A stretch of DNA of 64,000 nt from assembly GCF_013410665.1 (NCBI RefSeq), contig NZ_JACCFM010000001.1:930001-994000 (forward strand), written 5' to 3'. The notes beneath the pieces are model-generated. The model was not told the DNA's origin and made no database searches. It worked only from the letters and a program-made list of their open reading frames with translations. This DNA comes from Leifsonia psychrotolerans (GTDB lineage Bacteria; Actinomycetota; Actinomycetes; Actinomycetales; Microbacteriaceae). A program made the position numbers and the translations under genes. Below are positions 1-64,000 of the stretch, piece after piece; positions within the stretch are counted from its first letter, which is position 1; each line of letters starts with the position of its first letter.

Positions 1-1532
1 TGCCGGCCTCCAACCTCGCGATGTCTGTGCACACCATGCCGGGCTTCTTTGGCTTCCTCCATGGGGTTCTGCCGTTGGCCGGAGCCGGTGAGGCATTCCG
101 CTCCGTGCTCTATTTCGGTGGCACCGGAGTCGCCGGCTATCTGTGGCGATTCGTGTTTGCCGCGGTGCTCGCGGTGCTGGTGACGGCGGGCATCGACCTC
201 GGCCGCCGTAAGAAGAAGGCGAAGGCGCTGGCCGCCTCGGCGACAATTCTTGAACCAGCTTCGGCGACGGTGTCTGACACAGCTCCGGCGACAGTTCTTG
301 AATCAGCTCCGGCCGCGCCTGTGGTCGACCCGACGCCGACATCCGTTAATCCCCGCAGCGAGCGCAAACCCGCAATGCCTGGTGGAAAGCCGCGCTCGAC
401 GCCGGTACGCTACCTCATTCTGGCGATCTTCCCGTTTGCCATGGTCGCTCTGATGCTCGGCATCATGCTCTCCGCAATGCACAGCCCCAGTCCCGCGAAT
501 ATGCCGATCGCGGTGGTGTCCGCCACTAGTGCGCAGGCCGAGCAACTGGCCGAGGGCTTGGCGCAGAACACCGACGGTATGTTCACGATCAGCACCCTGA
601 CGAATGTCGACACAGCGAGCGAGATGGTTTTCAGTGGTGAGCTGGTCGGCGCCTTCGTTCTGCCGGATGCCGAACACCCAACCGCGACACTGATTACGTC
701 GGGTGCCGCCGGAACCGGGCAGCAGATGGTGGTTCAGCGCGTCGCCGAACAGGTCGCTGCTCAGATGGGCGTGGAAATCACGCCTGTCGATGTTGCTCCG
801 CTGCCAGCCACCGACACCAACGGTGCGGTCAGCATGTACATCGCGATGGGCTGGGTGATGGCTGGCTTCCTGGGTGTGACAGTGCTCGTGGGCGGTGCGC
901 CGTGGCAGCTGCGCGTGCGCAAGCAATTGCCGACGCTTGCCGTCTGGTCGATCTTTATGTCGCTGATCACCTGGGTCATCGCCGGCCCGCTGGTCGGGGC
1001 CTACCATGGGCCGGTGCTGCCGCTTCTGGGAATCGGCGCGCTGACGATCTTCTGCCTCGGACTCGTCACGGCGGCTGTGGCTCGTCTCATGGGAATCCTG
1101 TCGGTTGTTCCGATCGTCACGGTGTTCATGTTCATCGGGGTGCCTGCGTCGGGTGGTGGATTGTCGACCTACATGGAGCCGGGCCTTTTCCAGACCCTTC
1201 ACGACGTCTTGCCGCTGCCGGCCGCATTGGGAGCGATACGTTCGATCGCGTTCTTCGGTGGCGCCGGGCTCGGCTCGTTCCTGCTGACCCTCTCGGTCTG
1301 GGGTATCTTCGGGCTGGTCGCCAACCTCATCATCAGTGCGTTTCACAACGCACGATCGGCTCGGAGGCTGCGAAACGGCAGCGGCGACATGTCCGAGACG
1401 GAATCCAAGACGGATTCCAGGGTTGAGGCTTCCGACGGCGTCGAGGGTCGGGTCGAAGAGGGCGATGGCGCTGAGGCCCGAGTCGAAGGCCCCGAGCAGA
1501 CCGAACTGGCCGAACGGGTCTCCGTCGACTGA
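1..1532 (+). CDS. Internally duplicated ABC-2/DUF3533-like membrane protein (5' partial)
   Basis: The frame is open from base 3 and the codons before the first ATG (base 21) read PASNLA, which aligns with PASGGG of the second copy, so the true start lies upstream of the window. The visible protein has two related halves. Residues 1-60 (from base 21) are the last membrane segments of copy 1. They are followed by a charged RRKKK stretch and an Ala/Thr/Pro-rich linker (about 60-125). Copy 2 then has one membrane segment near 130-150, a soluble loop (about 155-265), five more segments to about 440, and an acidic Glu/Asp tail. One membrane segment, an extracytoplasmic loop and a membrane bundle is the layout of DUF3533/YhgE-Pip and ABC-2 permease proteins. 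Transport or export is inferred; no substrate can be named. It converges on the MMPL exporter. Confidence 0.75.
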   Translation, partial: PASNLAMSVHTMPGFFGFLHGVLPLAGAGEAFRSVLYFGGTGVAGYLWRFVFAAVLAVLVTAGIDLGRRKKKAKALAASATILEPASATVSDTAPATVLESAPAAPVVDPTPTSVNPRSERKPAMPGGKPRSTPVRYLILAIFPFAMVALMLGIMLSAMHSPSPANMPIAVVSATSAQAEQLAEGLAQNTDGMFTISTLTNVDTASEMVFSGELVGAFVLPDAEHPTATLITSGAAGTGQQMVVQRVAEQVAAQMGVEITPVDVAPLPATDTNGAVSMYIAMGWVMAGFLGVTVLVGGAPWQLRVRKQLPTLAVWSIFMSLITWVIAGPLVGAYHGPVLPLLGIGALTIFCLGLVTAAVARLMGILSVVPIVTVFMFIGVPASGGGLSTYMEPGLFQTLHDVLPLPAALGAIRSIAFFGGAGLGSFLLTLSVWGIFGLVANLIISAFHNARSARRLRNGSGDMSETESKTDSRVEASDGVEGRVEEGDGAEARVEGPEQTELAERVSVD

Positions 1533-1553
1533 GTCGAGTGAGTGTGCAGGGCT

Positions 1554-1591
1554 GCGGCCGGTGCGACGCCCCCAGGCGTCACACCGGCCGC
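1554..1591. terminator. Hairpin terminator between convergent genes
   Basis: Arms at 1554-1570 and 1575-1591 form a 17-bp stem with one mismatch around a 4-nt loop. The hairpin ends two bases before the stop codon of the MMPL gene on the minus strand and lies 22 bases after the stop of the plus-strand gene. It is therefore placed to end transcription from both sides. There is no strong T-run, which is usual in high-GC actinobacteria. Confidence 0.65.
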
Positions 1592-1593
1592 GG

Positions 1594-3828
1594 CTATTCG
1601 TGTAGGCCCACCCTTTGCTGCACACGCTTCATCCAGCGCGGTGCCCACCAGAGAACCGTCTCGAGCGATGTCATGACCGCTGGCACGAGCACGGATCGCA
1701 CGAGTGTGGCATCCAGCAGGACCGCCACGGCCAAGGCGACGCCAATCTGCTTCATCTGCATCAGCTCGCCGGTGGCGAAGCCCGCGAAGACCAGCACGAT
1801 AATGAGGGCCGCGGACGTGATGATGCGGCCCGAGCTCTGCAGCCCGGTTTCGATTGCCAGCCGTGTGGGTTCACCGCGGTCGTGATGCTCCTTGATGCGT
1901 GCGAGCAGAAACATCTCATAGTCCATCGCGAGTCCGAAGCCGAAGACGAGTACCAGAACGAGCACCAGGGCGTCGACTCCCGACACCGCAGCTGGGTCGA
2001 AGTTGAGCGGCCCTGCGAGATTTCCCTCCTGGAAGCCCCACACGAGCACGCCGATCGAAGCCCCGAGTGAAAGCACACTGATCAGGAGGGCTGTGAGAGG
2101 GATGACGACCGAGCCCGTCATCAGGAACAGCAACACGAACGTGGCGAGCGCGATCACCATGGCTGCCCAGGGGGCTCCCTGCACCAGCGAGTCGATGTAG
2201 TCGACGGATGCGGCATCCGTGCCCCCGACCCAGTTCGGAAAGTCGGGCCGATCGGCTCGGATCTCACGCACGACAGAGGCGCCCTGGTGCGTCTGCGCGG
2301 TGACCTGTGACACCCAATAGCCGTTGGCCGCTACCGGGGCCGTGGTCCCGGTGACATGCGGCAACGCCCCGACCTGGGCCGCCCAGGCCGCGGCAGCGGG
2401 TTCGTCGGTCTGGCTGACAAGTTCGATGCGAGGCGCAACGGCGTACGGAAAATTGTCGCCCAGCGCGGTGAGAAAGGCGGCCTGGCTCGACGACGCAGGA
2501 ATAGCCTCATCGCCGCTGTTCGACACGGTGAGGCTCAGAACCGGGCTACCGAGCAGCAGCAGAACGACGAGGCTGCCCAGTGCGACGAGGAGCGGCGCGT
2601 GTTGAATCCCGCGGGTGAGTTTCGAAAAGAAGCCCTCGGCCGGCGCGACATCGCCAAACCGGCTGAGCAGAGTGCCGAGCCCGGGAATGCGAGTGAGCAG
2701 CCCCGGCTTCAGGAGCCGTTCGCCGAAATAGCCGAGTAGAGCCGGCACCAGCACAAGAGCGGTGAGGATGGCGATCACCACGACCGAAACCGCGCCGATA
2801 GCGATTGCTTTGATGATGGCGGGTTCGAAGACGAGCAGGCCGAGTGTGGCGAGGGCGAAGGTGAGCCCAGAGAACAAGACCGTGCGTCCAGCGGTGTTGA
2901 CCGTCGTGCCGACCGATTGCAGCATCAGTTCGTGGCGTTCGAACGCGGTCTGTTTGATCACCGGGTTCAGCTCGGTGACCCGCGCGCGAAATTCCTCGCG
3001 AAACCGGCTGACGATCAGCAGGCCGTAATCGATCGAGAGGCCGAGGCCGATCACGGTGATCACGTTCATCACGGTGATGTTGATGTCGAGCAGGTAGGTG
3101 AATGCGAACAGCGAGCCGAGTGCGCCAAGAATCGAGGCCCCGGCCCCGATGAGCGGCATGGCGGCGGCGAGAAAGCCGCCGAAGATGATGAGCATCACCA
3201 GGAGGGCGATGGGAAGGGAGATCAGTTCGCCCTTTTCCAAGTCGTTTTGGGCCACGGCGACGAGTGACTTCACAACGAGGGGGTTGCCGCCGACTTCGAC
3301 CATCGCGTCGGGGGATTGACGACGGATGTCTCCGGCCGCGACGTCCAGCCGGCTCTCGACCTGGGTGAGCAGGCTGTCGCTGAGGGTGCCGTTGGTGGTT
3401 TCCATGCTCACCGTGAACAACAGGCCGGTGCCGTCGGGGGAGAGCAGCGGCGCGGCCACGGGGGCCGGCTGCCCGTCTGCCAGAGGTGGAACGGCGAGGG
3501 GATCGACGACGGCTGTGACACCGGGAATTGCCGCGAGATCGTGGCTGGCTTCGCTCAGAACGGCGTTCAGCCCGGGGGAGCTCGGGTCGACACCGTGAAG
3601 CAGCAGCGAGAGCGACTCGGTATTCGCGTTCTGACTGGTGTTGATCAGGTGCGCCGCGTGGCTGGCCTCGCCGTCGACGGTGGGACCTGCGCTGGAGAGC
3701 CGGTCGAACAGGCTCTCACCCGTGACGCCACCGAGCGCAGTGGCAGCGCAGGCGGCGAGGAAGACCACCCAACAGATGAGAACGATGAGACGGTGGCGAG
3801 CCATCGCCACGCCCACGGTGCGCAACAT
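1594..3828 (-). CDS. MMPL/RND family transporter
   Basis: A 744-aa protein with the RND plan of two repeated halves. Each half has one N-terminal membrane segment (near residues 13-33 and about 410-430), a large extracytoplasmic domain, and a bundle of five membrane segments. Conserved Asp-Tyr pairs of the proton relay are visible at D267-Y268 (GLSIDYGLL) and D636-Y637 (GLAMDYEMF). Families of this type use the proton gradient to export lipids, siderophores or drugs. The substrate cannot be deduced here. The gene is monocistronic and convergent with the preceding membrane protein. The ATG at 3828 was taken as start with a GGGAAAGAAG stretch upstream; an internal Met at residue 9 is the alternative. 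Confidence 0.9.
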   Translation of the reverse strand: MLRTVGVAMARHRLIVLICWVVFLAACAATALGGVTGESLFDRLSSAGPTVDGEASHAAHLINTSQNANTESLSLLLHGVDPSSPGLNAVLSEASHDLAAIPGVTAVVDPLAVPPLADGQPAPVAAPLLSPDGTGLLFTVSMETTNGTLSDSLLTQVESRLDVAAGDIRRQSPDAMVEVGGNPLVVKSLVAVAQNDLEKGELISLPIALLVMLIIFGGFLAAAMPLIGAGASILGALGSLFAFTYLLDINITVMNVITVIGLGLSIDYGLLIVSRFREEFRARVTELNPVIKQTAFERHELMLQSVGTTVNTAGRTVLFSGLTFALATLGLLVFEPAIIKAIAIGAVSVVVIAILTALVLVPALLGYFGERLLKPGLLTRIPGLGTLLSRFGDVAPAEGFFSKLTRGIQHAPLLVALGSLVVLLLLGSPVLSLTVSNSGDEAIPASSSQAAFLTALGDNFPYAVAPRIELVSQTDEPAAAAWAAQVGALPHVTGTTAPVAANGYWVSQVTAQTHQGASVVREIRADRPDFPNWVGGTDAASVDYIDSLVQGAPWAAMVIALATFVLLFLMTGSVVIPLTALLISVLSLGASIGVLVWGFQEGNLAGPLNFDPAAVSGVDALVLVLVLVFGFGLAMDYEMFLLARIKEHHDRGEPTRLAIETGLQSSGRIITSAALIIVLVFAGFATGELMQMKQIGVALAVAVLLDATLVRSVLVPAVMTSLETVLWWAPRWMKRVQQRVGLHE

Positions 3829-3907
3829 GCCGCGCTTCTTTCCCGGTTGGTGAACGTCGGTGATTCGGCCACACTACTCTTGCCGTACCAACTTTTCCCC
3901 GAGAGAT

Positions 3908-4963
3908 TCACGCGATGAGCATCACCTTGAGTGCCTTCGTCTCGGCAGCTCGGCCGAACACATCGTAGGCCTCGACGATGTCGTTGATGGCGAATGTGTG
4001 ACTGACGAATGGCGCCACGGGGATCTTGCCCTGTGCCACCATTTTGAGGAGCGTGCTGGTGGTGTTGGTGTTGACGAGGCCCATGGTGAGGGTGATGTTT
4101 GTGATCCAGAGTGCATCGAGGGCCAGCTCGACGCCCTTCCCGTGCACGCCGACGTTGGCGACGTGGCCGCCGGGGCGTACGAGGTCGATACACATCTGGA
4201 ACGTGGCCGGAATCCCGACCGCCTCGATGGCGACATCGACCCCGAGGCCGTCGGTGAGGGCGAGGACCTGTTCTTTCCAGTCGGCGTCGCTGGAGACGAC
4301 TGCATCCGTCGCCCCGAACGCCCGAGCGGCTTCGGTGCGGTTGGCATCGAGGTCGATGGCGATGATGTGGGAGGGGCCGTAGAGACCAGCTGTGGCGATG
4401 GCGGCCAGCCCGACCGGGCCAGTGCCGACGACGGCGACCACGTCGCCGGCTTTGACGGCACCATAACGCACGCCGATTTCATGGCCGGTCGGCAGGATGT
4501 CGGAGAGCAGCGTTCCCTGCTGCGGGGTGACCCCGGCGGGCAAATGGTAGACAGAGGTCTCGGCGTACGGCACGCGCACATACTCGGCCTGGGTGCCGTC
4601 GATGAGGTGGCCGAAGATCCAGCCGATGCCGGAGGCTCCCTCGTCACCGAGGCAGTGTGCGAAGACACCCTGTTTGCAATAGTCGCACTTGCCGCAGGCA
4701 GAGACGCAGGACAGGATGACCTGGTCACCGACAGCGAGGGTTGTGACCGCGGCCCCGATCTCGGTGATGGTGCCGACGCCTTCGTGGCCGAGGATGCGTC
4801 CCGGCGTGACCGCGGCGACGTCGCCCTTCAGGATGTGCAGGTCGGTGCCGCAGATTGTGGTGGTGTCGATCTTCACGATGACGTCGGTCGGGTGCTGAAT
4901 CGTGGGGTTCGGCACCTCTTCCCATGCTTTCTGTCCGGGACCTTTGAAGACGAGCGCTTTCAT
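3908..4963 (-). CDS. Zinc-dependent alcohol dehydrogenase
   Basis: A 351-aa medium-chain dehydrogenase/reductase. Catalytic zinc ligands are C38, H60 and E61 (the GHEGVG motif). The structural zinc cysteines are C90, C93, C96 and C104. A Rossmann motif VVGTGPVGL lies near residue 175 and binds NAD(P). It is expected to oxidise or reduce small alcohols and aldehydes in the cytoplasm. The start at 4963 is chosen because AGGAG lies six bases upstream and the family consensus begins MKAL; the reading frame itself extends upstream to 5155. It is a single gene with its own promoter and palindrome at 5009-5046. Exact substrate is unknown. Confidence 0.9.
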   Translation of the reverse strand: MKALVFKGPGQKAWEEVPNPTIQHPTDVIVKIDTTTICGTDLHILKGDVAAVTPGRILGHEGVGTITEIGAAVTTLAVGDQVILSCVSACGKCDYCKQGVFAHCLGDEGASGIGWIFGHLIDGTQAEYVRVPYAETSVYHLPAGVTPQQGTLLSDILPTGHEIGVRYGAVKAGDVVAVVGTGPVGLAAIATAGLYGPSHIIAIDLDANRTEAARAFGATDAVVSSDADWKEQVLALTDGLGVDVAIEAVGIPATFQMCIDLVRPGGHVANVGVHGKGVELALDALWITNITLTMGLVNTNTTSTLLKMVAQGKIPVAPFVSHTFAINDIVEAYDVFGRAAETKALKVMLIA

Positions 4964-5008
4964 GACGACTCCTGACGGCCATCGTGTGATGGCTTGTGAT
5001 GAGGGGGT

Positions 5009-5046
5009 GGTACTCGGGAGAGTACCGCTGGGCCGAGGCATTACAA
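5009..5046 (-). promoter_or_regulatory. Promoter with overlapping palindrome upstream of the alcohol dehydrogenase
   Basis: On the minus strand a -35-like TTGTAA (5041-5046) and a -10-like TACTCT (5019-5024) are 16 bases apart. The perfect inverted repeat GGTACTC-GGGA-GAGTACC (5009-5026) covers the -10 element, the usual position for a repressor operator. The assignment is by pattern only; no regulator gene for it is identified nearby. Confidence 0.4.
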
Positions 5047-5157
5047 GGGGTGTCTGATCCGCACCCGGGACGAGCGGCGGTGATCGGCGTACTCTCTGTG
5101 ATGAATGGGAAGTGCCTCGTCGTCTGTCGGCGGGATCGAGCCACGTCGGGAGCACAG

Positions 5158-5898
5158 ATGTCGAAGTTCATGCGGGATGCGCAGGCGGCATGGGTGGCGT
5201 TCGCCGTCGCGCTCTTGGGTGTGATCGCGAGCGTGCTTCTCCTGCTCATGTTCGCCGTCGAGCTACCGTTCAACGGACCCTACGGATATGGCGCCGGCTA
5301 CGAGGTGCTGACAGCCGGAGCGAGTGTGCTGTCGGCCGTGCTTGTTCTGTACCTCAGCCGCATGGCTCGGCCGGGGCCAAGCGCACGCGTTCTCGCCCCC
5401 GCTCTCGCGATCCTCTTGATCGTTGAAGCCGCGTTCGCGCTGCTGCTTGTGCTGCACCTCGTCGCCGTCGAGGTGTCAGTGGCGGCGACACTCACGGTGC
5501 TCGTTCTTGAAGGAATCTGGTTGATCTGGCTGAACCGTCGACTGGGGCGCTTGGGCGCATTCTCCCCGTTTCTCAGCACGTTCGGCTGGTTGATTGGTGC
5601 CTGCCTGACCATTGGGGTGCCCATTAGCGTTCTGGGGCTGCTGCTGCCACCGCTCGAGATTCTCCAGCTGCTCGTTTTGGGTTTCGGAGTCTTTCTCGCG
5701 GGCGGAGCCTGGCTGGTCTTCTCGTTGTGGTGGCTCATGGTCGGGGTGCGTCTGCTGCGCGGGCCGCGCAATGGGCAGTCCGGAGATGCATCAGCGGACG
5801 AAGCGAACGAATCCGACAGTGCGACTACGACGCATCTGCGTGGACGGCGGCGGGCCTCGATCGCGGCTCCAGCCGACAGGCCCTACTCATGCGCCTAA
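5158..5898 (+). CDS. Multi-pass membrane protein of unknown function
   Basis: A 246-aa hydrophobic protein with about six predicted membrane segments, roughly at residues 10-34, 43-63, 72-100, 103-120, 137-160 and 166-190. They are followed by a hydrophilic Arg/Ser/Asp-rich cytoplasmic tail. The start at 5158 (MSKFMRD) has GGGAG seven bases upstream; the frame extends upstream to 4996 but those residues are not hydrophobic and look non-coding. Its stop overlaps by four bases the stop of the convergent gene that follows. I do not recognise the family. Confidence 0.7.
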   Translation: MSKFMRDAQAAWVAFAVALLGVIASVLLLLMFAVELPFNGPYGYGAGYEVLTAGASVLSAVLVLYLSRMARPGPSARVLAPALAILLIVEAAFALLLVLHLVAVEVSVAATLTVLVLEGIWLIWLNRRLGRLGAFSPFLSTFGWLIGACLTIGVPISVLGLLLPPLEILQLLVLGFGVFLAGGAWLVFSLWWLMVGVRLLRGPRNGQSGDASADEANESDSATTTHLRGRRRASIAAPADRPYSCA

Positions 5899-6275
5899 CC
5901 GACGGGCAGGCGTTCCTGAATCACGTCGCGATCCCGCTCGATGATGGTACCGATGGGCCATTGCAGTGCACATATTCGTGCTCGATGGGCATACACGGCA
6001 GCACACTCGCGGCAGATGTTGGTGCGGGCCAACCCATCGCGGAATGCACGCATGAACTGCTTGATGTCCATCGGCAGGTCGACGACGACCGCGGTTGTCG
6101 TCAACTCGCCGGACGCCACACCCGCAAATGAGAGTGAACACTCGCAATCCCAGCTGTCGTCTTGGGCTACTCGGTCGCATTGGCCGGCATCAAAGACGAG
6201 TTCACCATCAACCGTGTGTGAGAAGTCATCATCGCGGTCGCCCTGGGTCGTGGTGGTTGCCACAAGTACTTTCAT
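5895..6275 (-). CDS. Small conserved actinobacterial protein with six cysteines
   Basis: A 126-aa soluble protein. The start at 6275 is supported by a perfect AGGAGG seven bases upstream. The N-terminus MKVLVATTTTQG, the segment HTVDGELV and a CxC pair (C44, C46), followed by a TTTA stretch, match a small conserved actinobacterial family that I recall as DUF7715 (number not certain). Other cysteines are C33, C88, C91 and C102, so metal binding is possible. The C-terminal WPIGTII motif is also typical of the family. Function is unknown. It is monocistronic, with an intergenic region of about 120 bases upstream. Confidence 0.7.
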   Translation of the reverse strand: MKVLVATTTTQGDRDDDFSHTVDGELVFDAGQCDRVAQDDSWDCECSLSFAGVASGELTTTAVVVDLPMDIKQFMRAFRDGLARTNICRECAAVYAHRARICALQWPIGTIIERDRDVIQERLPVG

Positions 6276-6396
6276 TTGGTCCTCCTGAATCAGATAGGAC
6301 TGGCACAGCAGTAACGGTACGACCTGCCACCGACATGACATCCCACGACCGAACCGTGCCGAGTCGTCAGGTCCGACGACATGTGCCACAGGTTGA

Positions 6397-7857
6397 CTAA
6401 GGCACCTCCACATGAACTGCAGGAATTTGTAGCATCGCGCGCACAAACGCCCGCCCGGCGTCGGTCACGGTCGAGCTGCCCAATCGACCCCGCGACAGCA
6501 CGCCCAGATCGTGAAACGTGTGATAGCTGTCACGGATCAGGCCGATCACGTCATATTCGCCCATGGGCTGGCCATCGATGGCCCAGCCCAGCGCCCTCAT
6601 GCTCTTCCCGATGGGTTCCGCATAATCACCGAAGCTCTCATAACGAGCGGATGCCACCTCCAGTGCAAACAGCACGACCGCGTCGCGCTCCGCCTCAGAA
6701 CGCTGGTTCTGCACCAGGGCCTGTGCCAGGTAGTGCCAGAGGGCGACCGGGTCGCCCAGCAACCGCTTCGCCGCGACCGTCAGCAGCAGCCTGCCCTTGT
6801 ACTTACGCAGAAGCTTGAATTGCACGGCGCTGGCGCGCAGGTTGGCCACGGGCATCGTCAACTCTTCCCGGTTGAATTTGCCGTGCCACCGGTTTTTCCA
6901 GCCGAGCTCGCGCATCGCATCGCTCACCACGACCGGAGGCATCCAGCCAGCCTTGCTGAGTGCAATGCCATCAGTGCCAGCGCGACGCATCAGCCAGACG
7001 AACGGCTCCACCATGCGTGCCGCGTCGGCGGGGGCGATAACGGCCGCGTCCAGGGCGGTGCCACGTTGCGCGCGGCGCAAAAGTGATTTTCTGAGGGCGA
7101 TGGGCACGCGGCCGAGAGTGACGTCGAAGATGGTGGTGGGGCGGTCGGGGTGGGCGGCTTCGGTTGCCGCCCACGCGTCTGACACCGCGGCATCTGCGAG
7201 CGAACCGAGTTCGAGACGAAGTGACTGGTTGACCGCATCGACGTCCAGCGCGTTCGGGTCGAGGTTGCGCCAGGAGCCGAGTATGACGTCGACCCACTCG
7301 CGCAGATCGTCGTATCGTTCATGCTCCGGATCGTTGAGCGCCTCGAGCACCTCGGCGTAGCCGTGCGGTCCGCCGGAGTCTTCGAGCGGCCCGCGCCGTT
7401 CGCCGCGCACGAGTACAGCGCGCGGCGCGGATGCGGCGCCCGGCTCGTCCGCGCCATACTGCCCGGTCTCGATCAGCTCGACCCGGTGGGTCCAGCCGTC
7501 GCCAAAATCATACGAGTAATAGAGCGGCCCGGTGAGATCCGCGTACACGCCTGCGACGGTCCACTCGGCCTCGGGCAGTCCGGGGTCGTCGTCGTCGCTT
7601 TCCATGCTCCAGTGCAGCGGCTCGCGGCCGATCGTGGGCAGCCCGTGCCGTCCGTCATGCGGGTTGAGTTCGGTGAACTCGTGCAGGTGCGAGTTCTGCC
7701 AGCCCATCGCGAGCTGCAGCACAGTGTGCAACTCATCGAGGGCGAGCGAGCCGTCCACATCGACGAGCCGCCAAATCTCGGGTTCGCTCTCGAGCAAGCT
7801 CACGCGCAGACGATAACGGATGCGCTCGGTCAGGTCGTGTGGTGTGGAAGCGGCCAT
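6397..7857 (-). CDS. Plasmid pRiA4b ORF-3 family protein (N-terminal domain)
   Basis: A 486-aa protein. Residues about 10-180 form a pRiA4b ORF-3-like domain: RLRVSLLESEPEIWRLV, a GWQNSHLHEF segment and YSYDFGDGWTHRVEL are its hallmarks. The remaining 300 residues are mostly helical, with no motif I recognise. The domain occurs on plasmids, with IS1096-type elements and as free-standing chromosomal genes; its biochemical function is not established. A second gene with the same domain, at the other end of its protein, lies at 10032-11951. Start ATG at 7857, with no overlap to neighbours. Confidence 0.8.
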   Translation of the reverse strand: MAASTPHDLTERIRYRLRVSLLESEPEIWRLVDVDGSLALDELHTVLQLAMGWQNSHLHEFTELNPHDGRHGLPTIGREPLHWSMESDDDDPGLPEAEWTVAGVYADLTGPLYYSYDFGDGWTHRVELIETGQYGADEPGAASAPRAVLVRGERRGPLEDSGGPHGYAEVLEALNDPEHERYDDLREWVDVILGSWRNLDPNALDVDAVNQSLRLELGSLADAAVSDAWAATEAAHPDRPTTIFDVTLGRVPIALRKSLLRRAQRGTALDAAVIAPADAARMVEPFVWLMRRAGTDGIALSKAGWMPPVVVSDAMRELGWKNRWHGKFNREELTMPVANLRASAVQFKLLRKYKGRLLLTVAAKRLLGDPVALWHYLAQALVQNQRSEAERDAVVLFALEVASARYESFGDYAEPIGKSMRALGWAIDGQPMGEYDVIGLIRDSYHTFHDLGVLSRGRLGSSTVTDAGRAFVRAMLQIPAVHVEVP

Positions 7858-7950
7858 GCGTCAAGTCTGGCAGGTTGCGTGGAATTGACGATGCGGGTGG
7901 CGGCGATGCCCCTTGACTCGATTCCGCTATTGGAGTCCACTGATAGTGAC

Positions 7951-8562
7951 ATGAAAACTACCCGACCCTATGCAATGACCACGCGCGCGGCAGCACTGGA
8001 CGAGACGCGCCAGCGCATCCTCAGTGCAACGATTGCGCTCAGCACCGAGAAGCTCACCCTCGAGATCGTGCTCGCCGACGTGGCCGAGCGCGCGGGAGTC
8101 TCGACGAAGACGATCCTGCGCCACTTCGGCAGTCGTGACGGGCTGCTCGACGCGGCCACCGAGGTCGCCCGTACCGAAATCGAGCAGGAGCGCACCGCTC
8201 CGGTCGGTGATGTCGCCGCGGCGATCGTGGTGGTGGTCGATCACTATGAGGAGCGCGGCGACTGGGTGATGCGGATGCTCGGCCAAGAGAATTCCGACGC
8301 CCGCGTGCACGACGTGGTCGACCTGGGTCGGCGGGTACATCGTGACTGGGTGCAAACGACTTTTCAGCCGCAGCTCGAGCGTCTGCCGCCGTCCGCCGCC
8401 TTGGCCGCAGCCGACCTGCTTGTCGTGGCGACCGACGTCTACGCCTGGAAGCTGCTGCGGCGCGACCGTGCCCTGAGCCGGGTTGACACCGAACTGCGGA
8501 TGCGCCTGCTCGTGCACGCGATCGTGAATGAATGCGGAAAGCAGAATGAGGAGATGACGTGA
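7951..8562 (+). CDS. TetR/AcrR family transcriptional regulator
   Basis: A 203-aa regulator. The N-terminal helix-turn-helix spans about residues 43-62 (VAERAGVSTKTILRHFG). The variable C-terminal ligand domain is helical. The frame is open far upstream, but homology begins only around the ATG at 7951 (or 7975), so 7951 is used. The stop is one base before the ATG of the glycosyltransferase, so the two are probably one transcript and the regulator probably controls that enzyme and itself. The ligand is unknown. Confidence 0.85.
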   Translation: MKTTRPYAMTTRAAALDETRQRILSATIALSTEKLTLEIVLADVAERAGVSTKTILRHFGSRDGLLDAATEVARTEIEQERTAPVGDVAAAIVVVVDHYEERGDWVMRMLGQENSDARVHDVVDLGRRVHRDWVQTTFQPQLERLPPSAALAAADLLVVATDVYAWKLLRRDRALSRVDTELRMRLLVHAIVNECGKQNEEMT

Positions 8563-8563
8563 A

Positions 8564-9745
8564 ATGTTCACCGTGCTGTTCGTCACCTGGGATGGGGGCG
8601 GAAATGTGCCGCCGGCTCTCGGGATCGCCGCTGAGCTGAAAAGGCGGGGTAATGCCGTGCGGTTTCTTGGGCATCCGAGCCAGAAGGCGGCAATCGACGT
8701 CGCCGGCTTCGAATTCGAGGCGTACCGACACGCGAAACCCTGGTCTGTGCTCGCCGCACGGTCGGCGATGACGGCGCCGTTCGCCTACGCGGCAGTCTTC
8801 ACCGACACAGGCATGGGGGAGGACCTCGTCGAATCGGTGCAGCGCACGGCCACCGACCGGGTGGTGATCGACGGCCTGCTCGTCGGAGCGATGGCGGGTG
8901 CGGCTCGCGCCGGCATCCCCTACTCGGTGCTCGTGCACACGCTCTACGGCGTCATGTTCCCCACGCTCACCACGGGACCGCTGTCGGTGATCGCGCGCGT
9001 CAAGCGGATCAATCCGGGCCCACTATATGCCTCGGCCGATCGCATCCTGGCCGCGACCCTCGAGGAGTTGGACGTCGGCTCGCATGCTGGGGTGGACTAC
9101 ACCGGGGTCGACTTCACCGGCCCGGTGGTGCCGCGAAACCTGCGTGAGAACCCGGCGGCAGCGTCGATCGGCCGGAAATCGGCCTCTGCCCCGCTGGTGC
9201 TCGTGAGCCTGAGCACGACCGCGATTGCCGGGCAGCGCGAGGCGCTGCAACGCATCATAGATGCGCTGGGCGGACTGCCCGTGCGTGCTGTCGTCACCAC
9301 CGGCCCGGCGATCGACCCCGCCGAGCTGCGCGCTCCGGCCAATGCGGAGATGCGCCGCTCTGTGCCGCACGAGCAGCTGATGAGGCAGGCGTCGCTCGTG
9401 ATCAGCCACGGCGGGCATGCCACGGCCATGCTGGCACTGGCGCACGATCTGCCGCTGCTGATCATTCCGATGAATCTGAGCTTCGACCAGCCGGTGATCG
9501 GGCAGGTGATCGCCGAACGGAACGCCGGGCTGGCGCTGGGCAAGAAGGCGACGGTGGGGGAGGTTCGTGCCGCGGTCGAACGGATGCTGGCGGACCCGAG
9601 CTCGAACCCGTACCGGCAGGCTGCCGTTCGCCTCGGGGCGCTCGTACGTTCGCAGAACGGGGCGGAAGTGGCCGCCGGCCTGATCGCGGCGGAACGCCCG
9701 TGTCCGGCCCGCAGAGGCGGGGCAGTTCGAGGTGTCTCCGGGTGA
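8564..9745 (+). CDS. GT1-family (UGT/MGT-like) glycosyltransferase
   Basis: A 393-aa protein of the two-Rossmann-domain GT-B type. The N-terminus FTVLFVTWDGGGNVPP is the acceptor-side start. The C-terminal nucleotide-sugar signature reads VISHGGHATAMLALAHDLP with a later FDQPVIGQ, as in macrolide and sterol glycosyltransferases. It is expected to transfer a sugar from an activated donor to a small hydrophobic acceptor, often to inactivate a toxic compound. GAGGAG lies 12 bases before the ATG, inside the 3' end of the TetR gene, which indicates coupled expression. Acceptor and donor are not determinable. Confidence 0.88.
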   Translation: MFTVLFVTWDGGGNVPPALGIAAELKRRGNAVRFLGHPSQKAAIDVAGFEFEAYRHAKPWSVLAARSAMTAPFAYAAVFTDTGMGEDLVESVQRTATDRVVIDGLLVGAMAGAARAGIPYSVLVHTLYGVMFPTLTTGPLSVIARVKRINPGPLYASADRILAATLEELDVGSHAGVDYTGVDFTGPVVPRNLRENPAAASIGRKSASAPLVLVSLSTTAIAGQREALQRIIDALGGLPVRAVVTTGPAIDPAELRAPANAEMRRSVPHEQLMRQASLVISHGGHATAMLALAHDLPLLIIPMNLSFDQPVIGQVIAERNAGLALGKKATVGEVRAAVERMLADPSSNPYRQAAVRLGALVRSQNGAEVAAGLIAAERPCPARRGGAVRGVSG

Positions 9746-9939
9746 TGTGACAGCGATTTTCACGCCCCATGTGGAACTCGTCAACACGCGCCAGCGCTTC
9801 GCCGCGGACGATTTCGTATTCCGTTCACACCCAGTCGACGACCATTCCGGTCTCGTCCTCACCGGTTTTCAAGCTGCAGCTGGCATGCAATTCCACTTCA
9901 CAGAGTCACATGCTAAAAAACCTCTCGATCAGCCTTTAT
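9746..9939. other. Intergenic stretch without a convincing gene
   Basis: Between the glycosyltransferase stop and the 17-bp repeats both strands have only short open frames with no recognisable family or ribosome-binding site. It may be decayed coding sequence, because a minus-strand frame with ordinary composition is interrupted by a stop near 9823. Confidence 0.4.
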
Positions 9940-10031
9940 GAACCACGTGTGCTTGTGAACCACCTGTGCTTGTGAACCACCTGTGCTTGTGAACCACCTG
10001 TGCTTGTGAACCACCTGTGCTTGTGAACCAC
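9940..10031. repeat. 17-bp tandem repeat array
   Basis: Five complete head-to-tail copies of GAACCACCTGTGCTTGT (starts at 9940, 9957, 9974, 9991 and 10008; the first has G for C at position 8) plus a partial GAACCAC at 10025-10031. The array ends at the base before the stop codon of the minus-strand pRiA4b gene, so it forms the first part of that gene's 3' untranslated region. Confidence 0.95.
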
Positions 10032-11951
10032 TCAGCGTTTCACCTCTTTCAGCGAGGCAAGCCGGGCATTCGTTTCCTTGAGACTGAATCGTGTCTGCTT
10101 CGCAGAGAGAGCGCCGCCAGCACTGCGCGTGACGACGTCCACCGGAGCCGTCCCGCCGCCGTCTACGCAGCGGGGCGTCGCGTCGGTGTCAGTCTCGGAC
10201 ATCTGCTCATGACGCACGGTGAGTTCCCAATCGTCGTCGGGCGTGTAAACGTAGAGAAGCTCGTCGTCGGGCTGCGCGAGCACCGATCCGATTGAGGCCG
10301 AGGTCTCATCAGTGATGCCGAACTGCTCGGCGAGTTCGTGGGCGAGCCCGAACGTGAGTGAGCCTTCGCCGCCGTCACTCCACTCCTCGCATTCGAACAC
10401 ATGCGAGTGCGCGTTCTGCCAACCGAACGCGCTCTGAATGATCTCGTGCAACTCGGCGAACGTCGCATGCGCGTTGACCTGCAGGCCTCGCCAGACGCGT
10501 GGTCGTGAGTCGACGAGGTCGATGCGCAGCTGTAAAAGCGTGCCGAGCGGATGCTCATTGGTTGGCACCTCGCTTGGCTCCTCGTCCTCCGGCTCCATTT
10601 CAGACAGGAGGGGTGCGGCGAGGACCTGCAAGGAATCAGCGATGAGGGCGCGCAGGCCGGCCGGCACCAGGTAACGCACGGTGCCGTCGTCGGCCGGGGT
10701 GGCCTCGAGAATGCCCGCGATCTGAAGGTGCTCGAGCACCGCCTGAGTGCGGTCATTCCCGCCCTCGCGTGGGCCGAGATCTCCGATCGTCTGATCGAGG
10801 AGCGCTGAAACTGCCGCGTTGCCGAGGCCCAAAAACAGCGCCGGGCGAACTGCGACGGTGAGCTGTGCAATGAGATGCATGATCGTGAGCAGCGCATTCT
10901 GGTTCTCGCTCATGATTTCTTCGGCAAACCACTGTTCGAGGTACACCGCGAGGAGATCCATCTGCGCCTCGACACGTCCTTGGGTGCCGGTCGCGCGCCA
11001 ATGTGCGACCTGCATGCCCGGTCGGAGCGTGGCATCCGTCGTGTCGATCATCTGCAGGTCTACGAGAGTTCGCCACCAGATGGCAAGTGCGGGTACAGCG
11101 CTGAGTGAACCCGCTTCGTGGGAGTCGGCCGGGTCAAGGCCGATCAGAGCGGCGACAGTTGCGATATCGCCCGGCTGGAGATCGCCGTCGCTGGTGAGCG
11201 GACGCCCTTCGCCAATCCAGTCGAGCAGACGGTCGAGGCCGGTGACGATCGTGAGGGCCTCGAGAGCCGGCCACAGCTCGCTCTCACGCAACTCGGGGAC
11301 GTCATCGAGTGACGCGAGCAGCGTTGGCATCAGTCCGCCGGGAAAGGCCTCGGCTTGAGCGATGACTTCGAAACTGGCGTCGATCTCAGCGTCGGAGGCA
11401 CGCCACTGGCCGGTCTCATCGAGGAACTCGAGGTAGTGCAGCAACGTGTCGAAGAGCGTTTCGAGGAGGGGGCCGAGCTTGAATACTGATTCGGCCGAGT
11501 CGAGAAGGCTCGTGAGGGTATGCGCGGTGGGGTTGGCGAGCGTTAGCCCGTGGTCGAGCGTGTGGCTGATCCCGAAGAGTACTTTCAAGAAATCGGTGAT
11601 CTCGTCGGTCGCCTGGTGCTCGGCCAGCCGGTGGTTGTCGTCGGTGTCATCAAGACGTGCGAGCTCGTCGGCCGTAAGGGGAACGGGTGCGGGGCCGCCT
11701 GCACCGAGGTCGCTGAAATCACGGCGAATCGCGAGGGCGTTGAGATGGGCGATGTCGAGCGTGTGCAGCTCGTACCAGGCCGGAAACTGACTCGGATGCC
11801 GCGAGTTGATTCCACGATACTGGGGCACTGCAATCCGCTCTGAGTGCGAGACTTTCCCGAGTTCACGCTGTCCGACCTTGTCGCGGCGCTCAGCCTGCAG
11901 TGGATCTTCTCCTCCTGGCCCGGTTCCTGCCGGTGGGTGCGGCGCTGTCAT
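10032..11951 (-). CDS. Large protein with C-terminal pRiA4b ORF-3 domain
   Basis: A 639-aa protein. Residues about 472-639 are a pRiA4b ORF-3-like domain: RPRVWRGLQV, FGWQNAHSHVFE and the LLYVYTPDDDWELTVRH strand. The first 470 residues are a Leu/Ala/Asp-rich helical region of unknown fold. The other pRiA4b gene in the window (6397-7857) has the domain at its N-terminus. The start at 11951 was chosen over upstream Met codons at 11972 and 11993 because the sequence before it is non-descript; an AAGG directly precedes it. The stop codon abuts the 17-bp tandem repeats. Function is unknown. Confidence 0.75.
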   Translation of the reverse strand: MTAPHPPAGTGPGGEDPLQAERRDKVGQRELGKVSHSERIAVPQYRGINSRHPSQFPAWYELHTLDIAHLNALAIRRDFSDLGAGGPAPVPLTADELARLDDTDDNHRLAEHQATDEITDFLKVLFGISHTLDHGLTLANPTAHTLTSLLDSAESVFKLGPLLETLFDTLLHYLEFLDETGQWRASDAEIDASFEVIAQAEAFPGGLMPTLLASLDDVPELRESELWPALEALTIVTGLDRLLDWIGEGRPLTSDGDLQPGDIATVAALIGLDPADSHEAGSLSAVPALAIWWRTLVDLQMIDTTDATLRPGMQVAHWRATGTQGRVEAQMDLLAVYLEQWFAEEIMSENQNALLTIMHLIAQLTVAVRPALFLGLGNAAVSALLDQTIGDLGPREGGNDRTQAVLEHLQIAGILEATPADDGTVRYLVPAGLRALIADSLQVLAAPLLSEMEPEDEEPSEVPTNEHPLGTLLQLRIDLVDSRPRVWRGLQVNAHATFAELHEIIQSAFGWQNAHSHVFECEEWSDGGEGSLTFGLAHELAEQFGITDETSASIGSVLAQPDDELLYVYTPDDDWELTVRHEQMSETDTDATPRCVDGGGTAPVDVVTRSAGGALSAKQTRFSLKETNARLASLKEVKR

Positions 11952-11999
11952 CCTTGAAGCCTCTCGCCGCATGTGATGCCTCCGACCGCACATGAAAGC

Positions 12000-13622
12000 T
12001 CAGTGACTGCTGCCCGGTGCCGCAAGCCGCAGCCGCCAGCTCACCAATGCGAGGTCAAGAGCAGTGCGCCGCTCGCGGTTCTCCAGATCGAGGCCGCCCA
12101 GCAACGCACTGATTCGCGCCAACCGGCTGTAGAGCGTCTGACGGCGGATGCCGAGCGTCTCGGCCGCCCGCGTCTTCGACATTCCCGCGGCCAGATAGCT
12201 GTCCAGGGTGAGCACCAGTGCGGCGCCGGTGCGCGCGTCGTGTTCCAAAAGCTCGCCCAGTTGATCGGTGACGAACTGCTCGAGTGTTTCATCGTCCACC
12301 AACGACATCAGGAGCTGGTACAACGCAAAATCGGCGGCCAGCACCACAGTCGCCGATGGCGTCAGTCGCAGGGCCATCCGTGCCGTCTCGCGCGCCTGCG
12401 CACACGCACTCACGAGCGCGGATACGCTCTCGACCAGCGGACTGGCACCGACAAGAACGCCGCCACCGGTCGTCGACCGCAGTTCACGGCGCAGTTCGTC
12501 GGCGAATTGATCAAGCACGGTGCGCACCTCGCGTGGCCGCACGGCCGCGCCAATCAGAATGTCGCCTTCGTAGTCGGCCACCAGCGCCACCCCGAATACT
12601 CGAGTGGCTGCCGCACGCGCGGCAATCAGAATGCTGGTCGTGGGGGAGGAAACCGACACGCTCGCAGCCGCCCCCGGGGCACGAGACGGATGCGGCCGAT
12701 TCGGCACGCACAGTGCGATGGCACGTTGGTCGGGGCGCAGGGTCATTCCGACGCCGCCGGCCCGGGAAGTGAGCTCGGCCGTCGAGAGATAGCGGCCGGT
12801 CACCATGTCGCGGAGAAGTTCCGCGCCGGCCACACTTCGGTGGGCGGGTGACGCTCCGTAGCGTTGGACTTCGATGGCGATCAGCGGCGCGGCCGCTGCC
12901 ATCACCACACGCAGCCGGGGTGTTTCCGCCGCCTGCAACACGAGACGGCCCCAGTCCTCGCCCGAAACCGTGATGCGCGTTTCGACGGTGTGCCGAACGG
13001 CGCTCGGCTCGGCCGGGCTTACGCTGGCCCCGGCGACCCGCTCGCCCGGCGTCTCCTCATCGGGTGCACTACCGGCGATCAGTTCACCGCCGGTCGTATA
13101 GACGGCTGCCGGACAGCGGGCAATCGCCCCGACGGCTCCAACGAACTCGATCAGCCCCCGGCTGCTTCCGAACGCCTGCAGCAGTTCGTCGCGCATGCTG
13201 TCGGTAGCCCGGAGCGCAGTGAGCTCATCGCCGAGAATCAGTGTGTGCGCGGCTTCGGACACATCCACGAACGGCACAACTCCGTGCAGGAGAACAAGCG
13301 GCAAGTCAACCCGTCGGGCCTCGGCCACGATGTCGTCGGGCACTGTCGAGAACGTGCGACCAAGTTCCAGCACGAGCGCGGCCACTCCGGCCCGCGCGAG
13401 CGTCGCGATGTATCGACGGCGGGCTTCCGGTGCCACGGCCACCAAGCCGAGCCCGGTGGTGAGTAACACCTCGCCCCCCTTTAACAACGGGGCGATGTCA
13501 TAGATCTCGCTCGTGTGCACCCACCGCACCGGGCGCTCGGTCAGACGCGAACCGCTGACCACTTCGGGTCGAGCGCGTGCCACAACGGGGAGGGCGAGTA
13601 GATCCGCGACAGAGAGGGCCAT
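12000..13622 (-). CDS. PucR family transcriptional regulator
   Basis: A 540-aa regulator. The N-terminal purine-catabolism regulatory (PucR) domain covers about residues 5-125 (GGEVLLTTGLGL is typical), a GGDEF-like middle follows, and the C-terminal PucR helix-turn-helix is near 475-535 (GMSKTRAAETLGIRRQTLYS). Regulators of this type control purine, allantoin and other nitrogen-compound pathways. It is divergent from the BMP-type ABC transporter operon that ends in a cytosine deaminase, so it is probably the operon's activator or repressor. The start at 13622 (MALSVADLL) fits the family; the frame continues upstream to 13646. Confidence 0.88.
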   Translation of the reverse strand: MALSVADLLALPVVARARPEVVSGSRLTERPVRWVHTSEIYDIAPLLKGGEVLLTTGLGLVAVAPEARRRYIATLARAGVAALVLELGRTFSTVPDDIVAEARRVDLPLVLLHGVVPFVDVSEAAHTLILGDELTALRATDSMRDELLQAFGSSRGLIEFVGAVGAIARCPAAVYTTGGELIAGSAPDEETPGERVAGASVSPAEPSAVRHTVETRITVSGEDWGRLVLQAAETPRLRVVMAAAAPLIAIEVQRYGASPAHRSVAGAELLRDMVTGRYLSTAELTSRAGGVGMTLRPDQRAIALCVPNRPHPSRAPGAAASVSVSSPTTSILIAARAAATRVFGVALVADYEGDILIGAAVRPREVRTVLDQFADELRRELRSTTGGGVLVGASPLVESVSALVSACAQARETARMALRLTPSATVVLAADFALYQLLMSLVDDETLEQFVTDQLGELLEHDARTGAALVLTLDSYLAAGMSKTRAAETLGIRRQTLYSRLARISALLGGLDLENRERRTALDLALVSWRLRLAAPGSSH

Positions 13623-13717
13623 GACTCCGACCGTACAGAGTGTCACGGATCATTGGGGAAGAAATGACGCATTGACTCTATGGTGCAGCGCAGAGACCCC
13701 CGTAGGGTCGAGTCACG

Positions 13718-13747
13718 CCACAGCCACAGCCACAGCCACAGCCACAT
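13718..13747. repeat. CCACAG hexanucleotide repeat in the transporter leader
   Basis: Four exact CCACAG units (13718-13741) and a fifth with one change (CCACAT, 13742-13747). They lie 19 bases before the start codon of the BMP-type lipoprotein, in its presumed leader. Six is a multiple of three, but the array is outside the coding frame, so copy-number changes could only alter leader length. Confidence 0.9.
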
Positions 13748-13766
13748 CGAGTGAGAGAGAGTCGCC

Positions 13767-14861
13767 ATGACCCGTCGCGCACGTTTCCCCGGCACCCCGA
13801 ATCGACGTTTCGGAAGAATGCTGGCGGTCACCGTCGGCGCCACGATCACGGCGCTGGTGCTGAGCGGATGCGGCGGTGCCACCGGCAACGAGCCGGCCAG
13901 CAGCGGCGCAGCGGGGACGAGCACGAGCTCCGTTCCGTTCGTGTTCGGCGCCTTTGCCACCCCACTCGAAGAACCCTGGGACGGCGCGATCCACGCTGCG
14001 TTGACGAGCGCGGCCGACGAGGGCACCATCACCTACCAGCACGTCGATAACCTGAGCACGGCCGATGAGATGGAGCGGGCGCTGCGCGACATCATCGGCA
14101 GCCAGCATCCTGACATCATCATCGGCGACGCTTTCGCCGCCGAAGACGCCGTACGTGCCGTGGCCAAAGACTTTCCCGAGACCGCCTTCGCATTCGGTTC
14201 CGGTGGTGCTGAGCAGGCTCCGAACTTCAGCGTCTTCGACAACTGGCTCCAGGATCCTGCCTATCTGGCAGGAATGCTCGCCGGTGGGCTGACAACGACC
14301 GGAACGATCGGTGTCATCGGAGCGATGCCGATTCCCGAGGTGAACCGCATCGTGAACGGATTCATTGAGGGTGTGCAACAGACCAACCCGACAGCAACGG
14401 TCACGGTGTCATTCATCAACTCCTTCTTCGACCCGGCGACTGCCAAACAAGCGGCCGAAGCAGCCGTGTCCGGTGGCGCAGATGTGCTCTTTGCCGAACG
14501 CGATGGCGTGATCGCCGCCGCCGCCGAGCACAAGCTTCCGGTGTTCGGCATGATGGTCGATCAGCAGTCTCAGGCACCGGATTTCGTGGTCACGTCGTTG
14601 CTCTGGAATCTGCGACCCACCATCGATTCCGTCGTGAACGACGTCGCGGCCGGAACCTTCATGGCCAGCAACCTCGGCAAATATTCCTTTCTGGCCAACG
14701 GCGGCAGCGACATCGCCCCGATCAGCACGACAACGACGTTCCCGATCCCGGCCGATCTGATCAGCCACGTGGAGAAGCGCCAAGCTGAGATGGTCGCCGG
14801 CACGTTCACCACCCCGGTGAATGAAGAAGCTCCGGCCGGTTCCACCACCGTCGGTCAGTAG
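13767..14861 (+). CDS. BMP-family ABC transporter substrate-binding lipoprotein
   Basis: A 364-aa secreted lipoprotein. A twin-Arg/basic N-region and hydrophobic core lead to the lipobox LSGC with the lipidated cysteine at C35, then a Gly/Ser linker and a BMP/PnrA-like periplasmic-binding fold ([20 protein letters not shown] at the start). Proteins of this family bind purine or pyrimidine nucleosides and related compounds outside the membrane. It is the first gene of a transport operon: the ATPase gene starts on the last base of its stop codon. GAGAGAG upstream is the probable ribosome-binding site. The ligand is probably a nucleoside or nucleobase, from context. Confidence 0.9.
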
Positions 14862-16498
14862 TGACTATCGGTGTCGTCGGGGTAACGGCACAGGATGCCG
14901 CACCCCGTGAGGCCCTGGCCGAGTTGGTCGGGATCACCAAGACCTTCGGGGCGCTCGTGGCCAACGATGCCATCGATTTGGCCGTGCAGACAGGCGAGGT
15001 GCACGCGCTTCTCGGCGAGAACGGCGCCGGTAAGAGCACACTGACCCGCATCCTCTACGGCTTGAGCCAGCCCGATCGTGGCGAGATTCGCATCAACGGG
15101 CAGAGAGTGCGCATCTCCTCGCCGGCCGACGCGATGGCCGCCGGAATCGGCATGGTGACGCAGGAATTCTCGCTGGTCGACACCATGACCGTCACCGAAA
15201 ATCTGATGCTCGCGGGGGTCGGCCTCGGCGCGATCAATCGCGGCGCAGCGCGGGCGCGAGTCTTGGCAGCCGCCACCCGTATCGGCGTCACGATTGACCC
15301 GGATGCCGTGATCGAAACGCTCTCGGTCGGCGAACGTCAGCGAGTCGAGATCGTCAAGGCACTCTTTCACGACTGCCGGTTGCTGATCCTCGACGAACCA
15401 ACAGCGGTTCTCGTGCCGCAGGACGTCGAGGTGTTGTTCGCGTCAATTCGACGGCTCACTGCTGCGGGAATGGGCGTCATCTTCATTTCGCACAAACTTC
15501 ATGAGGTGGTGGCTATCGCCGACCGCGTGAGCATTCTGCGGCGCGGTCGTATCGTCGCCAGTGTGCCGGCGGCAGGCCTGGCTCCGCGGCAGATCGCAGC
15601 AATGATGGTCGGTGCGGATGCCGTCGCCGCGACCTCCGAAGACGACGTCGACGCCCTCGCCACGGTGGTCGGGCTGAGGCCCGACGAAGAAGCAGACACC
15701 GCTGGGTGGGCCTCCGAACGGACCTCCGAGCATCCTGCCCCCGTAGTCGTGCCGTCGGGTCTCGGGCCCGCTCTCGCCATTCGCGAATTGACTCTCGCGG
15801 GGTCGGCCAAACCGTTACTCGACAACGTCTCGATCACCGTCGCGGCTGGTGAAATCGTGGGTGTCGCCGGCGTCTCGGGCAACGGCCAAACTGAGCTGGT
15901 TTCGGTGCTCGGCGGAATGATCGAAGCCAGCAGCGGAACGGTGCATGTCGGCCCGATCGATGTCACCACCGCCGGAGTCACCGAACGGCTCCGCGCGGGG
16001 CTCGGGCGACTCACTGAAGACCGCCGGGGGAGCGTGATGCCGAACCTCACGGTTGAGCAGAACCTGGTCCTCGAAGACCTCGACCAGTTTCGGGTGGGCC
16101 CGTTTCTTGGCCGCCGTCGAATGCGGGCGCATGTGGCCGAGCTGATGCGCCGGTTCGACATTCGGGCCAACGCGTCAGATCCGATCCGTTCGCTCTCGGG
16201 CGGCAACATGCAGAAGGTGCTGTTGGCACGAGCGATCGCCCGCAACCCGCGAGCCCTGGTCGCCGCCCAGCCCACACGCGGCCTCGATATCGGGGCGTGT
16301 GAGTATGTCTACTCCCAGTTGCGCGCGCTGCGCGACGACGGTGCCGGAGTGCTGCTCATCTCGGAAGATCTTGACGAACTGCTGGGCCTCTGCGACCGCA
16401 TTGTGGTTCTGTTCTCGGGCCGGATCATCGGTGAGATGCCCGCCGCCGATGCGTCGCGCGAACAGCTGGGTGTTCTGATGATGGGGCAGGCGTCGTGA
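14861..16498 (+). CDS. ABC transporter ATPase with two nucleotide-binding domains
   Basis: A 545-aa protein with two ABC domains in tandem, as in ribose and nucleoside importers. Domain 1 has Walker [10 protein letters not shown], signature [11 protein letters not shown] and Walker [10 protein letters not shown]. Domain 2 has a degenerate Walker A (GVSGNGQTE), signature [12 protein letters not shown] and Walker B with AAQPTRGLD, so only the first site is probably fully competent; this asymmetry is normal in the family. It powers uptake with the two permeases that follow. The GTG start overlaps the previous stop by one base, and its own stop overlaps the next gene by four. Confidence 0.93.
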
Positions 16499-17556
16499 AG
16501 ATTCTGAGGCGCGCGAGCGAGTCCCGCTGGCTCACGCTGGTGGCGATCCTGGTCGCCGTCATTCTCACCCTCGTGCTCACCGCGGGCCCGATCCGGCTGG
16601 CCGGCGCAAACCCCGTGGCCGCCTTCGAACGCTATCTGATCACCCCACTGACCAGCCTCGCCGGAATCGGCGAGGTGCTGCTGGCCGCAACGCCGCTGAT
16701 TTTCACCGGTTTGGCCGTCGCGATAGCCTTTCGGGTCGGCTATTTCAACATCGGTGCAGAAGGCCAATTTTTGGCTGGCACGATTGCGGCGACGATCCCG
16801 GCGCTCTACCTGCGGGATGCCCCGTCGGTGCTGGCGCTTCCGCTGGCACTCGGCGCGGGGGCGCTCGGCGGTGCGGTCTGGGCCTGGTTGCCGGCCTGGT
16901 TGAAACGAAACGTCGGCATCGATGAGGTGGTCACCACTCTGCTGCTGAACCCGGTCGCCCTCTTGCTCGTGCAGGGGTTGCTGAATGGGCCGTGGCGCAA
17001 CTCGACAACCGGCTTTCCGGACTCCGACCGGTTTGGGGCCGGCTATGAGCTGCCACGTCTACTCGATGGTTCACGCGTGCATTGGGGGCTTATCATCGCC
17101 ATCGTGCTGGTGATCGTAACCGGCGTGATCATGGCTTTCACCCCGCTCGGTTTGCGCCTGCGCGCCGCCGGGCAGGCCCCGGGAGCCGCCCGATTCTCGG
17201 GCATCCCGGTCGACTCTCTGAAATGGCGTGCTGCACTCGTCTCCGGTGCGATCGCGGGCCTGGGGGGAGCCAGTCAGGTGCTCGGCGTGCAGCATCAGCT
17301 CACGGCGACGATCTCGAACGGCTACGGCTACACGGGTATCGTCGTGGCGACGCTCGGGGCGCTCTCGGCCGGCGGTGTGTTGCTCGTGGCGATTCTGCTC
17401 GGCGACATCGCGGTAGGCGCCCAGAACGCGTCAATTGTGTTGCACGTGCCCACTCAGATGGGCGCGATCGTCAGTTCGACCCTGCTCCTCACGGTCGTGG
17501 CGGCGCTGTCGGCGCGCCACTACCGAGTGGTTCGAGTGAAACGGAGGGCCCCCTGA
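16495..17556 (+). CDS. ABC transporter permease (nucleoside/ribose type), subunit 1
   Basis: A 353-aa membrane protein of the BPD_transp_2 class with about eight to ten membrane segments. The N-terminal segment is at residues 13-35 and the NIGAEGQ motif typical of this permease class is near residue 87. A GTG start overlaps the ATPase stop by four bases (GTGA). It forms a heterodimeric channel with the next gene product. Confidence 0.92.
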
Positions 17557-18455
17557 TGGACTTTCCTCTGATCGCCGTGCTGGCAGCCTCGCTGACCATC
17601 GCGACGCCGCTCGTCTGGGCGGCTCTCGGGGCCATTCTGAACGAACGTGCCGGCATCATGAACCTCGGCATTGAGGGCACCATGTATGCGGGGGCGTTCG
17701 TGGGCTTTCTCATCGCGGCCACCTCGGGTTCCGCATGGCTTGGCTTGGGGGCGGCTGTTGTGGCCGGAGTTATGGCCGGTGCGCTGATGGCGCTCCTCAC
17801 CGTGACGTTGGGAGTGAACCAACACGTCGCCGGCATCGGGGTGACACTGCTCTTGATCGCCGCCAGCGATTTCACCAACCGTCTGCTCTTCGCGACCGGT
17901 TCGCAGGAGGTCACCGCCAAGTTCTCCCGCCTTTTTAGCGGGATCCCCTTCTTCGCCCAGTACCCGATGACCTACCTGGCATTTCTGGTGCTTGCTCCCG
18001 TGCTGTGGTGGGTGTTGCGCTCCAGCGGCTTCGGTATGCGGCTGCGCGCCGTGGGGGAGAACCCCGAGGCCGCGGATGCCGCGGGTATCCCGGTTGCCCG
18101 CACGCGTTATGCGGCGCTCATGGCCGGTGGCGGACTCATGGCCATTGGCGGTGCCTTTCTGACCGTGTCGCTGCTCGGTAGCTTCACCTTGGATATCGTG
18201 AGCGGGCGCGGCTGGATATGCATCGCCCTGGTGATCTTCGGGCGCTGGCGCGTCTGGCCGGTTGTCGCCGGTGCGCTGTTGTTCGGGTTCGCCGATGCGT
18301 TGCAACTGCAACTCGCGATCACCCCGCTGTTCAGCGGTATCCCGAACGAGCTACTAATCGCCTTCCCTTATCTTGTCGTCATCGGCGCACTGGTGATCTG
18401 GGGTCGTGGTGTTCGCTATCCGGGCGCCTATCTGAAGCCCTACCGCCGTGCCTGA
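17556..18455 (+). CDS. ABC transporter permease (nucleoside/ribose type), subunit 2
   Basis: A 299-aa integral membrane protein of the same class. The motif NLGIEGTMYAGA near residue 35 is the counterpart of NIGAEGQ in subunit 1, and RAVGENPEAADAAGI near residue 165 is the conserved cytoplasmic loop. The ATG overlaps the previous stop by one base; the upstream ACGGAGG is a good ribosome-binding site. It completes the importer. Confidence 0.92.
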   Translation: MDFPLIAVLAASLTIATPLVWAALGAILNERAGIMNLGIEGTMYAGAFVGFLIAATSGSAWLGLGAAVVAGVMAGALMALLTVTLGVNQHVAGIGVTLLLIAASDFTNRLLFATGSQEVTAKFSRLFSGIPFFAQYPMTYLAFLVLAPVLWWVLRSSGFGMRLRAVGENPEAADAAGIPVARTRYAALMAGGGLMAIGGAFLTVSLLGSFTLDIVSGRGWICIALVIFGRWRVWPVVAGALLFGFADALQLQLAITPLFSGIPNELLIAFPYLVVIGALVIWGRGVRYPGAYLKPYRRA

Positions 18456-18530
18456 CCGCAGCCGGCTGCAGGGCGAGCCCGTGCCTTTCCTCGTGATTTT
18501 CCCGCCCATCATTCCGATTGGAGACAAAAG

Positions 18531-18995
18531 ATGGTTCTGACAGATTCTGAACAATTGGCCTTCGCCGTGGCCGAAGCGCGTACTGGCCGTGCCGAGGGAG
18601 GCATTCCGATTGGGGCGGCGTTGATCGTTGATGGCGCGGTGCTCGCCGTGGGGCGCAATCGGCGGGTGCAACAGGCCAGCGCGATTCGGCACGGTGAAAC
18701 GGACTGCCTCGAGAACGCCGGGCGGCTGCCGGCCAGCGTGTATGCGCGCGCCACGATGGTCACGACGCTGTCGCCGTGTGACATGTGCACGGGCGCCATT
18801 CTGCTCTACAAGATTCCACGGGTCATCATTGGGGAGAACACGACGTTCTCCGGCGGCGAGGATTACCTGCGTTCGCGCGGGGTTGACGTCGTGGTTCTCG
18901 ACGACGCGGACTGTGTGCAACTGATGAGTGACTTCATTCGGGAGGAACCGGTGCTCTGGAACGAGGACATCGGCGAGGAGGGGGCGGCGGCCTAG
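18531..18995 (+). CDS. Cytosine deaminase, fungal (FCY1) type
   Basis: A 154-aa enzyme of the cytidine deaminase-like fold that hydrolyses cytosine to uracil and ammonia. Zinc ligands are H54 (HGETDCLENAG), C83 and C86 (TLSPCDMCTGAI), with E56 as the proton shuttle. The following IGENTTFSGGEDYL and VVVLDD segments closely follow the yeast enzyme, whose length (158 aa) is also similar; E. coli CodA is an unrelated amidohydrolase. It lies 75 bases behind the ABC permeases and is likely co-transcribed, so the operon appears to import and deaminate a pyrimidine base or derivative. Guanine or another amino-base substrate cannot be excluded. Confidence 0.88.
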   Translation: MVLTDSEQLAFAVAEARTGRAEGGIPIGAALIVDGAVLAVGRNRRVQQASAIRHGETDCLENAGRLPASVYARATMVTTLSPCDMCTGAILLYKIPRVIIGENTTFSGGEDYLRSRGVDVVVLDDADCVQLMSDFIREEPVLWNEDIGEEGAAA

Positions 18996-19609
18996 CTAAT
19001 CTCGGCGTGCGCAGCCCGGTTGGCGCGCAGCCCGTCGAAGAGAGCGCGAAGACCGAGTTCGAAGGCTGCCTCGGCGCTGGACGTCTGGGCATGAGCCGGG
19101 TCGAGCGCGCGGTGCAACGTCGCGAGATCGGGTGGGACGACATCCGCTGAGAGGAATGAATCCGGCGCGATGATGTCCAGCGCCGAGCCGAGCACAAGTG
19201 CCTCCACGGTGCGCATCACCGCAACGGCTTCGCCATCCGCCCAACCGCTCTCGATGAGCGCTGAGATGACGACGTCGTACATGCGCAGCGTCGACAGATC
19301 CGTGATTGGCGTCGTCGCCAGCAAACGGATGGTGTTGGGCCGCGCCGCGAAGGCTGCAAGATACGAGCGCGCCCAGGCAACCAGGGCGTCGTCCCACGGC
19401 TCGGTCGCGAAGCTCGACGTATCGATGTCCTCGACGATGAGAGCACGCATGCGCTCGATGAGGTCGTCTTTACCGGCGATGTGGTTGTAGAGGGACGACG
19501 GCCGGCGGTTCAGCTGTGTGGCGAGTTGCTTCATCGTGAGCGCTTCGCTGCCGAACGTGTCGATCAGGTCGAGTGCCGCCTGCGCGATCTGTCTACTCGT
19601 GAGGTTCAT
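18992..19609 (-). CDS. TetR/AcrR family regulator of the amidohydrolase operon
   Basis: A 205-aa regulator. The N-terminal helix-turn-helix spans about residues 26-45 (MKQLATQLNRRPSSLYNHI), with a TetR_C-like ligand domain after it. Its stop overlaps the convergent cytosine deaminase stop by four bases. It is divergent from the YtcJ-like amidohydrolase, with a 19-bp palindromic operator between them. The start at 19609 was chosen because the family begins just before the first helix; the frame is open to 19753. Confidence 0.88.
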   Translation of the reverse strand: MNLTSRQIAQAALDLIDTFGSEALTMKQLATQLNRRPSSLYNHIAGKDDLIERMRALIVEDIDTSSFATEPWDDALVAWARSYLAAFAARPNTIRLLATTPITDLSTLRMYDVVISALIESGWADGEAVAVMRTVEALVLGSALDIIAPDSFLSADVVPPDLATLHRALDPAHAQTSSAEAAFELGLRALFDGLRANRAAHAEIS

Positions 19610-19672
19610 GGCCGGCCTTCCCGATTTCCGCTTTGCATTTGGAGCTAGAGAACGTACTCTACCGAATACGCA

Positions 19673-19701
19673 TTCAGACGAACGACGTTCGTTCGTATGA
19701 T
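19673..19701 (+). promoter_or_regulatory. Promoter and TetR-type palindromic operator
   Basis: A -35-like TTCAGA (19673-19678) and -10-like TATGAT (19696-19701) are 17 bases apart and point to the amidohydrolase gene. The spacer is almost filled by ACGAACGACGTTCGTTCGT (19678-19696), two perfect 8-base arms around three bases. A repressor bound there would block the polymerase. The adjacent divergent TetR gene is the natural candidate. Confidence 0.65.
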
Positions 19702-19743
19702 TTCTCGTTTTCAGATCAAGCACAACCCAATGGAGGGCACCAC

Positions 19744-21483
19744 GTGAGCGCATCCGGCCGACAGAGGCTCTTTACCAACGGAACCGTCTGGATGGGTGCG
19801 GACGCTCCCGACGAAACTGCGCTGCTCGTGGTGGACGGTCGTATTGCCGCCGTCGGCGCCGCAGCAGAAGACGTCGCGAATGCGTCTGCTGCCTGGGCCG
19901 CCTCGACCGGGAACAGCGCCGCACCGCTGGAGGTCGTCGACCTCGACGGTGGATTCCTGATGCCGTCGTTCGGAGACGGCCACGCGCATCCGCTTCTCGG
20001 CGGTCTCGAAGACTGCGGCCCCGCCGTGCGCGGCTGCTCGAGCATCGCCGAGATCGTCGCCGAAGTGCGCCGCTATGCCGAAGCGAACCCCGACGAGGAG
20101 TGGATCGTGGGAGCCTCCTACGACGGCAGCCTCGCCGAGAACGGCCTCTTCGACGCGCGGTGGCTCGACGAAGCGGTGACAGACCGACCGGTCATGCTGC
20201 GCGCCTGGGATTACCACACGATATGGGTGAATTCGAAAGCCCTCGAACTCGCTGGCATCGACGCGTCGACAGCCGAGCCCGTGCTCGGTGAGATCCCGCG
20301 CAGATCCGATGGCAGTCCGCTCGGCACTCTGCGCGAATGGGGCGCGGTCGACCTCGTCACGGCCGTCAGCCCTGAGCACAGTCTCGAGGACCGCGTCGAC
20401 GCGCTCCGTCGTGCCACGGCCCACTTCGCCAGCCTCGGCGTCACCTGGGTGCAAGACGCCTGGGTTGAGCCGGCGGATGTCGACACCTACCTCGCCGCCG
20501 CCGCATCCGGTGCTCTGTCCACTCGCATCAACCTTGCGCTGCTCGCCGATCCTCGGCACTTTCCGAACACGCTCCCGGCGATGGTCGCGGCCCGACGTCG
20601 GGTCGAAGAACTCGGCCACCCGCTGCTCACGGCGCACAGCGTCAAATTCTTCGCCGACGGCGTCGTCGAGAACGAAACCGGCGCCCTGTTGGAGCCCTAT
20701 TGCACGGGCTTGCATGACCACGGAATGCTGGTCTGGACGCCGGAACAGCTGGCCGAAGCGGTCATAGCCGTCGATGCGGCTGGCTTCCAAACCCATATCC
20801 ACGCCATCGGCGATGCCGCCGTGCGCTGTGCTCTCGACGCCATCGAACGCGCCGATAGCGTCAACGGTTCGTCTGATCGCCGTGCCGTGATCGCCCACGT
20901 GCAATTGGCCGCCGTCGACGACCTCGAACGGTTCGCGAAGCTCGGTGTCATCGCCACCATGCAGCCCCTCTGGGCGCAACTCGACGACCTGATGACCAAG
21001 CTCACCCTGCCGCGCCTTGGCCCGGAGCGCAGCGTGCGCCAGTACGCCATGAAGACACTCAGCGGTCTCGGCGCCCCGCTGGCGTTCGGCTCTGATTGGC
21101 CCGTCTCGTCGGCCGATCCTTTGGCGGGCATTGCTGTCGCCGTGCAGCGCACCAACGACGCCGGTGAGCCCGCTGGCGGTTGGGTCCCGCAGGAGAGGCT
21201 GAGCCGTGAAGCCGCCCTCGCCGCGTACTCGAGCGGAGTCGCCTACCAGGCGTTCGCCGACCGCGTTCGCCCGGAGAGCGCGACGGGTTCCGCAGATTTC
21301 GCTGCGTCGTCGGATGGGCCCGGAATCTCTTCGGCTGCCGCGTGGGGCCGCATTGAGGTGGGCGCGAGTGCCGACCTGGTCTGGCTTGAGAGCGACCCGC
21401 GCACCAGCGCCGCATCCGAATTGTCGGCTGCGAGCATCCGTTCCACCTATCTCGCCGGTACACCGACGTATCGCGCGAGCTGA
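19744..21483 (+). CDS. YtcJ-like amidohydrolase (amidohydrolase 3 family)
   Basis: A 579-aa metal-dependent hydrolase. The HxH metal motif is at H80/H82 (GDGHAHPL). A Lys-containing strand (SVKFFADGVVENETG), an HIHAIGDAA motif, an AHVQ motif and the C-terminal FGSDWPV aspartate complete the amidohydrolase set. Related proteins act on N-acyl or amide compounds, but substrates are mostly unknown. A GTG at 19744 with GGAGG upstream is used as start. It lies 16 bases ahead of an APC-type transporter, so the pair probably takes up and hydrolyses the same compound under TetR control. Confidence 0.87.
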   Translation: MSASGRQRLFTNGTVWMGADAPDETALLVVDGRIAAVGAAAEDVANASAAWAASTGNSAAPLEVVDLDGGFLMPSFGDGHAHPLLGGLEDCGPAVRGCSSIAEIVAEVRRYAEANPDEEWIVGASYDGSLAENGLFDARWLDEAVTDRPVMLRAWDYHTIWVNSKALELAGIDASTAEPVLGEIPRRSDGSPLGTLREWGAVDLVTAVSPEHSLEDRVDALRRATAHFASLGVTWVQDAWVEPADVDTYLAAAASGALSTRINLALLADPRHFPNTLPAMVAARRRVEELGHPLLTAHSVKFFADGVVENETGALLEPYCTGLHDHGMLVWTPEQLAEAVIAVDAAGFQTHIHAIGDAAVRCALDAIERADSVNGSSDRRAVIAHVQLAAVDDLERFAKLGVIATMQPLWAQLDDLMTKLTLPRLGPERSVRQYAMKTLSGLGAPLAFGSDWPVSSADPLAGIAVAVQRTNDAGEPAGGWVPQERLSREAALAAYSSGVAYQAFADRVRPESATGSADFAASSDGPGISSAAAWGRIEVGASADLVWLESDPRTSAASELSAASIRSTYLAGTPTYRAS

Positions 21484-21499
21484 GAAAGGATCCACACCT

Positions 21500-22876
21500 A
21501 TGAGCTCCTCCTCCGCTGAACCGCTCACCGCCACACCGCCCGGCACGGCAGCAGGGGAGGGCCACCTGCGTCGTGTTCTGGGCGTGCCCTCACTCGTGCT
21601 GTTCGGCCTGGTCTACATGGTGCCGCTGACGATCTTCACGACCTATGGTCTCGTCACCCAGATCACCGGGGGACGTCTGCCGCTGGCCTACCTCGTCACC
21701 CTGGTGGCGATGGTGTTCACCGCGCGCTCCTACGGGCTGATGTCGAAGGCGTTCCCGTTTGCGGGATCCGCCTACACCTACACTCAGCGCAGTTTCGGTC
21801 CCGGTATCGGCTTCCTGGCCGGTTGGGCGCTTCTGCTCGACTACCTATTCCTGCCGATGATCAACTACCTCGTCATCGGTATCTACCTGAACGCAGCCTT
21901 TCCCGCGATGCCCGCGTGGACGTTTGTTCTCGCGACCATCATCCTGGTGACAGTGTTGAACATCGTCGGCATTGTGTCGGTAGCACGCGCCAACATTCTG
22001 ATCATCGCCGTGCAAACGATCTTCATCGTGGTCTTCGTGGCCATGGCCATCGGCGTGATCGGTGGCGCGGGGGCGGTCGACCCGCTTGCACCATTCACTG
22101 GAACCGGTGAGAACGGCGGGTTCCTGCCCATCGCCGCTGGCGCCGCGGTGCTCTGCCTCTCGTTCCTCGGCTTTGACTCAGTTTCGACACTTGCCGAAGA
22201 GACCCGCGATCCGCGCAAGAACCTGCCCAAGGCAATCATGATCGTCACGATCCTGGCCGGGGTGATCTTCGTCGGGCTTGCCTACATCGGCCACCTGGTG
22301 CTGCCGTCGCACCTCTTCACGGATGTCGACTCCGCAGCCCTCGACGTGATGGCCAAGGCCGGGGGAAGCTTCCTTGTCACGTTCTTCACCGCGGCCTACG
22401 TGGCCGGCGCCGCGGGTTCGGCGCTGGCCTCACAGGCATCCGTCTCCCGCATTCTCTTTGCGATGGGACGCGACGGGGTGCTGCCGAAGCGATTCTTCGG
22501 CAAGATCAATGTGCGCTTTGGTACGCCGGTATTGGCGATTCTCGCGGTGTCAGCCGTGTCGTTGATCGCGCTCGTGATTGATCTCGGCTTGCTCGCCGAG
22601 ATGATTAGTTTCGGCGCCTTGATCGCGTTCTCGGCCGTCAACCTGTCGGTGATCAAGCACTACTTCATCGGGCAGCATCTGCGTGGCCGTCGCCACCTGT
22701 TCAGCTATCTTTTCGTACCCGCGATCGGCTTCGCGCTCACGATTTGGTTGTGGACCAGCCTCTCGCCGCGCACGCTGCTGGTGGGGCTGATCTGGCTCGG
22801 GGTCGGGCTGGCCTACCTGGCTTGGATCACCCGAGGGTTCCGCCGCCCAGTTCCGATGCTCGATCTGAAGGAGTAG
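21500..22876 (+). CDS. APC superfamily amino acid/amine permease
   Basis: A 458-aa membrane protein with about twelve segments. Family motifs include FPFAGSAYTYTQRSFG in segment 3 and LSFLGFDSVSTLAEETRDPRKNLPKAI after segment 6 (the substrate-site helix and following loop). It imports an amino acid, amine or similar compound. The start ATG at 21500 has AAAGGA ten bases upstream, directly behind the amidohydrolase stop. It is followed by a hairpin terminator. Confidence 0.88.
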   Translation: MSSSSAEPLTATPPGTAAGEGHLRRVLGVPSLVLFGLVYMVPLTIFTTYGLVTQITGGRLPLAYLVTLVAMVFTARSYGLMSKAFPFAGSAYTYTQRSFGPGIGFLAGWALLLDYLFLPMINYLVIGIYLNAAFPAMPAWTFVLATIILVTVLNIVGIVSVARANILIIAVQTIFIVVFVAMAIGVIGGAGAVDPLAPFTGTGENGGFLPIAAGAAVLCLSFLGFDSVSTLAEETRDPRKNLPKAIMIVTILAGVIFVGLAYIGHLVLPSHLFTDVDSAALDVMAKAGGSFLVTFFTAAYVAGAAGSALASQASVSRILFAMGRDGVLPKRFFGKINVRFGTPVLAILAVSAVSLIALVIDLGLLAEMISFGALIAFSAVNLSVIKHYFIGQHLRGRRHLFSYLFVPAIGFALTIWLWTSLSPRTLLVGLIWLGVGLAYLAWITRGFRRPVPMLDLKE

Positions 22877-22879
22877 AGC

Positions 22880-22918
22880 AGTTCGCGAGGCCTCGCCATT
22901 GGGGAGGCCTCACGAGCT
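22880..22918 (+). terminator. Hairpin terminator after the permease
   Basis: Arms 22880-22894 and 22904-22918 form a 15-bp stem with two non-Watson-Crick positions around a nine-base loop, starting four bases after the permease stop. The position and the lack of a downstream gene on the same transcript support a terminator. Confidence 0.55.
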
Positions 22919-22926
22919 GTGGATAA
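22918..22926 (-). promoter_or_regulatory. Perfect DnaA-box match
   Basis: TGTGGATAA is the reverse complement of TTATCCACA, the consensus DnaA box. It stands alone between the terminator and the lipoprotein gene. A second copy is at 25340-25348. About one match could occur by chance in a window this size, so function is uncertain. Confidence 0.3.
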
Positions 22927-22965
22927 ATCGTGCGAGTCGGCGCCGATCTGCCCTACGGTGTCGGC

Positions 22966-23556
22966 ATGAGCATGATGACTCATCGTTGCCGTACGTGGCC
23001 CGCCGATCGAGCGATGCCTGCGCTCGCGGTGTGCGCTGTCGCGGCAGTGACCTCGGTTCTTCTTCTCGCCGGATGCACGTCGATGCCGGTGTCGCCACCG
23101 ACCCCTGCTCCTTCGACGCACGAGCCGGTTTTCGCGTCAAACGCGGAAGCGCTGGCAGCGGCGACGGCTGCGTATGCGCAGTATCAGGCTCTCTCAAGTC
23201 TTATTGGGCAAGAAGGTGGTCTTGATCCGGACCGCATGGCTCGCGTTGCTGTCGGACAGGCATTGGATGCAGAAATTGAGTCAATGCGTTCATTGTCAAA
23301 GTCCGGACTTCGAGGCCACGGACAGCTTGCATTCGATTCGCTGGTAATTCAAAGCGCCAATCTTGACGATGGATCATTGGTTGTCTATCTATGCCTCGAC
23401 GTGTCCCAGACCGATGTAGTTGATTCTGACGAAGTCTCCGTGGTTCCGCCGGATCGCGAAGTTAGATACCCACTTGAGGTCAGTTTTGTCAGCGGCGCTA
23501 AGCGTGTCTTGCTAGTCGAAAGGTCAGAGTCGTGGAGTGGCGAAGATTTCTGCTGA
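22966..23556 (+). CDS. Putative secreted lipoprotein
   Basis: A 196-aa protein with a signal peptide and lipobox LLAGC (about residues 34-38), then a Pro/Thr linker and a region containing ALAAATAAYAQYQAL, a motif common in small Microbacteriaceae lipoproteins. The C-terminal half ends with a VSQTDVVDSD segment. Bases 23200-23520 look clearly poorer in GC than the surroundings, and codons ending in A or T are frequent. No ribosome-binding site is obvious before the ATG cluster at 22966. Its 3' end overlaps the next gene by 25 bases, so the two are probably produced together. Function is unknown. Confidence 0.75.
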   Translation: MSMMTHRCRTWPADRAMPALAVCAVAAVTSVLLLAGCTSMPVSPPTPAPSTHEPVFASNAEALAAATAAYAQYQALSSLIGQEGGLDPDRMARVAVGQALDAEIESMRSLSKSGLRGHGQLAFDSLVIQSANLDDGSLVVYLCLDVSQTDVVDSDEVSVVPPDREVRYPLEVSFVSGAKRVLLVERSESWSGEDFC

Positions 23557-24365
23557 TGACGACTGCGTTATCTCTCGTCTACGGGAGTTTGGCAGGTTCA
23601 CCGGTGTATGCGTTAGTCCGAAGTGGGGCGTGCGTCGGATGGGACGCCGCGACAAGCACATGCCCTCCGTCTGTCGGCGGGAAGGTCGATGATGACGGGG
23701 GTGGTGTCACGGTGGGCGGCGGGTATGACACTGGCGGGGGCGGGTCTGGTGAGGGGGAGCCGGGCGCGGGCGCTGACGGTGGAGGTGCGGCGCCGGGTAT
23801 GGATGTTAATGACCCGCTCTATTTCACGCGTGACACGTTTGGATCGGAGTGCCCGGTGGGGGCGCCGTGTGATCCGGGCCTGGTGGTGCGGGTGGGTGAT
23901 CTGGTGAATATTCCGGCGGGGACGCCGACAAGTGGCATGGAGCCGAATGGGTGGGCGATCGTGGGGCTGCCGGCGAATTTCTATTCGCGGGCGGAGGCGC
24001 ATGTGCGTAGTGGTGTTCTGTTGGGGTATCTGGCGGAGGTGCGCTTTACTCCGCTGGGCTTCGGTTGGGCGTATGGTGACGGTTCGCACGGTCGAACGGG
24101 CACGGGTGGTGCGTCGTGGGCTGCGCAGGGGCGTGCGGAGTTTGATGAGACGGCCACGAGCCATGTTTATGGCGAGTCCGGGTCGTTCGTGGTCACGCCG
24201 CGGGCGCTTTACACGGCCGAGTTTCGGTTCAACAGTGGGGCGTGGCGCACGGTCGCCGGCACGGTGTCGGTTGCGGGTCCCGCGTTCACGGTGGTGGTTG
24301 GCCAGGCCAAGACATTGCTTGTGGGTTCGGATTGTCGCGGCAAACCCCAGGCCCCCGGCTGCTGA
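23532..24365 (+). CDS. Secreted PKD-like domain protein
   Basis: A 277-aa exported protein. The GTG start at 23532 gives MEWRRFLLMTTALSLVYG, a good signal peptide ending near SPVYA; an ATG at 23556 inside it is the alternative. A Gly-rich linker (about residues 48-85) precedes a PKD-like fold: FGWAYGDGS and HVYGESGSFVV are the usual strand motifs. The cysteines at the C-terminus (GSDCRG, QAPGC) may form a disulfide. It overlaps the lipoprotein gene, and such lipoprotein/PKD pairs recur in Microbacteriaceae. A surface role is inferred; the ligand is unknown. Confidence 0.72.
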   Translation: MEWRRFLLMTTALSLVYGSLAGSPVYALVRSGACVGWDAATSTCPPSVGGKVDDDGGGVTVGGGYDTGGGGSGEGEPGAGADGGGAAPGMDVNDPLYFTRDTFGSECPVGAPCDPGLVVRVGDLVNIPAGTPTSGMEPNGWAIVGLPANFYSRAEAHVRSGVLLGYLAEVRFTPLGFGWAYGDGSHGRTGTGGASWAAQGRAEFDETATSHVYGESGSFVVTPRALYTAEFRFNSGAWRTVAGTVSVAGPAFTVVVGQAKTLLVGSDCRGKPQAPGC

Positions 24366-24380
24366 ACCGTTCGATACGAG

Positions 24381-24707
24381 TCAGCCGATCAGCGTGAGCA
24401 TGAGTCTCGAATCTTCGAGAGCCTCAACTTCATGCGGCAGCGATGCTTCCAGGCGCAGGATGGCACCGGGGGCGAGCGTGGTGAGCTGCCCCGCTGCGGT
24501 CACGTTCAGGCATCCGTCGAGAGCCTGCAAGATCAATGTCTTGGGGGCACGGTGTTCTTTCATCACATGACCGGCCTCGAAGGAAAGAACGACGACGCGC
24601 ACGTCCGGTGAAGTGAGCACCGTGCTGTGGCCGAGCCTGCCCGGAGTAACGGGAGAGCTCTCGAGCAGATCGCTGACAAAGACGAGTGGGACGGCATAGT
24701 GTTCCAT
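24381..24707 (-). CDS. Small cupin-domain protein
   Basis: A 108-aa single-domain cupin. The first motif includes H47 and H52 (FEAGHVMKEHRAPKTL) and the second includes H92 (LEASLPHEVEAL), possible metal ligands. Proteins like this act as small oxygenases, isomerases or sensors, and none can be chosen here. It converges on the PKD-like gene, 15 bases apart, and starts next to the inverted-repeat region. Confidence 0.75.
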   Translation of the reverse strand: MEHYAVPLVFVSDLLESSPVTPGRLGHSTVLTSPDVRVVVLSFEAGHVMKEHRAPKTLILQALDGCLNVTAAGQLTTLAPGAILRLEASLPHEVEALEDSRLMLTLIG

Positions 24708-24838
24708 ACCCTCACGTTAGCCCGTTGTTGATCGAGCCCGCCCCGACCCGCAGACCTGCGCGCGAGCCCGCACCCAGCCCGACCCGCAGGCCTGCGCGCG
24801 AGCCCGCACCCACCCCGCTGATCGCACCCACCCCGCTG

Positions 24839-25304
24839 ATCGAGCTCGTCGAGATTAACGCCCGAGGGCTCGACAGGCTCGACCCACGGTTCGGCGCTCG
24901 ACCCGCACCCATCCGCTGATCGAGCCTGTCGAGATCCCGTAAGCCAACCTCAAGACTCGCGGGCGGGGTCTCGACAAGCTCGACCGGCGGTCGGTAGACG
25001 ACCCCTTCCTTTGACCGCTCCTCCCACGCCGCTGATCGAGCGTGTCGAGATCCCGAAAGTCACCCTCGAGGCCGGGGGTCGGGGTCTCGACACGCTCGAC
25101 CCACGTATCGGTAATCGGTCCCGCGCCCCTTCCGTTGATCGGGCTCGTCGAGATCCTGCGCACCACCCGCGGGACTCGCGGGCGGGGTCTCGACACGGTC
25201 GACCCACGGTTCGGCGTTCGAGCCTGCACCCCTTCCGCTGATCGAGCGTGTCGAGATCCCGTGAGCCACTCTCGAGACCATGGCCGCAGTCTCGACCGGC
25301 TCAA
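24839..25304. repeat. Array of five long inverted-repeat units
   Basis: Five units, each with a left arm like GATCGAGCnTGTCGAGATCC and a right arm like GGTCTCGACAnGCTCGACC separated by 10-50 bases. Left arms begin near 24839, 24918, 25034, 25136 and 25239. Between units the text CCACGGTTCGGC and CACCCCTTCCGCT recurs. In unit 3 the arms pair perfectly over 15 bp (25036-25050 with 25085-25099). The region before (24730-24835) also has two near copies of GACCCGCAGnCCTGCGCGCG. No gene is seen in 24708-25398. Confidence 0.9.
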
Positions 25305-25339
25305 GTTCTCGATCCCTCCACAGAAACAGGTACGAGAAC

Positions 25340-25348
25340 TTATCCACA
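25340..25348 (+). promoter_or_regulatory. Perfect DnaA-box match upstream of the DUF222-HNH gene
   Basis: TTATCCACA occurs in a locally AT-rich stretch 51 bases before the start codon of the HNH gene. It is the second such box in this intergenic neighbourhood. Binding by DnaA is not shown. Confidence 0.3.
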
Positions 25349-25364
25349 TATACTGAGAAAAGCT

Positions 25365-25378
25365 CGTAATCATGTTCG
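25365..25378 (+). promoter_or_regulatory. SOS-box-like sequence
   Basis: CGTAATCATGTTCG matches eight of the ten specified bases of the actinobacterial LexA box CGAAC-N4-GTTCG. It lies 20 bases before the DUF222-HNH start. Several mycobacterial 13E12-family genes are LexA-regulated, so damage induction is plausible here. Confidence 0.35.
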
Positions 25379-25398
25379 TTCTTTGGGAGAATAGAGCT

Positions 25399-27063
25399 AT
25401 GTCAATCACCTCCCCACCCCCCGTCTCCGCCCCGGAGCCGACACCCGCCTCGGGTGCGTCGGCACCGACCGCGGCCATGGTGCTGGCGGTTCTCGAACAG
25501 ACGCAGGCACTGTGGGCCGGGCTCGGAACCGTCAGCCCCGACCGGTTCACCGACGACGACCTCCTCGGTGTGCTCGGCGCGTTCGAAGGCGTGGGCCGGC
25601 TGGTTGATGCCGGCCGGGTGGCTGTGGCGGCGACGGTCGAGGAACGCTCCGGCCGGTGGCTGGGTCGGGACTCCCTCGCCGCGAAGCGGGGCTGCACGAG
25701 TGGCATCGACCTGATCACCCGGGTCACCCGCATTTCCGGCCGGGAAGCGAAACGGCGTAGCGCCCTCGGCCTGCGGATGCGCGACACGCAACACGTCGGC
25801 ACGATCATCCCCGCACTGTTCCCCACGGTCGGTGCCGCGGTCGCTTCGGGCTTGCTGGGGGTGGATGCGGCGGAGGTGATCATGTCCGGTCTGGCCGAGA
25901 TCTCCCCGCGCGTTGCCCCCGATGATCTTGCGGCTGCGGAACGCGCTCTGGTGGGTGCGGCGACGGGCACGATCACGGCCGAGAATGAGGGTGAGCCGGG
26001 CGCGGGCTTTGCGTTCTCGGCGGACTCGATGCGGGTGCAGATGTTGCAGTGGCAGGCGGCGCTGGACCCCGACGGGGTGGCACCGAACGAGGTCGAGGGT
26101 GAGGCGACGAGCACGATCAGTTTCGGCCGCTTCAAAGACGGTGTGTATCCGGTGCGGGGCGGGGTGACTCCTGATCTGTACGGAATCATGAACCTCACCT
26201 TCGACGCGTTCATCGCGGCCCGCAAAACCCCCGCGTTTCCGACGGCCGCCGAGCAAGCCCGCGACCAGGCCCGCGACGACCGCTCCGAGCGCGACGACCG
26301 TGCCGAGCAGGATGCCCACGACGACCGCTCCGAGCAGGATTCTCACGACGGTCCCGACGGACACGACGTATACGACGAGCACCTCCATGACCACGACCAC
26401 GACGACCACGGTCAGGGTTCAGCCTCAGCTGAGGTGCCTCTTCCCGGGTCGGCCGGGCATGAGTTCGATGATGTCGACACCCGTACCGCCGGTGAGAAGC
26501 GGGCCGATATTCTGCGCGGCATGTTCACCCAGTTGGCCCAAGCCGACAGCACTCCCAGCATTGGTGGTGCACCGCCGACGGTGGTGGTGCATGTGAACGT
26601 GAACGATATTGAAGCCGGGCGCGGTGTCGGCTGGATCGACGGCGTCGACGCCCCCATCTCGCTTCGCACGGTGGATCAGATGATGTGTGCCGGAGGGACC
26701 CAAACGGTTCTGTTCGGTCCGAACGGTGAGGTTCTGACGCTGACCGATCCGCAACGACTGTTCAACCGTGCCCAACGCCGGGCGATCCTCGCCCGCGATG
26801 GCGGCTGCGGCGTTCCCGGCTGTGATGCCCCCGCACAGTGGCTCGAATTTCATCACGTCATCCCCTGGAGCACAGGCGGCGTCACCGAGGTCGACAATGG
26901 TGTGGCGTTGTGTTGGCGACATCATCACACCATCGAAACGTCCGGCTGGGAGATCCTCATGGTCAACGGCCGCCCCCAAGTGAAAGCCCCGGCCTGGATC
27001 GACCCGACCCGCACCTGGCGCGACGCCAACCGCCACCGCACCGACACCCACCGCCGCGACTGA
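25399..27063 (+). CDS. DUF222 / 13E12 repeat family HNH endonuclease
   Basis: A 554-aa protein of the DUF222 family with a C-terminal HNH nuclease domain. DUF222 covers about residues 30-280 (GVLGAFEGVGRLVDAGRVA near its start). An Asp/His/Glu-rich linker lies at about 297-338. The HNH site has CGVPGC at 470-475, H485-H486 (EFHHVIPWSTGG), C505 and H508-H510, so zinc-binding and catalytic residues are intact. The linker includes a 16-bp DNA repeat (26275 and 26320) and could bind metals. The ATG at 25399 has GGGAG upstream. These genes are numerous in actinobacteria and in mycobacteria lie in REP13E12 repeats; their function is unknown. Inverted repeats lie upstream and a 14-bp array starts in its last codons. 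Confidence 0.88.
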   Translation: MSITSPPPVSAPEPTPASGASAPTAAMVLAVLEQTQALWAGLGTVSPDRFTDDDLLGVLGAFEGVGRLVDAGRVAVAATVEERSGRWLGRDSLAAKRGCTSGIDLITRVTRISGREAKRRSALGLRMRDTQHVGTIIPALFPTVGAAVASGLLGVDAAEVIMSGLAEISPRVAPDDLAAAERALVGAATGTITAENEGEPGAGFAFSADSMRVQMLQWQAALDPDGVAPNEVEGEATSTISFGRFKDGVYPVRGGVTPDLYGIMNLTFDAFIAARKTPAFPTAAEQARDQARDDRSERDDRAEQDAHDDRSEQDSHDGPDGHDVYDEHLHDHDHDDHGQGSASAEVPLPGSAGHEFDDVDTRTAGEKRADILRGMFTQLAQADSTPSIGGAPPTVVVHVNVNDIEAGRGVGWIDGVDAPISLRTVDQMMCAGGTQTVLFGPNGEVLTLTDPQRLFNRAQRRAILARDGGCGVPGCDAPAQWLEFHHVIPWSTGGVTEVDNGVALCWRHHHTIETSGWEILMVNGRPQVKAPAWIDPTRTWRDANRHRTDTHRRD

Positions 27064-27192
27064 TGCGGCGCGACTGATGCGCCGCGACTGTCCTGCCGCG
27101 ACTGTCCTGCCGCGACTGTCCTACCGCGACTGTCCTGCCGCGACTGTCCTGCCGCGACTGAACCGCCGCGACCGACCCGCCGCGACTCGCCC
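27053..27192. repeat. 14-bp tandem repeat array at the end of the HNH gene
   Basis: Ten contiguous 14-bp units with consensus GCCGCGACTGTCCT. Units 1-2 (27053, 27067) are variants with TGATGC at the end, units 3-7 (27081-27150) are nearly identical, and units 8-10 diverge. The first unit contains the last codons and the TGA of the HNH gene. Because 14 is not a multiple of three, no frame gives a repeated peptide of biological appearance. The following stretch to about 27306 is Pro/His-codon-rich non-coding text with a further short repeat (CTCCACGCCC). Confidence 0.92.
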
Positions 27193-27306
27193 GACGGGCC
27201 TCATCCGCCCGCCCCAGTCTCCACGCCCCAGCCTCCACGCCCTACTCGCTGCGCCGAAGTTGCCACGCCTCAACCGCCACGACCAACCGGCCGAGTACCA
27301 CATGCT

Positions 27307-27369
27307 GGTTGGGTACCCAGGGGAGAGCCGCCCTCGACCGCAAGAAGCTCGGGGGATACCCTCGGAACC
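27307..27369 (+). promoter_or_regulatory. Possible leader hairpin of the BCCT transporter
   Basis: GGGTACCC (27311-27318) can pair with GGATACCC (27354-27361), and GGTT (27307-27310) with AACC (27366-27369), directly before the start codon. The structure would enclose the only G-rich ribosome-binding candidate (27351-27355). It could control translation, but no known riboswitch class is recognised. Confidence 0.3.
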
Positions 27370-29229
27370 ATGGCGACCGACTCGGAACGCTCACCCGTGC
27401 ACCGCTGGGTTTTCTGGCCTGCGGCATCCATAGTCCTCGTCTTCGCGACGTTCGCCATTGTCACCCCGCAGGCAGCTGAGGTGCTCTTCAGCACCATCCA
27501 GACAAGCATCGTCAACACGTTCAATTGGTACTACGTCCTGATCGCCACGTTCTTCGTCATCTTCTGCTTCTGGGTGGGCTTCAGTCGGTTCGGTGATATC
27601 AAGCTCGGCAAGGACGACGACAAACCTGAATTCTCTCTCATGGCGTGGTTCTCGTTGCTTTTCGCAGCCGGTATGGGTATCGGTCTCGTCTTCTATGGCG
27701 TGAGCGAACCGCTCAGCCATTTCATCACCCCGAAGCCCGGCGTCACGGGCTCCCAGTCGTTGCTGGCGCAGCAGGCTTTGAGCCAGACCTACCTGCACTG
27801 GGGCATTCACGCCTGGTCCATTTACGTCGTCGTGGGACTGGCCCTGGCCTATGCAATCCACCGCCGCGGTCGGCCGATCTCCATCCGATGGACGCTCGAG
27901 CCACTACTGGGCAAGCGGGTGCGCGGCGGCTGGGGCAACCTCATCGACATCGTTGCTCTAGTCGGTACTCTCTTCGGGGTTGCGACGTCGCTCGGACTCG
28001 GCGTGCTCCAAATCAGCTCGGGGCTCTCATCGGCGAACATCGCTAAACCAACTGTGACAACTCAGCTCATCATCATCCTTGTCATAACCGTACTGGTGTT
28101 GTTCTCGGTGCTCTCGGGCGTCTCACGTGCGATGAAATGGCTCTCCAGCATCAACCTGATCTTGGCCGGCCTCTTCCTCCTCTACGTGCTTGCGGCTGGG
28201 CCGACCGCGTTTCTGCTGCGCGAGTTCGTGCAGTCTCTGGGCAACTACATACAGAACTTCATCGGACTGTCGTTCAACGTGAGCGCCTTCACCGGCAAAG
28301 CAGGGGAGGCCTGGCAGGCCAGCTGGACCTCATTCTTCTGGGGCTGGTGGATCGCCTGGGCACCCTTCGTGGGCATCTTCATCGCCCGAATCTCCCGAGG
28401 TCGCACGGTGCGGCAGTTCGTGGTGGGTGTCATCCTGGTGCCGACCCTGATCGGAGTGCTCTGGTTCAGCGTGCTCGGGGGCTCCGCGATTGCCCTTGAA
28501 CTCAAGGGCGTCAGCTTGCTTCGTTCCGACGGCACCGTCGACCTCGATGGATCCCTGTTCGCGCTGCTTGCACACCTGCCGGGAACGACCTTTCTCACCA
28601 TCGGTGTGATCATCATCATTACGATCTTCTTCGTCACCTCGGCCGACTCCGGCGCGCTTGTGATGGGCATGATTGCCACGGGCGGCGACCTCGAACCGCG
28701 CCGCTGGGCCCGAGTCTTCTTTACCCTCATCACTGCCGTACTCGCTATTGCACTCCTACTTTCCGGTGGTTTGAAAGCGCTCCAGACCGCGGCGATCATC
28801 ATCGCCCTTCCCTTCAGCGTCGTGATGCTGCTGATGTGTTGGTCGACGTACATCGCCTTTAAACGAGAACGCGAAGCCCACGACAGAGCACAACGCGCCC
28901 TCTTGATCGAACGCATCGGCGAGCACTACGGACTGGAGGTCGAAGATCAGATCGAACACGGACTCGCCGTGCGCACCCCACGGTGGTTGCGTCGTTTCGT
29001 GCGCGCCACACCGCGCAGCCTCACGGATGCCGTGGGCATTATCACCCCCAACGTCGACACCGGAGCGCCAGCCTCCGAAGGCGCCAGTATGGGTGGCGCC
29101 GACACCGGCGATTCCCACGACGGTGGCACCAGCACGGGCGACACCGGCGCAGATGGCCGCGCTACCGGAGACGCCAGCACCGCTCCACACACCGGCGTGG
29201 AACCCGACGACCCGGGTGCCCGAAGCTGA
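27370..29229 (+). CDS. BCCT family osmolyte transporter
   Basis: A 619-aa transporter of the betaine/choline/carnitine family with twelve membrane segments. The family signature WTSFFWGWWIAWAPFVGIF near residue 320 and the MGIGLVFYGVSEP segment near residue 98 are clear. It is expected to import glycine betaine, choline or a similar osmolyte, usually with Na+. The last 120 residues are cytoplasmic; the final 50 are a low-complexity Gly/Thr/Asp tail, so osmosensing by that tail is possible. Start ATG at 27370. Specificity between betaine and choline cannot be decided. Confidence 0.92.
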   Translation: MATDSERSPVHRWVFWPAASIVLVFATFAIVTPQAAEVLFSTIQTSIVNTFNWYYVLIATFFVIFCFWVGFSRFGDIKLGKDDDKPEFSLMAWFSLLFAAGMGIGLVFYGVSEPLSHFITPKPGVTGSQSLLAQQALSQTYLHWGIHAWSIYVVVGLALAYAIHRRGRPISIRWTLEPLLGKRVRGGWGNLIDIVALVGTLFGVATSLGLGVLQISSGLSSANIAKPTVTTQLIIILVITVLVLFSVLSGVSRAMKWLSSINLILAGLFLLYVLAAGPTAFLLREFVQSLGNYIQNFIGLSFNVSAFTGKAGEAWQASWTSFFWGWWIAWAPFVGIFIARISRGRTVRQFVVGVILVPTLIGVLWFSVLGGSAIALELKGVSLLRSDGTVDLDGSLFALLAHLPGTTFLTIGVIIIITIFFVTSADSGALVMGMIATGGDLEPRRWARVFFTLITAVLAIALLLSGGLKALQTAAIIIALPFSVVMLLMCWSTYIAFKREREAHDRAQRALLIERIGEHYGLEVEDQIEHGLAVRTPRWLRRFVRATPRSLTDAVGIITPNVDTGAPASEGASMGGADTGDSHDGGTSTGDTGADGRATGDASTAPHTGVEPDDPGARS

Positions 29230-29303
29230 GGCCGGGTCGGGGTCGACCGAGTGAAGCGAACCGCTACTGCGCCAGCCCCCTCCGTACTCACTAGGCTGAG
29301 GGG

Positions 29304-29741
29304 ATGCGTAAGATCCTCGTTCTGAATGGTCCGAACCTCGGTCGCCTGGGTAGTCGTGAACCCGACGTTTATGGCGCCGCCGACCTCGACGATCTGCGCG
29401 ACTACCTCGCCGGTGAAGCTCCTGACGACCTGACCATCGATCTGCGCCAGAGCGACGACGAGGCCGAACTCATCCACTGGCTCTACGAAGCGGTCGACAC
29501 GAACACGCCGGTGATCATCAACCCGGCCGCCTTCACGCACTACAGTTACGCGCTTCGGGATGCCGCAGCTCTCGTCACGAAGGCTGGCGTGGCGCTCATC
29601 GAGGTGCACATCTCGAACCCGCACGCCCGCGAAACGTTTCGGCACACGAGTGTCGTCAGCGCCGTCGCAACCGGGGTGATCGCCGGCTTCGGATTCGATT
29701 CCTACCGGCTTGCACTGAACTTTCTCACTTTTCGCCCGTAA
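29304..29741 (+). CDS. aroQ: 3-dehydroquinate dehydratase, type II
   Basis: A 145-aa enzyme of the shikimate pathway that dehydrates 3-dehydroquinate to 3-dehydroshikimate; the family usually has 140-150 aa and forms dodecamers. Active-site motifs are [17 protein letters not shown] (with the catalytic Tyr), [15 protein letters not shown] and [17 protein letters not shown]. It stands 91 bases before efp, an actinobacterial neighbourhood also seen in mycobacteria. The start ATG at 29304 gives the conserved [10 protein letters not shown]-terminus. Confidence 0.96.
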
Positions 29742-29832
29742 ACTGTGTCTTTGGCACTCGTCTCTGCGGCAACTACACTCGTTTGAGGCCGGGACCGGCC
29801 ATACCTTTCCCAATCGAATGGATCACCTTTTC

Positions 29833-30393
29833 ATGGCATCTACCGCCGATATCAAAAATGGCGTTGTACTGAAGATCGACGGCCAGCTCTGGACCGTCAT
29901 CGAATTCCAGCACGTCAAGCCGGGCAAGGGTGGCGCGTTCGTGCGCACCAAGCTGAAGAATGTCGTCAGCGGAAAGACCGTCGACCGCACCTACAACGCC
30001 GGTGCGAAGATCGAGACCGAGAACGTTGACCGTCGCGACTTTCAGTACCTGTACGCCGACGGTGACTCCTACGTCTTCATGGACGTTTCTGACTTCGACC
30101 AGCTGCACGTTCCGGCCGCTGTCGTCGGCGATGCCGCCAACTTCATGCTCGAGAACCAGTCGGTGACCGTGGCGTTGAACGACGGCAACCCGCTCTACAT
30201 TGAGCTGCCGGCATCCGTCGTGCTGGAGATCACCTACACCGAGCCGGGCCTGCAGGGCGACCGCTCGACCGGCGGCACCAAGCCCGCCACCGTCGAGACC
30301 GGCTACCAGATTCAGGTTCCGCTGTTCCTTGAGACCGGCACCAAGGTCAAGGTTGACACCCGCACAGGTGACTACCTCGGCCGTGTCAACTAG
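29833..30393 (+). CDS. efp: Translation elongation factor P
   Basis: A 186-aa protein with the three-domain EF-P fold; it rescues ribosomes stalled on polyproline. The loop contacting the P-site is KPGKGGAF with K32, the lysine modified in some bacteria. The C-terminal TGDYLGRVN ending is conserved. The start at 29833 ([10 protein letters not shown]) is taken because it is the family N-terminus; an ATG five codons upstream (29818) is in frame. The nusB start codon overlaps its stop by one base. Confidence 0.95.
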
Positions 30394-30812
30394 TGAGCGC
30401 TCGCACTAAGGCGCGCAAGCGCGCCATTGACATTCTGTACTCCGCCGACGTGCGGCAGATCACGATCCAAGATTCGCTTGCAGCCGAAGCGGTTCGCGCG
30501 ACGAGCGAACCCGACCGTCAGGCGTCGTGGCTGTACGCCCGCGAGATCGTTGATGGCGTCGTCGATCACCGCGAGGAGATCGACGAACTCATCGAGACCT
30601 ACTCGCAGGGGTGGACACTTTCACGGATGCCCATGATCGACCGCGCCATTTTGCGGATTGGCATCTGGGAGATCCTGTTCAACAACGCCGTTCCGCACGC
30701 CGTCGCGATTGATGAGGCTGTCGAGGCCGCTAAGGTGCTCTCGACGACCGATTCCGCCGGTTTTGTCAACGGTCTGCTCGGACGCATCGCCCAGACGGCT
30801 CCCTCTGCCTAA
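30393..30812 (+). CDS. nusB: Transcription antitermination factor NusB
   Basis: A 139-aa all-helical RNA-binding protein that joins NusE in rRNA antitermination. KARKRAIDILYSADVR at the N-terminus and AILRIGIWEIL with VAIDEAVEAAK at the C-terminus are its signatures. The GTG start overlaps the efp stop (TAGTG), the usual efp-nusB coupling. In most actinobacteria pyrR follows closely; here it is 13 kb away. Confidence 0.94.
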   Translation: MSARTKARKRAIDILYSADVRQITIQDSLAAEAVRATSEPDRQASWLYAREIVDGVVDHREEIDELIETYSQGWTLSRMPMIDRAILRIGIWEILFNNAVPHAVAIDEAVEAAKVLSTTDSAGFVNGLLGRIAQTAPSA

Positions 30813-30860
30813 AACTTCACCACCCGCCAAGGCCCAGCGGCCCTCGACGAAAGCACTCTG

Positions 30861-31592
30861 ATGTCACGCAGCATGAAGCCCCGCCTGGGCACCCTGATCT
30901 CCGCACTGGCTATTGCCGCCGTCATGACCGTCGGGGTGGCCGCCTGCGCACCCGTCGGCGGTGGGGATACCGGAGGCACCGGAGGCAGCAGCGCGCCGAG
31001 TGCCGCCCCGATTCCCACGGGAACCAGTGGTGCCGCCGACTTCGACGGCGGATTCCTCACGGTGGGCTCCGGCGCTACCGTGGTCGACGTCTACTTCGAC
31101 CCGATGTGCCCGATCTGTGGCGTCTTCGACAAGACGAACGGTGCGCAGTTGAGTTCATTCGTCGACGACGGCACGATTACCCTGCGTTTGCACCCGATGA
31201 ACTTTCTGAACCGTCTCTCGCAGGGCACCGAATACTCGACTCGCGCCGGTGGTGCACTCACCTGTGTGGCTGTCGCCGATCCGACGAAGACACTGCCCTA
31301 CCTCACGGCTCTCTTCGACGACCAGCCCGAAGAAGGTTCCGCGGGAATCGATGACGCCGCTCTTGTCAAACTGGCGTCTGATCTGGGTGTCTCTGACATT
31401 TCGGAGTGCGTGACGACACAGGCGTATGGCTCGTGGGTGCAGCACATCAATGATGCAGCTCTGGCAGGCCCGATCGAGGGTGCCGACATTCCGAAGGTCG
31501 AGGGCACGCCGACTGTGCTGGTGAATGGCAACAGCTTCACCGGTCAGGTCAACGACGCCAAGGGTCTCGCCGCTTTTATCACGGCGGGCTAA
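30861..31592 (+). CDS. DsbA-like thioredoxin-fold lipoprotein
   Basis: A 243-aa lipoprotein. The signal peptide ends at lipobox VAAC with lipidated C29, followed by a Gly/Ser/Pro linker. The thioredoxin fold has the active-site CPIC (C83-C86) in FDPMCPICGVFD and a cis-proline loop VEGTPTVLVNGN. It probably catalyses thiol-disulfide exchange at the outer face of the membrane. It lies 48 bases after nusB, possibly on the same transcript, and converges on the acyl-CoA dehydrogenase. Confidence 0.87.
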   Translation: MSRSMKPRLGTLISALAIAAVMTVGVAACAPVGGGDTGGTGGSSAPSAAPIPTGTSGAADFDGGFLTVGSGATVVDVYFDPMCPICGVFDKTNGAQLSSFVDDGTITLRLHPMNFLNRLSQGTEYSTRAGGALTCVAVADPTKTLPYLTALFDDQPEEGSAGIDDAALVKLASDLGVSDISECVTTQAYGSWVQHINDAALAGPIEGADIPKVEGTPTVLVNGNSFTGQVNDAKGLAAFITAG

Positions 31593-31674
31593 TCGGGCGC
31601 ATCACGCTCCCGGCCGCACACCCTGCACGAGTCGAACATTCACGTGCAAGCGCGTATGCGAACGGGCCCATGGT

Positions 31675-32808
31675 TTATTCCGCGGCGGGTGCGTCGAAGA
31701 GCGGATGCCCAGTGATGGCACGGCCGTAGAAGTCGTAGAGTGCGTCGGCCGTCGGCGCCATCACGTGCCCGGCGCGGGCGTCGCGAAAGTAGCGGTCGAT
31801 CTGGAGTTGCTGTGAGAACGCGGCCCCGCCGCAGACCCGCATCGCCGCATCGGTGATCCGCAATGCGGCGTCGTTGGATGCGGCCTTGCTACCGAGCACA
31901 TGAAGTGGGGTGTCGTCCTGAGGTTCGGCCACCCGATCGGCGCATTGGTCGAGATAGGCCGCGGCCATGGCGAGGTCGATCGACATCTTGGCCAGCTGCG
32001 CCCGGATGGTCGGCAGCGCCGAGAGGCTTGTGTCGAGGTGTTCCAGCCGAGCGCCCGTCGTATGGCGCACAGCGGCCTCAACGGCTGCCCTGGCGAGCCC
32101 GAGCGACACAGCCGAGTTTCCGAGATTGAACCAGGGCAGTACGGTTCCCATCATCAGATCGAAGCCTCCGGCCGCGGGACCGATCCGCTGGTCGGGGCTG
32201 AGTGTGAGGTCGAAGGTCATGGGGCACGATTCGTTCCCGCGAAAGCCCATGCCCGCCCACGCACGATCGATCGCCACACCCTCGGTGTGCGCTTGAATCG
32301 CGTAGAGGTCAACGCCGGCGGCATCTGGCGATCGGGTCGAGACAACGTAGACATCGGCCTGCCCGGCGGAGGTGACCCAGCTCTTTTTCGCAATCATGCG
32401 GATGCCATCGGCGTCCTCGGAGGGCTGGGACACAGGTGCCCAGAAATGTGAGCGGGATCCGGCTTCGGAGAAGGCCAGTGAGCCGAGTGAACGGCCGGTG
32501 GCCAGATCGCCAAGCAGATTGGGAAAGGCGGGTGGCGGCGCTGCCGCAAGAGGCATCGCCGCGCTGATATGCATGAGATAGATCATTGCCGTCGAACCGC
32601 AGGCGCCCGCGAGGGCGCTGACGACCCGTACGAGATCGCGCGGTCCGCCGCCGAGGCCACCGACGCTGACTGGCAGGGTCAGGCCGAGAAGGTTGGATGC
32701 ACGCAGCGCGTCCACCGCTTCGATCGGGAACCGGGCCTCCTTGTCGACGTCACTCGCGTGCGCGGCTGCGACGGTGAGAACGGGGTCGAGTCTGTCGGTG
32801 ACGTCCAT
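31675..32808 (-). CDS. Acyl-CoA dehydrogenase family flavoprotein
   Basis: A 377-aa FAD enzyme. The N-terminal helical domain (about 10-110), the beta domain with SFAFSEAGS-type text (LGSLAFSEAGSRSHFW) and the C-terminal helical domain ending in CGGAAFSQQLQIDRYFRDARAG are all present. The last motif carries the FAD and substrate-binding residues. Members oxidise acyl-CoA thioesters, or, in the monooxygenase branch, sulfur or nitrogen compounds; the short, atypical sequence leaves both open. The start at 32808 follows AAAGG. It lies 120 bases downstream of the GT87 gene and may be read from the same promoter. Confidence 0.82.
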   Translation of the reverse strand: MDVTDRLDPVLTVAAAHASDVDKEARFPIEAVDALRASNLLGLTLPVSVGGLGGGPRDLVRVVSALAGACGSTAMIYLMHISAAMPLAAAPPPAFPNLLGDLATGRSLGSLAFSEAGSRSHFWAPVSQPSEDADGIRMIAKKSWVTSAGQADVYVVSTRSPDAAGVDLYAIQAHTEGVAIDRAWAGMGFRGNESCPMTFDLTLSPDQRIGPAAGGFDLMMGTVLPWFNLGNSAVSLGLARAAVEAAVRHTTGARLEHLDTSLSALPTIRAQLAKMSIDLAMAAAYLDQCADRVAEPQDDTPLHVLGSKAASNDAALRITDAAMRVCGGAAFSQQLQIDRYFRDARAGHVMAPTADALYDFYGRAITGHPLFDAPAAE

Positions 32809-32928
32809 GGCTGGTACCTTTCCCGTGCAGGTGCGAGTCGGGGTGCGGGGTGGGCGGTCTCGGCAGGCCGAGGCGCGCGATCGCATCAAGTCAACTCTGC
32901 GCACGCTCATGCTGACAAGGCCGAGATC

Positions 32929-34359
32929 TTACGAACCACGGATGCCACGGTGTTGTCGATCTCGGCGGGCGGCCATGCGAGGAAGCCCGGGCTGCCGCTT
33001 CGATCGGCGGATCGCCCAACCGATAACCACCGTGATCGCGGCCACGGCGAGTGCGACGCGGAACGCGATGATGTCCGGCCGGACCTGCCATTCGGTTAAG
33101 GCGAGCGGCACGATGAGCCACTCCCAGCGATGAGTCAGCACGATGAAGGGGAGGAGCAGCAGGCCGTACCACGGGTACCGTGGGCTGATCACGAGCACGG
33201 TGGCGCCGACGAGTACGAGTTGGGCGAGCCACGGAGCCTGAGGGTCGGCCCACCAGAGGCACACGCCCGCGAGAATGGCGAGCAGCGCAGCTGCCACCGG
33301 CAGCGTCCACGTGGCGGGGAGTACCGTTCCGAGAAGTGCAAACCGGCTTCCGTTGTCGTAGCCTTCCTCGGCGAGATAACCCGGCAGGTAGCCCAATACC
33401 CTCGGGCCGGAGGCGAGCACGTAGGGCAGGTAGAGCCCGGCGAACGTCGCGACCGACGCCGCGACCACGGCGAGCGGCCGTCGCCGGAGCAGGGGCGGCG
33501 CCACAATGAGTGGAACGAGCTTGGTGGCGATGGATGCTCCGAGCGCGACACCGCCCCAGACTCGGCGACCGGATGCGACCAGCAGTGTCGCCGCGAGTGC
33601 CAGGGCCACGGCGAGGACGTCGACATGGGAGTTGTTGACGGCCTCGAGGGCGACGAAGGGCGACCACGCCCAGAGCGTAGCCCAGCGCTCGTTCTGCCCG
33701 TGGCGGCGCAGCGCGTTCAGGAGCATCCAGCTAATAAGAAGTGAGACCGCGAGCCCGGCCACTTGAAAGGGTCGGTACTCTGCGCTCGGCGGGACAACGA
33801 GGCGCACACCTAAGAAATAGAGCTCGGCCATAGGCGGGTAAATGGTGGGCGAGTGAGCACGATTGATGGCGGTGCAGAGCACTTTATCGCTCGGCACGGA
33901 GGTGGTCTCCACGATGTGCGTTCCCGTGCACTGCTCGGGCCCACCCGCGGTCCGCACGGGTGCGGGGAAGAGCCACTCCGGGCGGAGCCCGGCGAGCGCC
34001 TCATCCGCGGGAACGTGGTCGTACGGGGAAATTCCGGCGCCGGCGACGATTCCGTCCCAGGCGTAGCGGGCCGAGTCGGTGCTGGTGTTTGGCGTACCGA
34101 GCAGCGCGGCGCCCCCAATGACAAGTGCGCCCGCGACGACCATCGCGCGCACCATGCGGTCGGGCACACGGATAGCCGCGATGCAGGCGGCGGCGAACAT
34201 CGCCCAGGCCCCAGCCACCACGACCCCGTAGGCAAACCGGTCGTGTTGGCTGGACAGATTCAGCGTCGTCACGCAGAATCCGATGAGCGAGGCAGTCGCC
34301 GCCACCAGCAGCGCCGTGATGATGAGTGCGGGGGATCGGCGCACAGGGGCGTGAGTCAT
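32929..34359 (-). CDS. GT87/DUF2029 membrane mannosyltransferase-like protein
   Basis: A 476-aa protein with ten or more membrane segments. The extracytoplasmic loop STDSARYAWDGIVAGAGISPYD resembles the catalytic loop of polyprenyl-phosphate-sugar-dependent mannosyltransferases such as PimE, with an early Asp. It would transfer a sugar from a lipid-linked donor outside the membrane. It is third in an operon with a GT2 enzyme and a DUF2064 protein; its start overlaps the DUF2064 stop by four bases. Acceptor unknown. Confidence 0.82.
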   Translation of the reverse strand: MTHAPVRRSPALIITALLVAATASLIGFCVTTLNLSSQHDRFAYGVVVAGAWAMFAAACIAAIRVPDRMVRAMVVAGALVIGGAALLGTPNTSTDSARYAWDGIVAGAGISPYDHVPADEALAGLRPEWLFPAPVRTAGGPEQCTGTHIVETTSVPSDKVLCTAINRAHSPTIYPPMAELYFLGVRLVVPPSAEYRPFQVAGLAVSLLISWMLLNALRRHGQNERWATLWAWSPFVALEAVNNSHVDVLAVALALAATLLVASGRRVWGGVALGASIATKLVPLIVAPPLLRRRPLAVVAASVATFAGLYLPYVLASGPRVLGYLPGYLAEEGYDNGSRFALLGTVLPATWTLPVAAALLAILAGVCLWWADPQAPWLAQLVLVGATVLVISPRYPWYGLLLLPFIVLTHRWEWLIVPLALTEWQVRPDIIAFRVALAVAAITVVIGWAIRRSKRQPGLPRMAARRDRQHRGIRGS

Positions 34360-34982
34360 AGCTCCTCAAGCGCATTTCGAAAGGCCAGACCGAAGAGCGA
34401 GTTCGGAATCTGCGCGGCCACGGCCGCCGCATCCGCCGCGGTGTCCACATCCCGCAGCTCCACAAGATCCCGCACCCGCAGGCCCGCGCGTACCAAGGCC
34501 CGGCGCTGCTCGGCTCCGGTGTTGGGGCGAGACATTTGGATGCCGCGGGTGAGCCTCCCTCGAGGGTCGGCCAGTCCGAGCGCCCAAAACCCCCCGTCTG
34601 ATGCCGCGCCGATCCAAGCATCCACGTCACTCGGCCACGACTCGAACGCCGGGGCGAGCATGCCGGGCGTGACGTGAGGGGTGTCCATGCCAATCAGCAG
34701 CATGGGTTCGTCGAGAAGATCGAAGATCCCGGCCAACCGCACGTCAAGCGTTCCCTCACACTGCGACACCACCTCCCAGTCACGCCCCGCGGTCGCGGGC
34801 GGTGTGTCTCCGTCGAAGTAGAGTACGCGCCGGGTCGCCGGCACGCGGGCCGCCACCGTCAGGGTGTCCTCGAGGCTTGCTGCGGCGAGCGTCGCAGCCT
34901 GCCGCAGGGAAAACGGCGGGTGCAAGCGAGTCTTTACCGTTCCCGGTAAGCACTCCTTCGCGATGACGACGAGTGTGGTCAT
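34356..34982 (-). CDS. DUF2064 (TIGR04282-like) nucleotidyl/glycosyl transferase
   Basis: A 208-aa CofC-like single-domain enzyme. The N-terminus KECLPGTVKTRLHP is the nucleotide-binding loop; LLIGMDTPHVTP and AASDGGFWALGL are the further conserved segments. Databases call this family rSAM/selenodomain-associated or arsenosugar-biosynthesis transferase, but real substrates are mostly unproved. It overlaps both neighbours by four bases (ATGA), so the GT2-DUF2064-GT87 proteins are surely made together. Confidence 0.85.
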   Translation of the reverse strand: MTTLVVIAKECLPGTVKTRLHPPFSLRQAATLAAASLEDTLTVAARVPATRRVLYFDGDTPPATAGRDWEVVSQCEGTLDVRLAGIFDLLDEPMLLIGMDTPHVTPGMLAPAFESWPSDVDAWIGAASDGGFWALGLADPRGRLTRGIQMSRPNTGAEQRRALVRAGLRVRDLVELRDVDTAADAAAVAAQIPNSLFGLAFRNALEEL

Positions 34983-35641
34983 AGTCGCCCCAGCACTCGG
35001 CCCATATCGAAGACCGCGGCGATCGTGCCGCGCACAGTGCCGGTGACCTTAGAGCGCCCGACTCTGGGCGCATAGTGAACGTCGGACTCGACGATGCGCC
35101 AGCCCGCCTCAGCACCGCGGATCACCATTTCCAGGGGATAGCCGTTCCTCCGGTCGATGAGTGCGAGCTGGCGTAGCTCGGCCGTGCGCGCGGCGCGCAG
35201 CGGGCCGAGGTCGTACAGCCTCGAGCCGATTCTCTGGGAGATGCGGGCTGCAAGGATGGCGTTCGCCAGCCGCGCGTGTGGCGGCCAGGCACCCGACGCC
35301 GTGGGCCGCCGACGCCCGAGCACGAGGTCGGCCTCGTCGGCCATCAGCAGCTCCACCAACCGGGGCAACTCGGCCGGGTCGAGCGAGGCATCCGCGTCGC
35401 AGAAGGCTACAAGCGGTGCGGAAGCTGCGGCGAGTCCCGCCTGCGCAGCCGCGCCGAAACCACGGCATGGCTCCGTCACGACTGTCGCACCAGCCGCCTG
35501 TGCGACCTTTGCTGAGCCGTCTGTGCTTCCGTTATCGACCACGATCGCTCGGTAGCCGGCCGGAATTCGCGACAAAACCCACGGCAGCGCGTCGCGCTCG
35601 TTCAGACACGGCAGCACGACATCAACCCGGGGGGATCGCAT
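34979..35641 (-). CDS. GT2 family glycosyltransferase
   Basis: A 220-aa soluble GT-A enzyme. VVLPCLNERDALPWVL and VVDNGSTDGSA form the nucleotide site, and FCDADAS is the DxD metal motif. It lacks the C-terminal membrane segments of dolichyl-phosphate mannose synthases but has their core, so charging a polyprenyl phosphate with a sugar is plausible. It is first in the minus-strand operon and divergent from the response regulator across 111 bases. Confidence 0.87.
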   Translation of the reverse strand: MRSPRVDVVLPCLNERDALPWVLSRIPAGYRAIVVDNGSTDGSAKVAQAAGATVVTEPCRGFGAAAQAGLAAASAPLVAFCDADASLDPAELPRLVELLMADEADLVLGRRRPTASGAWPPHARLANAILAARISQRIGSRLYDLGPLRAARTAELRQLALIDRRNGYPLEMVIRGAEAGWRIVESDVHYAPRVGRSKVTGTVRGTIAAVFDMGRVLGRL

Positions 35642-35752
35642 GGTTTGAGGTTATGCCTGCGACCGACCAGCGTCGAGGGCCCCAGTGTTACGGATCGAGG
35701 ACAGTGTGAAATTGGCGGCGCAGGCGGGCCCGACGGTACGTAGTCTGAAGGG
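35642..35752. promoter_or_regulatory. Divergent promoter region between the two operons
   Basis: A 111-base region separates the starts of the GT2 operon and the response-regulator operon. No long gene fits. I see no confident -35/-10 pair or palindrome, so it is marked from gene layout alone. Confidence 0.35.
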
Positions 35753-36472
35753 GTGCTTATTCCCGTCACAGCACCAATTGAGAATGACGACCTCGTGGAT
35801 CGCCGCGTGCTCGTCGTTGATGACGACCCGACGGTGTCTGAGGTCTCTACCGCCTACCTGCAGGCGGCGGGATTCATCGTCGACCGAGCTTCTGACGGCT
35901 TCGATGCGCTCAGTTCAGTGGAACGCACTCCACCCGACCTCATCGTGCTTGATCGGATGTTGCCGGGCATCGACGGGATCGAGGTGTGTCGTCGGATCCG
36001 GAAACTCGGCCGGACGCCGATCATCATGGTCACTGCGCTGGGCGCCGAGGATGAGAGGATACTCGGTCTCGAGGCCGGCGCCGACGATTACCTGGCCAAG
36101 CCATTCTCGCCACGGGAACTGGTGTTGCGGGTGCAATCGGTTCTTCGCCGCTCGGTGAGTGAGTTCATGCCGGAGTCTCCGTTTGAACGCGGCCCGTTCC
36201 GCCTGGATCCGAACGCTCGCATTGTCACCCGTGAGGGTGAACCGCTCACCCTGACCGTGCGTGAATTCGATCTGTTGGCGTTCCTCCTCAAACGGCCGAA
36301 TCAGACCTTCGGTCGTGAGGAACTGTTGCGTGCCGTGTGGGGCTGGACGTACGGCGACCTGTCCACCGTGACGGTGCACATACGCAGGCTGCGCGAGAAG
36401 ATCGAGAGCGACCCGACACATCCGTTGATTCTCGCCACTGTCTGGGGTATCGGCTACCGGCTGGACCTGTGA
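35753..36472 (+). CDS. OmpR-family response regulator
   Basis: A 239-aa two-domain regulator. The receiver domain has D23-D25, phospho-acceptor D67 (IVLDRMLPG) and K116 (LAKPFSPREL). The C-terminal winged helix ends in HIRRLREKIE and WGIGYRLDL. The GTG at 35753 follows GAAGGG. It is seven bases from the histidine kinase gene and heads a six-gene operon, so it probably controls that operon and perhaps the divergent GT operon. Confidence 0.93.
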   Translation: MLIPVTAPIENDDLVDRRVLVVDDDPTVSEVSTAYLQAAGFIVDRASDGFDALSSVERTPPDLIVLDRMLPGIDGIEVCRRIRKLGRTPIIMVTALGAEDERILGLEAGADDYLAKPFSPRELVLRVQSVLRRSVSEFMPESPFERGPFRLDPNARIVTREGEPLTLTVREFDLLAFLLKRPNQTFGREELLRAVWGWTYGDLSTVTVHIRRLREKIESDPTHPLILATVWGIGYRLDL

Positions 36473-36479
36473 ACTCCTG

Positions 36480-37631
36480 ATGATCCCTCTCCCTGATCTG
36501 CTCGCCCTCGCCTCGATCGCCTTGGGCGCGACCCTGGCGGTGATGGCAGCAAGTGTCGTAGTGCTGCTCGGGCTCCGCCGCACCTCGATCATCGTGCAGG
36601 CGTGCGTTGTCGTGACCTCCACGATCCTTGCGGTGGTGTTGAGCATGATTGCCGCGGCGAACGCAATGTTCCTCTCGGCACATGAGTTGAGCGTCGCCGC
36701 GAACATCGCTGTCATCTCCGGCGCGCTCTCCCTCATGCTTGTTGCCGTGCTCGGTTGGGTCGTGGTGCGAAACTCCCGTGCACTCTCACGGGATGCGCGG
36801 CGCATCGGCGACGGAGAAATCGTCGAGAACACCGGTCGTCGGGTCAACCTGGAACTCTCCAACCTGGCGGCGGAGCTCACGGCCACGAGTGCGAAGCTGA
36901 CTGAGGCCCGAGAACACGAGGAATCGGTGCAGAAGTCTCGCCGGGAGCTCATCGCGTGGATCTCCCACGACCTGCGCACCCCGTTGGCGGGTATCAGGGC
37001 GATGGCGGAGGCCCTTGAAGACTCGATGGTTGAGAATCCGCCGAACTACTACGGGCGCATCCGGGAGCAGGCCGAGCGGCTTTCAATTTTGGTCGACGAC
37101 CTTTTCGAACTCTCCAAGATCGATGCCGGCACCTTCACACTCACGTTGCAGAGTGTGTCACTCTATGACGTTGTCAGCGATACCGTCGCCGACCTGCGCC
37201 CGCTCTCGCGCGGTCGTGAGATTGACTTTCACTCGCCCCCCGGCCAAGATCTTTCGGTCACGGCCGACCCGAGAGCACTGTCGCGGGCCGTCGGCAATCT
37301 GCTCCTCAATGCGATCCAGCACACGCCGGCCGGTTCGCCGATCACGGTCAAAGTGGAGATTGTCGACGGCAAGGCCAGCGTCGCGGTGATCGATCGAGGT
37401 GGTGGCATCGCAGAGAGCGATCTGGCCCAGATCTTCGAGCCGGGCTGGCGCGGTTCGGCGGCCCGCACCCCGCACCCGTCCGCCTCCGGTGGGGCGGGAC
37501 TCGGGCTGGCGATTGTGCGGGGGATTGCGGCCGCCCACAGAGGCGAGGTCAGCGTGTGCAATGTGCCGGGTGGCTGCCGATTCGATCTTGTGATTCCCCG
37601 TGATCTCACGTCATCCGTTCGCGGTTCGTAA
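36480..37631 (+). CDS. Membrane sensor histidine kinase
   Basis: A 383-aa kinase. Three membrane segments (about residues 6-32, 36-62 and 70-96) have very short loops, so it has no periplasmic sensor domain and probably senses within the membrane or through a partner. A HAMP-like region follows, then the H box with H163 (IAWISHDLRTPLAGI), N box LLLNAIQHTP and the G boxes GGGIAESD and GGAGLGLAIV. It is the partner of the preceding regulator. The DoxX and small membrane proteins downstream are possible signal partners. Confidence 0.92.
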   Translation: MIPLPDLLALASIALGATLAVMAASVVVLLGLRRTSIIVQACVVVTSTILAVVLSMIAAANAMFLSAHELSVAANIAVISGALSLMLVAVLGWVVVRNSRALSRDARRIGDGEIVENTGRRVNLELSNLAAELTATSAKLTEAREHEESVQKSRRELIAWISHDLRTPLAGIRAMAEALEDSMVENPPNYYGRIREQAERLSILVDDLFELSKIDAGTFTLTLQSVSLYDVVSDTVADLRPLSRGREIDFHSPPGQDLSVTADPRALSRAVGNLLLNAIQHTPAGSPITVKVEIVDGKASVAVIDRGGGIAESDLAQIFEPGWRGSAARTPHPSASGGAGLGLAIVRGIAAAHRGEVSVCNVPGGCRFDLVIPRDLTSSVRGS

Positions 37632-37694
37632 GCACTCGGTGGTTGTCGCACGGCCGACGCGGGTCTTTGATGAGAGCACCAGAAGGGAGTCGCC

Positions 37695-38231
37695 ATGATC
37701 GAGCCGCTCGCGACGCACGCATCCAGCGCTCTGGATGCGCGATCCAGCCGCGTGCTGATCGCAATCGTGAGGGTCGGCGTCGCCCTGCTCTGGATTCAGA
37801 ACGTGGGGTGGAAGGTGCCGCCCGACTTCGGCAGGGCCAGCAACAGTGGCCTCTACTATTGGAGCGGATTGGCCGTGAGTCACCCGGTCTTTCCGCCATA
37901 CTCTGCGGTTGTCGACGCCGTCGTGCGCCCCGGCATCGAGTTCTTTGGCTGGACGACGATTCTCATTGAGGGCGGGCTCGGAGCCTTTCTGCTGATCGGC
38001 CTCGCCACGCGGCTCTGGGCGGTGATCGGCATCGCCCAGACCATCGCCATCACGCTGTCGGTTCTGAACGCTCCCCACGAATGGCACTGGTCTTACTACC
38101 TGATGTTGCTGGCGCACATCGCACTGTTCGCCACCGCCGCTGGTCGTTGCTACGGCCTGGACGGGGTTCTGCGCCCATCGTGGACCGCATCCGGAACCCG
38201 ATTTGCGCGACTTATGGTGAGGCTCTCATGA
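37695..38231 (+). CDS. DoxX/DoxD family membrane protein
   Basis: A 178-aa protein with about four membrane segments. VALLWIQNVGWKVPPDF near residue 30, GLYYWSGLAV, and GLATRLWAVIG fit the DoxX family, which includes the small subunit of thiosulfate:quinone oxidoreductase. AGAAGGGAG lies upstream of the ATG at 37695. It overlaps the next gene by four bases. A link to sulfur or quinone chemistry is inferred only from the family and from the TusA-like domain two genes on. Confidence 0.8.
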   Translation: MIEPLATHASSALDARSSRVLIAIVRVGVALLWIQNVGWKVPPDFGRASNSGLYYWSGLAVSHPVFPPYSAVVDAVVRPGIEFFGWTTILIEGGLGAFLLIGLATRLWAVIGIAQTIAITLSVLNAPHEWHWSYYLMLLAHIALFATAAGRCYGLDGVLRPSWTASGTRFARLMVRLS

Positions 38232-38602
38232 TGACGCGGCCCCTCGCGAATGCCGTGCTCGCCCTGGGCATCGCCGCTGTCGTCGGCAGTGCGTTCGCAC
38301 TGACCGGTGGGCTCCCACCGGCGGTCCACCTCATCGAGGTTCCCGGGGCAAGCGCGTGGGTGTTGCTGGGTCTCGGCCTGCTGGCGATCGTGGCGTCGCG
38401 GGTGCGCAGTGTGGCGCTCACGGTCGTCAGCGGAGCAGCCTTCGTGGGAGCAGCCCTGCTGCAGCTTGTGCAGCTCGGCCGGTCAGCGAACCTGCTGGGC
38501 GGCAACGCGTCGACAATGGCGCTGATCGGCGGTCTCGGAATTGGGCTGCTCGTGGTCGCACTCGTCGCGCGAAATCGGCCGCCCTCGGATGAAAGGGAAT
38601 GA
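38228..38602 (+). CDS. Small four-segment membrane protein
   Basis: A 124-aa protein with four predicted membrane segments (about 7-25, 44-60, 64-83 and 95-113) and a hydrophilic C-terminal tail. No family is recognised. The ATGA overlap with the DoxX gene indicates coupled translation; it probably works with DoxX in the membrane. Confidence 0.75.
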   Translation: MMTRPLANAVLALGIAAVVGSAFALTGGLPPAVHLIEVPGASAWVLLGLGLLAIVASRVRSVALTVVSGAAFVGAALLQLVQLGRSANLLGGNASTMALIGGLGIGLLVVALVARNRPPSDERE

Positions 38603-38607
38603 CACCC

Positions 38608-39417
38608 ATGTCGAATCCTCTGCTCGTTGGTGCGGTGGCATATACGCCCAACGTCGTCACCATCTGGGAGGGAATGCGCGAATACTTCGCCGGAACGCCG
38701 TCTGAGATGGACTTCATCCTTTTCTCGAACTATGGCCGGCAGGTCGACGCGCTGATCGACGGCAGCATCGACCTGGCTTGGAATACCAACCTTGCCTGGG
38801 TGCGCACGGTGCTTCAGACCGGTGGTGAGTGCACGGCCGTCGCCGCGCGCGACACCGACACCGTGTTCCAGTCAGTATTCATCAGTCACGCGGGTGCTGG
38901 CATGAAGGGGCTCGCGAGTCTCAGTGGCCGACGGTTGGCGCTCGGCTCCCAAGATTCCGCGCAAGCCGCGATCCTGCCCATCCATTTTCTCCGGAAGGCA
39001 GGCCTCGGTGACAGCGTAGAACTGCTGCGCATCGACAGCGATGTGGGCAAACACGGCGACACCGGTCGGAGCGAACTCGATGCGCTGCGCGCGGTGCTCG
39101 ACGAGCGAGCCGACGCGGCGGCGATCGGCATCAACACCTGGGATGCGATCGGCCGGGACGAGCTGATGCCCGGTGCCTTCGAGGCGTTCTGGGAGTCGCC
39201 GCACTACAGTCACTGCAACTTCACGGCACTCACCACGCAGCCCGAGTCCCGTGTCGCTCCCTGGGTTGATCACCTGCTGGCGATGGACTGGGAGAACCCG
39301 GCCCACCGCCCCATCCTCGAGATGGAGGGCCTCAGACAGTGGGTGCGACCGCGGATGGAGGGCTACGGGTCGCTTTTTGAGGCGGTTCAGGAGCAGGAAG
39401 TGGCGCCCCGATGGTGA
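38608..39417 (+). CDS. Cytoplasmic PhnD/SsuA-like substrate-binding protein
   Basis: A 269-aa protein of the type II periplasmic-binding fold, similar to PhnD phosphonate-binding proteins (SNYGRQVDALIDGSIDLAWN, SGRRLALGSQDSAQAAI). It has no signal peptide, lipobox or membrane segment, so it stays in the cytoplasm, and no ABC permease or ATPase genes accompany it. AAAGGGA lies nine bases before the ATG at 38608; an in-frame ATG at 38599 is too close to it. It overlaps the radical SAM gene by seven bases. It could be a ligand carrier or an enzyme of the family that includes ThiY/Thi5-type proteins. Confidence 0.8.
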   Translation: MSNPLLVGAVAYTPNVVTIWEGMREYFAGTPSEMDFILFSNYGRQVDALIDGSIDLAWNTNLAWVRTVLQTGGECTAVAARDTDTVFQSVFISHAGAGMKGLASLSGRRLALGSQDSAQAAILPIHFLRKAGLGDSVELLRIDSDVGKHGDTGRSELDALRAVLDERADAAAIGINTWDAIGRDELMPGAFEAFWESPHYSHCNFTALTTQPESRVAPWVDHLLAMDWENPAHRPILEMEGLRQWVRPRMEGYGSLFEAVQEQEVAPRW

Positions 39418-40415
39418 CCGGAAGCGTTGTCCTCGATTTGGTCGGCCGCATCGGTGCCGTGCACACCGGCGACACCGTGACCGTTCCGATCGAACCGCAC
39501 GACAGCGAAGAGAGCGGACGAATCATTCGCGAGTGGTGCACGCGCACCGGCAATGAGCTTCTCGAATTCACGGGGTGGAGCGCGACGGTGCGCCGTGGCA
39601 TCCGCGGCGACCCCCTCGCCGGTCTCTCGGCGGACCATCTTCCGGGAACCCGGCTGTGGATGTACACCAATTTCGACTGTAATCTGGCCTGCGACTACTG
39701 CTGCGTGCGCTCCTCGCCGCAGGCCGACCGGCGTGCGCTCGGCATCGACCGGGTGCGGCAGCTTGCGGCCGAAGCGGTCGAGGCAGGAGTGTCCGAACTC
39801 ATCCTCACCGGCGGGGAACCGTTCCTGCTTCCCGACCTCGACGAACTCGTCGCCGCGTGCACTGACCGGCTTCCGACCACGCTGCTCACCAACGGGATGC
39901 TCTTCAACGGCAACCGGCTTGAACGATTGCGACGGATGAACCGGGATCGTCTCACGCTGCAAATCAGCGTCGACTCCGCCACCCCCGAAGGCCATGACGC
40001 GCACCGGGGTGCCCGTTCGTGGCAGCGCGCCGTTGCCGGCATTCGCATCGCCCATGAGGAGGGGTTTCGGGTGAAAGTAGCCGCGACCCTGCCGGCCGAG
40101 CAAATTCATGAGCTCGGGCCCTTTCACGACTTCCTTGACTCGATCGGGATCGAGCGCGACGACCAAGTTATTCGGGCCCTCGCCCATCGAGGCAATGCCG
40201 AGGCAGGTATCGAGCTCACGGTCGAGTCACTCATCCCGGAGGTCACGATTACAGCGGACGGCGTGTATTGGCATCCTGTCGCTGCCGACCATGAGGACCA
40301 ACTGGTCACCAGCCAGATATTTCCGCTCGCCGACGCGATCGACGAGATACGCCGCCGTTTCATCGAACACCGGGTGCGCGCCAACGCCGCGGCGGAATGG
40401 TTTCCCTGCGCCTGA
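39411..40415 (+). CDS. Radical SAM enzyme with TusA-like N-terminal domain
   Basis: A 334-aa protein. The CxxxCxxC cluster is C90, C94 and C97 (FDCNLACDYC), followed by GGEP (LTGGEPFLL), so it binds [4Fe-4S] and S-adenosylmethionine. Residues about 5-55 (HTGDTVTVPIEPHDS, WCTRTGNELLEF) resemble the second half of a TusA/SirA sulfur-carrier fold, with C43 as a possible thiol. The C-terminus has one more Cys (FPCA) and no full SPASM/twitch cluster. It is last in the six-gene operon, with CAGGAAG upstream. The reaction is unknown. Confidence 0.83.
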   Translation: MVTGSVVLDLVGRIGAVHTGDTVTVPIEPHDSEESGRIIREWCTRTGNELLEFTGWSATVRRGIRGDPLAGLSADHLPGTRLWMYTNFDCNLACDYCCVRSSPQADRRALGIDRVRQLAAEAVEAGVSELILTGGEPFLLPDLDELVAACTDRLPTTLLTNGMLFNGNRLERLRRMNRDRLTLQISVDSATPEGHDAHRGARSWQRAVAGIRIAHEEGFRVKVAATLPAEQIHELGPFHDFLDSIGIERDDQVIRALAHRGNAEAGIELTVESLIPEVTITADGVYWHPVAADHEDQLVTSQIFPLADAIDEIRRRFIEHRVRANAAAEWFPCA

Positions 40416-40426
40416 CCTGCCGGGCG

Positions 40427-41476
40427 TCAGTCCCGCAGCCGGGCGGTGGCAAACTCACGCATGCCCTGTGCGAAACCCACCACCGGCTGCCAGTCCAACT
40501 CCCGGCGAGCACGGTCCGAGCTCGCCGTGATGTGCCGTACGTCGCCGGCACGGAATTCCCCGGTGACCACGGGCGCTGGGGCACCGGCATTCGTTGCCAG
40601 CGCGGTGGCCATCTGCAGGATTGTGGTGACCTCACCACTGCCGATGTTAAAGGCCCGAACCGTGCCGGGCTGTTGCGCGGCGCTCCATCCGACCGCGGCG
40701 ATGTTAGCCGTCGCGACGTCATGCACGTGCACGAAGTCGCGGCGCTGTGCGCCGTCTTCGAAGACTCGAGGCGCCTCACCGCGCTCGATGGCCGAGCGAA
40801 ACAGCGACGCGACACCTGCATACGGCGTGTTCCGCGGCATCCCGGGTCCATAAACGTTGTGGTAGCGCAGGTTGGCGAGAGTGCCCCCGACTTCCCTGGC
40901 CCAGCTGGCGAGCAGCAGTTCCTCGGCGAGCTTGGTCACCGCATAGACGTTGCGCGGGTCGAGGGCAGCGTCCTCCCCGAGCAGGGCCGGATCGAGGGCC
41001 TCGCCGGTCTCCGGATCCTGCGGATCGAACCGGCCCGCGCCCAGATCGGATGACCGACGACTCGGCGGGCGAACGTCGCCGTGTCGGCCGCGGTACATGC
41101 CCTCGCCGTAGACGACCATTGAGGAGGCACACAGCACCCGGCTGACGTCGTGTCGCACGAGTCCTGCGACCAGCTCCGCCGTGGCCAGGACGTTGGAGCG
41201 CGCGTAGTCCGGCGCGTCCTGCAGATCGACGCCGAGCCCGACTTTGGCCGCCTGGTGGCAGACCACGTCGATGCCGTCGAGGGCGGCATCCAGCGCCGAG
41301 CGGTCTGCCACCTCCCCGACGTGGAGGTCGACTGCGTCGGGCAGCACCGGCCGGCTGCCGTGCACGTCGGGCCGGAGTGAATCGAGCACGCGCACCGACC
41401 AGCCCCGGGCCACCGCCGCCTGCACAATGTGTGAGCCGATAAAGCCAGCACCTCCGGTGACGAGCAGTCGCGTCAT
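40427..41476 (-). CDS. NAD-dependent sugar-nucleotide epimerase/dehydratase
   Basis: A 349-aa extended SDR. The Rossmann motif TGGAGFIGSH is at residues 8-17, and the catalytic YxxxK (NVYAVTKLAEE) is near 200. It probably interconverts or dehydrates a UDP- or dTDP-sugar. It converges on the radical SAM gene, 11 bases apart. It probably supplies sugars for the GT2/DUF2064/GT87 set. Start ATG at 41476 (MTRLLVTGG) gives the usual SDR N-terminus; the frame is open upstream to 41617. Confidence 0.88.
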   Translation of the reverse strand: MTRLLVTGGAGFIGSHIVQAAVARGWSVRVLDSLRPDVHGSRPVLPDAVDLHVGEVADRSALDAALDGIDVVCHQAAKVGLGVDLQDAPDYARSNVLATAELVAGLVRHDVSRVLCASSMVVYGEGMYRGRHGDVRPPSRRSSDLGAGRFDPQDPETGEALDPALLGEDAALDPRNVYAVTKLAEELLLASWAREVGGTLANLRYHNVYGPGMPRNTPYAGVASLFRSAIERGEAPRVFEDGAQRRDFVHVHDVATANIAAVGWSAAQQPGTVRAFNIGSGEVTTILQMATALATNAGAPAPVVTGEFRAGDVRHITASSDRARRELDWQPVVGFAQGMREFATARLRD

Positions 41477-41670
41477 GGCGCCTCGCATGTGCCACCCGGC
41501 TGGTGCCCGGCATCTCCGGGCGGGCCGATCGGACCGTCTCTCTCGAATCCCTGATCTGCCATTCGTGCTCCTGCCAGTTCTGCATCCACCCTCTGAACAC
41601 TGTGACACCAACGGCATCCGTTGTCTGCGGGACAGCCTTACGATCCGGTGACAGGACCGCCAGCCTCTAC

Positions 41671-42198
41671 TTACTCAGCCCGCGGAACGACGAAGCGCTG
41701 CAGCAGGGCGTCCTGACCGTCGAGCTCGACCCACGGCTTGTCAACAGTCAAGACGGCCAGCGCGCTCGTCGGAAAGCGCGCAGTGGCCTGTTGGTAAGCG
41801 AGCGCCTGTGAATGCGCCGACGCCAGGGCAAGGATCAGTTCCTGCACGCCGGGCATATGGGCAATGACGAGCAGGGTGCGGATACTGTCGGGCACGTGGT
41901 TGATGACCGACAGCATCCGTTTCGGGAAAGCCGCATACAGTTCCTCGCTTACGACAGGCTCAGGGATGCCGGCACCGAGTGCGGCGCGCACCCCCGCGCA
42001 GGTCTGCTGGGTGCGCACCGCCGATGAACAGAGAATGTAGTCGGGTCGCACGTCATTGTCGCGCAGCCAGAGGCCGGCCAATGCCGCTTCTTGATAGCCC
42101 CGTTCCAGCAGCGGTCGATCGTGGTCTGAGACTCCGTCAGGCCAATCCGACTTCGCGTGACGCATGATCACCAGGCGCTTCGAGGGTTTCTCAGTCAT
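41671..42198 (-). CDS. SixA-like histidine phosphatase
   Basis: A 175-aa phosphatase. The RHA motif has nucleophile H14 (LVIMRHAKSDWPDG) and a second His in VIAHMPGVQEL near 113. SixA proteins dephosphorylate phosphohistidine in phosphorelays; others act on small phosphates. It could affect the two-component system 5 kb away, but nothing in the sequence links them. Confidence 0.85.
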   Translation of the reverse strand: MTEKPSKRLVIMRHAKSDWPDGVSDHDRPLLERGYQEAALAGLWLRDNDVRPDYILCSSAVRTQQTCAGVRAALGAGIPEPVVSEELYAAFPKRMLSVINHVPDSIRTLLVIAHMPGVQELILALASAHSQALAYQQATARFPTSALAVLTVDKPWVELDGQDALLQRFVVPRAE

Positions 42199-42327
42199 GC
42201 GCTCAGCCTAGAACTCTCGGGCCGTGCGCCGCAGCCTCCTCATTTCTGTTGAGATTCTCACCCGCAGGGTGCCGGGAGGCGCTGTCGAGCCCCCCGCACC
42301 GGTGCTATGTTCTGCCTGAAAAGCGTA

Positions 42328-42356
42328 GGGGGTGCACAACTCTGTCGGGGGTGCAC
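42328..42356 (+). repeat. Pair of direct repeats upstream of the APC permease
   Basis: GGGGGTGCAC occurs at 42328-42337 and 42347-42356, 19 bases apart, about 15-40 bases before the permease start. TATGTT at 42306-42311 could be the -10 element. Two helical-turn-spaced direct repeats may bind a regulator. The second copy is just before the AAGGAG ribosome-binding site. Confidence 0.45.
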
Positions 42357-42370
42357 GAAGGAGAAAGACC

Positions 42371-43846
42371 ATGGCCGACACCGACGTCGTGAAGCCTCAG
42401 GTGCCCGAACATCAGCTGCAAGCCGACGGAATCACAGCCGCCGGGTCGATTGTGATGGCGGTCGCCGGCAGCGCTCCCGCCTATTCGATTGCGGCAACGA
42501 CGGCAACATTGGTTGCCGTTGCCGGACTCGCCAGCCCCGCCGCGCTGCTGTGGTGCGGTCTTCCCATGCTCGGCATCGCCTGGGCGTTTTCCTACCTCGG
42601 CCGCGCCGATGTCAACGCCGGCGCCTCCTACTCGTGGGTGGGTCGTGCCCTGCACCCCATCCTGGGCTTCTTCTCGGGCTGGGCGTTGGTGGTCTCGGCC
42701 ACCATCTTTATGGTGGCCGGTGCGCTTCCCGCCGGGGTCATGACCGTGGCGCTGTTCAGTCCCGAGAACATGGGCAACGTGCCCCTGGTGACCGGGATCG
42801 GTGCGGTTTGGTTTCTGATCATGGCTACCTGCGTACTCGTGGGAGTCCGAATCACAGCCCGCGCCCAGTGGATCATGTCGTCGATCGAAGTGGCCATCCT
42901 GGTGGTATTCGCCATTGCCGCGATCGTGCACGCCATTGTTTCGAGTCACGCCGGGCCCGACTTCTCCTGGTCCTGGCTCGGCTTCAGCCACTTCACCGGT
43001 ACCGGCGCATTCGTGGCGGCAGCGCTCATCGCGGCCTTCTACTACTGGGGCTGGGACGTGGCATCCAACCTCAACGAAGAAACGAAGAACGGGCGTAAAG
43101 CCTCCGGTAAGGGCGGCATCATCGGTGTGATCATCGTGTTCGTCTTGTTCGAAGTTTTCACGATCGCCACTCTCGTGATTCTGCCCACCAAGACCATCGA
43201 CGCGAACAGCGGAAACGTTCTGGGCGTGCTCGGCGAGGCGATCTGGCCGGGAATCGGTGGCAAGATCCTGATCATCGCGGTCATGCTCTCGACCATTGCC
43301 ACTCTCGAGACCACGCTGATCCAAGTCACCCGCACCCTGTTCGCGATGGGCCGTGACCACACCATCCCGGAGCGGTTCGGTCACGCCCACCCGAAGTGGC
43401 GCACGCCCGCATTTGCGACTCTGGTCGTGACCGGTGTCTCAGTTGTGCTGTTCATCGGCTCGAACTTCCTCGGCACTGTGGGCGACATCCTGAGCAATGC
43501 GATCAGCTCGATCGGCCTGCAGATCGCTTTCTACTACGCCCTGGCCGGCATCGCCGTGGTGGTCGCCTACCGCAAGGTGATCTTCACGTCGGTGAAGAAC
43601 TTCATCTTCATCGGACTGTGGCCGGCGCTGGGCGCGCTCTTCATGGTCTGGATCTTCATCGTGTCGATTCCGTCGCTCGAGACAATCGTGGTGATCATCG
43701 GCATCGGAGCTCTCGCCCTCGGCATCATCCCGCTCGTGCTGTTCTGGAAGAAAGGCGCGGCATACTTCCAGCGGCGTCCGTTGGAACTTCCCGACGAACT
43801 CGATGCGGTCTCGCCGGAGAACATTGACCTCGACGCTCCACGCTAG
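42371..43846 (+). CDS. APC superfamily amino acid permease
   Basis: A 491-aa transporter with about twelve membrane segments. SIVMAVAGSAPAYSIAATTA near residue 30 is the unwound segment 1, and FYYWGWDVASNLNEETKNGRK near 225 is the segment 6 signature. Substrate is unknown; the type suggests an amino acid or amine. AAGGAG upstream supports the ATG at 42371. It is divergent from SixA and lies just before the pyr operon but is probably independent of it. Confidence 0.9.
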   Translation: MADTDVVKPQVPEHQLQADGITAAGSIVMAVAGSAPAYSIAATTATLVAVAGLASPAALLWCGLPMLGIAWAFSYLGRADVNAGASYSWVGRALHPILGFFSGWALVVSATIFMVAGALPAGVMTVALFSPENMGNVPLVTGIGAVWFLIMATCVLVGVRITARAQWIMSSIEVAILVVFAIAAIVHAIVSSHAGPDFSWSWLGFSHFTGTGAFVAAALIAAFYYWGWDVASNLNEETKNGRKASGKGGIIGVIIVFVLFEVFTIATLVILPTKTIDANSGNVLGVLGEAIWPGIGGKILIIAVMLSTIATLETTLIQVTRTLFAMGRDHTIPERFGHAHPKWRTPAFATLVVTGVSVVLFIGSNFLGTVGDILSNAISSIGLQIAFYYALAGIAVVVAYRKVIFTSVKNFIFIGLWPALGALFMVWIFIVSIPSLETIVVIIGIGALALGIIPLVLFWKKGAAYFQRRPLELPDELDAVSPENIDLDAPR

Positions 43847-43906
43847 GCAGCCAAAGCGCCTGATTGTTCCTGCTAGGCTTGAAAACGTATTGACAACCTT
43901 TAAGAG

Positions 43907-43930
43907 CCGTCCTGTGAGACGGGGAAGGGA
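43907..43930 (+). promoter_or_regulatory. PyrR-binding-loop hairpin in the pyr leader
   Basis: CCGTC (43907-43911) and GACGG (43918-43922) form a 5-bp stem with loop CTGTGA. The strand GTCCTGTGAGAC matches the PyrR-binding loop consensus RUCC-N-G-N-GAG. The ribosome-binding stretch GGGAAGGGA follows directly (43922-43930). PyrR bound with UMP would hide that site, so translation repression is the likely mode, as reported for mycobacterial pyrR leaders. No separate terminator hairpin is seen. Upstream, TAGGCT (43874-43879) may be the -10 element. Confidence 0.7.
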
Positions 43931-43938
43931 GTCGGTTG

Positions 43939-44493
43939 ATGGCGCGTACCGTGCTGCAGCAGGCTGACATTATTCGAGCGTTGACTCGGATCTCGCACGA
44001 GATCCTGGAGTCCAATCGTGGCTCAGAGAACCTCGTGATCCTCGGCATTCCGACTCGAGGCGTTGCTCTGGCCCGTCGGATCGCCGACACGATCGCCCAG
44101 ATCGAGCCGACAGCGGCCCCCGTGGCCGTCGGAACGCTCGATGTGACGATGTACCGCGATGACCTGTCCCACACCCGCACGCGCACACCGGCCCCAACCT
44201 ATGTACCTGGCAGCGTCGACGGCAAGACCGTCGTACTCGTTGATGACGTCTTGTTCTCCGGCCGCACCATCCGCTCAGCCCTCGACGCACTCGGGGACCA
44301 CGGTCGGCCGCGCGCTGTGCGTCTGGCCGTGCTCGTCGACCGGGGCCACCGCGAACTCCCCATCCGCGCCGACTTCGTGGGCAAGAACCTGCCGAGCTCG
44401 ACCGATGAACGCATCAACGTGCACCTGGTTGAGACCGACGGCGACGAGTTCGTCAGTATCGAATCTGTGAACGACGGCGGAGTGCAGGCATGA
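43939..44493 (+). CDS. pyrR: Pyrimidine operon regulator / uracil phosphoribosyltransferase
   Basis: A 184-aa PyrR. The PRPP-binding motif [14 protein letters not shown] is near residues 96-110, and [14 protein letters not shown] precedes it. It binds pyr mRNA when UMP is high and has uracil phosphoribosyltransferase activity. The ATG at 43939 has GAAGGGA upstream; a TTG one codon earlier is less likely. The stop overlaps pyrB by four bases. The RNA target lies in its own leader. Confidence 0.95.
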
Positions 44494-45440
44494 GACACCT
44501 CCTCTCCACTCAGGGCATCGACCGCGCGGCGGCGATCCACTTGCTTGACATCGCGGAAGACATGGCGGATGTCGGCCAGCGGGAAGTCAAGAAACTGCCG
44601 ACGCTTCGCGGCAAGACCGTCGTCAACCTCTTCTTCGAAGACTCCACGCGCACCCGCATCTCGTTCGAGGCCGCAGCGAAGCGCCTCTCTGCTGATGTCA
44701 TCAACTTCAGTGCCAAGGGATCCAGTGTCTCGAAGGGCGAAAGCCTGAAAGACACAGCGCAGACCCTGGCCGCGATGGGAGCGGATGGCGTCGTCATCCG
44801 TCATCCGTCATCCGGGGCGCCCCACGTTCTGGCCGCGAGCGGCTGGATCGACGCGGGCATCATCAACGCCGGGGACGGCACGCATGAGCATCCGACCCAG
44901 GCGTTTCTCGACGCGTTCACGATTCGCCGCCGCCTCCACGGCGCGGCATCCCGGGGGAAAGACCTCGATGGTGTGACCGTCACGATCGTTGGGGATATTT
45001 TGCACTCCCGCGTGGCCCGGTCGAATATGTGGCTGCTCAGCTCGCTCGGCGCCGTCGTCACGTTCGTGGCGCCGCCGACCCTTGTGCCGGCCAACCCGTC
45101 GGCCTGGCCGGCCACGATCGGTTACGACCTCGACGCTGCCGTCGACGCCGACCCCGACGTGATCATGATGCTGCGCATCCAGCAGGAGCGCATGCATGCG
45201 GCATTCTTCCCCAACAGTCGTGAATATTCGCGTAACTGGGGACTCGATGACGCGCGGTTTGCGCGCCTGCGGGCGGATAGCATTGTGATGCACCCCGGCC
45301 CCATGAACCGCGGCTTGGAAATTTCGTCGGCAGCGGCGGATTCCGCTCAGTCGAGCGTGCTCGAGCAAGTAACCAATGGAGTGTCAGTTCGGATGGCGGC
45401 ACTCTATCTGCTGCTCTCCGGCGATCGGGAGGATTCATAA
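44490..45440 (+). CDS. pyrB: Aspartate carbamoyltransferase catalytic subunit
   Basis: A 316-aa enzyme that joins carbamoyl phosphate and aspartate, the first committed step of pyrimidine synthesis. [13 protein letters not shown] and the later [12 protein letters not shown] form the active site. No regulatory pyrI gene is present nearby, as expected in actinobacteria. Start overlaps pyrR (ATGA) and stop is adjacent to the pyrC ATG. Confidence 0.97.
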
Positions 45441-46799
45441 ATGTCGAATGAGCACGAACGGTTTCTGATTCGCGGAGCCACACTGCCCGACGGCCACCGC
45501 ACCGATCTCCTTCTTGCCGACGGGCACATCCTCGAAACCGGCACTGCGCTGTCTGCCGGTGGCGCCACACTGATTGATGCCGACGGACTCGTTGCCCTGC
45601 CCGGCCTCGTCGACCTGCATACCCACCTGCGTGAGCCCGGTTATGAACAGAGTGAGACGGTTCTCACCGGCAGCCAGGCTGCAGCGGTCGGCGGCTTCAC
45701 CAGCGTCTTCGCCATGGCGAACACGTCGCCGGTGCAAGACACCGCCGGCGTCGTCGAGCAGGTTCTCGCCCTGGGCGAACGTGCCGGCTACGTGAGAGTG
45801 CAGCCCATCGGCGCGGTGACAGTCGGCCTGCAGGGCGCAGCCCTCGCCGAACTCGGCGCGATGGCGAACAGCCGCGCCCAGGTGCGTGTCTTCTCTGACG
45901 ACGGATTCTGCGTCTCCGACCCCCTGCTCATGCGGCGAGCACTCGAATACGTCAAGGCTTTCGACGGCGTGATCGCCCAGCACGCCCAGGAGCCACGCCT
46001 CACCGAGGGCGCCCAGATGAACGAGGGCTCCATCTCGGCCGAACTCGGCCTCGTCGGCTGGCCGGCAGTGGCCGAAGAATCGATCATCGCCCGCGATGTC
46101 CTGCTCGCCGAGCACGTCGGCTCCCGCCTGCACGTGTGCCATGTCTCGACCGCCGGTTCTGTCGACGTGATCCGCTGGGCCAAGGCCCGCGGCATCCGGG
46201 TCACGGCCGAGGTTACGCCGCACCACCTGCTGCTCACCGAAGACCTGCTCACCGGCTATGACGCGCGGTTCAAGGTGAACCCGCCACTGCGTCGCCGGGA
46301 AGACACTGAGGCTCTGCGTGCGGCCCTCGCCGACGGCACCATCGACATCGTCGCCACCGACCACGCGCCACACCCGATCGAGGCGAAGGACTGCGAATGG
46401 GAGGCGGCGGCCAACGGAATGGTCGGTCTCGAATCAGCACTCTCGGTCGTGCACGCCTCGGTGGTGGCAACCGGATTGCTCGACTGGGCGGATGTCGCCC
46501 GAGTGCTCTCCAGCACGCCGGCACGCATCGGACGCATCCTGGGCCAGGGCCAGGCGCTCGTGACCGGTGCGGTCGCCGAACTCACGCTCTACGACCCGGC
46601 GGTCAACCGCATCTTCGGTACCGACGATCTGGCGGGCAAGGGCGTCAACTCGCCGTATCTTGAGATGACCCTGCCCGGACAGGTTCGTGCCACGTTTCAC
46701 CGCGGCTACGCCACGGTGCTCGACGGAGTGCTCCGCCCCGCTGCCGAGGTCGCCGCCCACGCTGCGGGGATGCGCGAAGCGGGAGCCCACCATGGATAA
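45441..46799 (+). CDS. pyrC: Dihydroorotase
   Basis: A 452-aa type I dihydroorotase, an amidohydrolase with a binuclear metal site. The metal motif DLHTHLREPGYEQSET is near residue 58, and TDHAPHPIEAK near 308 carries the catalytic Asp. It cyclises carbamoyl aspartate. ATG directly follows the pyrB stop; its 3' end overlaps the next gene by eight bases. Confidence 0.96.
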   Translation: MSNEHERFLIRGATLPDGHRTDLLLADGHILETGTALSAGGATLIDADGLVALPGLVDLHTHLREPGYEQSETVLTGSQAAAVGGFTSVFAMANTSPVQDTAGVVEQVLALGERAGYVRVQPIGAVTVGLQGAALAELGAMANSRAQVRVFSDDGFCVSDPLLMRRALEYVKAFDGVIAQHAQEPRLTEGAQMNEGSISAELGLVGWPAVAEESIIARDVLLAEHVGSRLHVCHVSTAGSVDVIRWAKARGIRVTAEVTPHHLLLTEDLLTGYDARFKVNPPLRRREDTEALRAALADGTIDIVATDHAPHPIEAKDCEWEAAANGMVGLESALSVVHASVVATGLLDWADVARVLSSTPARIGRILGQGQALVTGAVAELTLYDPAVNRIFGTDDLAGKGVNSPYLEMTLPGQVRATFHRGYATVLDGVLRPAAEVAAHAAGMREAGAHHG

Positions 46800-47397
46800 G
46801 CTCATTCCCGGCGTCATCGTCGTTGTCGTTCTGCTCGGCCTTCTCGCGCTGATGTGGCGCAGCTGGATGCGACGGAGCAGGCGCGACGCCGCCTTGACCG
46901 CCGGATATCCGGCACCGCTTTCGGGCACCGCTGACACGACATCCGTTCGGGCCGAGGCGCCCGTGCTCTATGTCGCCACGACTCCGCGTGGTGAGCCGCT
47001 GGAGCGTCTCGCCATTCGCAACCTGGCCTTCCGCGCCCGCGCCACGCTGCGTGTCACCGGCCCGGGAGTGTCCGCGGTGGATCGTGCGATCGCGCCCGGA
47101 CTGACGATCGTGCCCACTGGCGAAGAGCCCGTCTACGTGCCGGCCGAGGCTATCGAACTCGTCACCGAAGCCACCTGGGCCATCGATCGCGCGGTTGAAA
47201 CCGGGGGATTGCTCCTGGTGGGCTGGCGTCTTGCCGCGACGGAAGCCGGGCCGAACGGCCCTGCAACCGGTGGCGCATCCGTTGACAGTTACTTCCGCAT
47301 CACCGATCCGGCCGACAGAGGCCGCATCGTCGATGCTCTTCGTTCCATCGCTCCCGGGGCCAGCAGCCCGGATCTCTCCACCGAAAGTGAGGCGTAG
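46792..47397 (+). CDS. Pyr-operon-linked membrane protein with PH-like domain
   Basis: A 201-aa protein with one N-terminal membrane segment (residues 5-22), basic residues after it, and a soluble C-terminal domain (about 55-190) of the PH-like type. A gene in this place, between pyrC and carA, is found across actinobacteria (Rv1382 position in M. tuberculosis). The function is unknown. The start overlaps the pyrC stop by eight bases and the stop is one base before carA. Confidence 0.8.
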
Positions 47398-47398
47398 C

Positions 47399-48582
47399 GT
47401 GAGCTACTCACCCAACAACCACTCCATCACCAACCGGGCGCCCGCCGTGCTCGTGCTGGAAGACGGCAAGCGATTCGTCGGGCATGCCTATGGCAAGACC
47501 GGCCAGACCCTCGGTGAGCTCGTTTTCGCCACCGGAATGACCGGCTACCAGGAGACCTTGACCGACCCGTCGTACGCCGGCCAAATCGTGCTCATGACCG
47601 CGCCGCACATCGGCAACACCGGTGTCAACGACACCGACATGGAGTCCAGCCGCATCTGGGTATCCGGTTTCGTGGTGCGCGAGCCATCGCGTGTGGTGTC
47701 GAACTTCCGTGCCCAGCGCAGCCTCGACGAGGATCTTCTGTCGAATGACGTCGTCGGTATCAGCGGCATCGATACCCGTGCGATCACCCGTCACATCCGC
47801 TCGGCCGGTGCGATGCGCTCCGGTATTTTTTCGGGCGAGGCTCTCGAGTTCTCCGAGTCGGAGCAGCTCGAGATCGTGCGCAACGGGGCAAACATGGCCG
47901 GCCGCAACCTCTCTGACGAGGTCTCGACGGTCGACCCATTCTCGGTTCCCGCGCAGGGTGAGCGCATCGGCTCCGTCGCCGTGCTCGACCTCGGCGTGAA
48001 GAAGTCCACCTTGAACTTCCTCGCCGAGCGCGGCTTTGAGGTTCTCGTTCTGCCGCAGTCGGTCACGGCCTCCGATGTGCTTTCGCTGAAGCCGGATGCG
48101 CTGTTCTTCTCGAACGGGCCGGGTGACCCGGCGGCATCCGACGCGCACGTTGAACTGCTGCAGGAATGCCTGCGGGCCGGTCTGCCCTATTTCGGTATCT
48201 GCTTCGGCAACCAGCTTCTCGGTCGTGCGCTCGGTTTCCGTACCTACAAGCTGCCGTTCGGTCACCGCGGCATCAACCAGCCGGTGCTCGACAAGGCCAC
48301 CGGCCGAGTCGAAATCACCTCACAGAACCACGGTTTCGCGGTCGACATGCCCATCGAGGGCACGCACGACTCGCGTACCGGCTTCGGCAAGGTCGAGGTG
48401 AGTCACTACAGCCTCAACGACAAGGTTGTCGAGGGCATCCGTTGCCTCGACATTCCCGCGTTCAGCGTGCAGTATCACCCGGAGGCGGCCGCGGGGCCGC
48501 ACGACGCCAACCATCTTTTTGATCGATTCAAGGACGTGGTAGTTGCCCATCAGGCGACTATCGGAGCAGGAGACGCCAAGTA

Positions 48583-48583
<1 letters not shown>
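47399..48583 (+). CDS. carA: Carbamoyl-phosphate synthase small subunit
   Basis: A 394-aa glutamine amidotransferase subunit that feeds ammonia to CarB. The N-terminal CarA-specific domain begins at [11 protein letters not shown]. The class I amidotransferase domain has nucleophile C268 ([10 protein letters not shown]) and the His/Glu pair in [14 protein letters not shown] at 47399 with AGG upstream is used as start; the frame is open further upstream inside the preceding gene. Stop overlaps the carB start (TAATG). Confidence 0.95.
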
Positions 48584-51872
<3,289 letters not shown>

Positions 51873-51873
<1 letters not shown>

Positions 51874-52775
51874 TGACAGCCCAGACGAACGGGTTGTCTG
51901 GGCCGGTCGCACCGGTCGTGCCGTTCGGCGAACGTCTCGAGCAGACGTTCGCCCGGCACGGCCAGCTGTGTGTCGGAATCGATCCACACTCCTGGTTGCT
52001 TGACGATTGGAATCTGCCGGACTCGGCGGCGGGCGCCGAAAGCTTCGGCCGCACGGTCGTCGCGGCGGCCGCGGGCCAGGCGGGCATCGTGAAGCCGCAG
52101 GTCGCCTTCTTCGAAAAATTTGGTTCCGCCGGATATGTTGCGCTTGAGCGCGTGCTCGCCGACGCCCGGGCGGCCGGCCTCCTCGTGATCGGCGATGCCA
52201 AGCGCGGCGATCTGGGCACCAGCGTCGAAGCCTATGCGGAGGCCTGGCTCACGCCCGGCGCGCCGCTCGAAGTCGATGCGCTCACGGTGCACAGCTACAT
52301 GGGGGTGGGCTCGCTCGATGCCGCCCTCGAGGTCGCCGACCGTGGCGGAAAGGGCCTGTTCCTGCTCAGCGCTACGTCGAACCCGGAGGGGGCCGCGCTC
52401 CAGCGCGCCGTTGTGGGGGAGGGCGTGCACCAGGGAAGCAGCGTCGCGCGCGCCATCCTCGACGAGGTTGCCGAGCGTAATGTGCGCCAGTCGACGTCGG
52501 CTCTCGGGTCGATTGGGGTGGTGCTGGGCGCGACCCTCGACCTGGCTAGTTTCGGGATCGACGTGTCCGACACGCCGACGGAGGCGTTGACGCCGGTTCT
52601 CGCTCCAGGCTTTGGACATCAGGGCGCAACCCCCTCTCAACTGGTTGCCCTGTTCGGGGGGTACGCTTCGGGCGTTATCCTGAGTGAATCACGCAGTATC
52701 CTCTCTTCCGGACCCGACCGGATATCCGAGATGATCCGGCACCGAGTAGCGGAAGCAGGCACTGCCCGTGGCTGA
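51873..52775 (+). CDS. pyrF: Orotidine 5'-phosphate decarboxylase
   Basis: A 300-aa type 2 (mycobacterial-like) decarboxylase that makes UMP. CVGIDPHSWLL begins the barrel and the catalytic segment GDAKRGDLGTS carries the Asp-Lys-Asp set. Length matches the larger type 2 group. The GTG start overlaps carB. pyrD and pyrE are not in this window. Confidence 0.94.
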
Positions 52776-53118
52776 GACCAAGTCCACCCCTCCCGACGTT
52801 GACCGTGTTGCGGCATCCCGAGCGGCCGTCGCTGCTCGACGGGCCCGAGCCGCAGTCAAGGCGCAGGTCGCCGCACGTGAGCGTTCGCCGCTCGACGTAC
52901 TGGCCACCGCCACCGCAGACCCGAACGGCGTCGAAGGTCGCCTGCGCGTGACCGAGCTGCTCACGAGCGTTCCGGCAATCGGCGTCACCAAGATGCAGCG
53001 CATCATCGAGAAGCTCGGCATTTCACCGTCGAAGCGTCTCGGTGGCCTCGGCACTCACCAGCGTCAGCGCCTGCATGACTTCCTGGCCGGTCTGCCGGCG
53101 TCGCGCAGGTTTTCGTGA
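52768..53118 (+). CDS. mihF: Actinobacterial integration host factor
   Basis: A 116-aa basic DNA-binding nucleoid protein of the mIHF family (Rv1388 type). The N-terminal Ala/Arg helix is followed by a helix-two-turn-helix core [20 protein letters not shown] and [14 protein letters not shown]. It bends DNA and is essential in mycobacteria. The GTG start overlaps pyrF by eight bases and its stop overlaps gmk by four. Confidence 0.93.
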
Positions 53119-53687
53119 CGCCGGGCCTGCTCGTTCTGGCCGGACCCACCGCAGTGGGCAAGGGGAGCGTCGCCGGGTACATCCGTGAGAACTTCCCTGA
53201 TGTCCATCTGTCGGTGTCCGCGACAACGCGCGCTCCCCGCCCCGGCGAGACCGAAGGCGTCAGCTACTTTTTCGTCGACGACGCTGAGTTTGACCGCCTG
53301 GTCGCCGAGGGCGAACTGCTGGAGTGGGCGATTGTGCACAACGCCAATCGTTACGGCACACCGCGCGGCCCCGTCGACGCGGCAATCGCGGCCGGCCACA
53401 GCGTGCTGCTCGAGATCGATTTGCAGGGTGCGCGCTCGGTCCGTGAGGCGATGCCCGAGGCGAAACTGATCTTTCTGCTTCCTCCCAGCTGGGACGAACT
53501 CGTGCGCCGTCTGACCGGTCGGGGCACCGAAAATGCTGAGGAACAGGCCCGGCGACTCGAGACGGCCAAGCTCGAATTGGCGGCTCAAGACGAGTTTGAT
53601 TACCGTGTTGTGAACCACACAGTGAGCGAGGCGGCGCGAGAGGTCGTAGACTTGATGCAGATTCGCAAGGATTCTGCGCGCCCATAA
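53115..53687 (+). CDS. gmk: Guanylate kinase
   Basis: A 190-aa kinase that converts GMP to GDP. The P-loop [14 protein letters not shown] is at the N-terminus, and [14 protein letters not shown] text ([17 protein letters not shown]) binds GMP. GTG start overlapping mihF (GTGA). rpoZ follows after about 90 bases. Confidence 0.95.
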
Positions 53688-53775
53688 GCACACAGGCCTT
53701 GACTATGACGTCGCATTCGACGTCTGTGAACCACTGACTGCGCATTCTGCGCAATGCTCTGAAGGAGTGACACCA

Positions 53776-54033
53776 ATGGCCACCAAGCCCGCTGGCATCA
53801 TCGACCCGCCCATCGACGACCTGCTCTCGAAGGTTGACTCCAAGTACGCCCTGGTGATCTTCGCGTCCAAGCGCGCCCGCCAGATCAACGACTACTACGC
53901 TGACCTGCACGAAGGCAGCCTGTTCGACAACGTCGGACCGCTCGTCGACTCCACCGTCGAAGACAAGCCGCTCTCGGTTGCCCTGCGTGAGATCAACGAG
54001 GACAAGCTGATCTCGACGCCTATCGTCGAATAA
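53776..54033 (+). CDS. rpoZ: RNA polymerase omega subunit
   Basis: An 85-aa subunit that binds the beta' subunit and helps assembly. [20 protein letters not shown] is the conserved region 1. The start ATG at 53776 has AAGGAG eight bases upstream; an in-frame GTG at 53767 is inside that site. A 36-base gap to coaBC suggests co-transcription. Confidence 0.93.
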
Positions 54034-54069
54034 TTCATCTCGATCAGGGTTAACACCGAGGCGCGCAGA

Positions 54070-55287
54070 ATGTCGACAGTCCCCACGATCGTCGTCGGTA
54101 TCACCGGCGGCATCGCGGCCTATAAGGCTGTCAACGTTGTGCGCGCCTTCGTGCTGCGCGGATACGACGTTCATGTCGTCGCAACCGACGCGGCCCTGCG
54201 TTTCGTCGGTGCCCCGACGCTCGAGGCGATCTCCCGCAACCCGGTACATACGAGCCTCTATGAGGGCGTCGCCGAGGTGCGCCATGTCGCCATTGGGCAG
54301 AGTGCCGACCTGATCGTCGTGGCTCCGGCCACGGCCAACAGCATCGCAAAGCTGGCCGCGGGCCTGGCCGACGATCTGCTCGGCAACACCATTTTGGCCA
54401 GCACCGCTCCGCTGGTAATCGCCCCGGCGATGCACACCGAAATGTGGAACAACCCGGCCACTGTGGCCAACGTGGCCACCCTGCGCAGCCGAGGCATCAC
54501 CATCATCGGCCCCGGATACGGTGCCCTGACCGGCACCGATATCGGCGCCGGGCGCATGGAAGAGCCCGAGGTCATCGTCGAGGGGGCCCTCGCCGTGCTG
54601 GCCGCATCTCAGTCAGAATCGGATTCCGCGGCTGGCGATCTCTCGGGCAGGCGTGTGCTGATCAGCGCCGGCGGCACCCGCGAGGCGCTTGACCCGGTGC
54701 GTTTTCTCGGCAACCGGTCCAGCGGCAAGCAGGGAGTCGCCCTGGCTGAGGCCGCGGCGAGCCGCGGCGCCAGAGTCACGCTGGTCGCCGCGAATCTCGA
54801 GGTCGACCCGCCCGCGGGGGTCGAGGTCATCCGGGTGTCGAGTGCGCGTGAGCTCAACGCCGCGATGCAGGCCGCTGCAGGAGACACCGACGTGCTGATC
54901 ATGGCGGCCGCCGTGGCCGACTACCGCCCGGTCACCGTGGCGGAGGGCAAGATCAAAAAAGAGCACACCGGCGACAGGCTCACTCTCGAGCTCGTGAAGA
55001 ACCCCGATATCTTGGCCGCTCTAGCTGCCGCCCGCCGACCGGGTCAGATCGTGATCGGCTTTGCCGCTGAGACCGAGGCCGACACCGACGCGCTGCTGGC
55101 GCTCGGGCGCGCGAAGGTCAGCCGTAAGGGCTGCGACTTCCTGGTAATCAACCGGGTGGGCTGGAACGAGGGCTTTGCGTCAGATGACAACACCGTCATC
55201 GTGCTCGATGCCCACGGAGCTATAGTGAATGAGGCCTCCGGAGCGAAATTGTCGGTGGCCAATCGTATTCTTGACGTGGTCGTCTGA
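54070..55287 (+). CDS. coaBC: Phosphopantothenoylcysteine decarboxylase / synthetase
   Basis: A 405-aa bifunctional enzyme of coenzyme A synthesis. The N-terminal flavoprotein CoaC (about 1-180) has GITGGIAAYKAV, VVAPATANSIAK and PAMHTEMW. The C-terminal CoaB (about 195-400) begins RVLISAGGTREALDPVRFL with GNRSSGKQG and has the KIKKE segment for CTP. The two convert 4'-phosphopantothenate to 4'-phosphopantetheine. ATG at 54070; it ends 84 bases before metK. Confidence 0.95.
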   Translation: MSTVPTIVVGITGGIAAYKAVNVVRAFVLRGYDVHVVATDAALRFVGAPTLEAISRNPVHTSLYEGVAEVRHVAIGQSADLIVVAPATANSIAKLAAGLADDLLGNTILASTAPLVIAPAMHTEMWNNPATVANVATLRSRGITIIGPGYGALTGTDIGAGRMEEPEVIVEGALAVLAASQSESDSAAGDLSGRRVLISAGGTREALDPVRFLGNRSSGKQGVALAEAAASRGARVTLVAANLEVDPPAGVEVIRVSSARELNAAMQAAAGDTDVLIMAAAVADYRPVTVAEGKIKKEHTGDRLTLELVKNPDILAALAAARRPGQIVIGFAAETEADTDALLALGRAKVSRKGCDFLVINRVGWNEGFASDDNTVIVLDAHGAIVNEASGAKLSVANRILDVVV

Positions 55288-55345
55288 TCCGCGCCTCGGC
55301 GCGAAACGAACGGCCTCCAGTTCCTTACCTTTCAGTTTTCTAGCT

Positions 55346-55359
55346 TGTAGATATCTACA
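55346..55359. promoter_or_regulatory. Perfect 14-bp palindrome before metK
   Basis: TGTAGATATCTACA is a perfect even palindrome 12 bases before the metK start codon, in an AT-richer stretch. Its position would let a bound dimer block transcription or translation start of metK. No known operator is matched with certainty. Confidence 0.5.
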
Positions 55360-55371
55360 GAGTCGGGCCAG

Positions 55372-56565
55372 ATGAGCGACCTACGCCTTTTCACTTCGGA
55401 ATCCGTCACGGAGGGTCACCCAGACAAGATCTGTGACCAGATTTCCGACAGCATCCTCGATGCGCTTCTCACCGAAGACCCGCACAGTCGGGTCGCCGTC
55501 GAGACTCTCGTGACGACTGGGCTCGTGCACGTTGCCGGCGAGGTGACGACCGAAGCCTACGTCGAGATTCCCTCGATCGTACGCAAATGCATCACCGATA
55601 TCGGCTATAACTCTTCCGACGTCTGGTTCGACGGTCGCTCCTGCGGCGTCTCCATCTCGATTGGCGGGCAGTCGCCCGACATCGCGCAGGGTGTCGATGC
55701 CGCGTTCGAGTCGCGCGAAGAGTCAAGTACTGAGCGTTACGACCAGCAGGGTGCCGGCGACCAGGGCATCATGTTCGGCTATGCCACTCGCGAGACTCCC
55801 GAACTCATGCCCATTCCCATTTGGATCGCACACCGTATGGCCGAGCGTCTCGCCCTGGTGCGCAAGTCCGGCGACCTCTCCTACCTGCGCCCCGACGGTA
55901 AAACCCAGGTCACAATCGGTTACGACGGAATCAGGCCACGCACGGTCGAAACCGTGGTCGTCTCGAGCCAGCACTCGCCCTCGGTCACGACCGCACAGCT
56001 GCGCGCCGAGGTCGAAGAACTCGTGATTCGACCGGTTCTCGATCTGATCGACCTCGACTCGTCGTCGGCCCAAACCTTGATCAACCCGACAGGTCGATTC
56101 GAAATCGGCGGTCCGCAGGGTGACGCCGGGCTCACCGGGCGCAAAATCATCATCGACACCTACGGGGGGTCCAGCCGTCACGGCGGCGGGGCCTTCAGCG
56201 GTAAAGACCCGTCGAAGGTCGACCGTTCGGCCGCCTACGCCATGCGCTGGGTCGCCAAGAACGCAGTAGCGGCCGGTCTGGCCGAACGCCTCGAGGTTCA
56301 GGTCGCGTACGCCATCGGCAAGGCGTCTCCCGTGGGGCTCTACGTCGAAACCTTCGGCACCGGCGTGATGAGCGACACCGCCATCACTGCTGCGATCCGC
56401 GAGGTCTTCGACCTGCGCCCGGGTGCGATCATCAACGACCTCGACCTGCTGCGCCCGATCTACGCGCAGACTGCGGCATATGGTCACTTCGGCCGCGAGC
56501 TTCCCGACTTCACCTGGGAGCGTCTCGACCGCGTCGACGAGCTGCGCGTAGCGGCCAAGCTTTAG
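55372..56565 (+). CDS. metK: S-adenosylmethionine synthetase
   Basis: A 397-aa enzyme making S-adenosylmethionine from methionine and ATP. Signatures are [31 protein letters not shown] and [18 protein letters not shown]. Length is typical. Two bases separate its stop from the priA start. The 84-base upstream gap holds a palindrome and is too short for a known SAM riboswitch. Confidence 0.97.
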
Positions 56566-56567
56566 TC

Positions 56568-58583
56568 ATGCGCACCGGGCTCGTCGCGCGAGTGCTGGTC
56601 GACTCTCCGCTGCCGCAGCTCGACCACCTGTTCGACTACGCCATTCCCGACGAGCTTGCCGCTCACGCGGTTCCGGGTGTGCGCGTGCGGATGCCGCTGC
56701 GCTCGAAGGGTCGGGTGGCCGATGGCTATCTGATCGAGGTCATCGACCCGGCTGAGCTGCCCGCTGAGGGGGTTATTCCCGAATTCAGTGGCAAGCTCAG
56801 CCCGATCGACTCGATTGTGTCGACCGTTCCCGTGCTTCAGTCCGAGATCTACACCCTGGCCCGGCGCCTGGCCGATCGCGCCGCCGGGAACGCGAACGAC
56901 ATCATCCGTCTCGCGGTGCCCGGCCGGCAGGTGCGGGTCGAGAAGGCCTGGGTGGCTGCACAAGAATCGGCTGAATCTGCGGTCGACATCTCGCCGACGA
57001 AGTCAGTTGCCTCTGATGGCCACGTTCGTTTCGCCGACTACCCGCCCGGCGTACTCGAATGCATCGTGGCCGAGCACAGCCGCCGCGCCATTGCTGCAGT
57101 GCCGCGCCTCGTGCGCTTGCCGAACGGCACCACGATCGGTCATTGGGCGATGACGCTCGCCGAACTTGCGGTGCAGACCCTGGAGCAGGGCCAGAGCGCG
57201 ATCATCGTCGTGCCAGACTTTCGTGACCAAGACCAAGTGCAGGCCGCCCTCGACGTGCTCGCGCCAGCCGAGGCGGTCAGTCGCGTCGACGCCCGGCAGA
57301 GCAACCCCGATCGGTACCGCGCGTTCCTGGCCTGCCTCGGCGCGGCTCCGCGCATTGTTTTGGGCAACCGGTCGGCCGTCTACGCTCCGGCCCGCAACCT
57401 GGGGTTGATCATGCTGTGGGACGACGGCGACCCGTTGCACGGTGAGCCGCTCAGCCCGTACGTGCATTCCCGTGACGCCGCGCTCGTTCGCCAGGAACTC
57501 ACGGGGTGCGCGCTTGTGCTGCTGGGGCACTCGCGCAGTGTCGAGGCTCAGCGCCTCGTGGCTGTCGGCTGGCTCGACGAGGTGAACCCCGCGAAAGACA
57601 CACATCCGCGGGTCATTCCCACAGATTTTCAGGGGGAGCCAGACCCGCAGGCGCGCGCCGCCCGCATTCCGACGGCCGCGTGGCTTGCGGCAAAGGCAGC
57701 CATCGCCGACGGTCCGGTCTTGGTGCAGGTCGCCACTCCCGGCTATGCGCCGTTTCTCGCCTGTCAGACCTGCAAAAAGCCGGCCAGGTGCACCGCCTGT
57801 CAGGGGCCGCTCGGTCAGAAGTCGGCCGGTTCGACGCCGGCCTGCCGCTGGTGCGGCGCCCTGGCCGTCGGCTGGACCTGCGTTCATTGCGAAGGCCACA
57901 CCTTCCGGGTGATGACCGTCGGCGCCGGCCGTACCGCCGAAGAACTCGGCCGTGCCTTCCCCGGCTCCCGTGTCATCGTGGCCGACGGCGATCACCCGAT
58001 TCAAACGCTGGGCGCCGAACCGGCTCTCGTGATCGCCACTCGGGGCGCCGAACCCATTCCGACGGGCGGCTACCGGGCAATTCTCCTGCTTGACGGCGAA
58101 CGGATGCTCGCCCGCGAGTCCCTACGCGTCGGCGAGGACTGTCTGCGCTGGTGGTCGAACGCCGCGGCGTTGGCGGCGCCGGGCGCGCCAGTCATTCTTG
58201 TCGGGGTCGGCGGAGCTCTCGCCACCGCCGTGAACGGCTGGCGTCCTGCTGCCTACGCGTATGCCGAGCTGACCGACCGCAAATTGTTGCGGTTCCCGCC
58301 CGCGGTGCGCGTGGCATCCGTCGTGGGCACAGCCGACGATGTGGATCGTGCCTTGCTCGAACTCGGCGAGCTGTCCGACGTCGACGTGCTCGGGCCGGTC
58401 ACGACCGACGCGCCGTTGGTGCGTGCCGTCGTGCGGTTCGGCTACGCGCATGGCGACGAGGTGGCGCGCGTTCTTAAGGCGCACGTTGTGCAGAACGCCA
58501 GCAGGCGTCGTGCACCGAAGGGCGGCTCGTTCCGCCCAGCGCCTACACTCAAAGTACGATTCGACGACCCGGAGCTGCTCTAA
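56568..58583 (+). CDS. priA: PriA-like primosomal protein without helicase motifs
   Basis: A 671-aa replication-restart protein N'. The N-terminal 3'BD domain begins RVLVDSPLPQLDHLFDYAIP. The eight zinc cysteines are C399, C402, C408, C411, C426, C429, C438 and C441. The Walker A GxTGSGKT motif and the DEEH box of E. coli PriA are absent (WDDGDPLH stands in the latter's place), so it is probably not an active helicase. This is normal for actinobacterial PriA. ATG start at 56568; the fmt ATG follows the stop directly. Confidence 0.92.
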   Translation: MRTGLVARVLVDSPLPQLDHLFDYAIPDELAAHAVPGVRVRMPLRSKGRVADGYLIEVIDPAELPAEGVIPEFSGKLSPIDSIVSTVPVLQSEIYTLARRLADRAAGNANDIIRLAVPGRQVRVEKAWVAAQESAESAVDISPTKSVASDGHVRFADYPPGVLECIVAEHSRRAIAAVPRLVRLPNGTTIGHWAMTLAELAVQTLEQGQSAIIVVPDFRDQDQVQAALDVLAPAEAVSRVDARQSNPDRYRAFLACLGAAPRIVLGNRSAVYAPARNLGLIMLWDDGDPLHGEPLSPYVHSRDAALVRQELTGCALVLLGHSRSVEAQRLVAVGWLDEVNPAKDTHPRVIPTDFQGEPDPQARAARIPTAAWLAAKAAIADGPVLVQVATPGYAPFLACQTCKKPARCTACQGPLGQKSAGSTPACRWCGALAVGWTCVHCEGHTFRVMTVGAGRTAEELGRAFPGSRVIVADGDHPIQTLGAEPALVIATRGAEPIPTGGYRAILLLDGERMLARESLRVGEDCLRWWSNAAALAAPGAPVILVGVGGALATAVNGWRPAAYAYAELTDRKLLRFPPAVRVASVVGTADDVDRALLELGELSDVDVLGPVTTDAPLVRAVVRFGYAHGDEVARVLKAHVVQNASRRRAPKGGSFRPAPTLKVRFDDPELL

Positions 58584-59501
58584 ATGAAACTCGTCTTTGC
58601 GGGAACCCCCGCGGTCGCCATCCCCAGTCTTAACCTGTTGGCCGGCTCCGCGCACGAGATCGCCGCAGTCGTCACCCGGGCTGACGCCCCCCTCGGGCGC
58701 AAGCGCGTGCTCACCCCGTCGCCGGTGGCCGATGCTGCGTCGGCGCGCGGCATCCCCGTGATCAAGGCCAACCGCCTCGGCGACGAGGCCACGGCAGAGA
58801 TCGCTGCACTGCAGCCCGACCTGGGCGTCATCGTCGCCTACGGGGGACTGGTGCGCGAGCCCCTGCTGTCGGTCCCTCGTCTCGGCTGGATCAACCTGCA
58901 TTTCTCGCTGCTGCCCCGATGGCGCGGGGCATCGCCGGTACAGCGTGCAGTGATCGCCGGTGACGCCGAAACCGGCGCTGCGGTGTTCCAACTCGTCGCC
59001 GAACTCGACGCCGGCTCGGTCTTCGGTAGTTTCGCCGTGCCGCTTCCCGCCGACGCGACAAGCGGCAGCCTGCTGGAGGCGCTCAGCCACAGCGGCGCCG
59101 ACCTGCTGTTGCGCGTCGTCGACGAATTGGCTGCCGGCTCCGCGGTCGCTGTGCCGCAGGCCGGCGACGTGACGCTGGCCCCCAAACTCAACATCGACGA
59201 CGCCCGCATCGACTGGACGCAGCCGGCAGATGCCGTCTACAACCGTCTGCGGGGCGTCACGCCCGAGCCCGGAGCGTTCACGGTGATCGCTGACGCCCGG
59301 TTCAAACTTCTGGAAGCCGCCCCGACGCGCGGCCTTCCTGCGCTGCCAGCAGGCAGCATCCGTGAATTCGAAAAGAAAGTGCTGATCGGCACCGCGACAG
59401 AGCCGCTTGAGCTTCTGCGTGTGCAACCAGCTGGAAAGAACCCAATGAGTGCAATCGACTGGTGGCGTGGCGTGGCAGCATCCGAGGTGATCGCTTCATG
59501 A
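58584..59501 (+). CDS. fmt: Methionyl-tRNA formyltransferase
   Basis: A 305-aa enzyme that formylates initiator Met-tRNA using 10-formyl-tetrahydrofolate. KLVFAGTPAVAIPSL is the N-terminus; HFSLLPRWRGASPVQRA carries the folate/catalytic signature with His and Asp. The C-terminal OB-like domain begins near 205. It overlaps rsmB by four bases. Confidence 0.95.
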   Translation: MKLVFAGTPAVAIPSLNLLAGSAHEIAAVVTRADAPLGRKRVLTPSPVADAASARGIPVIKANRLGDEATAEIAALQPDLGVIVAYGGLVREPLLSVPRLGWINLHFSLLPRWRGASPVQRAVIAGDAETGAAVFQLVAELDAGSVFGSFAVPLPADATSGSLLEALSHSGADLLLRVVDELAAGSAVAVPQAGDVTLAPKLNIDDARIDWTQPADAVYNRLRGVTPEPGAFTVIADARFKLLEAAPTRGLPALPAGSIREFEKKVLIGTATEPLELLRVQPAGKNPMSAIDWWRGVAASEVIAS

Positions 59502-60877
59502 GTGTCGATTTTGTGCAGCCGGCCCGTCGGGTCGCCTATGAGGTCATCGCTGCCGTGCGCGAGACGGATGCCTACGCGAACCTGTTGCTGCCCACGAAGA
59601 TCAAGCGAGCGGCGCTGAACACGGCAGATGCCGCACTGGCCACCGAACTGACCTATGGCACGCTGCGCATGCAGGGCTACTACGACCGCGTGATCGCGTT
59701 GGCCGCCGGCCGCTCGGTCGACGCGATCGATCCCGCGATCCTCGACGTGCTGCGGCTGGGCAGCCATCAGCTGCTGTCGACCCGCGTTGCCACGCATGCC
59801 GCGGTGAACGAGTCGGTGTCACTGGCGAAGCAGGTCGGCTCCCGCTCGGCGACCGGGTTTACCAATGGCGTGTTGCGCACCATCTCGCGGAGCAGCGTCG
59901 ACGAGTGGCGGGAGCGCGTGCTCGAGGCGACCACGAGCGACGACGACACACTCGCCGCGCTCTACTCGCACCCGGTCTGGGTGGTGCGTGCCCTGCGGCA
60001 GTCGCTGCTGGCCGAGAACCGCGCCGACGAGCTCACAGCGCTGCTTGCGGCCGACAATCAGGCGGCGCGCGTGAACATGGTTGCGCTGCCCGGTCTGACC
60101 GATCCGTCGCTTGCCGCGAGTCTCGGCGAAGCCGATCCGTTCTCCCCGACCGGATTCGTGCTGGCCGGCGGAGACCCGTTCACCCTGATGAAGCAGCATG
60201 AGGGCCGCATCCGTGTGCAAGACGAAGGCTCTCAGATTGCCGCCCTTGCGCTCACTCGGGCGCGCCCGGTGCGTGCCGACGAGCGCTGGCTCGATCTCTG
60301 TGCCGGCCCCGGCGGCAAGGCTGCACTGCTCGCGGCCGAGGCACTGGCCGGGGGCGCTTACCTCGTCGCGAACGAGGTCGTGCCGACCCGCGCCGAACTC
60401 GTCCGGAACGCCCTGGCCCCGGTGCCGCTCGACGTGCCGGTCTGGGAGATCGACGGCACGCGGATCGCCGACCGTCATGCCGACACGTTCGACCGCATCC
60501 TGCTTGACGCGCCGTGCACGGGCCTCGGCGCCCTGCGTCGTCGCCCTGAGGCGCGCTGGCGCAAACAGCCGAAGGACGTTGCAGAGTTGTCCGGCCTACA
60601 GTCCAACCTGCTTGACGCCGCGCTGAAGGCTCTCGCGCCCGGCGGAATCCTTGCCTATGTCACCTGCTCGCCGCATATTGCCGAAACCCGCGGAATCGTC
60701 GCGACAGCGCTGAAGGCCTGGGGCGACCGGGTCCGGCAGCTCGACACTGCAGCCGTCGTGCAGTCGCTTGCGGTGACCGAACTCGACCTGGCTGGCGACC
60801 CGACCTCAGTGCAGCTCTGGCCGCACCGTCACAACACAGACGCCATGTTCATCACGCTGATCGAGCGCAACGCCTAG
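59498..60877 (+). CDS. rsmB: 16S rRNA m5C967 methyltransferase RsmB (Sun/Fmu)
   Basis: A 459-aa RNA methyltransferase with an N-terminal NusB-like domain (about 5-140) and a C-terminal Rossmann domain. SAM motif is CAGPGGKAALLA; the two cysteines are in DAPCTGLGALRRRPE and YVTCSPH. ATG at 59498 overlaps fmt (ATGA), and the frame is open upstream inside fmt. Confidence 0.94.
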   Translation: MSVDFVQPARRVAYEVIAAVRETDAYANLLLPTKIKRAALNTADAALATELTYGTLRMQGYYDRVIALAAGRSVDAIDPAILDVLRLGSHQLLSTRVATHAAVNESVSLAKQVGSRSATGFTNGVLRTISRSSVDEWRERVLEATTSDDDTLAALYSHPVWVVRALRQSLLAENRADELTALLAADNQAARVNMVALPGLTDPSLAASLGEADPFSPTGFVLAGGDPFTLMKQHEGRIRVQDEGSQIAALALTRARPVRADERWLDLCAGPGGKAALLAAEALAGGAYLVANEVVPTRAELVRNALAPVPLDVPVWEIDGTRIADRHADTFDRILLDAPCTGLGALRRRPEARWRKQPKDVAELSGLQSNLLDAALKALAPGGILAYVTCSPHIAETRGIVATALKAWGDRVRQLDTAAVVQSLAVTELDLAGDPTSVQLWPHRHNTDAMFITLIERNA

Positions 60878-60886
60878 GGTGAATTC

Positions 60887-61552
60887 ATGACGACTAGAAT
60901 CAATCCGAGCATTCTTGCCGCCGACTTTGCCAACTTCGAGAGCGAGCTGGGGCGCATTCGCACCGCCGACCTCGTGCATGTCGACATCATGGACAATCAT
61001 TTCGTGCCCAACCTCACGTTCGGGCTGCCCATGGTTGAGCGCTTGCAGCAGGTCTCACCGATTCCGCTCGACGTTCACCTCATGATCGACGACCCGGATC
61101 GTTGGGCTCCCGGTTATGCCGAGGTCGGCGCATTTTCAGTTACTTTTCATGCCGAAGCGGCAACGGATGCCGTCGCCCTGGCCCGCACGCTGCGCCAGAT
61201 CGGTGCCCGTGCGGGAATCGCGCTGAAGCCCGGCACCCCGATCGAGCCGTATCTTGACCTGCTGCCCGAGTTCGACCAGGTGCTCGTGATGACCGTCGAA
61301 CCCGGCTTCGGCGGTCAGAGTTTCATGGAGTCGACGATGCCGAAGCTCCGCACCCTCGCCGATGCCGTGCAGAAGCAGGGACTCGACGTGTGGTTGCAGG
61401 TCGATGGCGGCGTCACCATCGACACCATCGGCATCGCCGCCGAAGCAGGTGCCAACACGTTCGTCGCCGGATCAGCAGTATTCACCGGCGATCCGACCGC
61501 TCAGATCGCTCTGCTCCGTGCCGCCGCTGACAAGCACAGCCACGCGCACTAG
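60887..61552 (+). CDS. rpe: Ribulose-phosphate 3-epimerase
   Basis: A 221-aa TIM-barrel enzyme of the pentose phosphate pathway that interconverts ribulose 5-phosphate and xylulose 5-phosphate. INPSILAADFANFE, HVDIMDNHFVPNLTFG and MTVEPGFGGQSFM are diagnostic, with the metal His and Asp ligands. It lies between rsmB and hisE with gaps of about ten bases. Confidence 0.96.
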   Translation: MTTRINPSILAADFANFESELGRIRTADLVHVDIMDNHFVPNLTFGLPMVERLQQVSPIPLDVHLMIDDPDRWAPGYAEVGAFSVTFHAEAATDAVALARTLRQIGARAGIALKPGTPIEPYLDLLPEFDQVLVMTVEPGFGGQSFMESTMPKLRTLADAVQKQGLDVWLQVDGGVTIDTIGIAAEAGANTFVAGSAVFTGDPTAQIALLRAAADKHSHAH

Positions 61553-61564
61553 TAGCCTGTACCT

Positions 61565-61828
61565 GTGAAGAATTTCGATGAGCTTTTTGCCGAACTCACG
61601 CAGAAGGCCGAAGCCAGGCCCGAGGGTTCCGGAACCGTCCGTGAACTCGACGCCGGCGTACACGCGATTGGTAAGAAGATCGTAGAAGAAGCCGCAGAAG
61701 TGTGGATGGCTGCTGAGTACCAGAGCGACACCGAGACGGCTGAGGAGATCTCCCAGCTGCTCTACCACCTGCAGGTCATGATGCTGGCCAAGGGGCTCAC
61801 CCCGGCCGACATCTACCGACATCTGTAA
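61565..61828 (+). CDS. hisE: Phosphoribosyl-ATP pyrophosphatase
   Basis: An 87-aa MazG-like enzyme for the second step of histidine synthesis. [18 protein letters not shown] at the start and [16 protein letters not shown] carry the Glu-rich metal site. A GTG start at 61565. It is separate from hisI, as in other actinobacteria. Confidence 0.94.
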
Positions 61829-61880
61829 CGGGTATTCCTTCGTTTCAGACACTGTCACCCTGACCCCAGAAAGTTCTCCC

Positions 61881-62720
61881 ATGCTGCGTATTGCCATCCC
61901 AAATAAGGGATCCCTGTCAGAGACCGCCTCAACCATGCTGTTTGAGGCCGGCTACACAGGCCGTCGCGACCCGCGCGACCTCGTCGTCTCCGACCCCGCC
62001 AATGGCGTCGAATTCTTCTACCTGCGCCCCCGCGACATCGCCACCTACGTCGGTTCCGGCGCGCTTGACGTCGGCATCACCGGCCGCGACCTGCTGCTCG
62101 ACTCGCACTCGACGGCCACCGAGATCGCCAGTCTCGACTTCGGTGACTCAACCTTCCGCTTTGCGGGCCCGGCCGGCAGGTTCAGCACCCTCGCAGATCT
62201 GGAAGGCCTGCGCGTCGCCACCAGCTATCCCGGACTCGTCGAAACGTTCCTAGCCGAGCACAACGTGACTGTCACGCTCGTGACACTCGACGGCGCCGTC
62301 GAATCGGCCGTTCAGTTGGGTGTCGCGGATGCCGTCGCCGACGTTGTTTCGACAGGCTCCACGCTCAAGAAGGCCGGCCTCGAGATCTTCGGACCGGTCA
62401 TCCTGCAGTCAACGGCAGTGCTGATCAGCTCGGCCAACGAGAACGCCGGCATTGCCACACTGCTGCGCCGCCTTCAGGGAGTTCTCGTCGCCCGCCAGTA
62501 TGTGCTGATGGACTACGACATCACCCGGGCCCAGCTCGACGCGGCCTGCGAACTCGCCCCCGGCATCGAATCGCCCACGGTCTCGAACTTGCACGACCCC
62601 GAATGGGTGGCCGTGCGTGTCATGATTCCGCGCAAGGACATGAACAACGTGATGGACTCGCTCTACGGACTCGGTGCCCGTGCCATTTTGGTCACCTCGA
62701 TTCACAACGCGCGCCTCTAA
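61881..62720 (+). CDS. hisG: ATP phosphoribosyltransferase, long form
   Basis: A 279-aa enzyme for the first step of histidine synthesis. LRIAIPNKGSLSETA is the N-terminus; VGITGRDLLLDS is the substrate loop. The extra C-terminal domain (about 210-279) binds histidine for feedback inhibition, so no hisZ is needed. ATG at 61881. Confidence 0.95.
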   Translation: MLRIAIPNKGSLSETASTMLFEAGYTGRRDPRDLVVSDPANGVEFFYLRPRDIATYVGSGALDVGITGRDLLLDSHSTATEIASLDFGDSTFRFAGPAGRFSTLADLEGLRVATSYPGLVETFLAEHNVTVTLVTLDGAVESAVQLGVADAVADVVSTGSTLKKAGLEIFGPVILQSTAVLISSANENAGIATLLRRLQGVLVARQYVLMDYDITRAQLDAACELAPGIESPTVSNLHDPEWVAVRVMIPRKDMNNVMDSLYGLGARAILVTSIHNARL

Positions 62721-62735
62721 GAACGGGGGATGACA

Positions 62736-63497
62736 ATGACTCTCGCGGTGCGAGTGATTCCGTGCCTCGACGTGGCCGACGGCCGCGTCGTCAAGGGCGT
62801 GAACTTTGAAAACCTGCGCGACGCGGGCGACCCGGTCGAACTGGCCCGCCGGTATTACGAGCAGGGTGCCGACGAACTCACCTTCCTCGATGTGAAGGCC
62901 ACGGTCGACAACCGTTCCACGACCTACGACGTGGTGCGCGCCACCGCAGAGCAGGTCTTCATTCCGCTCACCGTCGGCGGCGGCATCCGGAGCGTCGAAG
63001 ATGTTGCACGCCTGCAGGGGCATGGAGCAGACAAGATCGGTCTGAACAGCGCGGCCATCGCGCGCCCGGCCCTGATCGGTGAGATCGCCGACCGATTCGG
63101 CTCGCAGGTCCTCGTGCTCTCGCTTGACGTCAAGCGCTCCGGGCGCACCGAATCCGGATTCGTCGTGACCACCCACGGAGGGCGCACCGAGACCGATCTC
63201 GACGCGGTTGCCTGGGCTACGGCCGCACTCGAACTCGGCGCCGGCGAGCTGCTCGTCAACTCGATCGATGCCGACGGCACCAAGAACGGCTTCGACACGG
63301 AACTCATCGCGCTCATGCACAGCTTCAGCACCGTGCCGGTGATCGCCTCCGGCGGAGCCGGCGCCCTCGAACACTTTCCACCCGCCATCGCTGCGGGTGC
63401 GGATGCCGTGCTTGCCGCATCCGTTTTTCACAGCGGGGAACTCACGATCGGCGACGTCAAGCGTGAGCTCGGCGACGCAGGAATGCTGGTGCGCTGA
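62736..63497 (+). CDS. hisF: Imidazole glycerol phosphate synthase cyclase subunit
   Basis: A 253-aa (beta/alpha)8 barrel. The N-terminus [19 protein letters not shown] has the catalytic Asp; [12 protein letters not shown] carries the second one. It needs HisH, which is not in the window. The start at 62736 has GGGGGA about five bases upstream; an ATG at 62730 is in frame but inside that site. Stop overlaps hisI by one base. Confidence 0.95.
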
Positions 63498-63856
63498 TGA
63501 CGGTGTCTGCAACCGAGGCTCTCGATGCCGCGGTCTTCAATTCCGACGGTCTGCTGCCCGCGGTGATTCAGCAGTTCGATAGTCAGGAAGTGCTGATGCT
63601 GGGCTGGATGGACCGCGAGGCACTGCGTCGAACTCTTGTCGAGGGGCGCGTGACGTTCTGGTCGCGCAGCCGGCAGGAATACTGGCGCAAGGGCGACACC
63701 TCAGGCCATGCACAGTTCGTGCGTGCCGCCGCGCTCGACTGCGACAACGACACGTTGCTCGTGCAGGTCGACCAGGTCGGTGCCGCCTGCCACACCGGCA
63801 CCCGTACCTGCTTCGACGGCCGCGACCTGGCCGTGACGACAATCCCCAACGAGTGA
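63497..63856 (+). CDS. hisI: Phosphoribosyl-AMP cyclohydrolase
   Basis: A 119-aa zinc enzyme for the third step of histidine synthesis. [18 protein letters not shown] and [14 protein letters not shown] carry the zinc cysteines and metal Asp sites. ATG overlaps the hisF stop (TGATG). The trpE start follows 13 bases after its stop. Confidence 0.95.
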
Positions 63857-63869
63857 AGGACCGACCCGA

Positions 63870-64000
63870 ATGATCGACGCGACAGCCGGAACCACGCGCC
63901 ACGACCAGTTCACCGAGCTACTCGCCGGGCACCGCGTCATTCCGGTCATCCGTGAGCTCTTCGCCGATGGCGAGACCCCGGTGGGGATCTACCGCAAGCT
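63870..64000 (+). CDS. trpE: Anthranilate synthase component I (3' truncated by window)
   Basis: The first 43 codons of a gene cut by the window edge. HRVIPVIRELFADGETPVGI, followed by YRKL, matches the TrpE N-terminus, where the tryptophan-feedback site begins. GAAGGA lies upstream of the ATG at 63870. A his-trp junction of this kind is common in actinobacteria. Confidence 0.85.
   Translation, partial: MIDATAGTTRHDQFTELLAGHRVIPVIRELFADGETPVGIYRK

What the first reader, a model, noticed from the sequence alone, without database searches (positions are those of the whole stretch)
35753..40415. Six-gene two-component / DoxX / PhnD-like / radical SAM operon of unknown product
Response regulator, sensor kinase without an external domain, DoxX protein, a four-segment membrane protein, a PhnD-like protein and a TusA-radical SAM enzyme lie in one + strand unit. 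The last four genes overlap or nearly abut. None of the known pathways for these families accounts for the whole set. A sulfur- or thiol-related modification sensed at the membrane is a reasonable hypothesis, not a demonstrated one.
Basis: partly seen in the sequence, partly recalled or inferred. Interest (0 to 1): 0.78.

Follow-up and report, generated by a model that had tools for sequence, protein, structure and literature searches.

The report
Uncharacterised Rv1678–Rv1681-type radical SAM cluster
A block of genes that nearly always stays together in the bacteria where it was found builds an unknown radical-chemistry enzyme system, here merged with a sugar-transfer gene set; its product is unknown, and its gene families are named after the tuberculosis bacterium's copies.

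Summary
The six genes are real and correctly placed, but the proposed unit is drawn wrongly. TM4, the PhnD-like protein (SBP) and the radical SAM enzyme (rSAM) pass the cut-offs of the curated, uncharacterised Rv1678–Rv1681 families; DoxX goes with them. Their fifth partner, the Rv1679/FadE16 flavoprotein, lies outside the finding at 31675–32808 (-), in a divergent unit with GT87, DUF2064 and GT2.

rSAM, SBP and FadE16 occur in exactly the same 4 of 140 same-family genomes. SBP accompanies rSAM at 68 of 70 loci, FadE16 at 64, DoxX at 54. The response regulator and kinase (6 of 70) belong rather to a partly independent sugar-transfer locus, merged with the core here and at a minority of other loci. 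Two sister rSAM clades carry other partners without SBP or FadE16.

FadE16 lacks the catalytic Glu (Ala in 65 of 65). The SBP's ligand pocket is rebuilt around an invariant His-Cys pair (70 of 70). The weakly TusA-like N-terminus lacks the sulfur-carrier Cys, against the sulfur-carrier idea. Likeliest function: radical modification of an anionic or sugar-linked envelope precursor (confidence about 0.3). The substrate remains unknown.

The parts
31675..32808 (-). Rv1679/FadE16-family acyl-CoA-dehydrogenase-fold flavoprotein without the catalytic Glu
   Evidence: NCBIfam NF049984 644.1 bits, cut-off 600; Ala at the Glu position in 65 of 65 homologues; at 64 of 70 rSAM loci
32929..34359 (-). GT87 membrane glycosyltransferase
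   Evidence: PF09594 E 8.4e-16; at 5 of 70 rSAM loci
34356..34982 (-). DUF2064 protein (nearest NCBIfam TIGR04282, below cut-off)
   Evidence: PF09837 E 5.9e-18; TIGR04282 104 bits, cut-off 134; at 17 of 70 rSAM loci
34979..35641 (-). GT2 glycosyltransferase, resembling polyprenyl-phosphate-hexose synthases
   Evidence: PF00535 E 1.5e-20; best NCBIfam dolichyl-phosphate hexose transferase 79.5 bits, below cut-off 375; at 13 of 70 rSAM loci
35753..36472 (+). OmpR-type response regulator (glyco-locus module)
   Evidence: Pfam; at 6 of 70 rSAM loci and 6 of 12 glyco-loci
36480..37631 (+). membrane histidine kinase without an external domain
   Evidence: Pfam; hydropathy; at 6 of 70 rSAM loci and 5 of 12 glyco-loci
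37695..38231 (+). DoxX-family membrane protein
   Evidence: PF07681 E 6.9e-5; at 54 of 70 rSAM loci
38228..38602 (+). four-segment membrane protein, Rv1678_C family
   Evidence: NF049986 98.4 bits, cut-off 50
38599..39417 (+). Rv1680-family cytoplasmic SBP-fold protein with invariant His205-Cys206
   Evidence: NF049985 487.5 bits, cut-off 400; AlphaFold2 pLDDT 90.4; nearest fold PhnD1/PtxB; His-Cys in 70 of 70
39411..40415 (+). Rv1681-family radical SAM enzyme with a TusA-like N-terminus lacking the carrier Cys
   Evidence: NF049973 537.3 bits, cut-off 380; the three cluster Cys in 71 of 71
40427..41476 (-). NAD-dependent sugar epimerase/dehydratase (glyco-locus module)
   Evidence: PF01370 E 9.8e-44; at 5 of 70 rSAM loci

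Best explanation
This is a merged copy of two modules. Core module: DoxX-TM4 (membrane), an acyl-CoA-dehydrogenase-fold flavoprotein, a cytoplasmic PhnD-fold protein and a radical SAM enzyme, the uncharacterised Rv1678-Rv1681 set. Second module: a glyco-locus (GT2, DUF2064, GT87, epimerase) with a two-component system. Shown: the gene set, its conservation and its linkage. Inferred: how it works. The rSAM makes a 5'-deoxyadenosyl radical and modifies a small anionic precursor, most likely a sugar phosphate or other sugar-linked metabolite. The PhnD-fold protein holds or turns over that precursor in a pocket now built around His205-Cys206. The base-less flavoprotein does a linked two-electron step. 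DoxX-TM4 tie the chemistry to the membrane, perhaps as an electron or thiol-redox partner. Where the glyco-locus is present, GT2 loads the modified sugar on a polyprenyl carrier and GT87 transfers it outside.
For: TM4, SBP, rSAM and flavoprotein pass curated Rv1678-Rv1681 cut-offs. rSAM, SBP and flavoprotein are in exactly the same 4 of 140 genomes. Gene order: SBP and rSAM on one strand within 120 bases at 59 of 68 loci, flavoprotein and SBP within 250 bases at 62 of 64. Distance matrices agree (rho 0.85-0.91; shared descent alone can also give this). DUF2064 near 17 of 70 loci and GT2 near 13 of 70, in Actinomycetota, Acidobacteriota, Gemmatimonadota, Verrucomicrobiota and Dormiibacterota. 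Two sister rSAM clades without SBP and flavoprotein also have such genes: clade B (DoxX at 6 of 6; DUF2064 and GT2 at 4 of 6) and clade C (phosphoesterase-rSAM fusion in 3 of 3 scanned; GT2-type at 4 of 5, DUF2064 at 2 of 5). A, B and C fall together, support 100/99, with one distant row (L112) also inside. By fold, BlsE is the best match of rSAM and DesII is near; both act on sugar nucleotides (recalled). SBP is nearest to phosphate/phosphite binders.
Against: No substrate is known. By sequence the best solved match of rSAM is the peptide-modifying SkfB, ahead of BlsE, and by fold SkfB and SuiB follow BlsE closely, so the sugar reading from structure is weak. 51 of 70 rSAM loci have neither GT2 nor DUF2064 nearby. 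In the three other family genomes that have the core, the DUF2064 locus is elsewhere in the genome. That locus also exists without the core (34 of 136 genomes without rSAM have the DUF2064). RR-HK may regulate only the glyco genes.
Confidence: 0.3

Rival explanations
1. Organosulfur or thiol chemistry: the base-less flavoprotein and the His-Cys SBP-fold protein handle a sulfinate, sulfonate or thiol metabolite, and the rSAM breaks or makes a C-S bond, with DoxX as the redox partner.
For: After its own family the flavoprotein's next NCBIfam models are 3-sulfinopropanoyl-CoA desulfinase (104.9 bits), acryloyl-CoA reductase (96.0) and SfnB (91.2), all far under cut-off. DoxX hits the thiosulfate oxidoreductase DoxD model weakly. 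Thioredoxin-like and (weakly matched) CcdA/DsbD-like genes adjoin the core at L067, L074 and L107. Clade B carries an AhpD-like gene. In M. tuberculosis rv1676 (peroxiredoxin-like) and dsbF lie beside the cluster (passages of PMC5499769; adjacency to rv1678 read from the gene numbers).
Against: The TusA-like domain lacks the CPxP Cys. The SBP resembles phosphate/phosphite binders more than the sulfonate binder SsuA. The best solved relatives of the flavoprotein are ordinary acyl-CoA dehydrogenases. Among 56 operon neighbours scanned no sulfur family recurred in the 25 of 80 families shown (one Cys/Met-metabolism enzyme appeared once).
Confidence: 0.2
2. Adenosylation route like ArsS or HpnH: the rSAM adds the 5'-deoxyadenosyl group to an acceptor, an MTA-phosphorylase-like enzyme removes adenine, and DUF2064/GT2 build a glycoside on the remaining ribose.
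For: MTAP-like genes near four rSAM loci, L081, L092 (A) and L116, L117 (C, two near-identical genomes), and a partial match at L036. DUF2064 and GT2 are near TIGR04282/TIGR04283, which NCBIfam names arsenosugar biosynthesis. Adenosylation of arsenic by a radical SAM enzyme is reported (passage of PMC12159101).
Against: rSAM is far under the HpnH cut-off (57.1 of 225), and a clade C member under the ArsS cut-off (53.6 of 300). The genome's three PF01048 genes lie outside the window. MTAP may only clear 5'-deoxyadenosine.
Confidence: 0.15
3. The core makes a small redox cofactor or repair system for extracytoplasmic proteins; sugars are incidental.
For: Membrane and thiol redox genes stand near the core at some loci, and the related glyco-locus carries a cytochrome b561-molybdopterin oxidoreductase family in 12 of 12 loci fetched (one member scanned). 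Cmr, which activates rv1676, is redox-responsive (abstract and passages of PMC5499769).
Against: That molybdopterin gene has no match in the window, and the genome has only a 29% match. No gene of 60 aa or more looked like a recurring precursor; shorter ones were not sought.
Confidence: 0.12
4. The SBP is an ordinary phosphonate-uptake or sensing protein and the neighbours are unrelated.
For: PF12974 E 4.2e-27 and PhnD1-like fold.
Against: No signal peptide is possible. Pocket residues are replaced. Strict co-occurrence with rSAM and flavoprotein.
Confidence: 0.03

Closest known systems
M. tuberculosis Rv1678-Rv1679(fadE16)-Rv1680-Rv1681(moeX) neighbourhood, NCBIfam NF049986/NF049984/NF049985/NF049973
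   Same: All four curated families pass their cut-offs in the window; no function assigned by those models.
   Different: In the window DoxX and TM4 are separate genes, the flavoprotein sits in a divergent - strand unit, and a glyco-locus with a two-component system is merged in. At mycobacterial loci such as L084 one ORF of 329 aa carries the DoxX match.
PhnD1/PtxB phosphate/phosphite-binding proteins
   Same: Fold (7s6g E 2.5e-23); Tyr45 and Ser120 match ligand residues Tyr44 and Ser124.
   Different: Cytoplasmic; Thr125-Ser126, Asp203 and Tyr204 become Ala/Gly-Gln/His, His205 and Cys206 by my reading of the HMM alignment. His156 falls near Ser158/Glu159, where the alignment is less sure.
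3-sulfinopropanoyl-CoA desulfinase and other acyl-CoA-dehydrogenase-fold enzymes
   Same: Three-domain FAD fold. That the desulfinase also lacks the Glu base is recalled, not tested.
   Different: 104.9 bits against a 600 cut-off; own invariant motifs such as VMAP.
BlsE cytosylglucuronate decarboxylase
   Same: Best Foldseek match of rSAM, E 8.1e-11.
   Different: 17% identity; rSAM has its own C-terminal WHP motif and penultimate Cys.

Membership tests
Rv1681 family radical SAM (NF049973) | score over curated cut-off 380 | tested here: met
   537.3 bits
Rv1680 family SBP-like (NF049985) | score over curated cut-off 400 | tested here: met
   487.5 bits
Rv1679 FadE16 (NF049984) | score over curated cut-off 600 | tested here: met
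   644.1 bits
Rv1678_C membrane protein (NF049986) | score over curated cut-off 50 | tested here: met
   98.4 bits
MoaA (name MoeX implies molybdopterin synthesis) | TIGR02666 cut-off 284 | tested here: not met
   66.3 bits
SPASM radical SAM | PF13186 SPASM domain | tested here: not met
   no PF13186 match at E 0.1
PhnD phosphonate-binding protein | TIGR03431 cut-off 261; secreted; ligand residues kept | tested here: not met
   23.9 bits; no signal peptide possible; ligand residues replaced
TusA sulfur carrier | CPxP Cys and Pfam cut-off 28.6 | tested here: not met
   13.8 bits, profile positions 35-63 only; two homologues 17-62 and 14-69 of 70; position of the CPxP motif is recalled
Acyl-CoA dehydrogenase (active) | catalytic Glu in the YEGT region | tested here: not met
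   Ala in 65 of 65; alignment to solved enzymes
Thiosulfate:quinone oxidoreductase DoxD | NF041179 cut-off 300 | tested here: not met
   28.2 bits
ArsS arsenosugar radical SAM | TIGR04167 cut-off 300 | tested here: inconclusive
   clade C member L008 53.6 bits; not among the best 25 of 76 families shown for the window protein
Enzymatic function of any part | measured reaction | not testable with these tools
   needs a bench assay

The most novel reading that the evidence does not exclude
An undescribed radical-SAM pathway, found in several phyla, in which two proteins from well-known folds have been turned to new jobs: a transport-protein fold become a cytoplasmic enzyme or carrier with a His-Cys site, and an acyl-CoA dehydrogenase fold without its base. 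Together they make a new modified envelope sugar. The radical SAM family has changed its partner enzymes between clades A, B and C while often keeping sugar-transfer genes.
Probability: 0.22. Interest if true: 0.8.

Novelty: new variant of a known kind. Interest (0 to 1): 0.52.

Why it matters
The Rv1678-Rv1681 families are curated and conserved but I found no assigned reaction in the papers searched, and one carries a misleading name (MoeX) that its sequence does not support. The links found here (the missing flavoprotein, the glyco-locus, two sister clades with other partners, the replaced catalytic residues) turn an unexplained neighbourhood into a short list of assays. If the product were found it would also say what the set may do in mycobacteria.

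Tried and rejected
Rejected: an ordinary phosphonate transporter (no signal peptide, pocket changed, no ABC gene among the window genes annotated); molybdopterin synthesis as 'MoeX' suggests (66 of 284 bits); an active TusA sulfur carrier; a thiosulfate oxidoreductase; chance assembly. A RiPP system is unlikely but not excluded: SPASM is absent and no recurring precursor-like gene was seen, but genes under 60 aa were not called.

Led nowhere: literature. Searches on gene names, on DUF2064/TIGR04282/TIGR04283, on radical SAM with DoxX and on base-less acyl-CoA dehydrogenases listed no paper whose title or abstract start names a function for the set. One search found 326 papers and listed 40, many for unrelated words starting 'moex'; I did not open those that mention fadE16 or Rv1679. 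On PMC8562490 I saw one passage, a table calling Rv1680 a putative phosphonate transporter component. A Pfam tally of 56 operon neighbours (54 of the 87 listed, plus two more, one of only 20 residues) showed no dominant extra partner; 25 of its 80 families are shown. Family counts came from crude ORF picking and are replaced.

Rows dropped: of 79 loci, L112 and L113 were too distant. Of the other 77, 70 have near-full rSAM matches; L057 and L065 are cut by contig ends, and L087 has only a partial SBP match and was not followed up. Alignments A1, A2 and A3 used 37, 36 and 17 sequences; residue counts used every homologue with over 80% coverage and 42% identity: 71, 70 and 65. The tree used 32 of those 71 rSAM rows. 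The glyco-locus was read at 12 of the 37 other genomes with DUF2064.
Full report
OBSERVATION. The six ORFs stand where the finding says, with the domains it names. The last four overlap. The SBP has no in-frame start upstream of 38599, so it cannot carry a signal peptide. The finding stops too early on the left. On the - strand, GT2 (34979-35641), DUF2064 (34356-34982) and GT87 (32929-34359) run away from the same intergenic region, followed by an acyl-CoA-dehydrogenase-fold gene (31675-32808).

WHAT IT IS. NCBIfam names the parts. rSAM is the Rv1681 family (537.3 bits, cut-off 380), SBP the Rv1680 family (487.5/400), TM4 the Rv1678 C-terminal family (98.4/50), and the flavoprotein the Rv1679/FadE16 family (644.1/600). 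The set is therefore the M. tuberculosis Rv1678-Rv1681 neighbourhood, known to annotators. I found no assigned function in the listings and passages I saw. The old name MoeX does not fit: MoaA model 66.3 of 284 bits.

CO-OCCURRENCE. In 140 same-family genomes, rSAM, SBP and flavoprotein occur in exactly the same four, and in none of the other 136. If the sets were independent, one exact coincidence would have a chance of about 6.5e-8 (my arithmetic, ignoring relatedness). In the phylum sample, 3 of 296 genomes have rSAM over its cut-off, so the system is rare. Over 70 loci with near-full rSAM matches, SBP is present at 68, flavoprotein at 64, DoxX at 54, the diverged TM4 detectably at 31, DUF2064 at 17, GT2 at 13, RR and HK at 6 each, GT87 and epimerase at 5 each. 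For the 58 of these with at least 3.5 kb on both sides: SBP 57, flavoprotein 55, DoxX 49, DUF2064 17, GT2 13. SBP and rSAM lie within 120 bases on one strand at 59 of 68 loci; the nine others (L096-L104; Verrucomicrobiota, Acidobacteriota, Gemmatimonadota, one alphaproteobacterial MAG) have them on opposite strands. Flavoprotein and SBP lie within 250 bases on one strand at 62 of 64. In the window they do not: the flavoprotein is about 5.8 kb away on the other strand. Distance matrices correlate (rSAM-SBP 0.90, SBP-flavoprotein 0.91, rSAM-DoxX 0.54; none of 500 permutations reached these), though common descent alone can do this.

TWO MODULES. The RR-HK and glycosyltransferase genes form a glyco-locus of their own. 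DUF2064 is in 38 of 140 family genomes: all four with rSAM, and 34 of the 136 without. I fetched 12 of the 37 other loci. All 12 have GT2, DUF2064, a methyltransferase-like family, a family that in the one member scanned is cytochrome b561 plus molybdopterin oxidoreductase, and its small partner; 9 have GT87, 6 RR and 5 HK. In the three other rSAM-positive genomes the core and this locus lie apart. In the window they are merged; the molybdopterin gene has no match there, and the genome has only a 29% match to it.

SISTER CLADES. More distant rSAM relatives form two clades. Clade B (L119-L124) has an AhpD-like gene, rSAM and DoxX at 6 of 6 loci and TM4 at 5 of 6; DUF2064 and GT2 at 4 of 6, HK at 4, RR and epimerase at 3, GT87 at 2. 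L119 (5.4 kb) and L121 (11 kb) show none of these glyco genes. No SBP or flavoprotein was seen. Clade C (L114-L118) has a metallophosphoesterase-rSAM fusion in the three members scanned; a GT2-type gene (one member scanned) at 4 of 5, DUF2064 and an MTAP-like gene at L116 and L117, RR-HK at L115, and no DoxX, SBP or flavoprotein. A, B and C together are set apart from the other radical SAM rows with support 100/99, except that one distant Qipengyuania row (L112) falls inside on a very long branch. B and C are each one clade; A is not resolved as one clade. What links the three is this rSAM lineage, with sugar-transfer genes at part of the loci of each; SBP and flavoprotein were seen in A only.

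ALTERED PARTS. In rSAM the three cluster Cys are invariant (71 of 71, and in B and C). Cys98 and Cys333 are in 71 of 71 clade A rows; Cys333 is also in 5 of 5 clade C rows and is absent from 6 of 6 in B. There is no SPASM match. The AlphaFold2 model has mean pLDDT 86.6, and the best Foldseek matches are BlsE, SkfB, SuiB and DesII; by sequence SkfB comes first. The N-terminal 60 residues match TusA weakly, not including the first 13 to 34 profile positions; the predicted order helix-strand-helix-strand-strand suits a TusA fold without its first strand, near which the carrier Cys would sit (recalled). In Verrucomicrobiota and some other homologues the match begins only at about residue 31 to 42. 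In the SBP, the PhnD1 ligand residues reported in PMC10284923 (passages; similar residues in passages of PMC5700983) map by the HMM alignment to Tyr45, Ser120, Ala/Gly121, Gln/His122, the Ser158/Glu159 region, His205 and Cys206. Asp148, Lys151, His152, Asp154, His205 and Cys206 are identical in 70 of 70. In the flavoprotein the Glu of YEGT is Ala in 65 of 65, and positions 226-228, where I place the isovaleryl-CoA dehydrogenase-type base (recalled), hold no Glu in any of the 65.

MECHANISM. Clades A, B and C share radical chemistry and, at part of their loci, sugar activation and transfer genes. A phosphate-type binding fold in A and a fused phosphoesterase in C hint at a phosphorylated substrate. 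I therefore favour radical modification of a phosphorylated or sugar-linked envelope precursor, with the base-less flavoprotein doing a redox step. Only the gene set, linkage and residue changes are shown; substrate and reactions are inferred. The sulfur/thiol reading stays open because thiol-redox genes stand nearby at some loci and a sulfinate desulfinase and SfnB are among the flavoprotein's next-best curated models.

VERDICT. A real, conserved, uncharacterised system, larger and differently bounded than reported; a new arrangement of a neighbourhood already known to annotators.

Noticed in passing
window 30393-44493: The cassette sits between nusB-DsbA-like (30393-31592) and pyrR (43939). 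In 14 of 29 relatives' pyrR loci nusB lies under 400 bases from pyrR; in two it is 849 and 934 bases away, one (L134) with a DsbA-like gene between. The other 13 showed no nusB within the 1.5 kb held. About 12 kb may have been inserted here.
   Followed up: partly
L165-L176: A glyco-locus with GT2, DUF2064, a methyltransferase-like gene and a cytochrome b561-PF00174 molybdopterin oxidoreductase family in 12 of 12 fetched family loci (one member of the last two families scanned). It recalls MsrPQ (from memory).
   Followed up: partly
L008, L010, L012 (same places as L114, L116, L118): Rv1681-like radical SAM domain fused to a metallophosphoesterase (Metallophos_2) in these three.
   Followed up: partly
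L067, L074, L107: Thioredoxin-like and weakly CcdA/DsbD-like genes directly beside the core (one member of each scanned).
   Followed up: partly
window 41671-43846: A SixA-like phosphatase (-) and an amino acid permease-like gene (+) lie inside the same apparent insertion (both names are recalled from the sequence, no family scan).
   Followed up: no
L107: Two ORFs of the rSAM family on one short contig, one on each strand.
   Followed up: no
L099, L100, L103: A secreted-looking protein of about 244 aa stands directly before rSAM in Acidobacteriota (K44); the member of L103 has no Pfam match.
   Followed up: no
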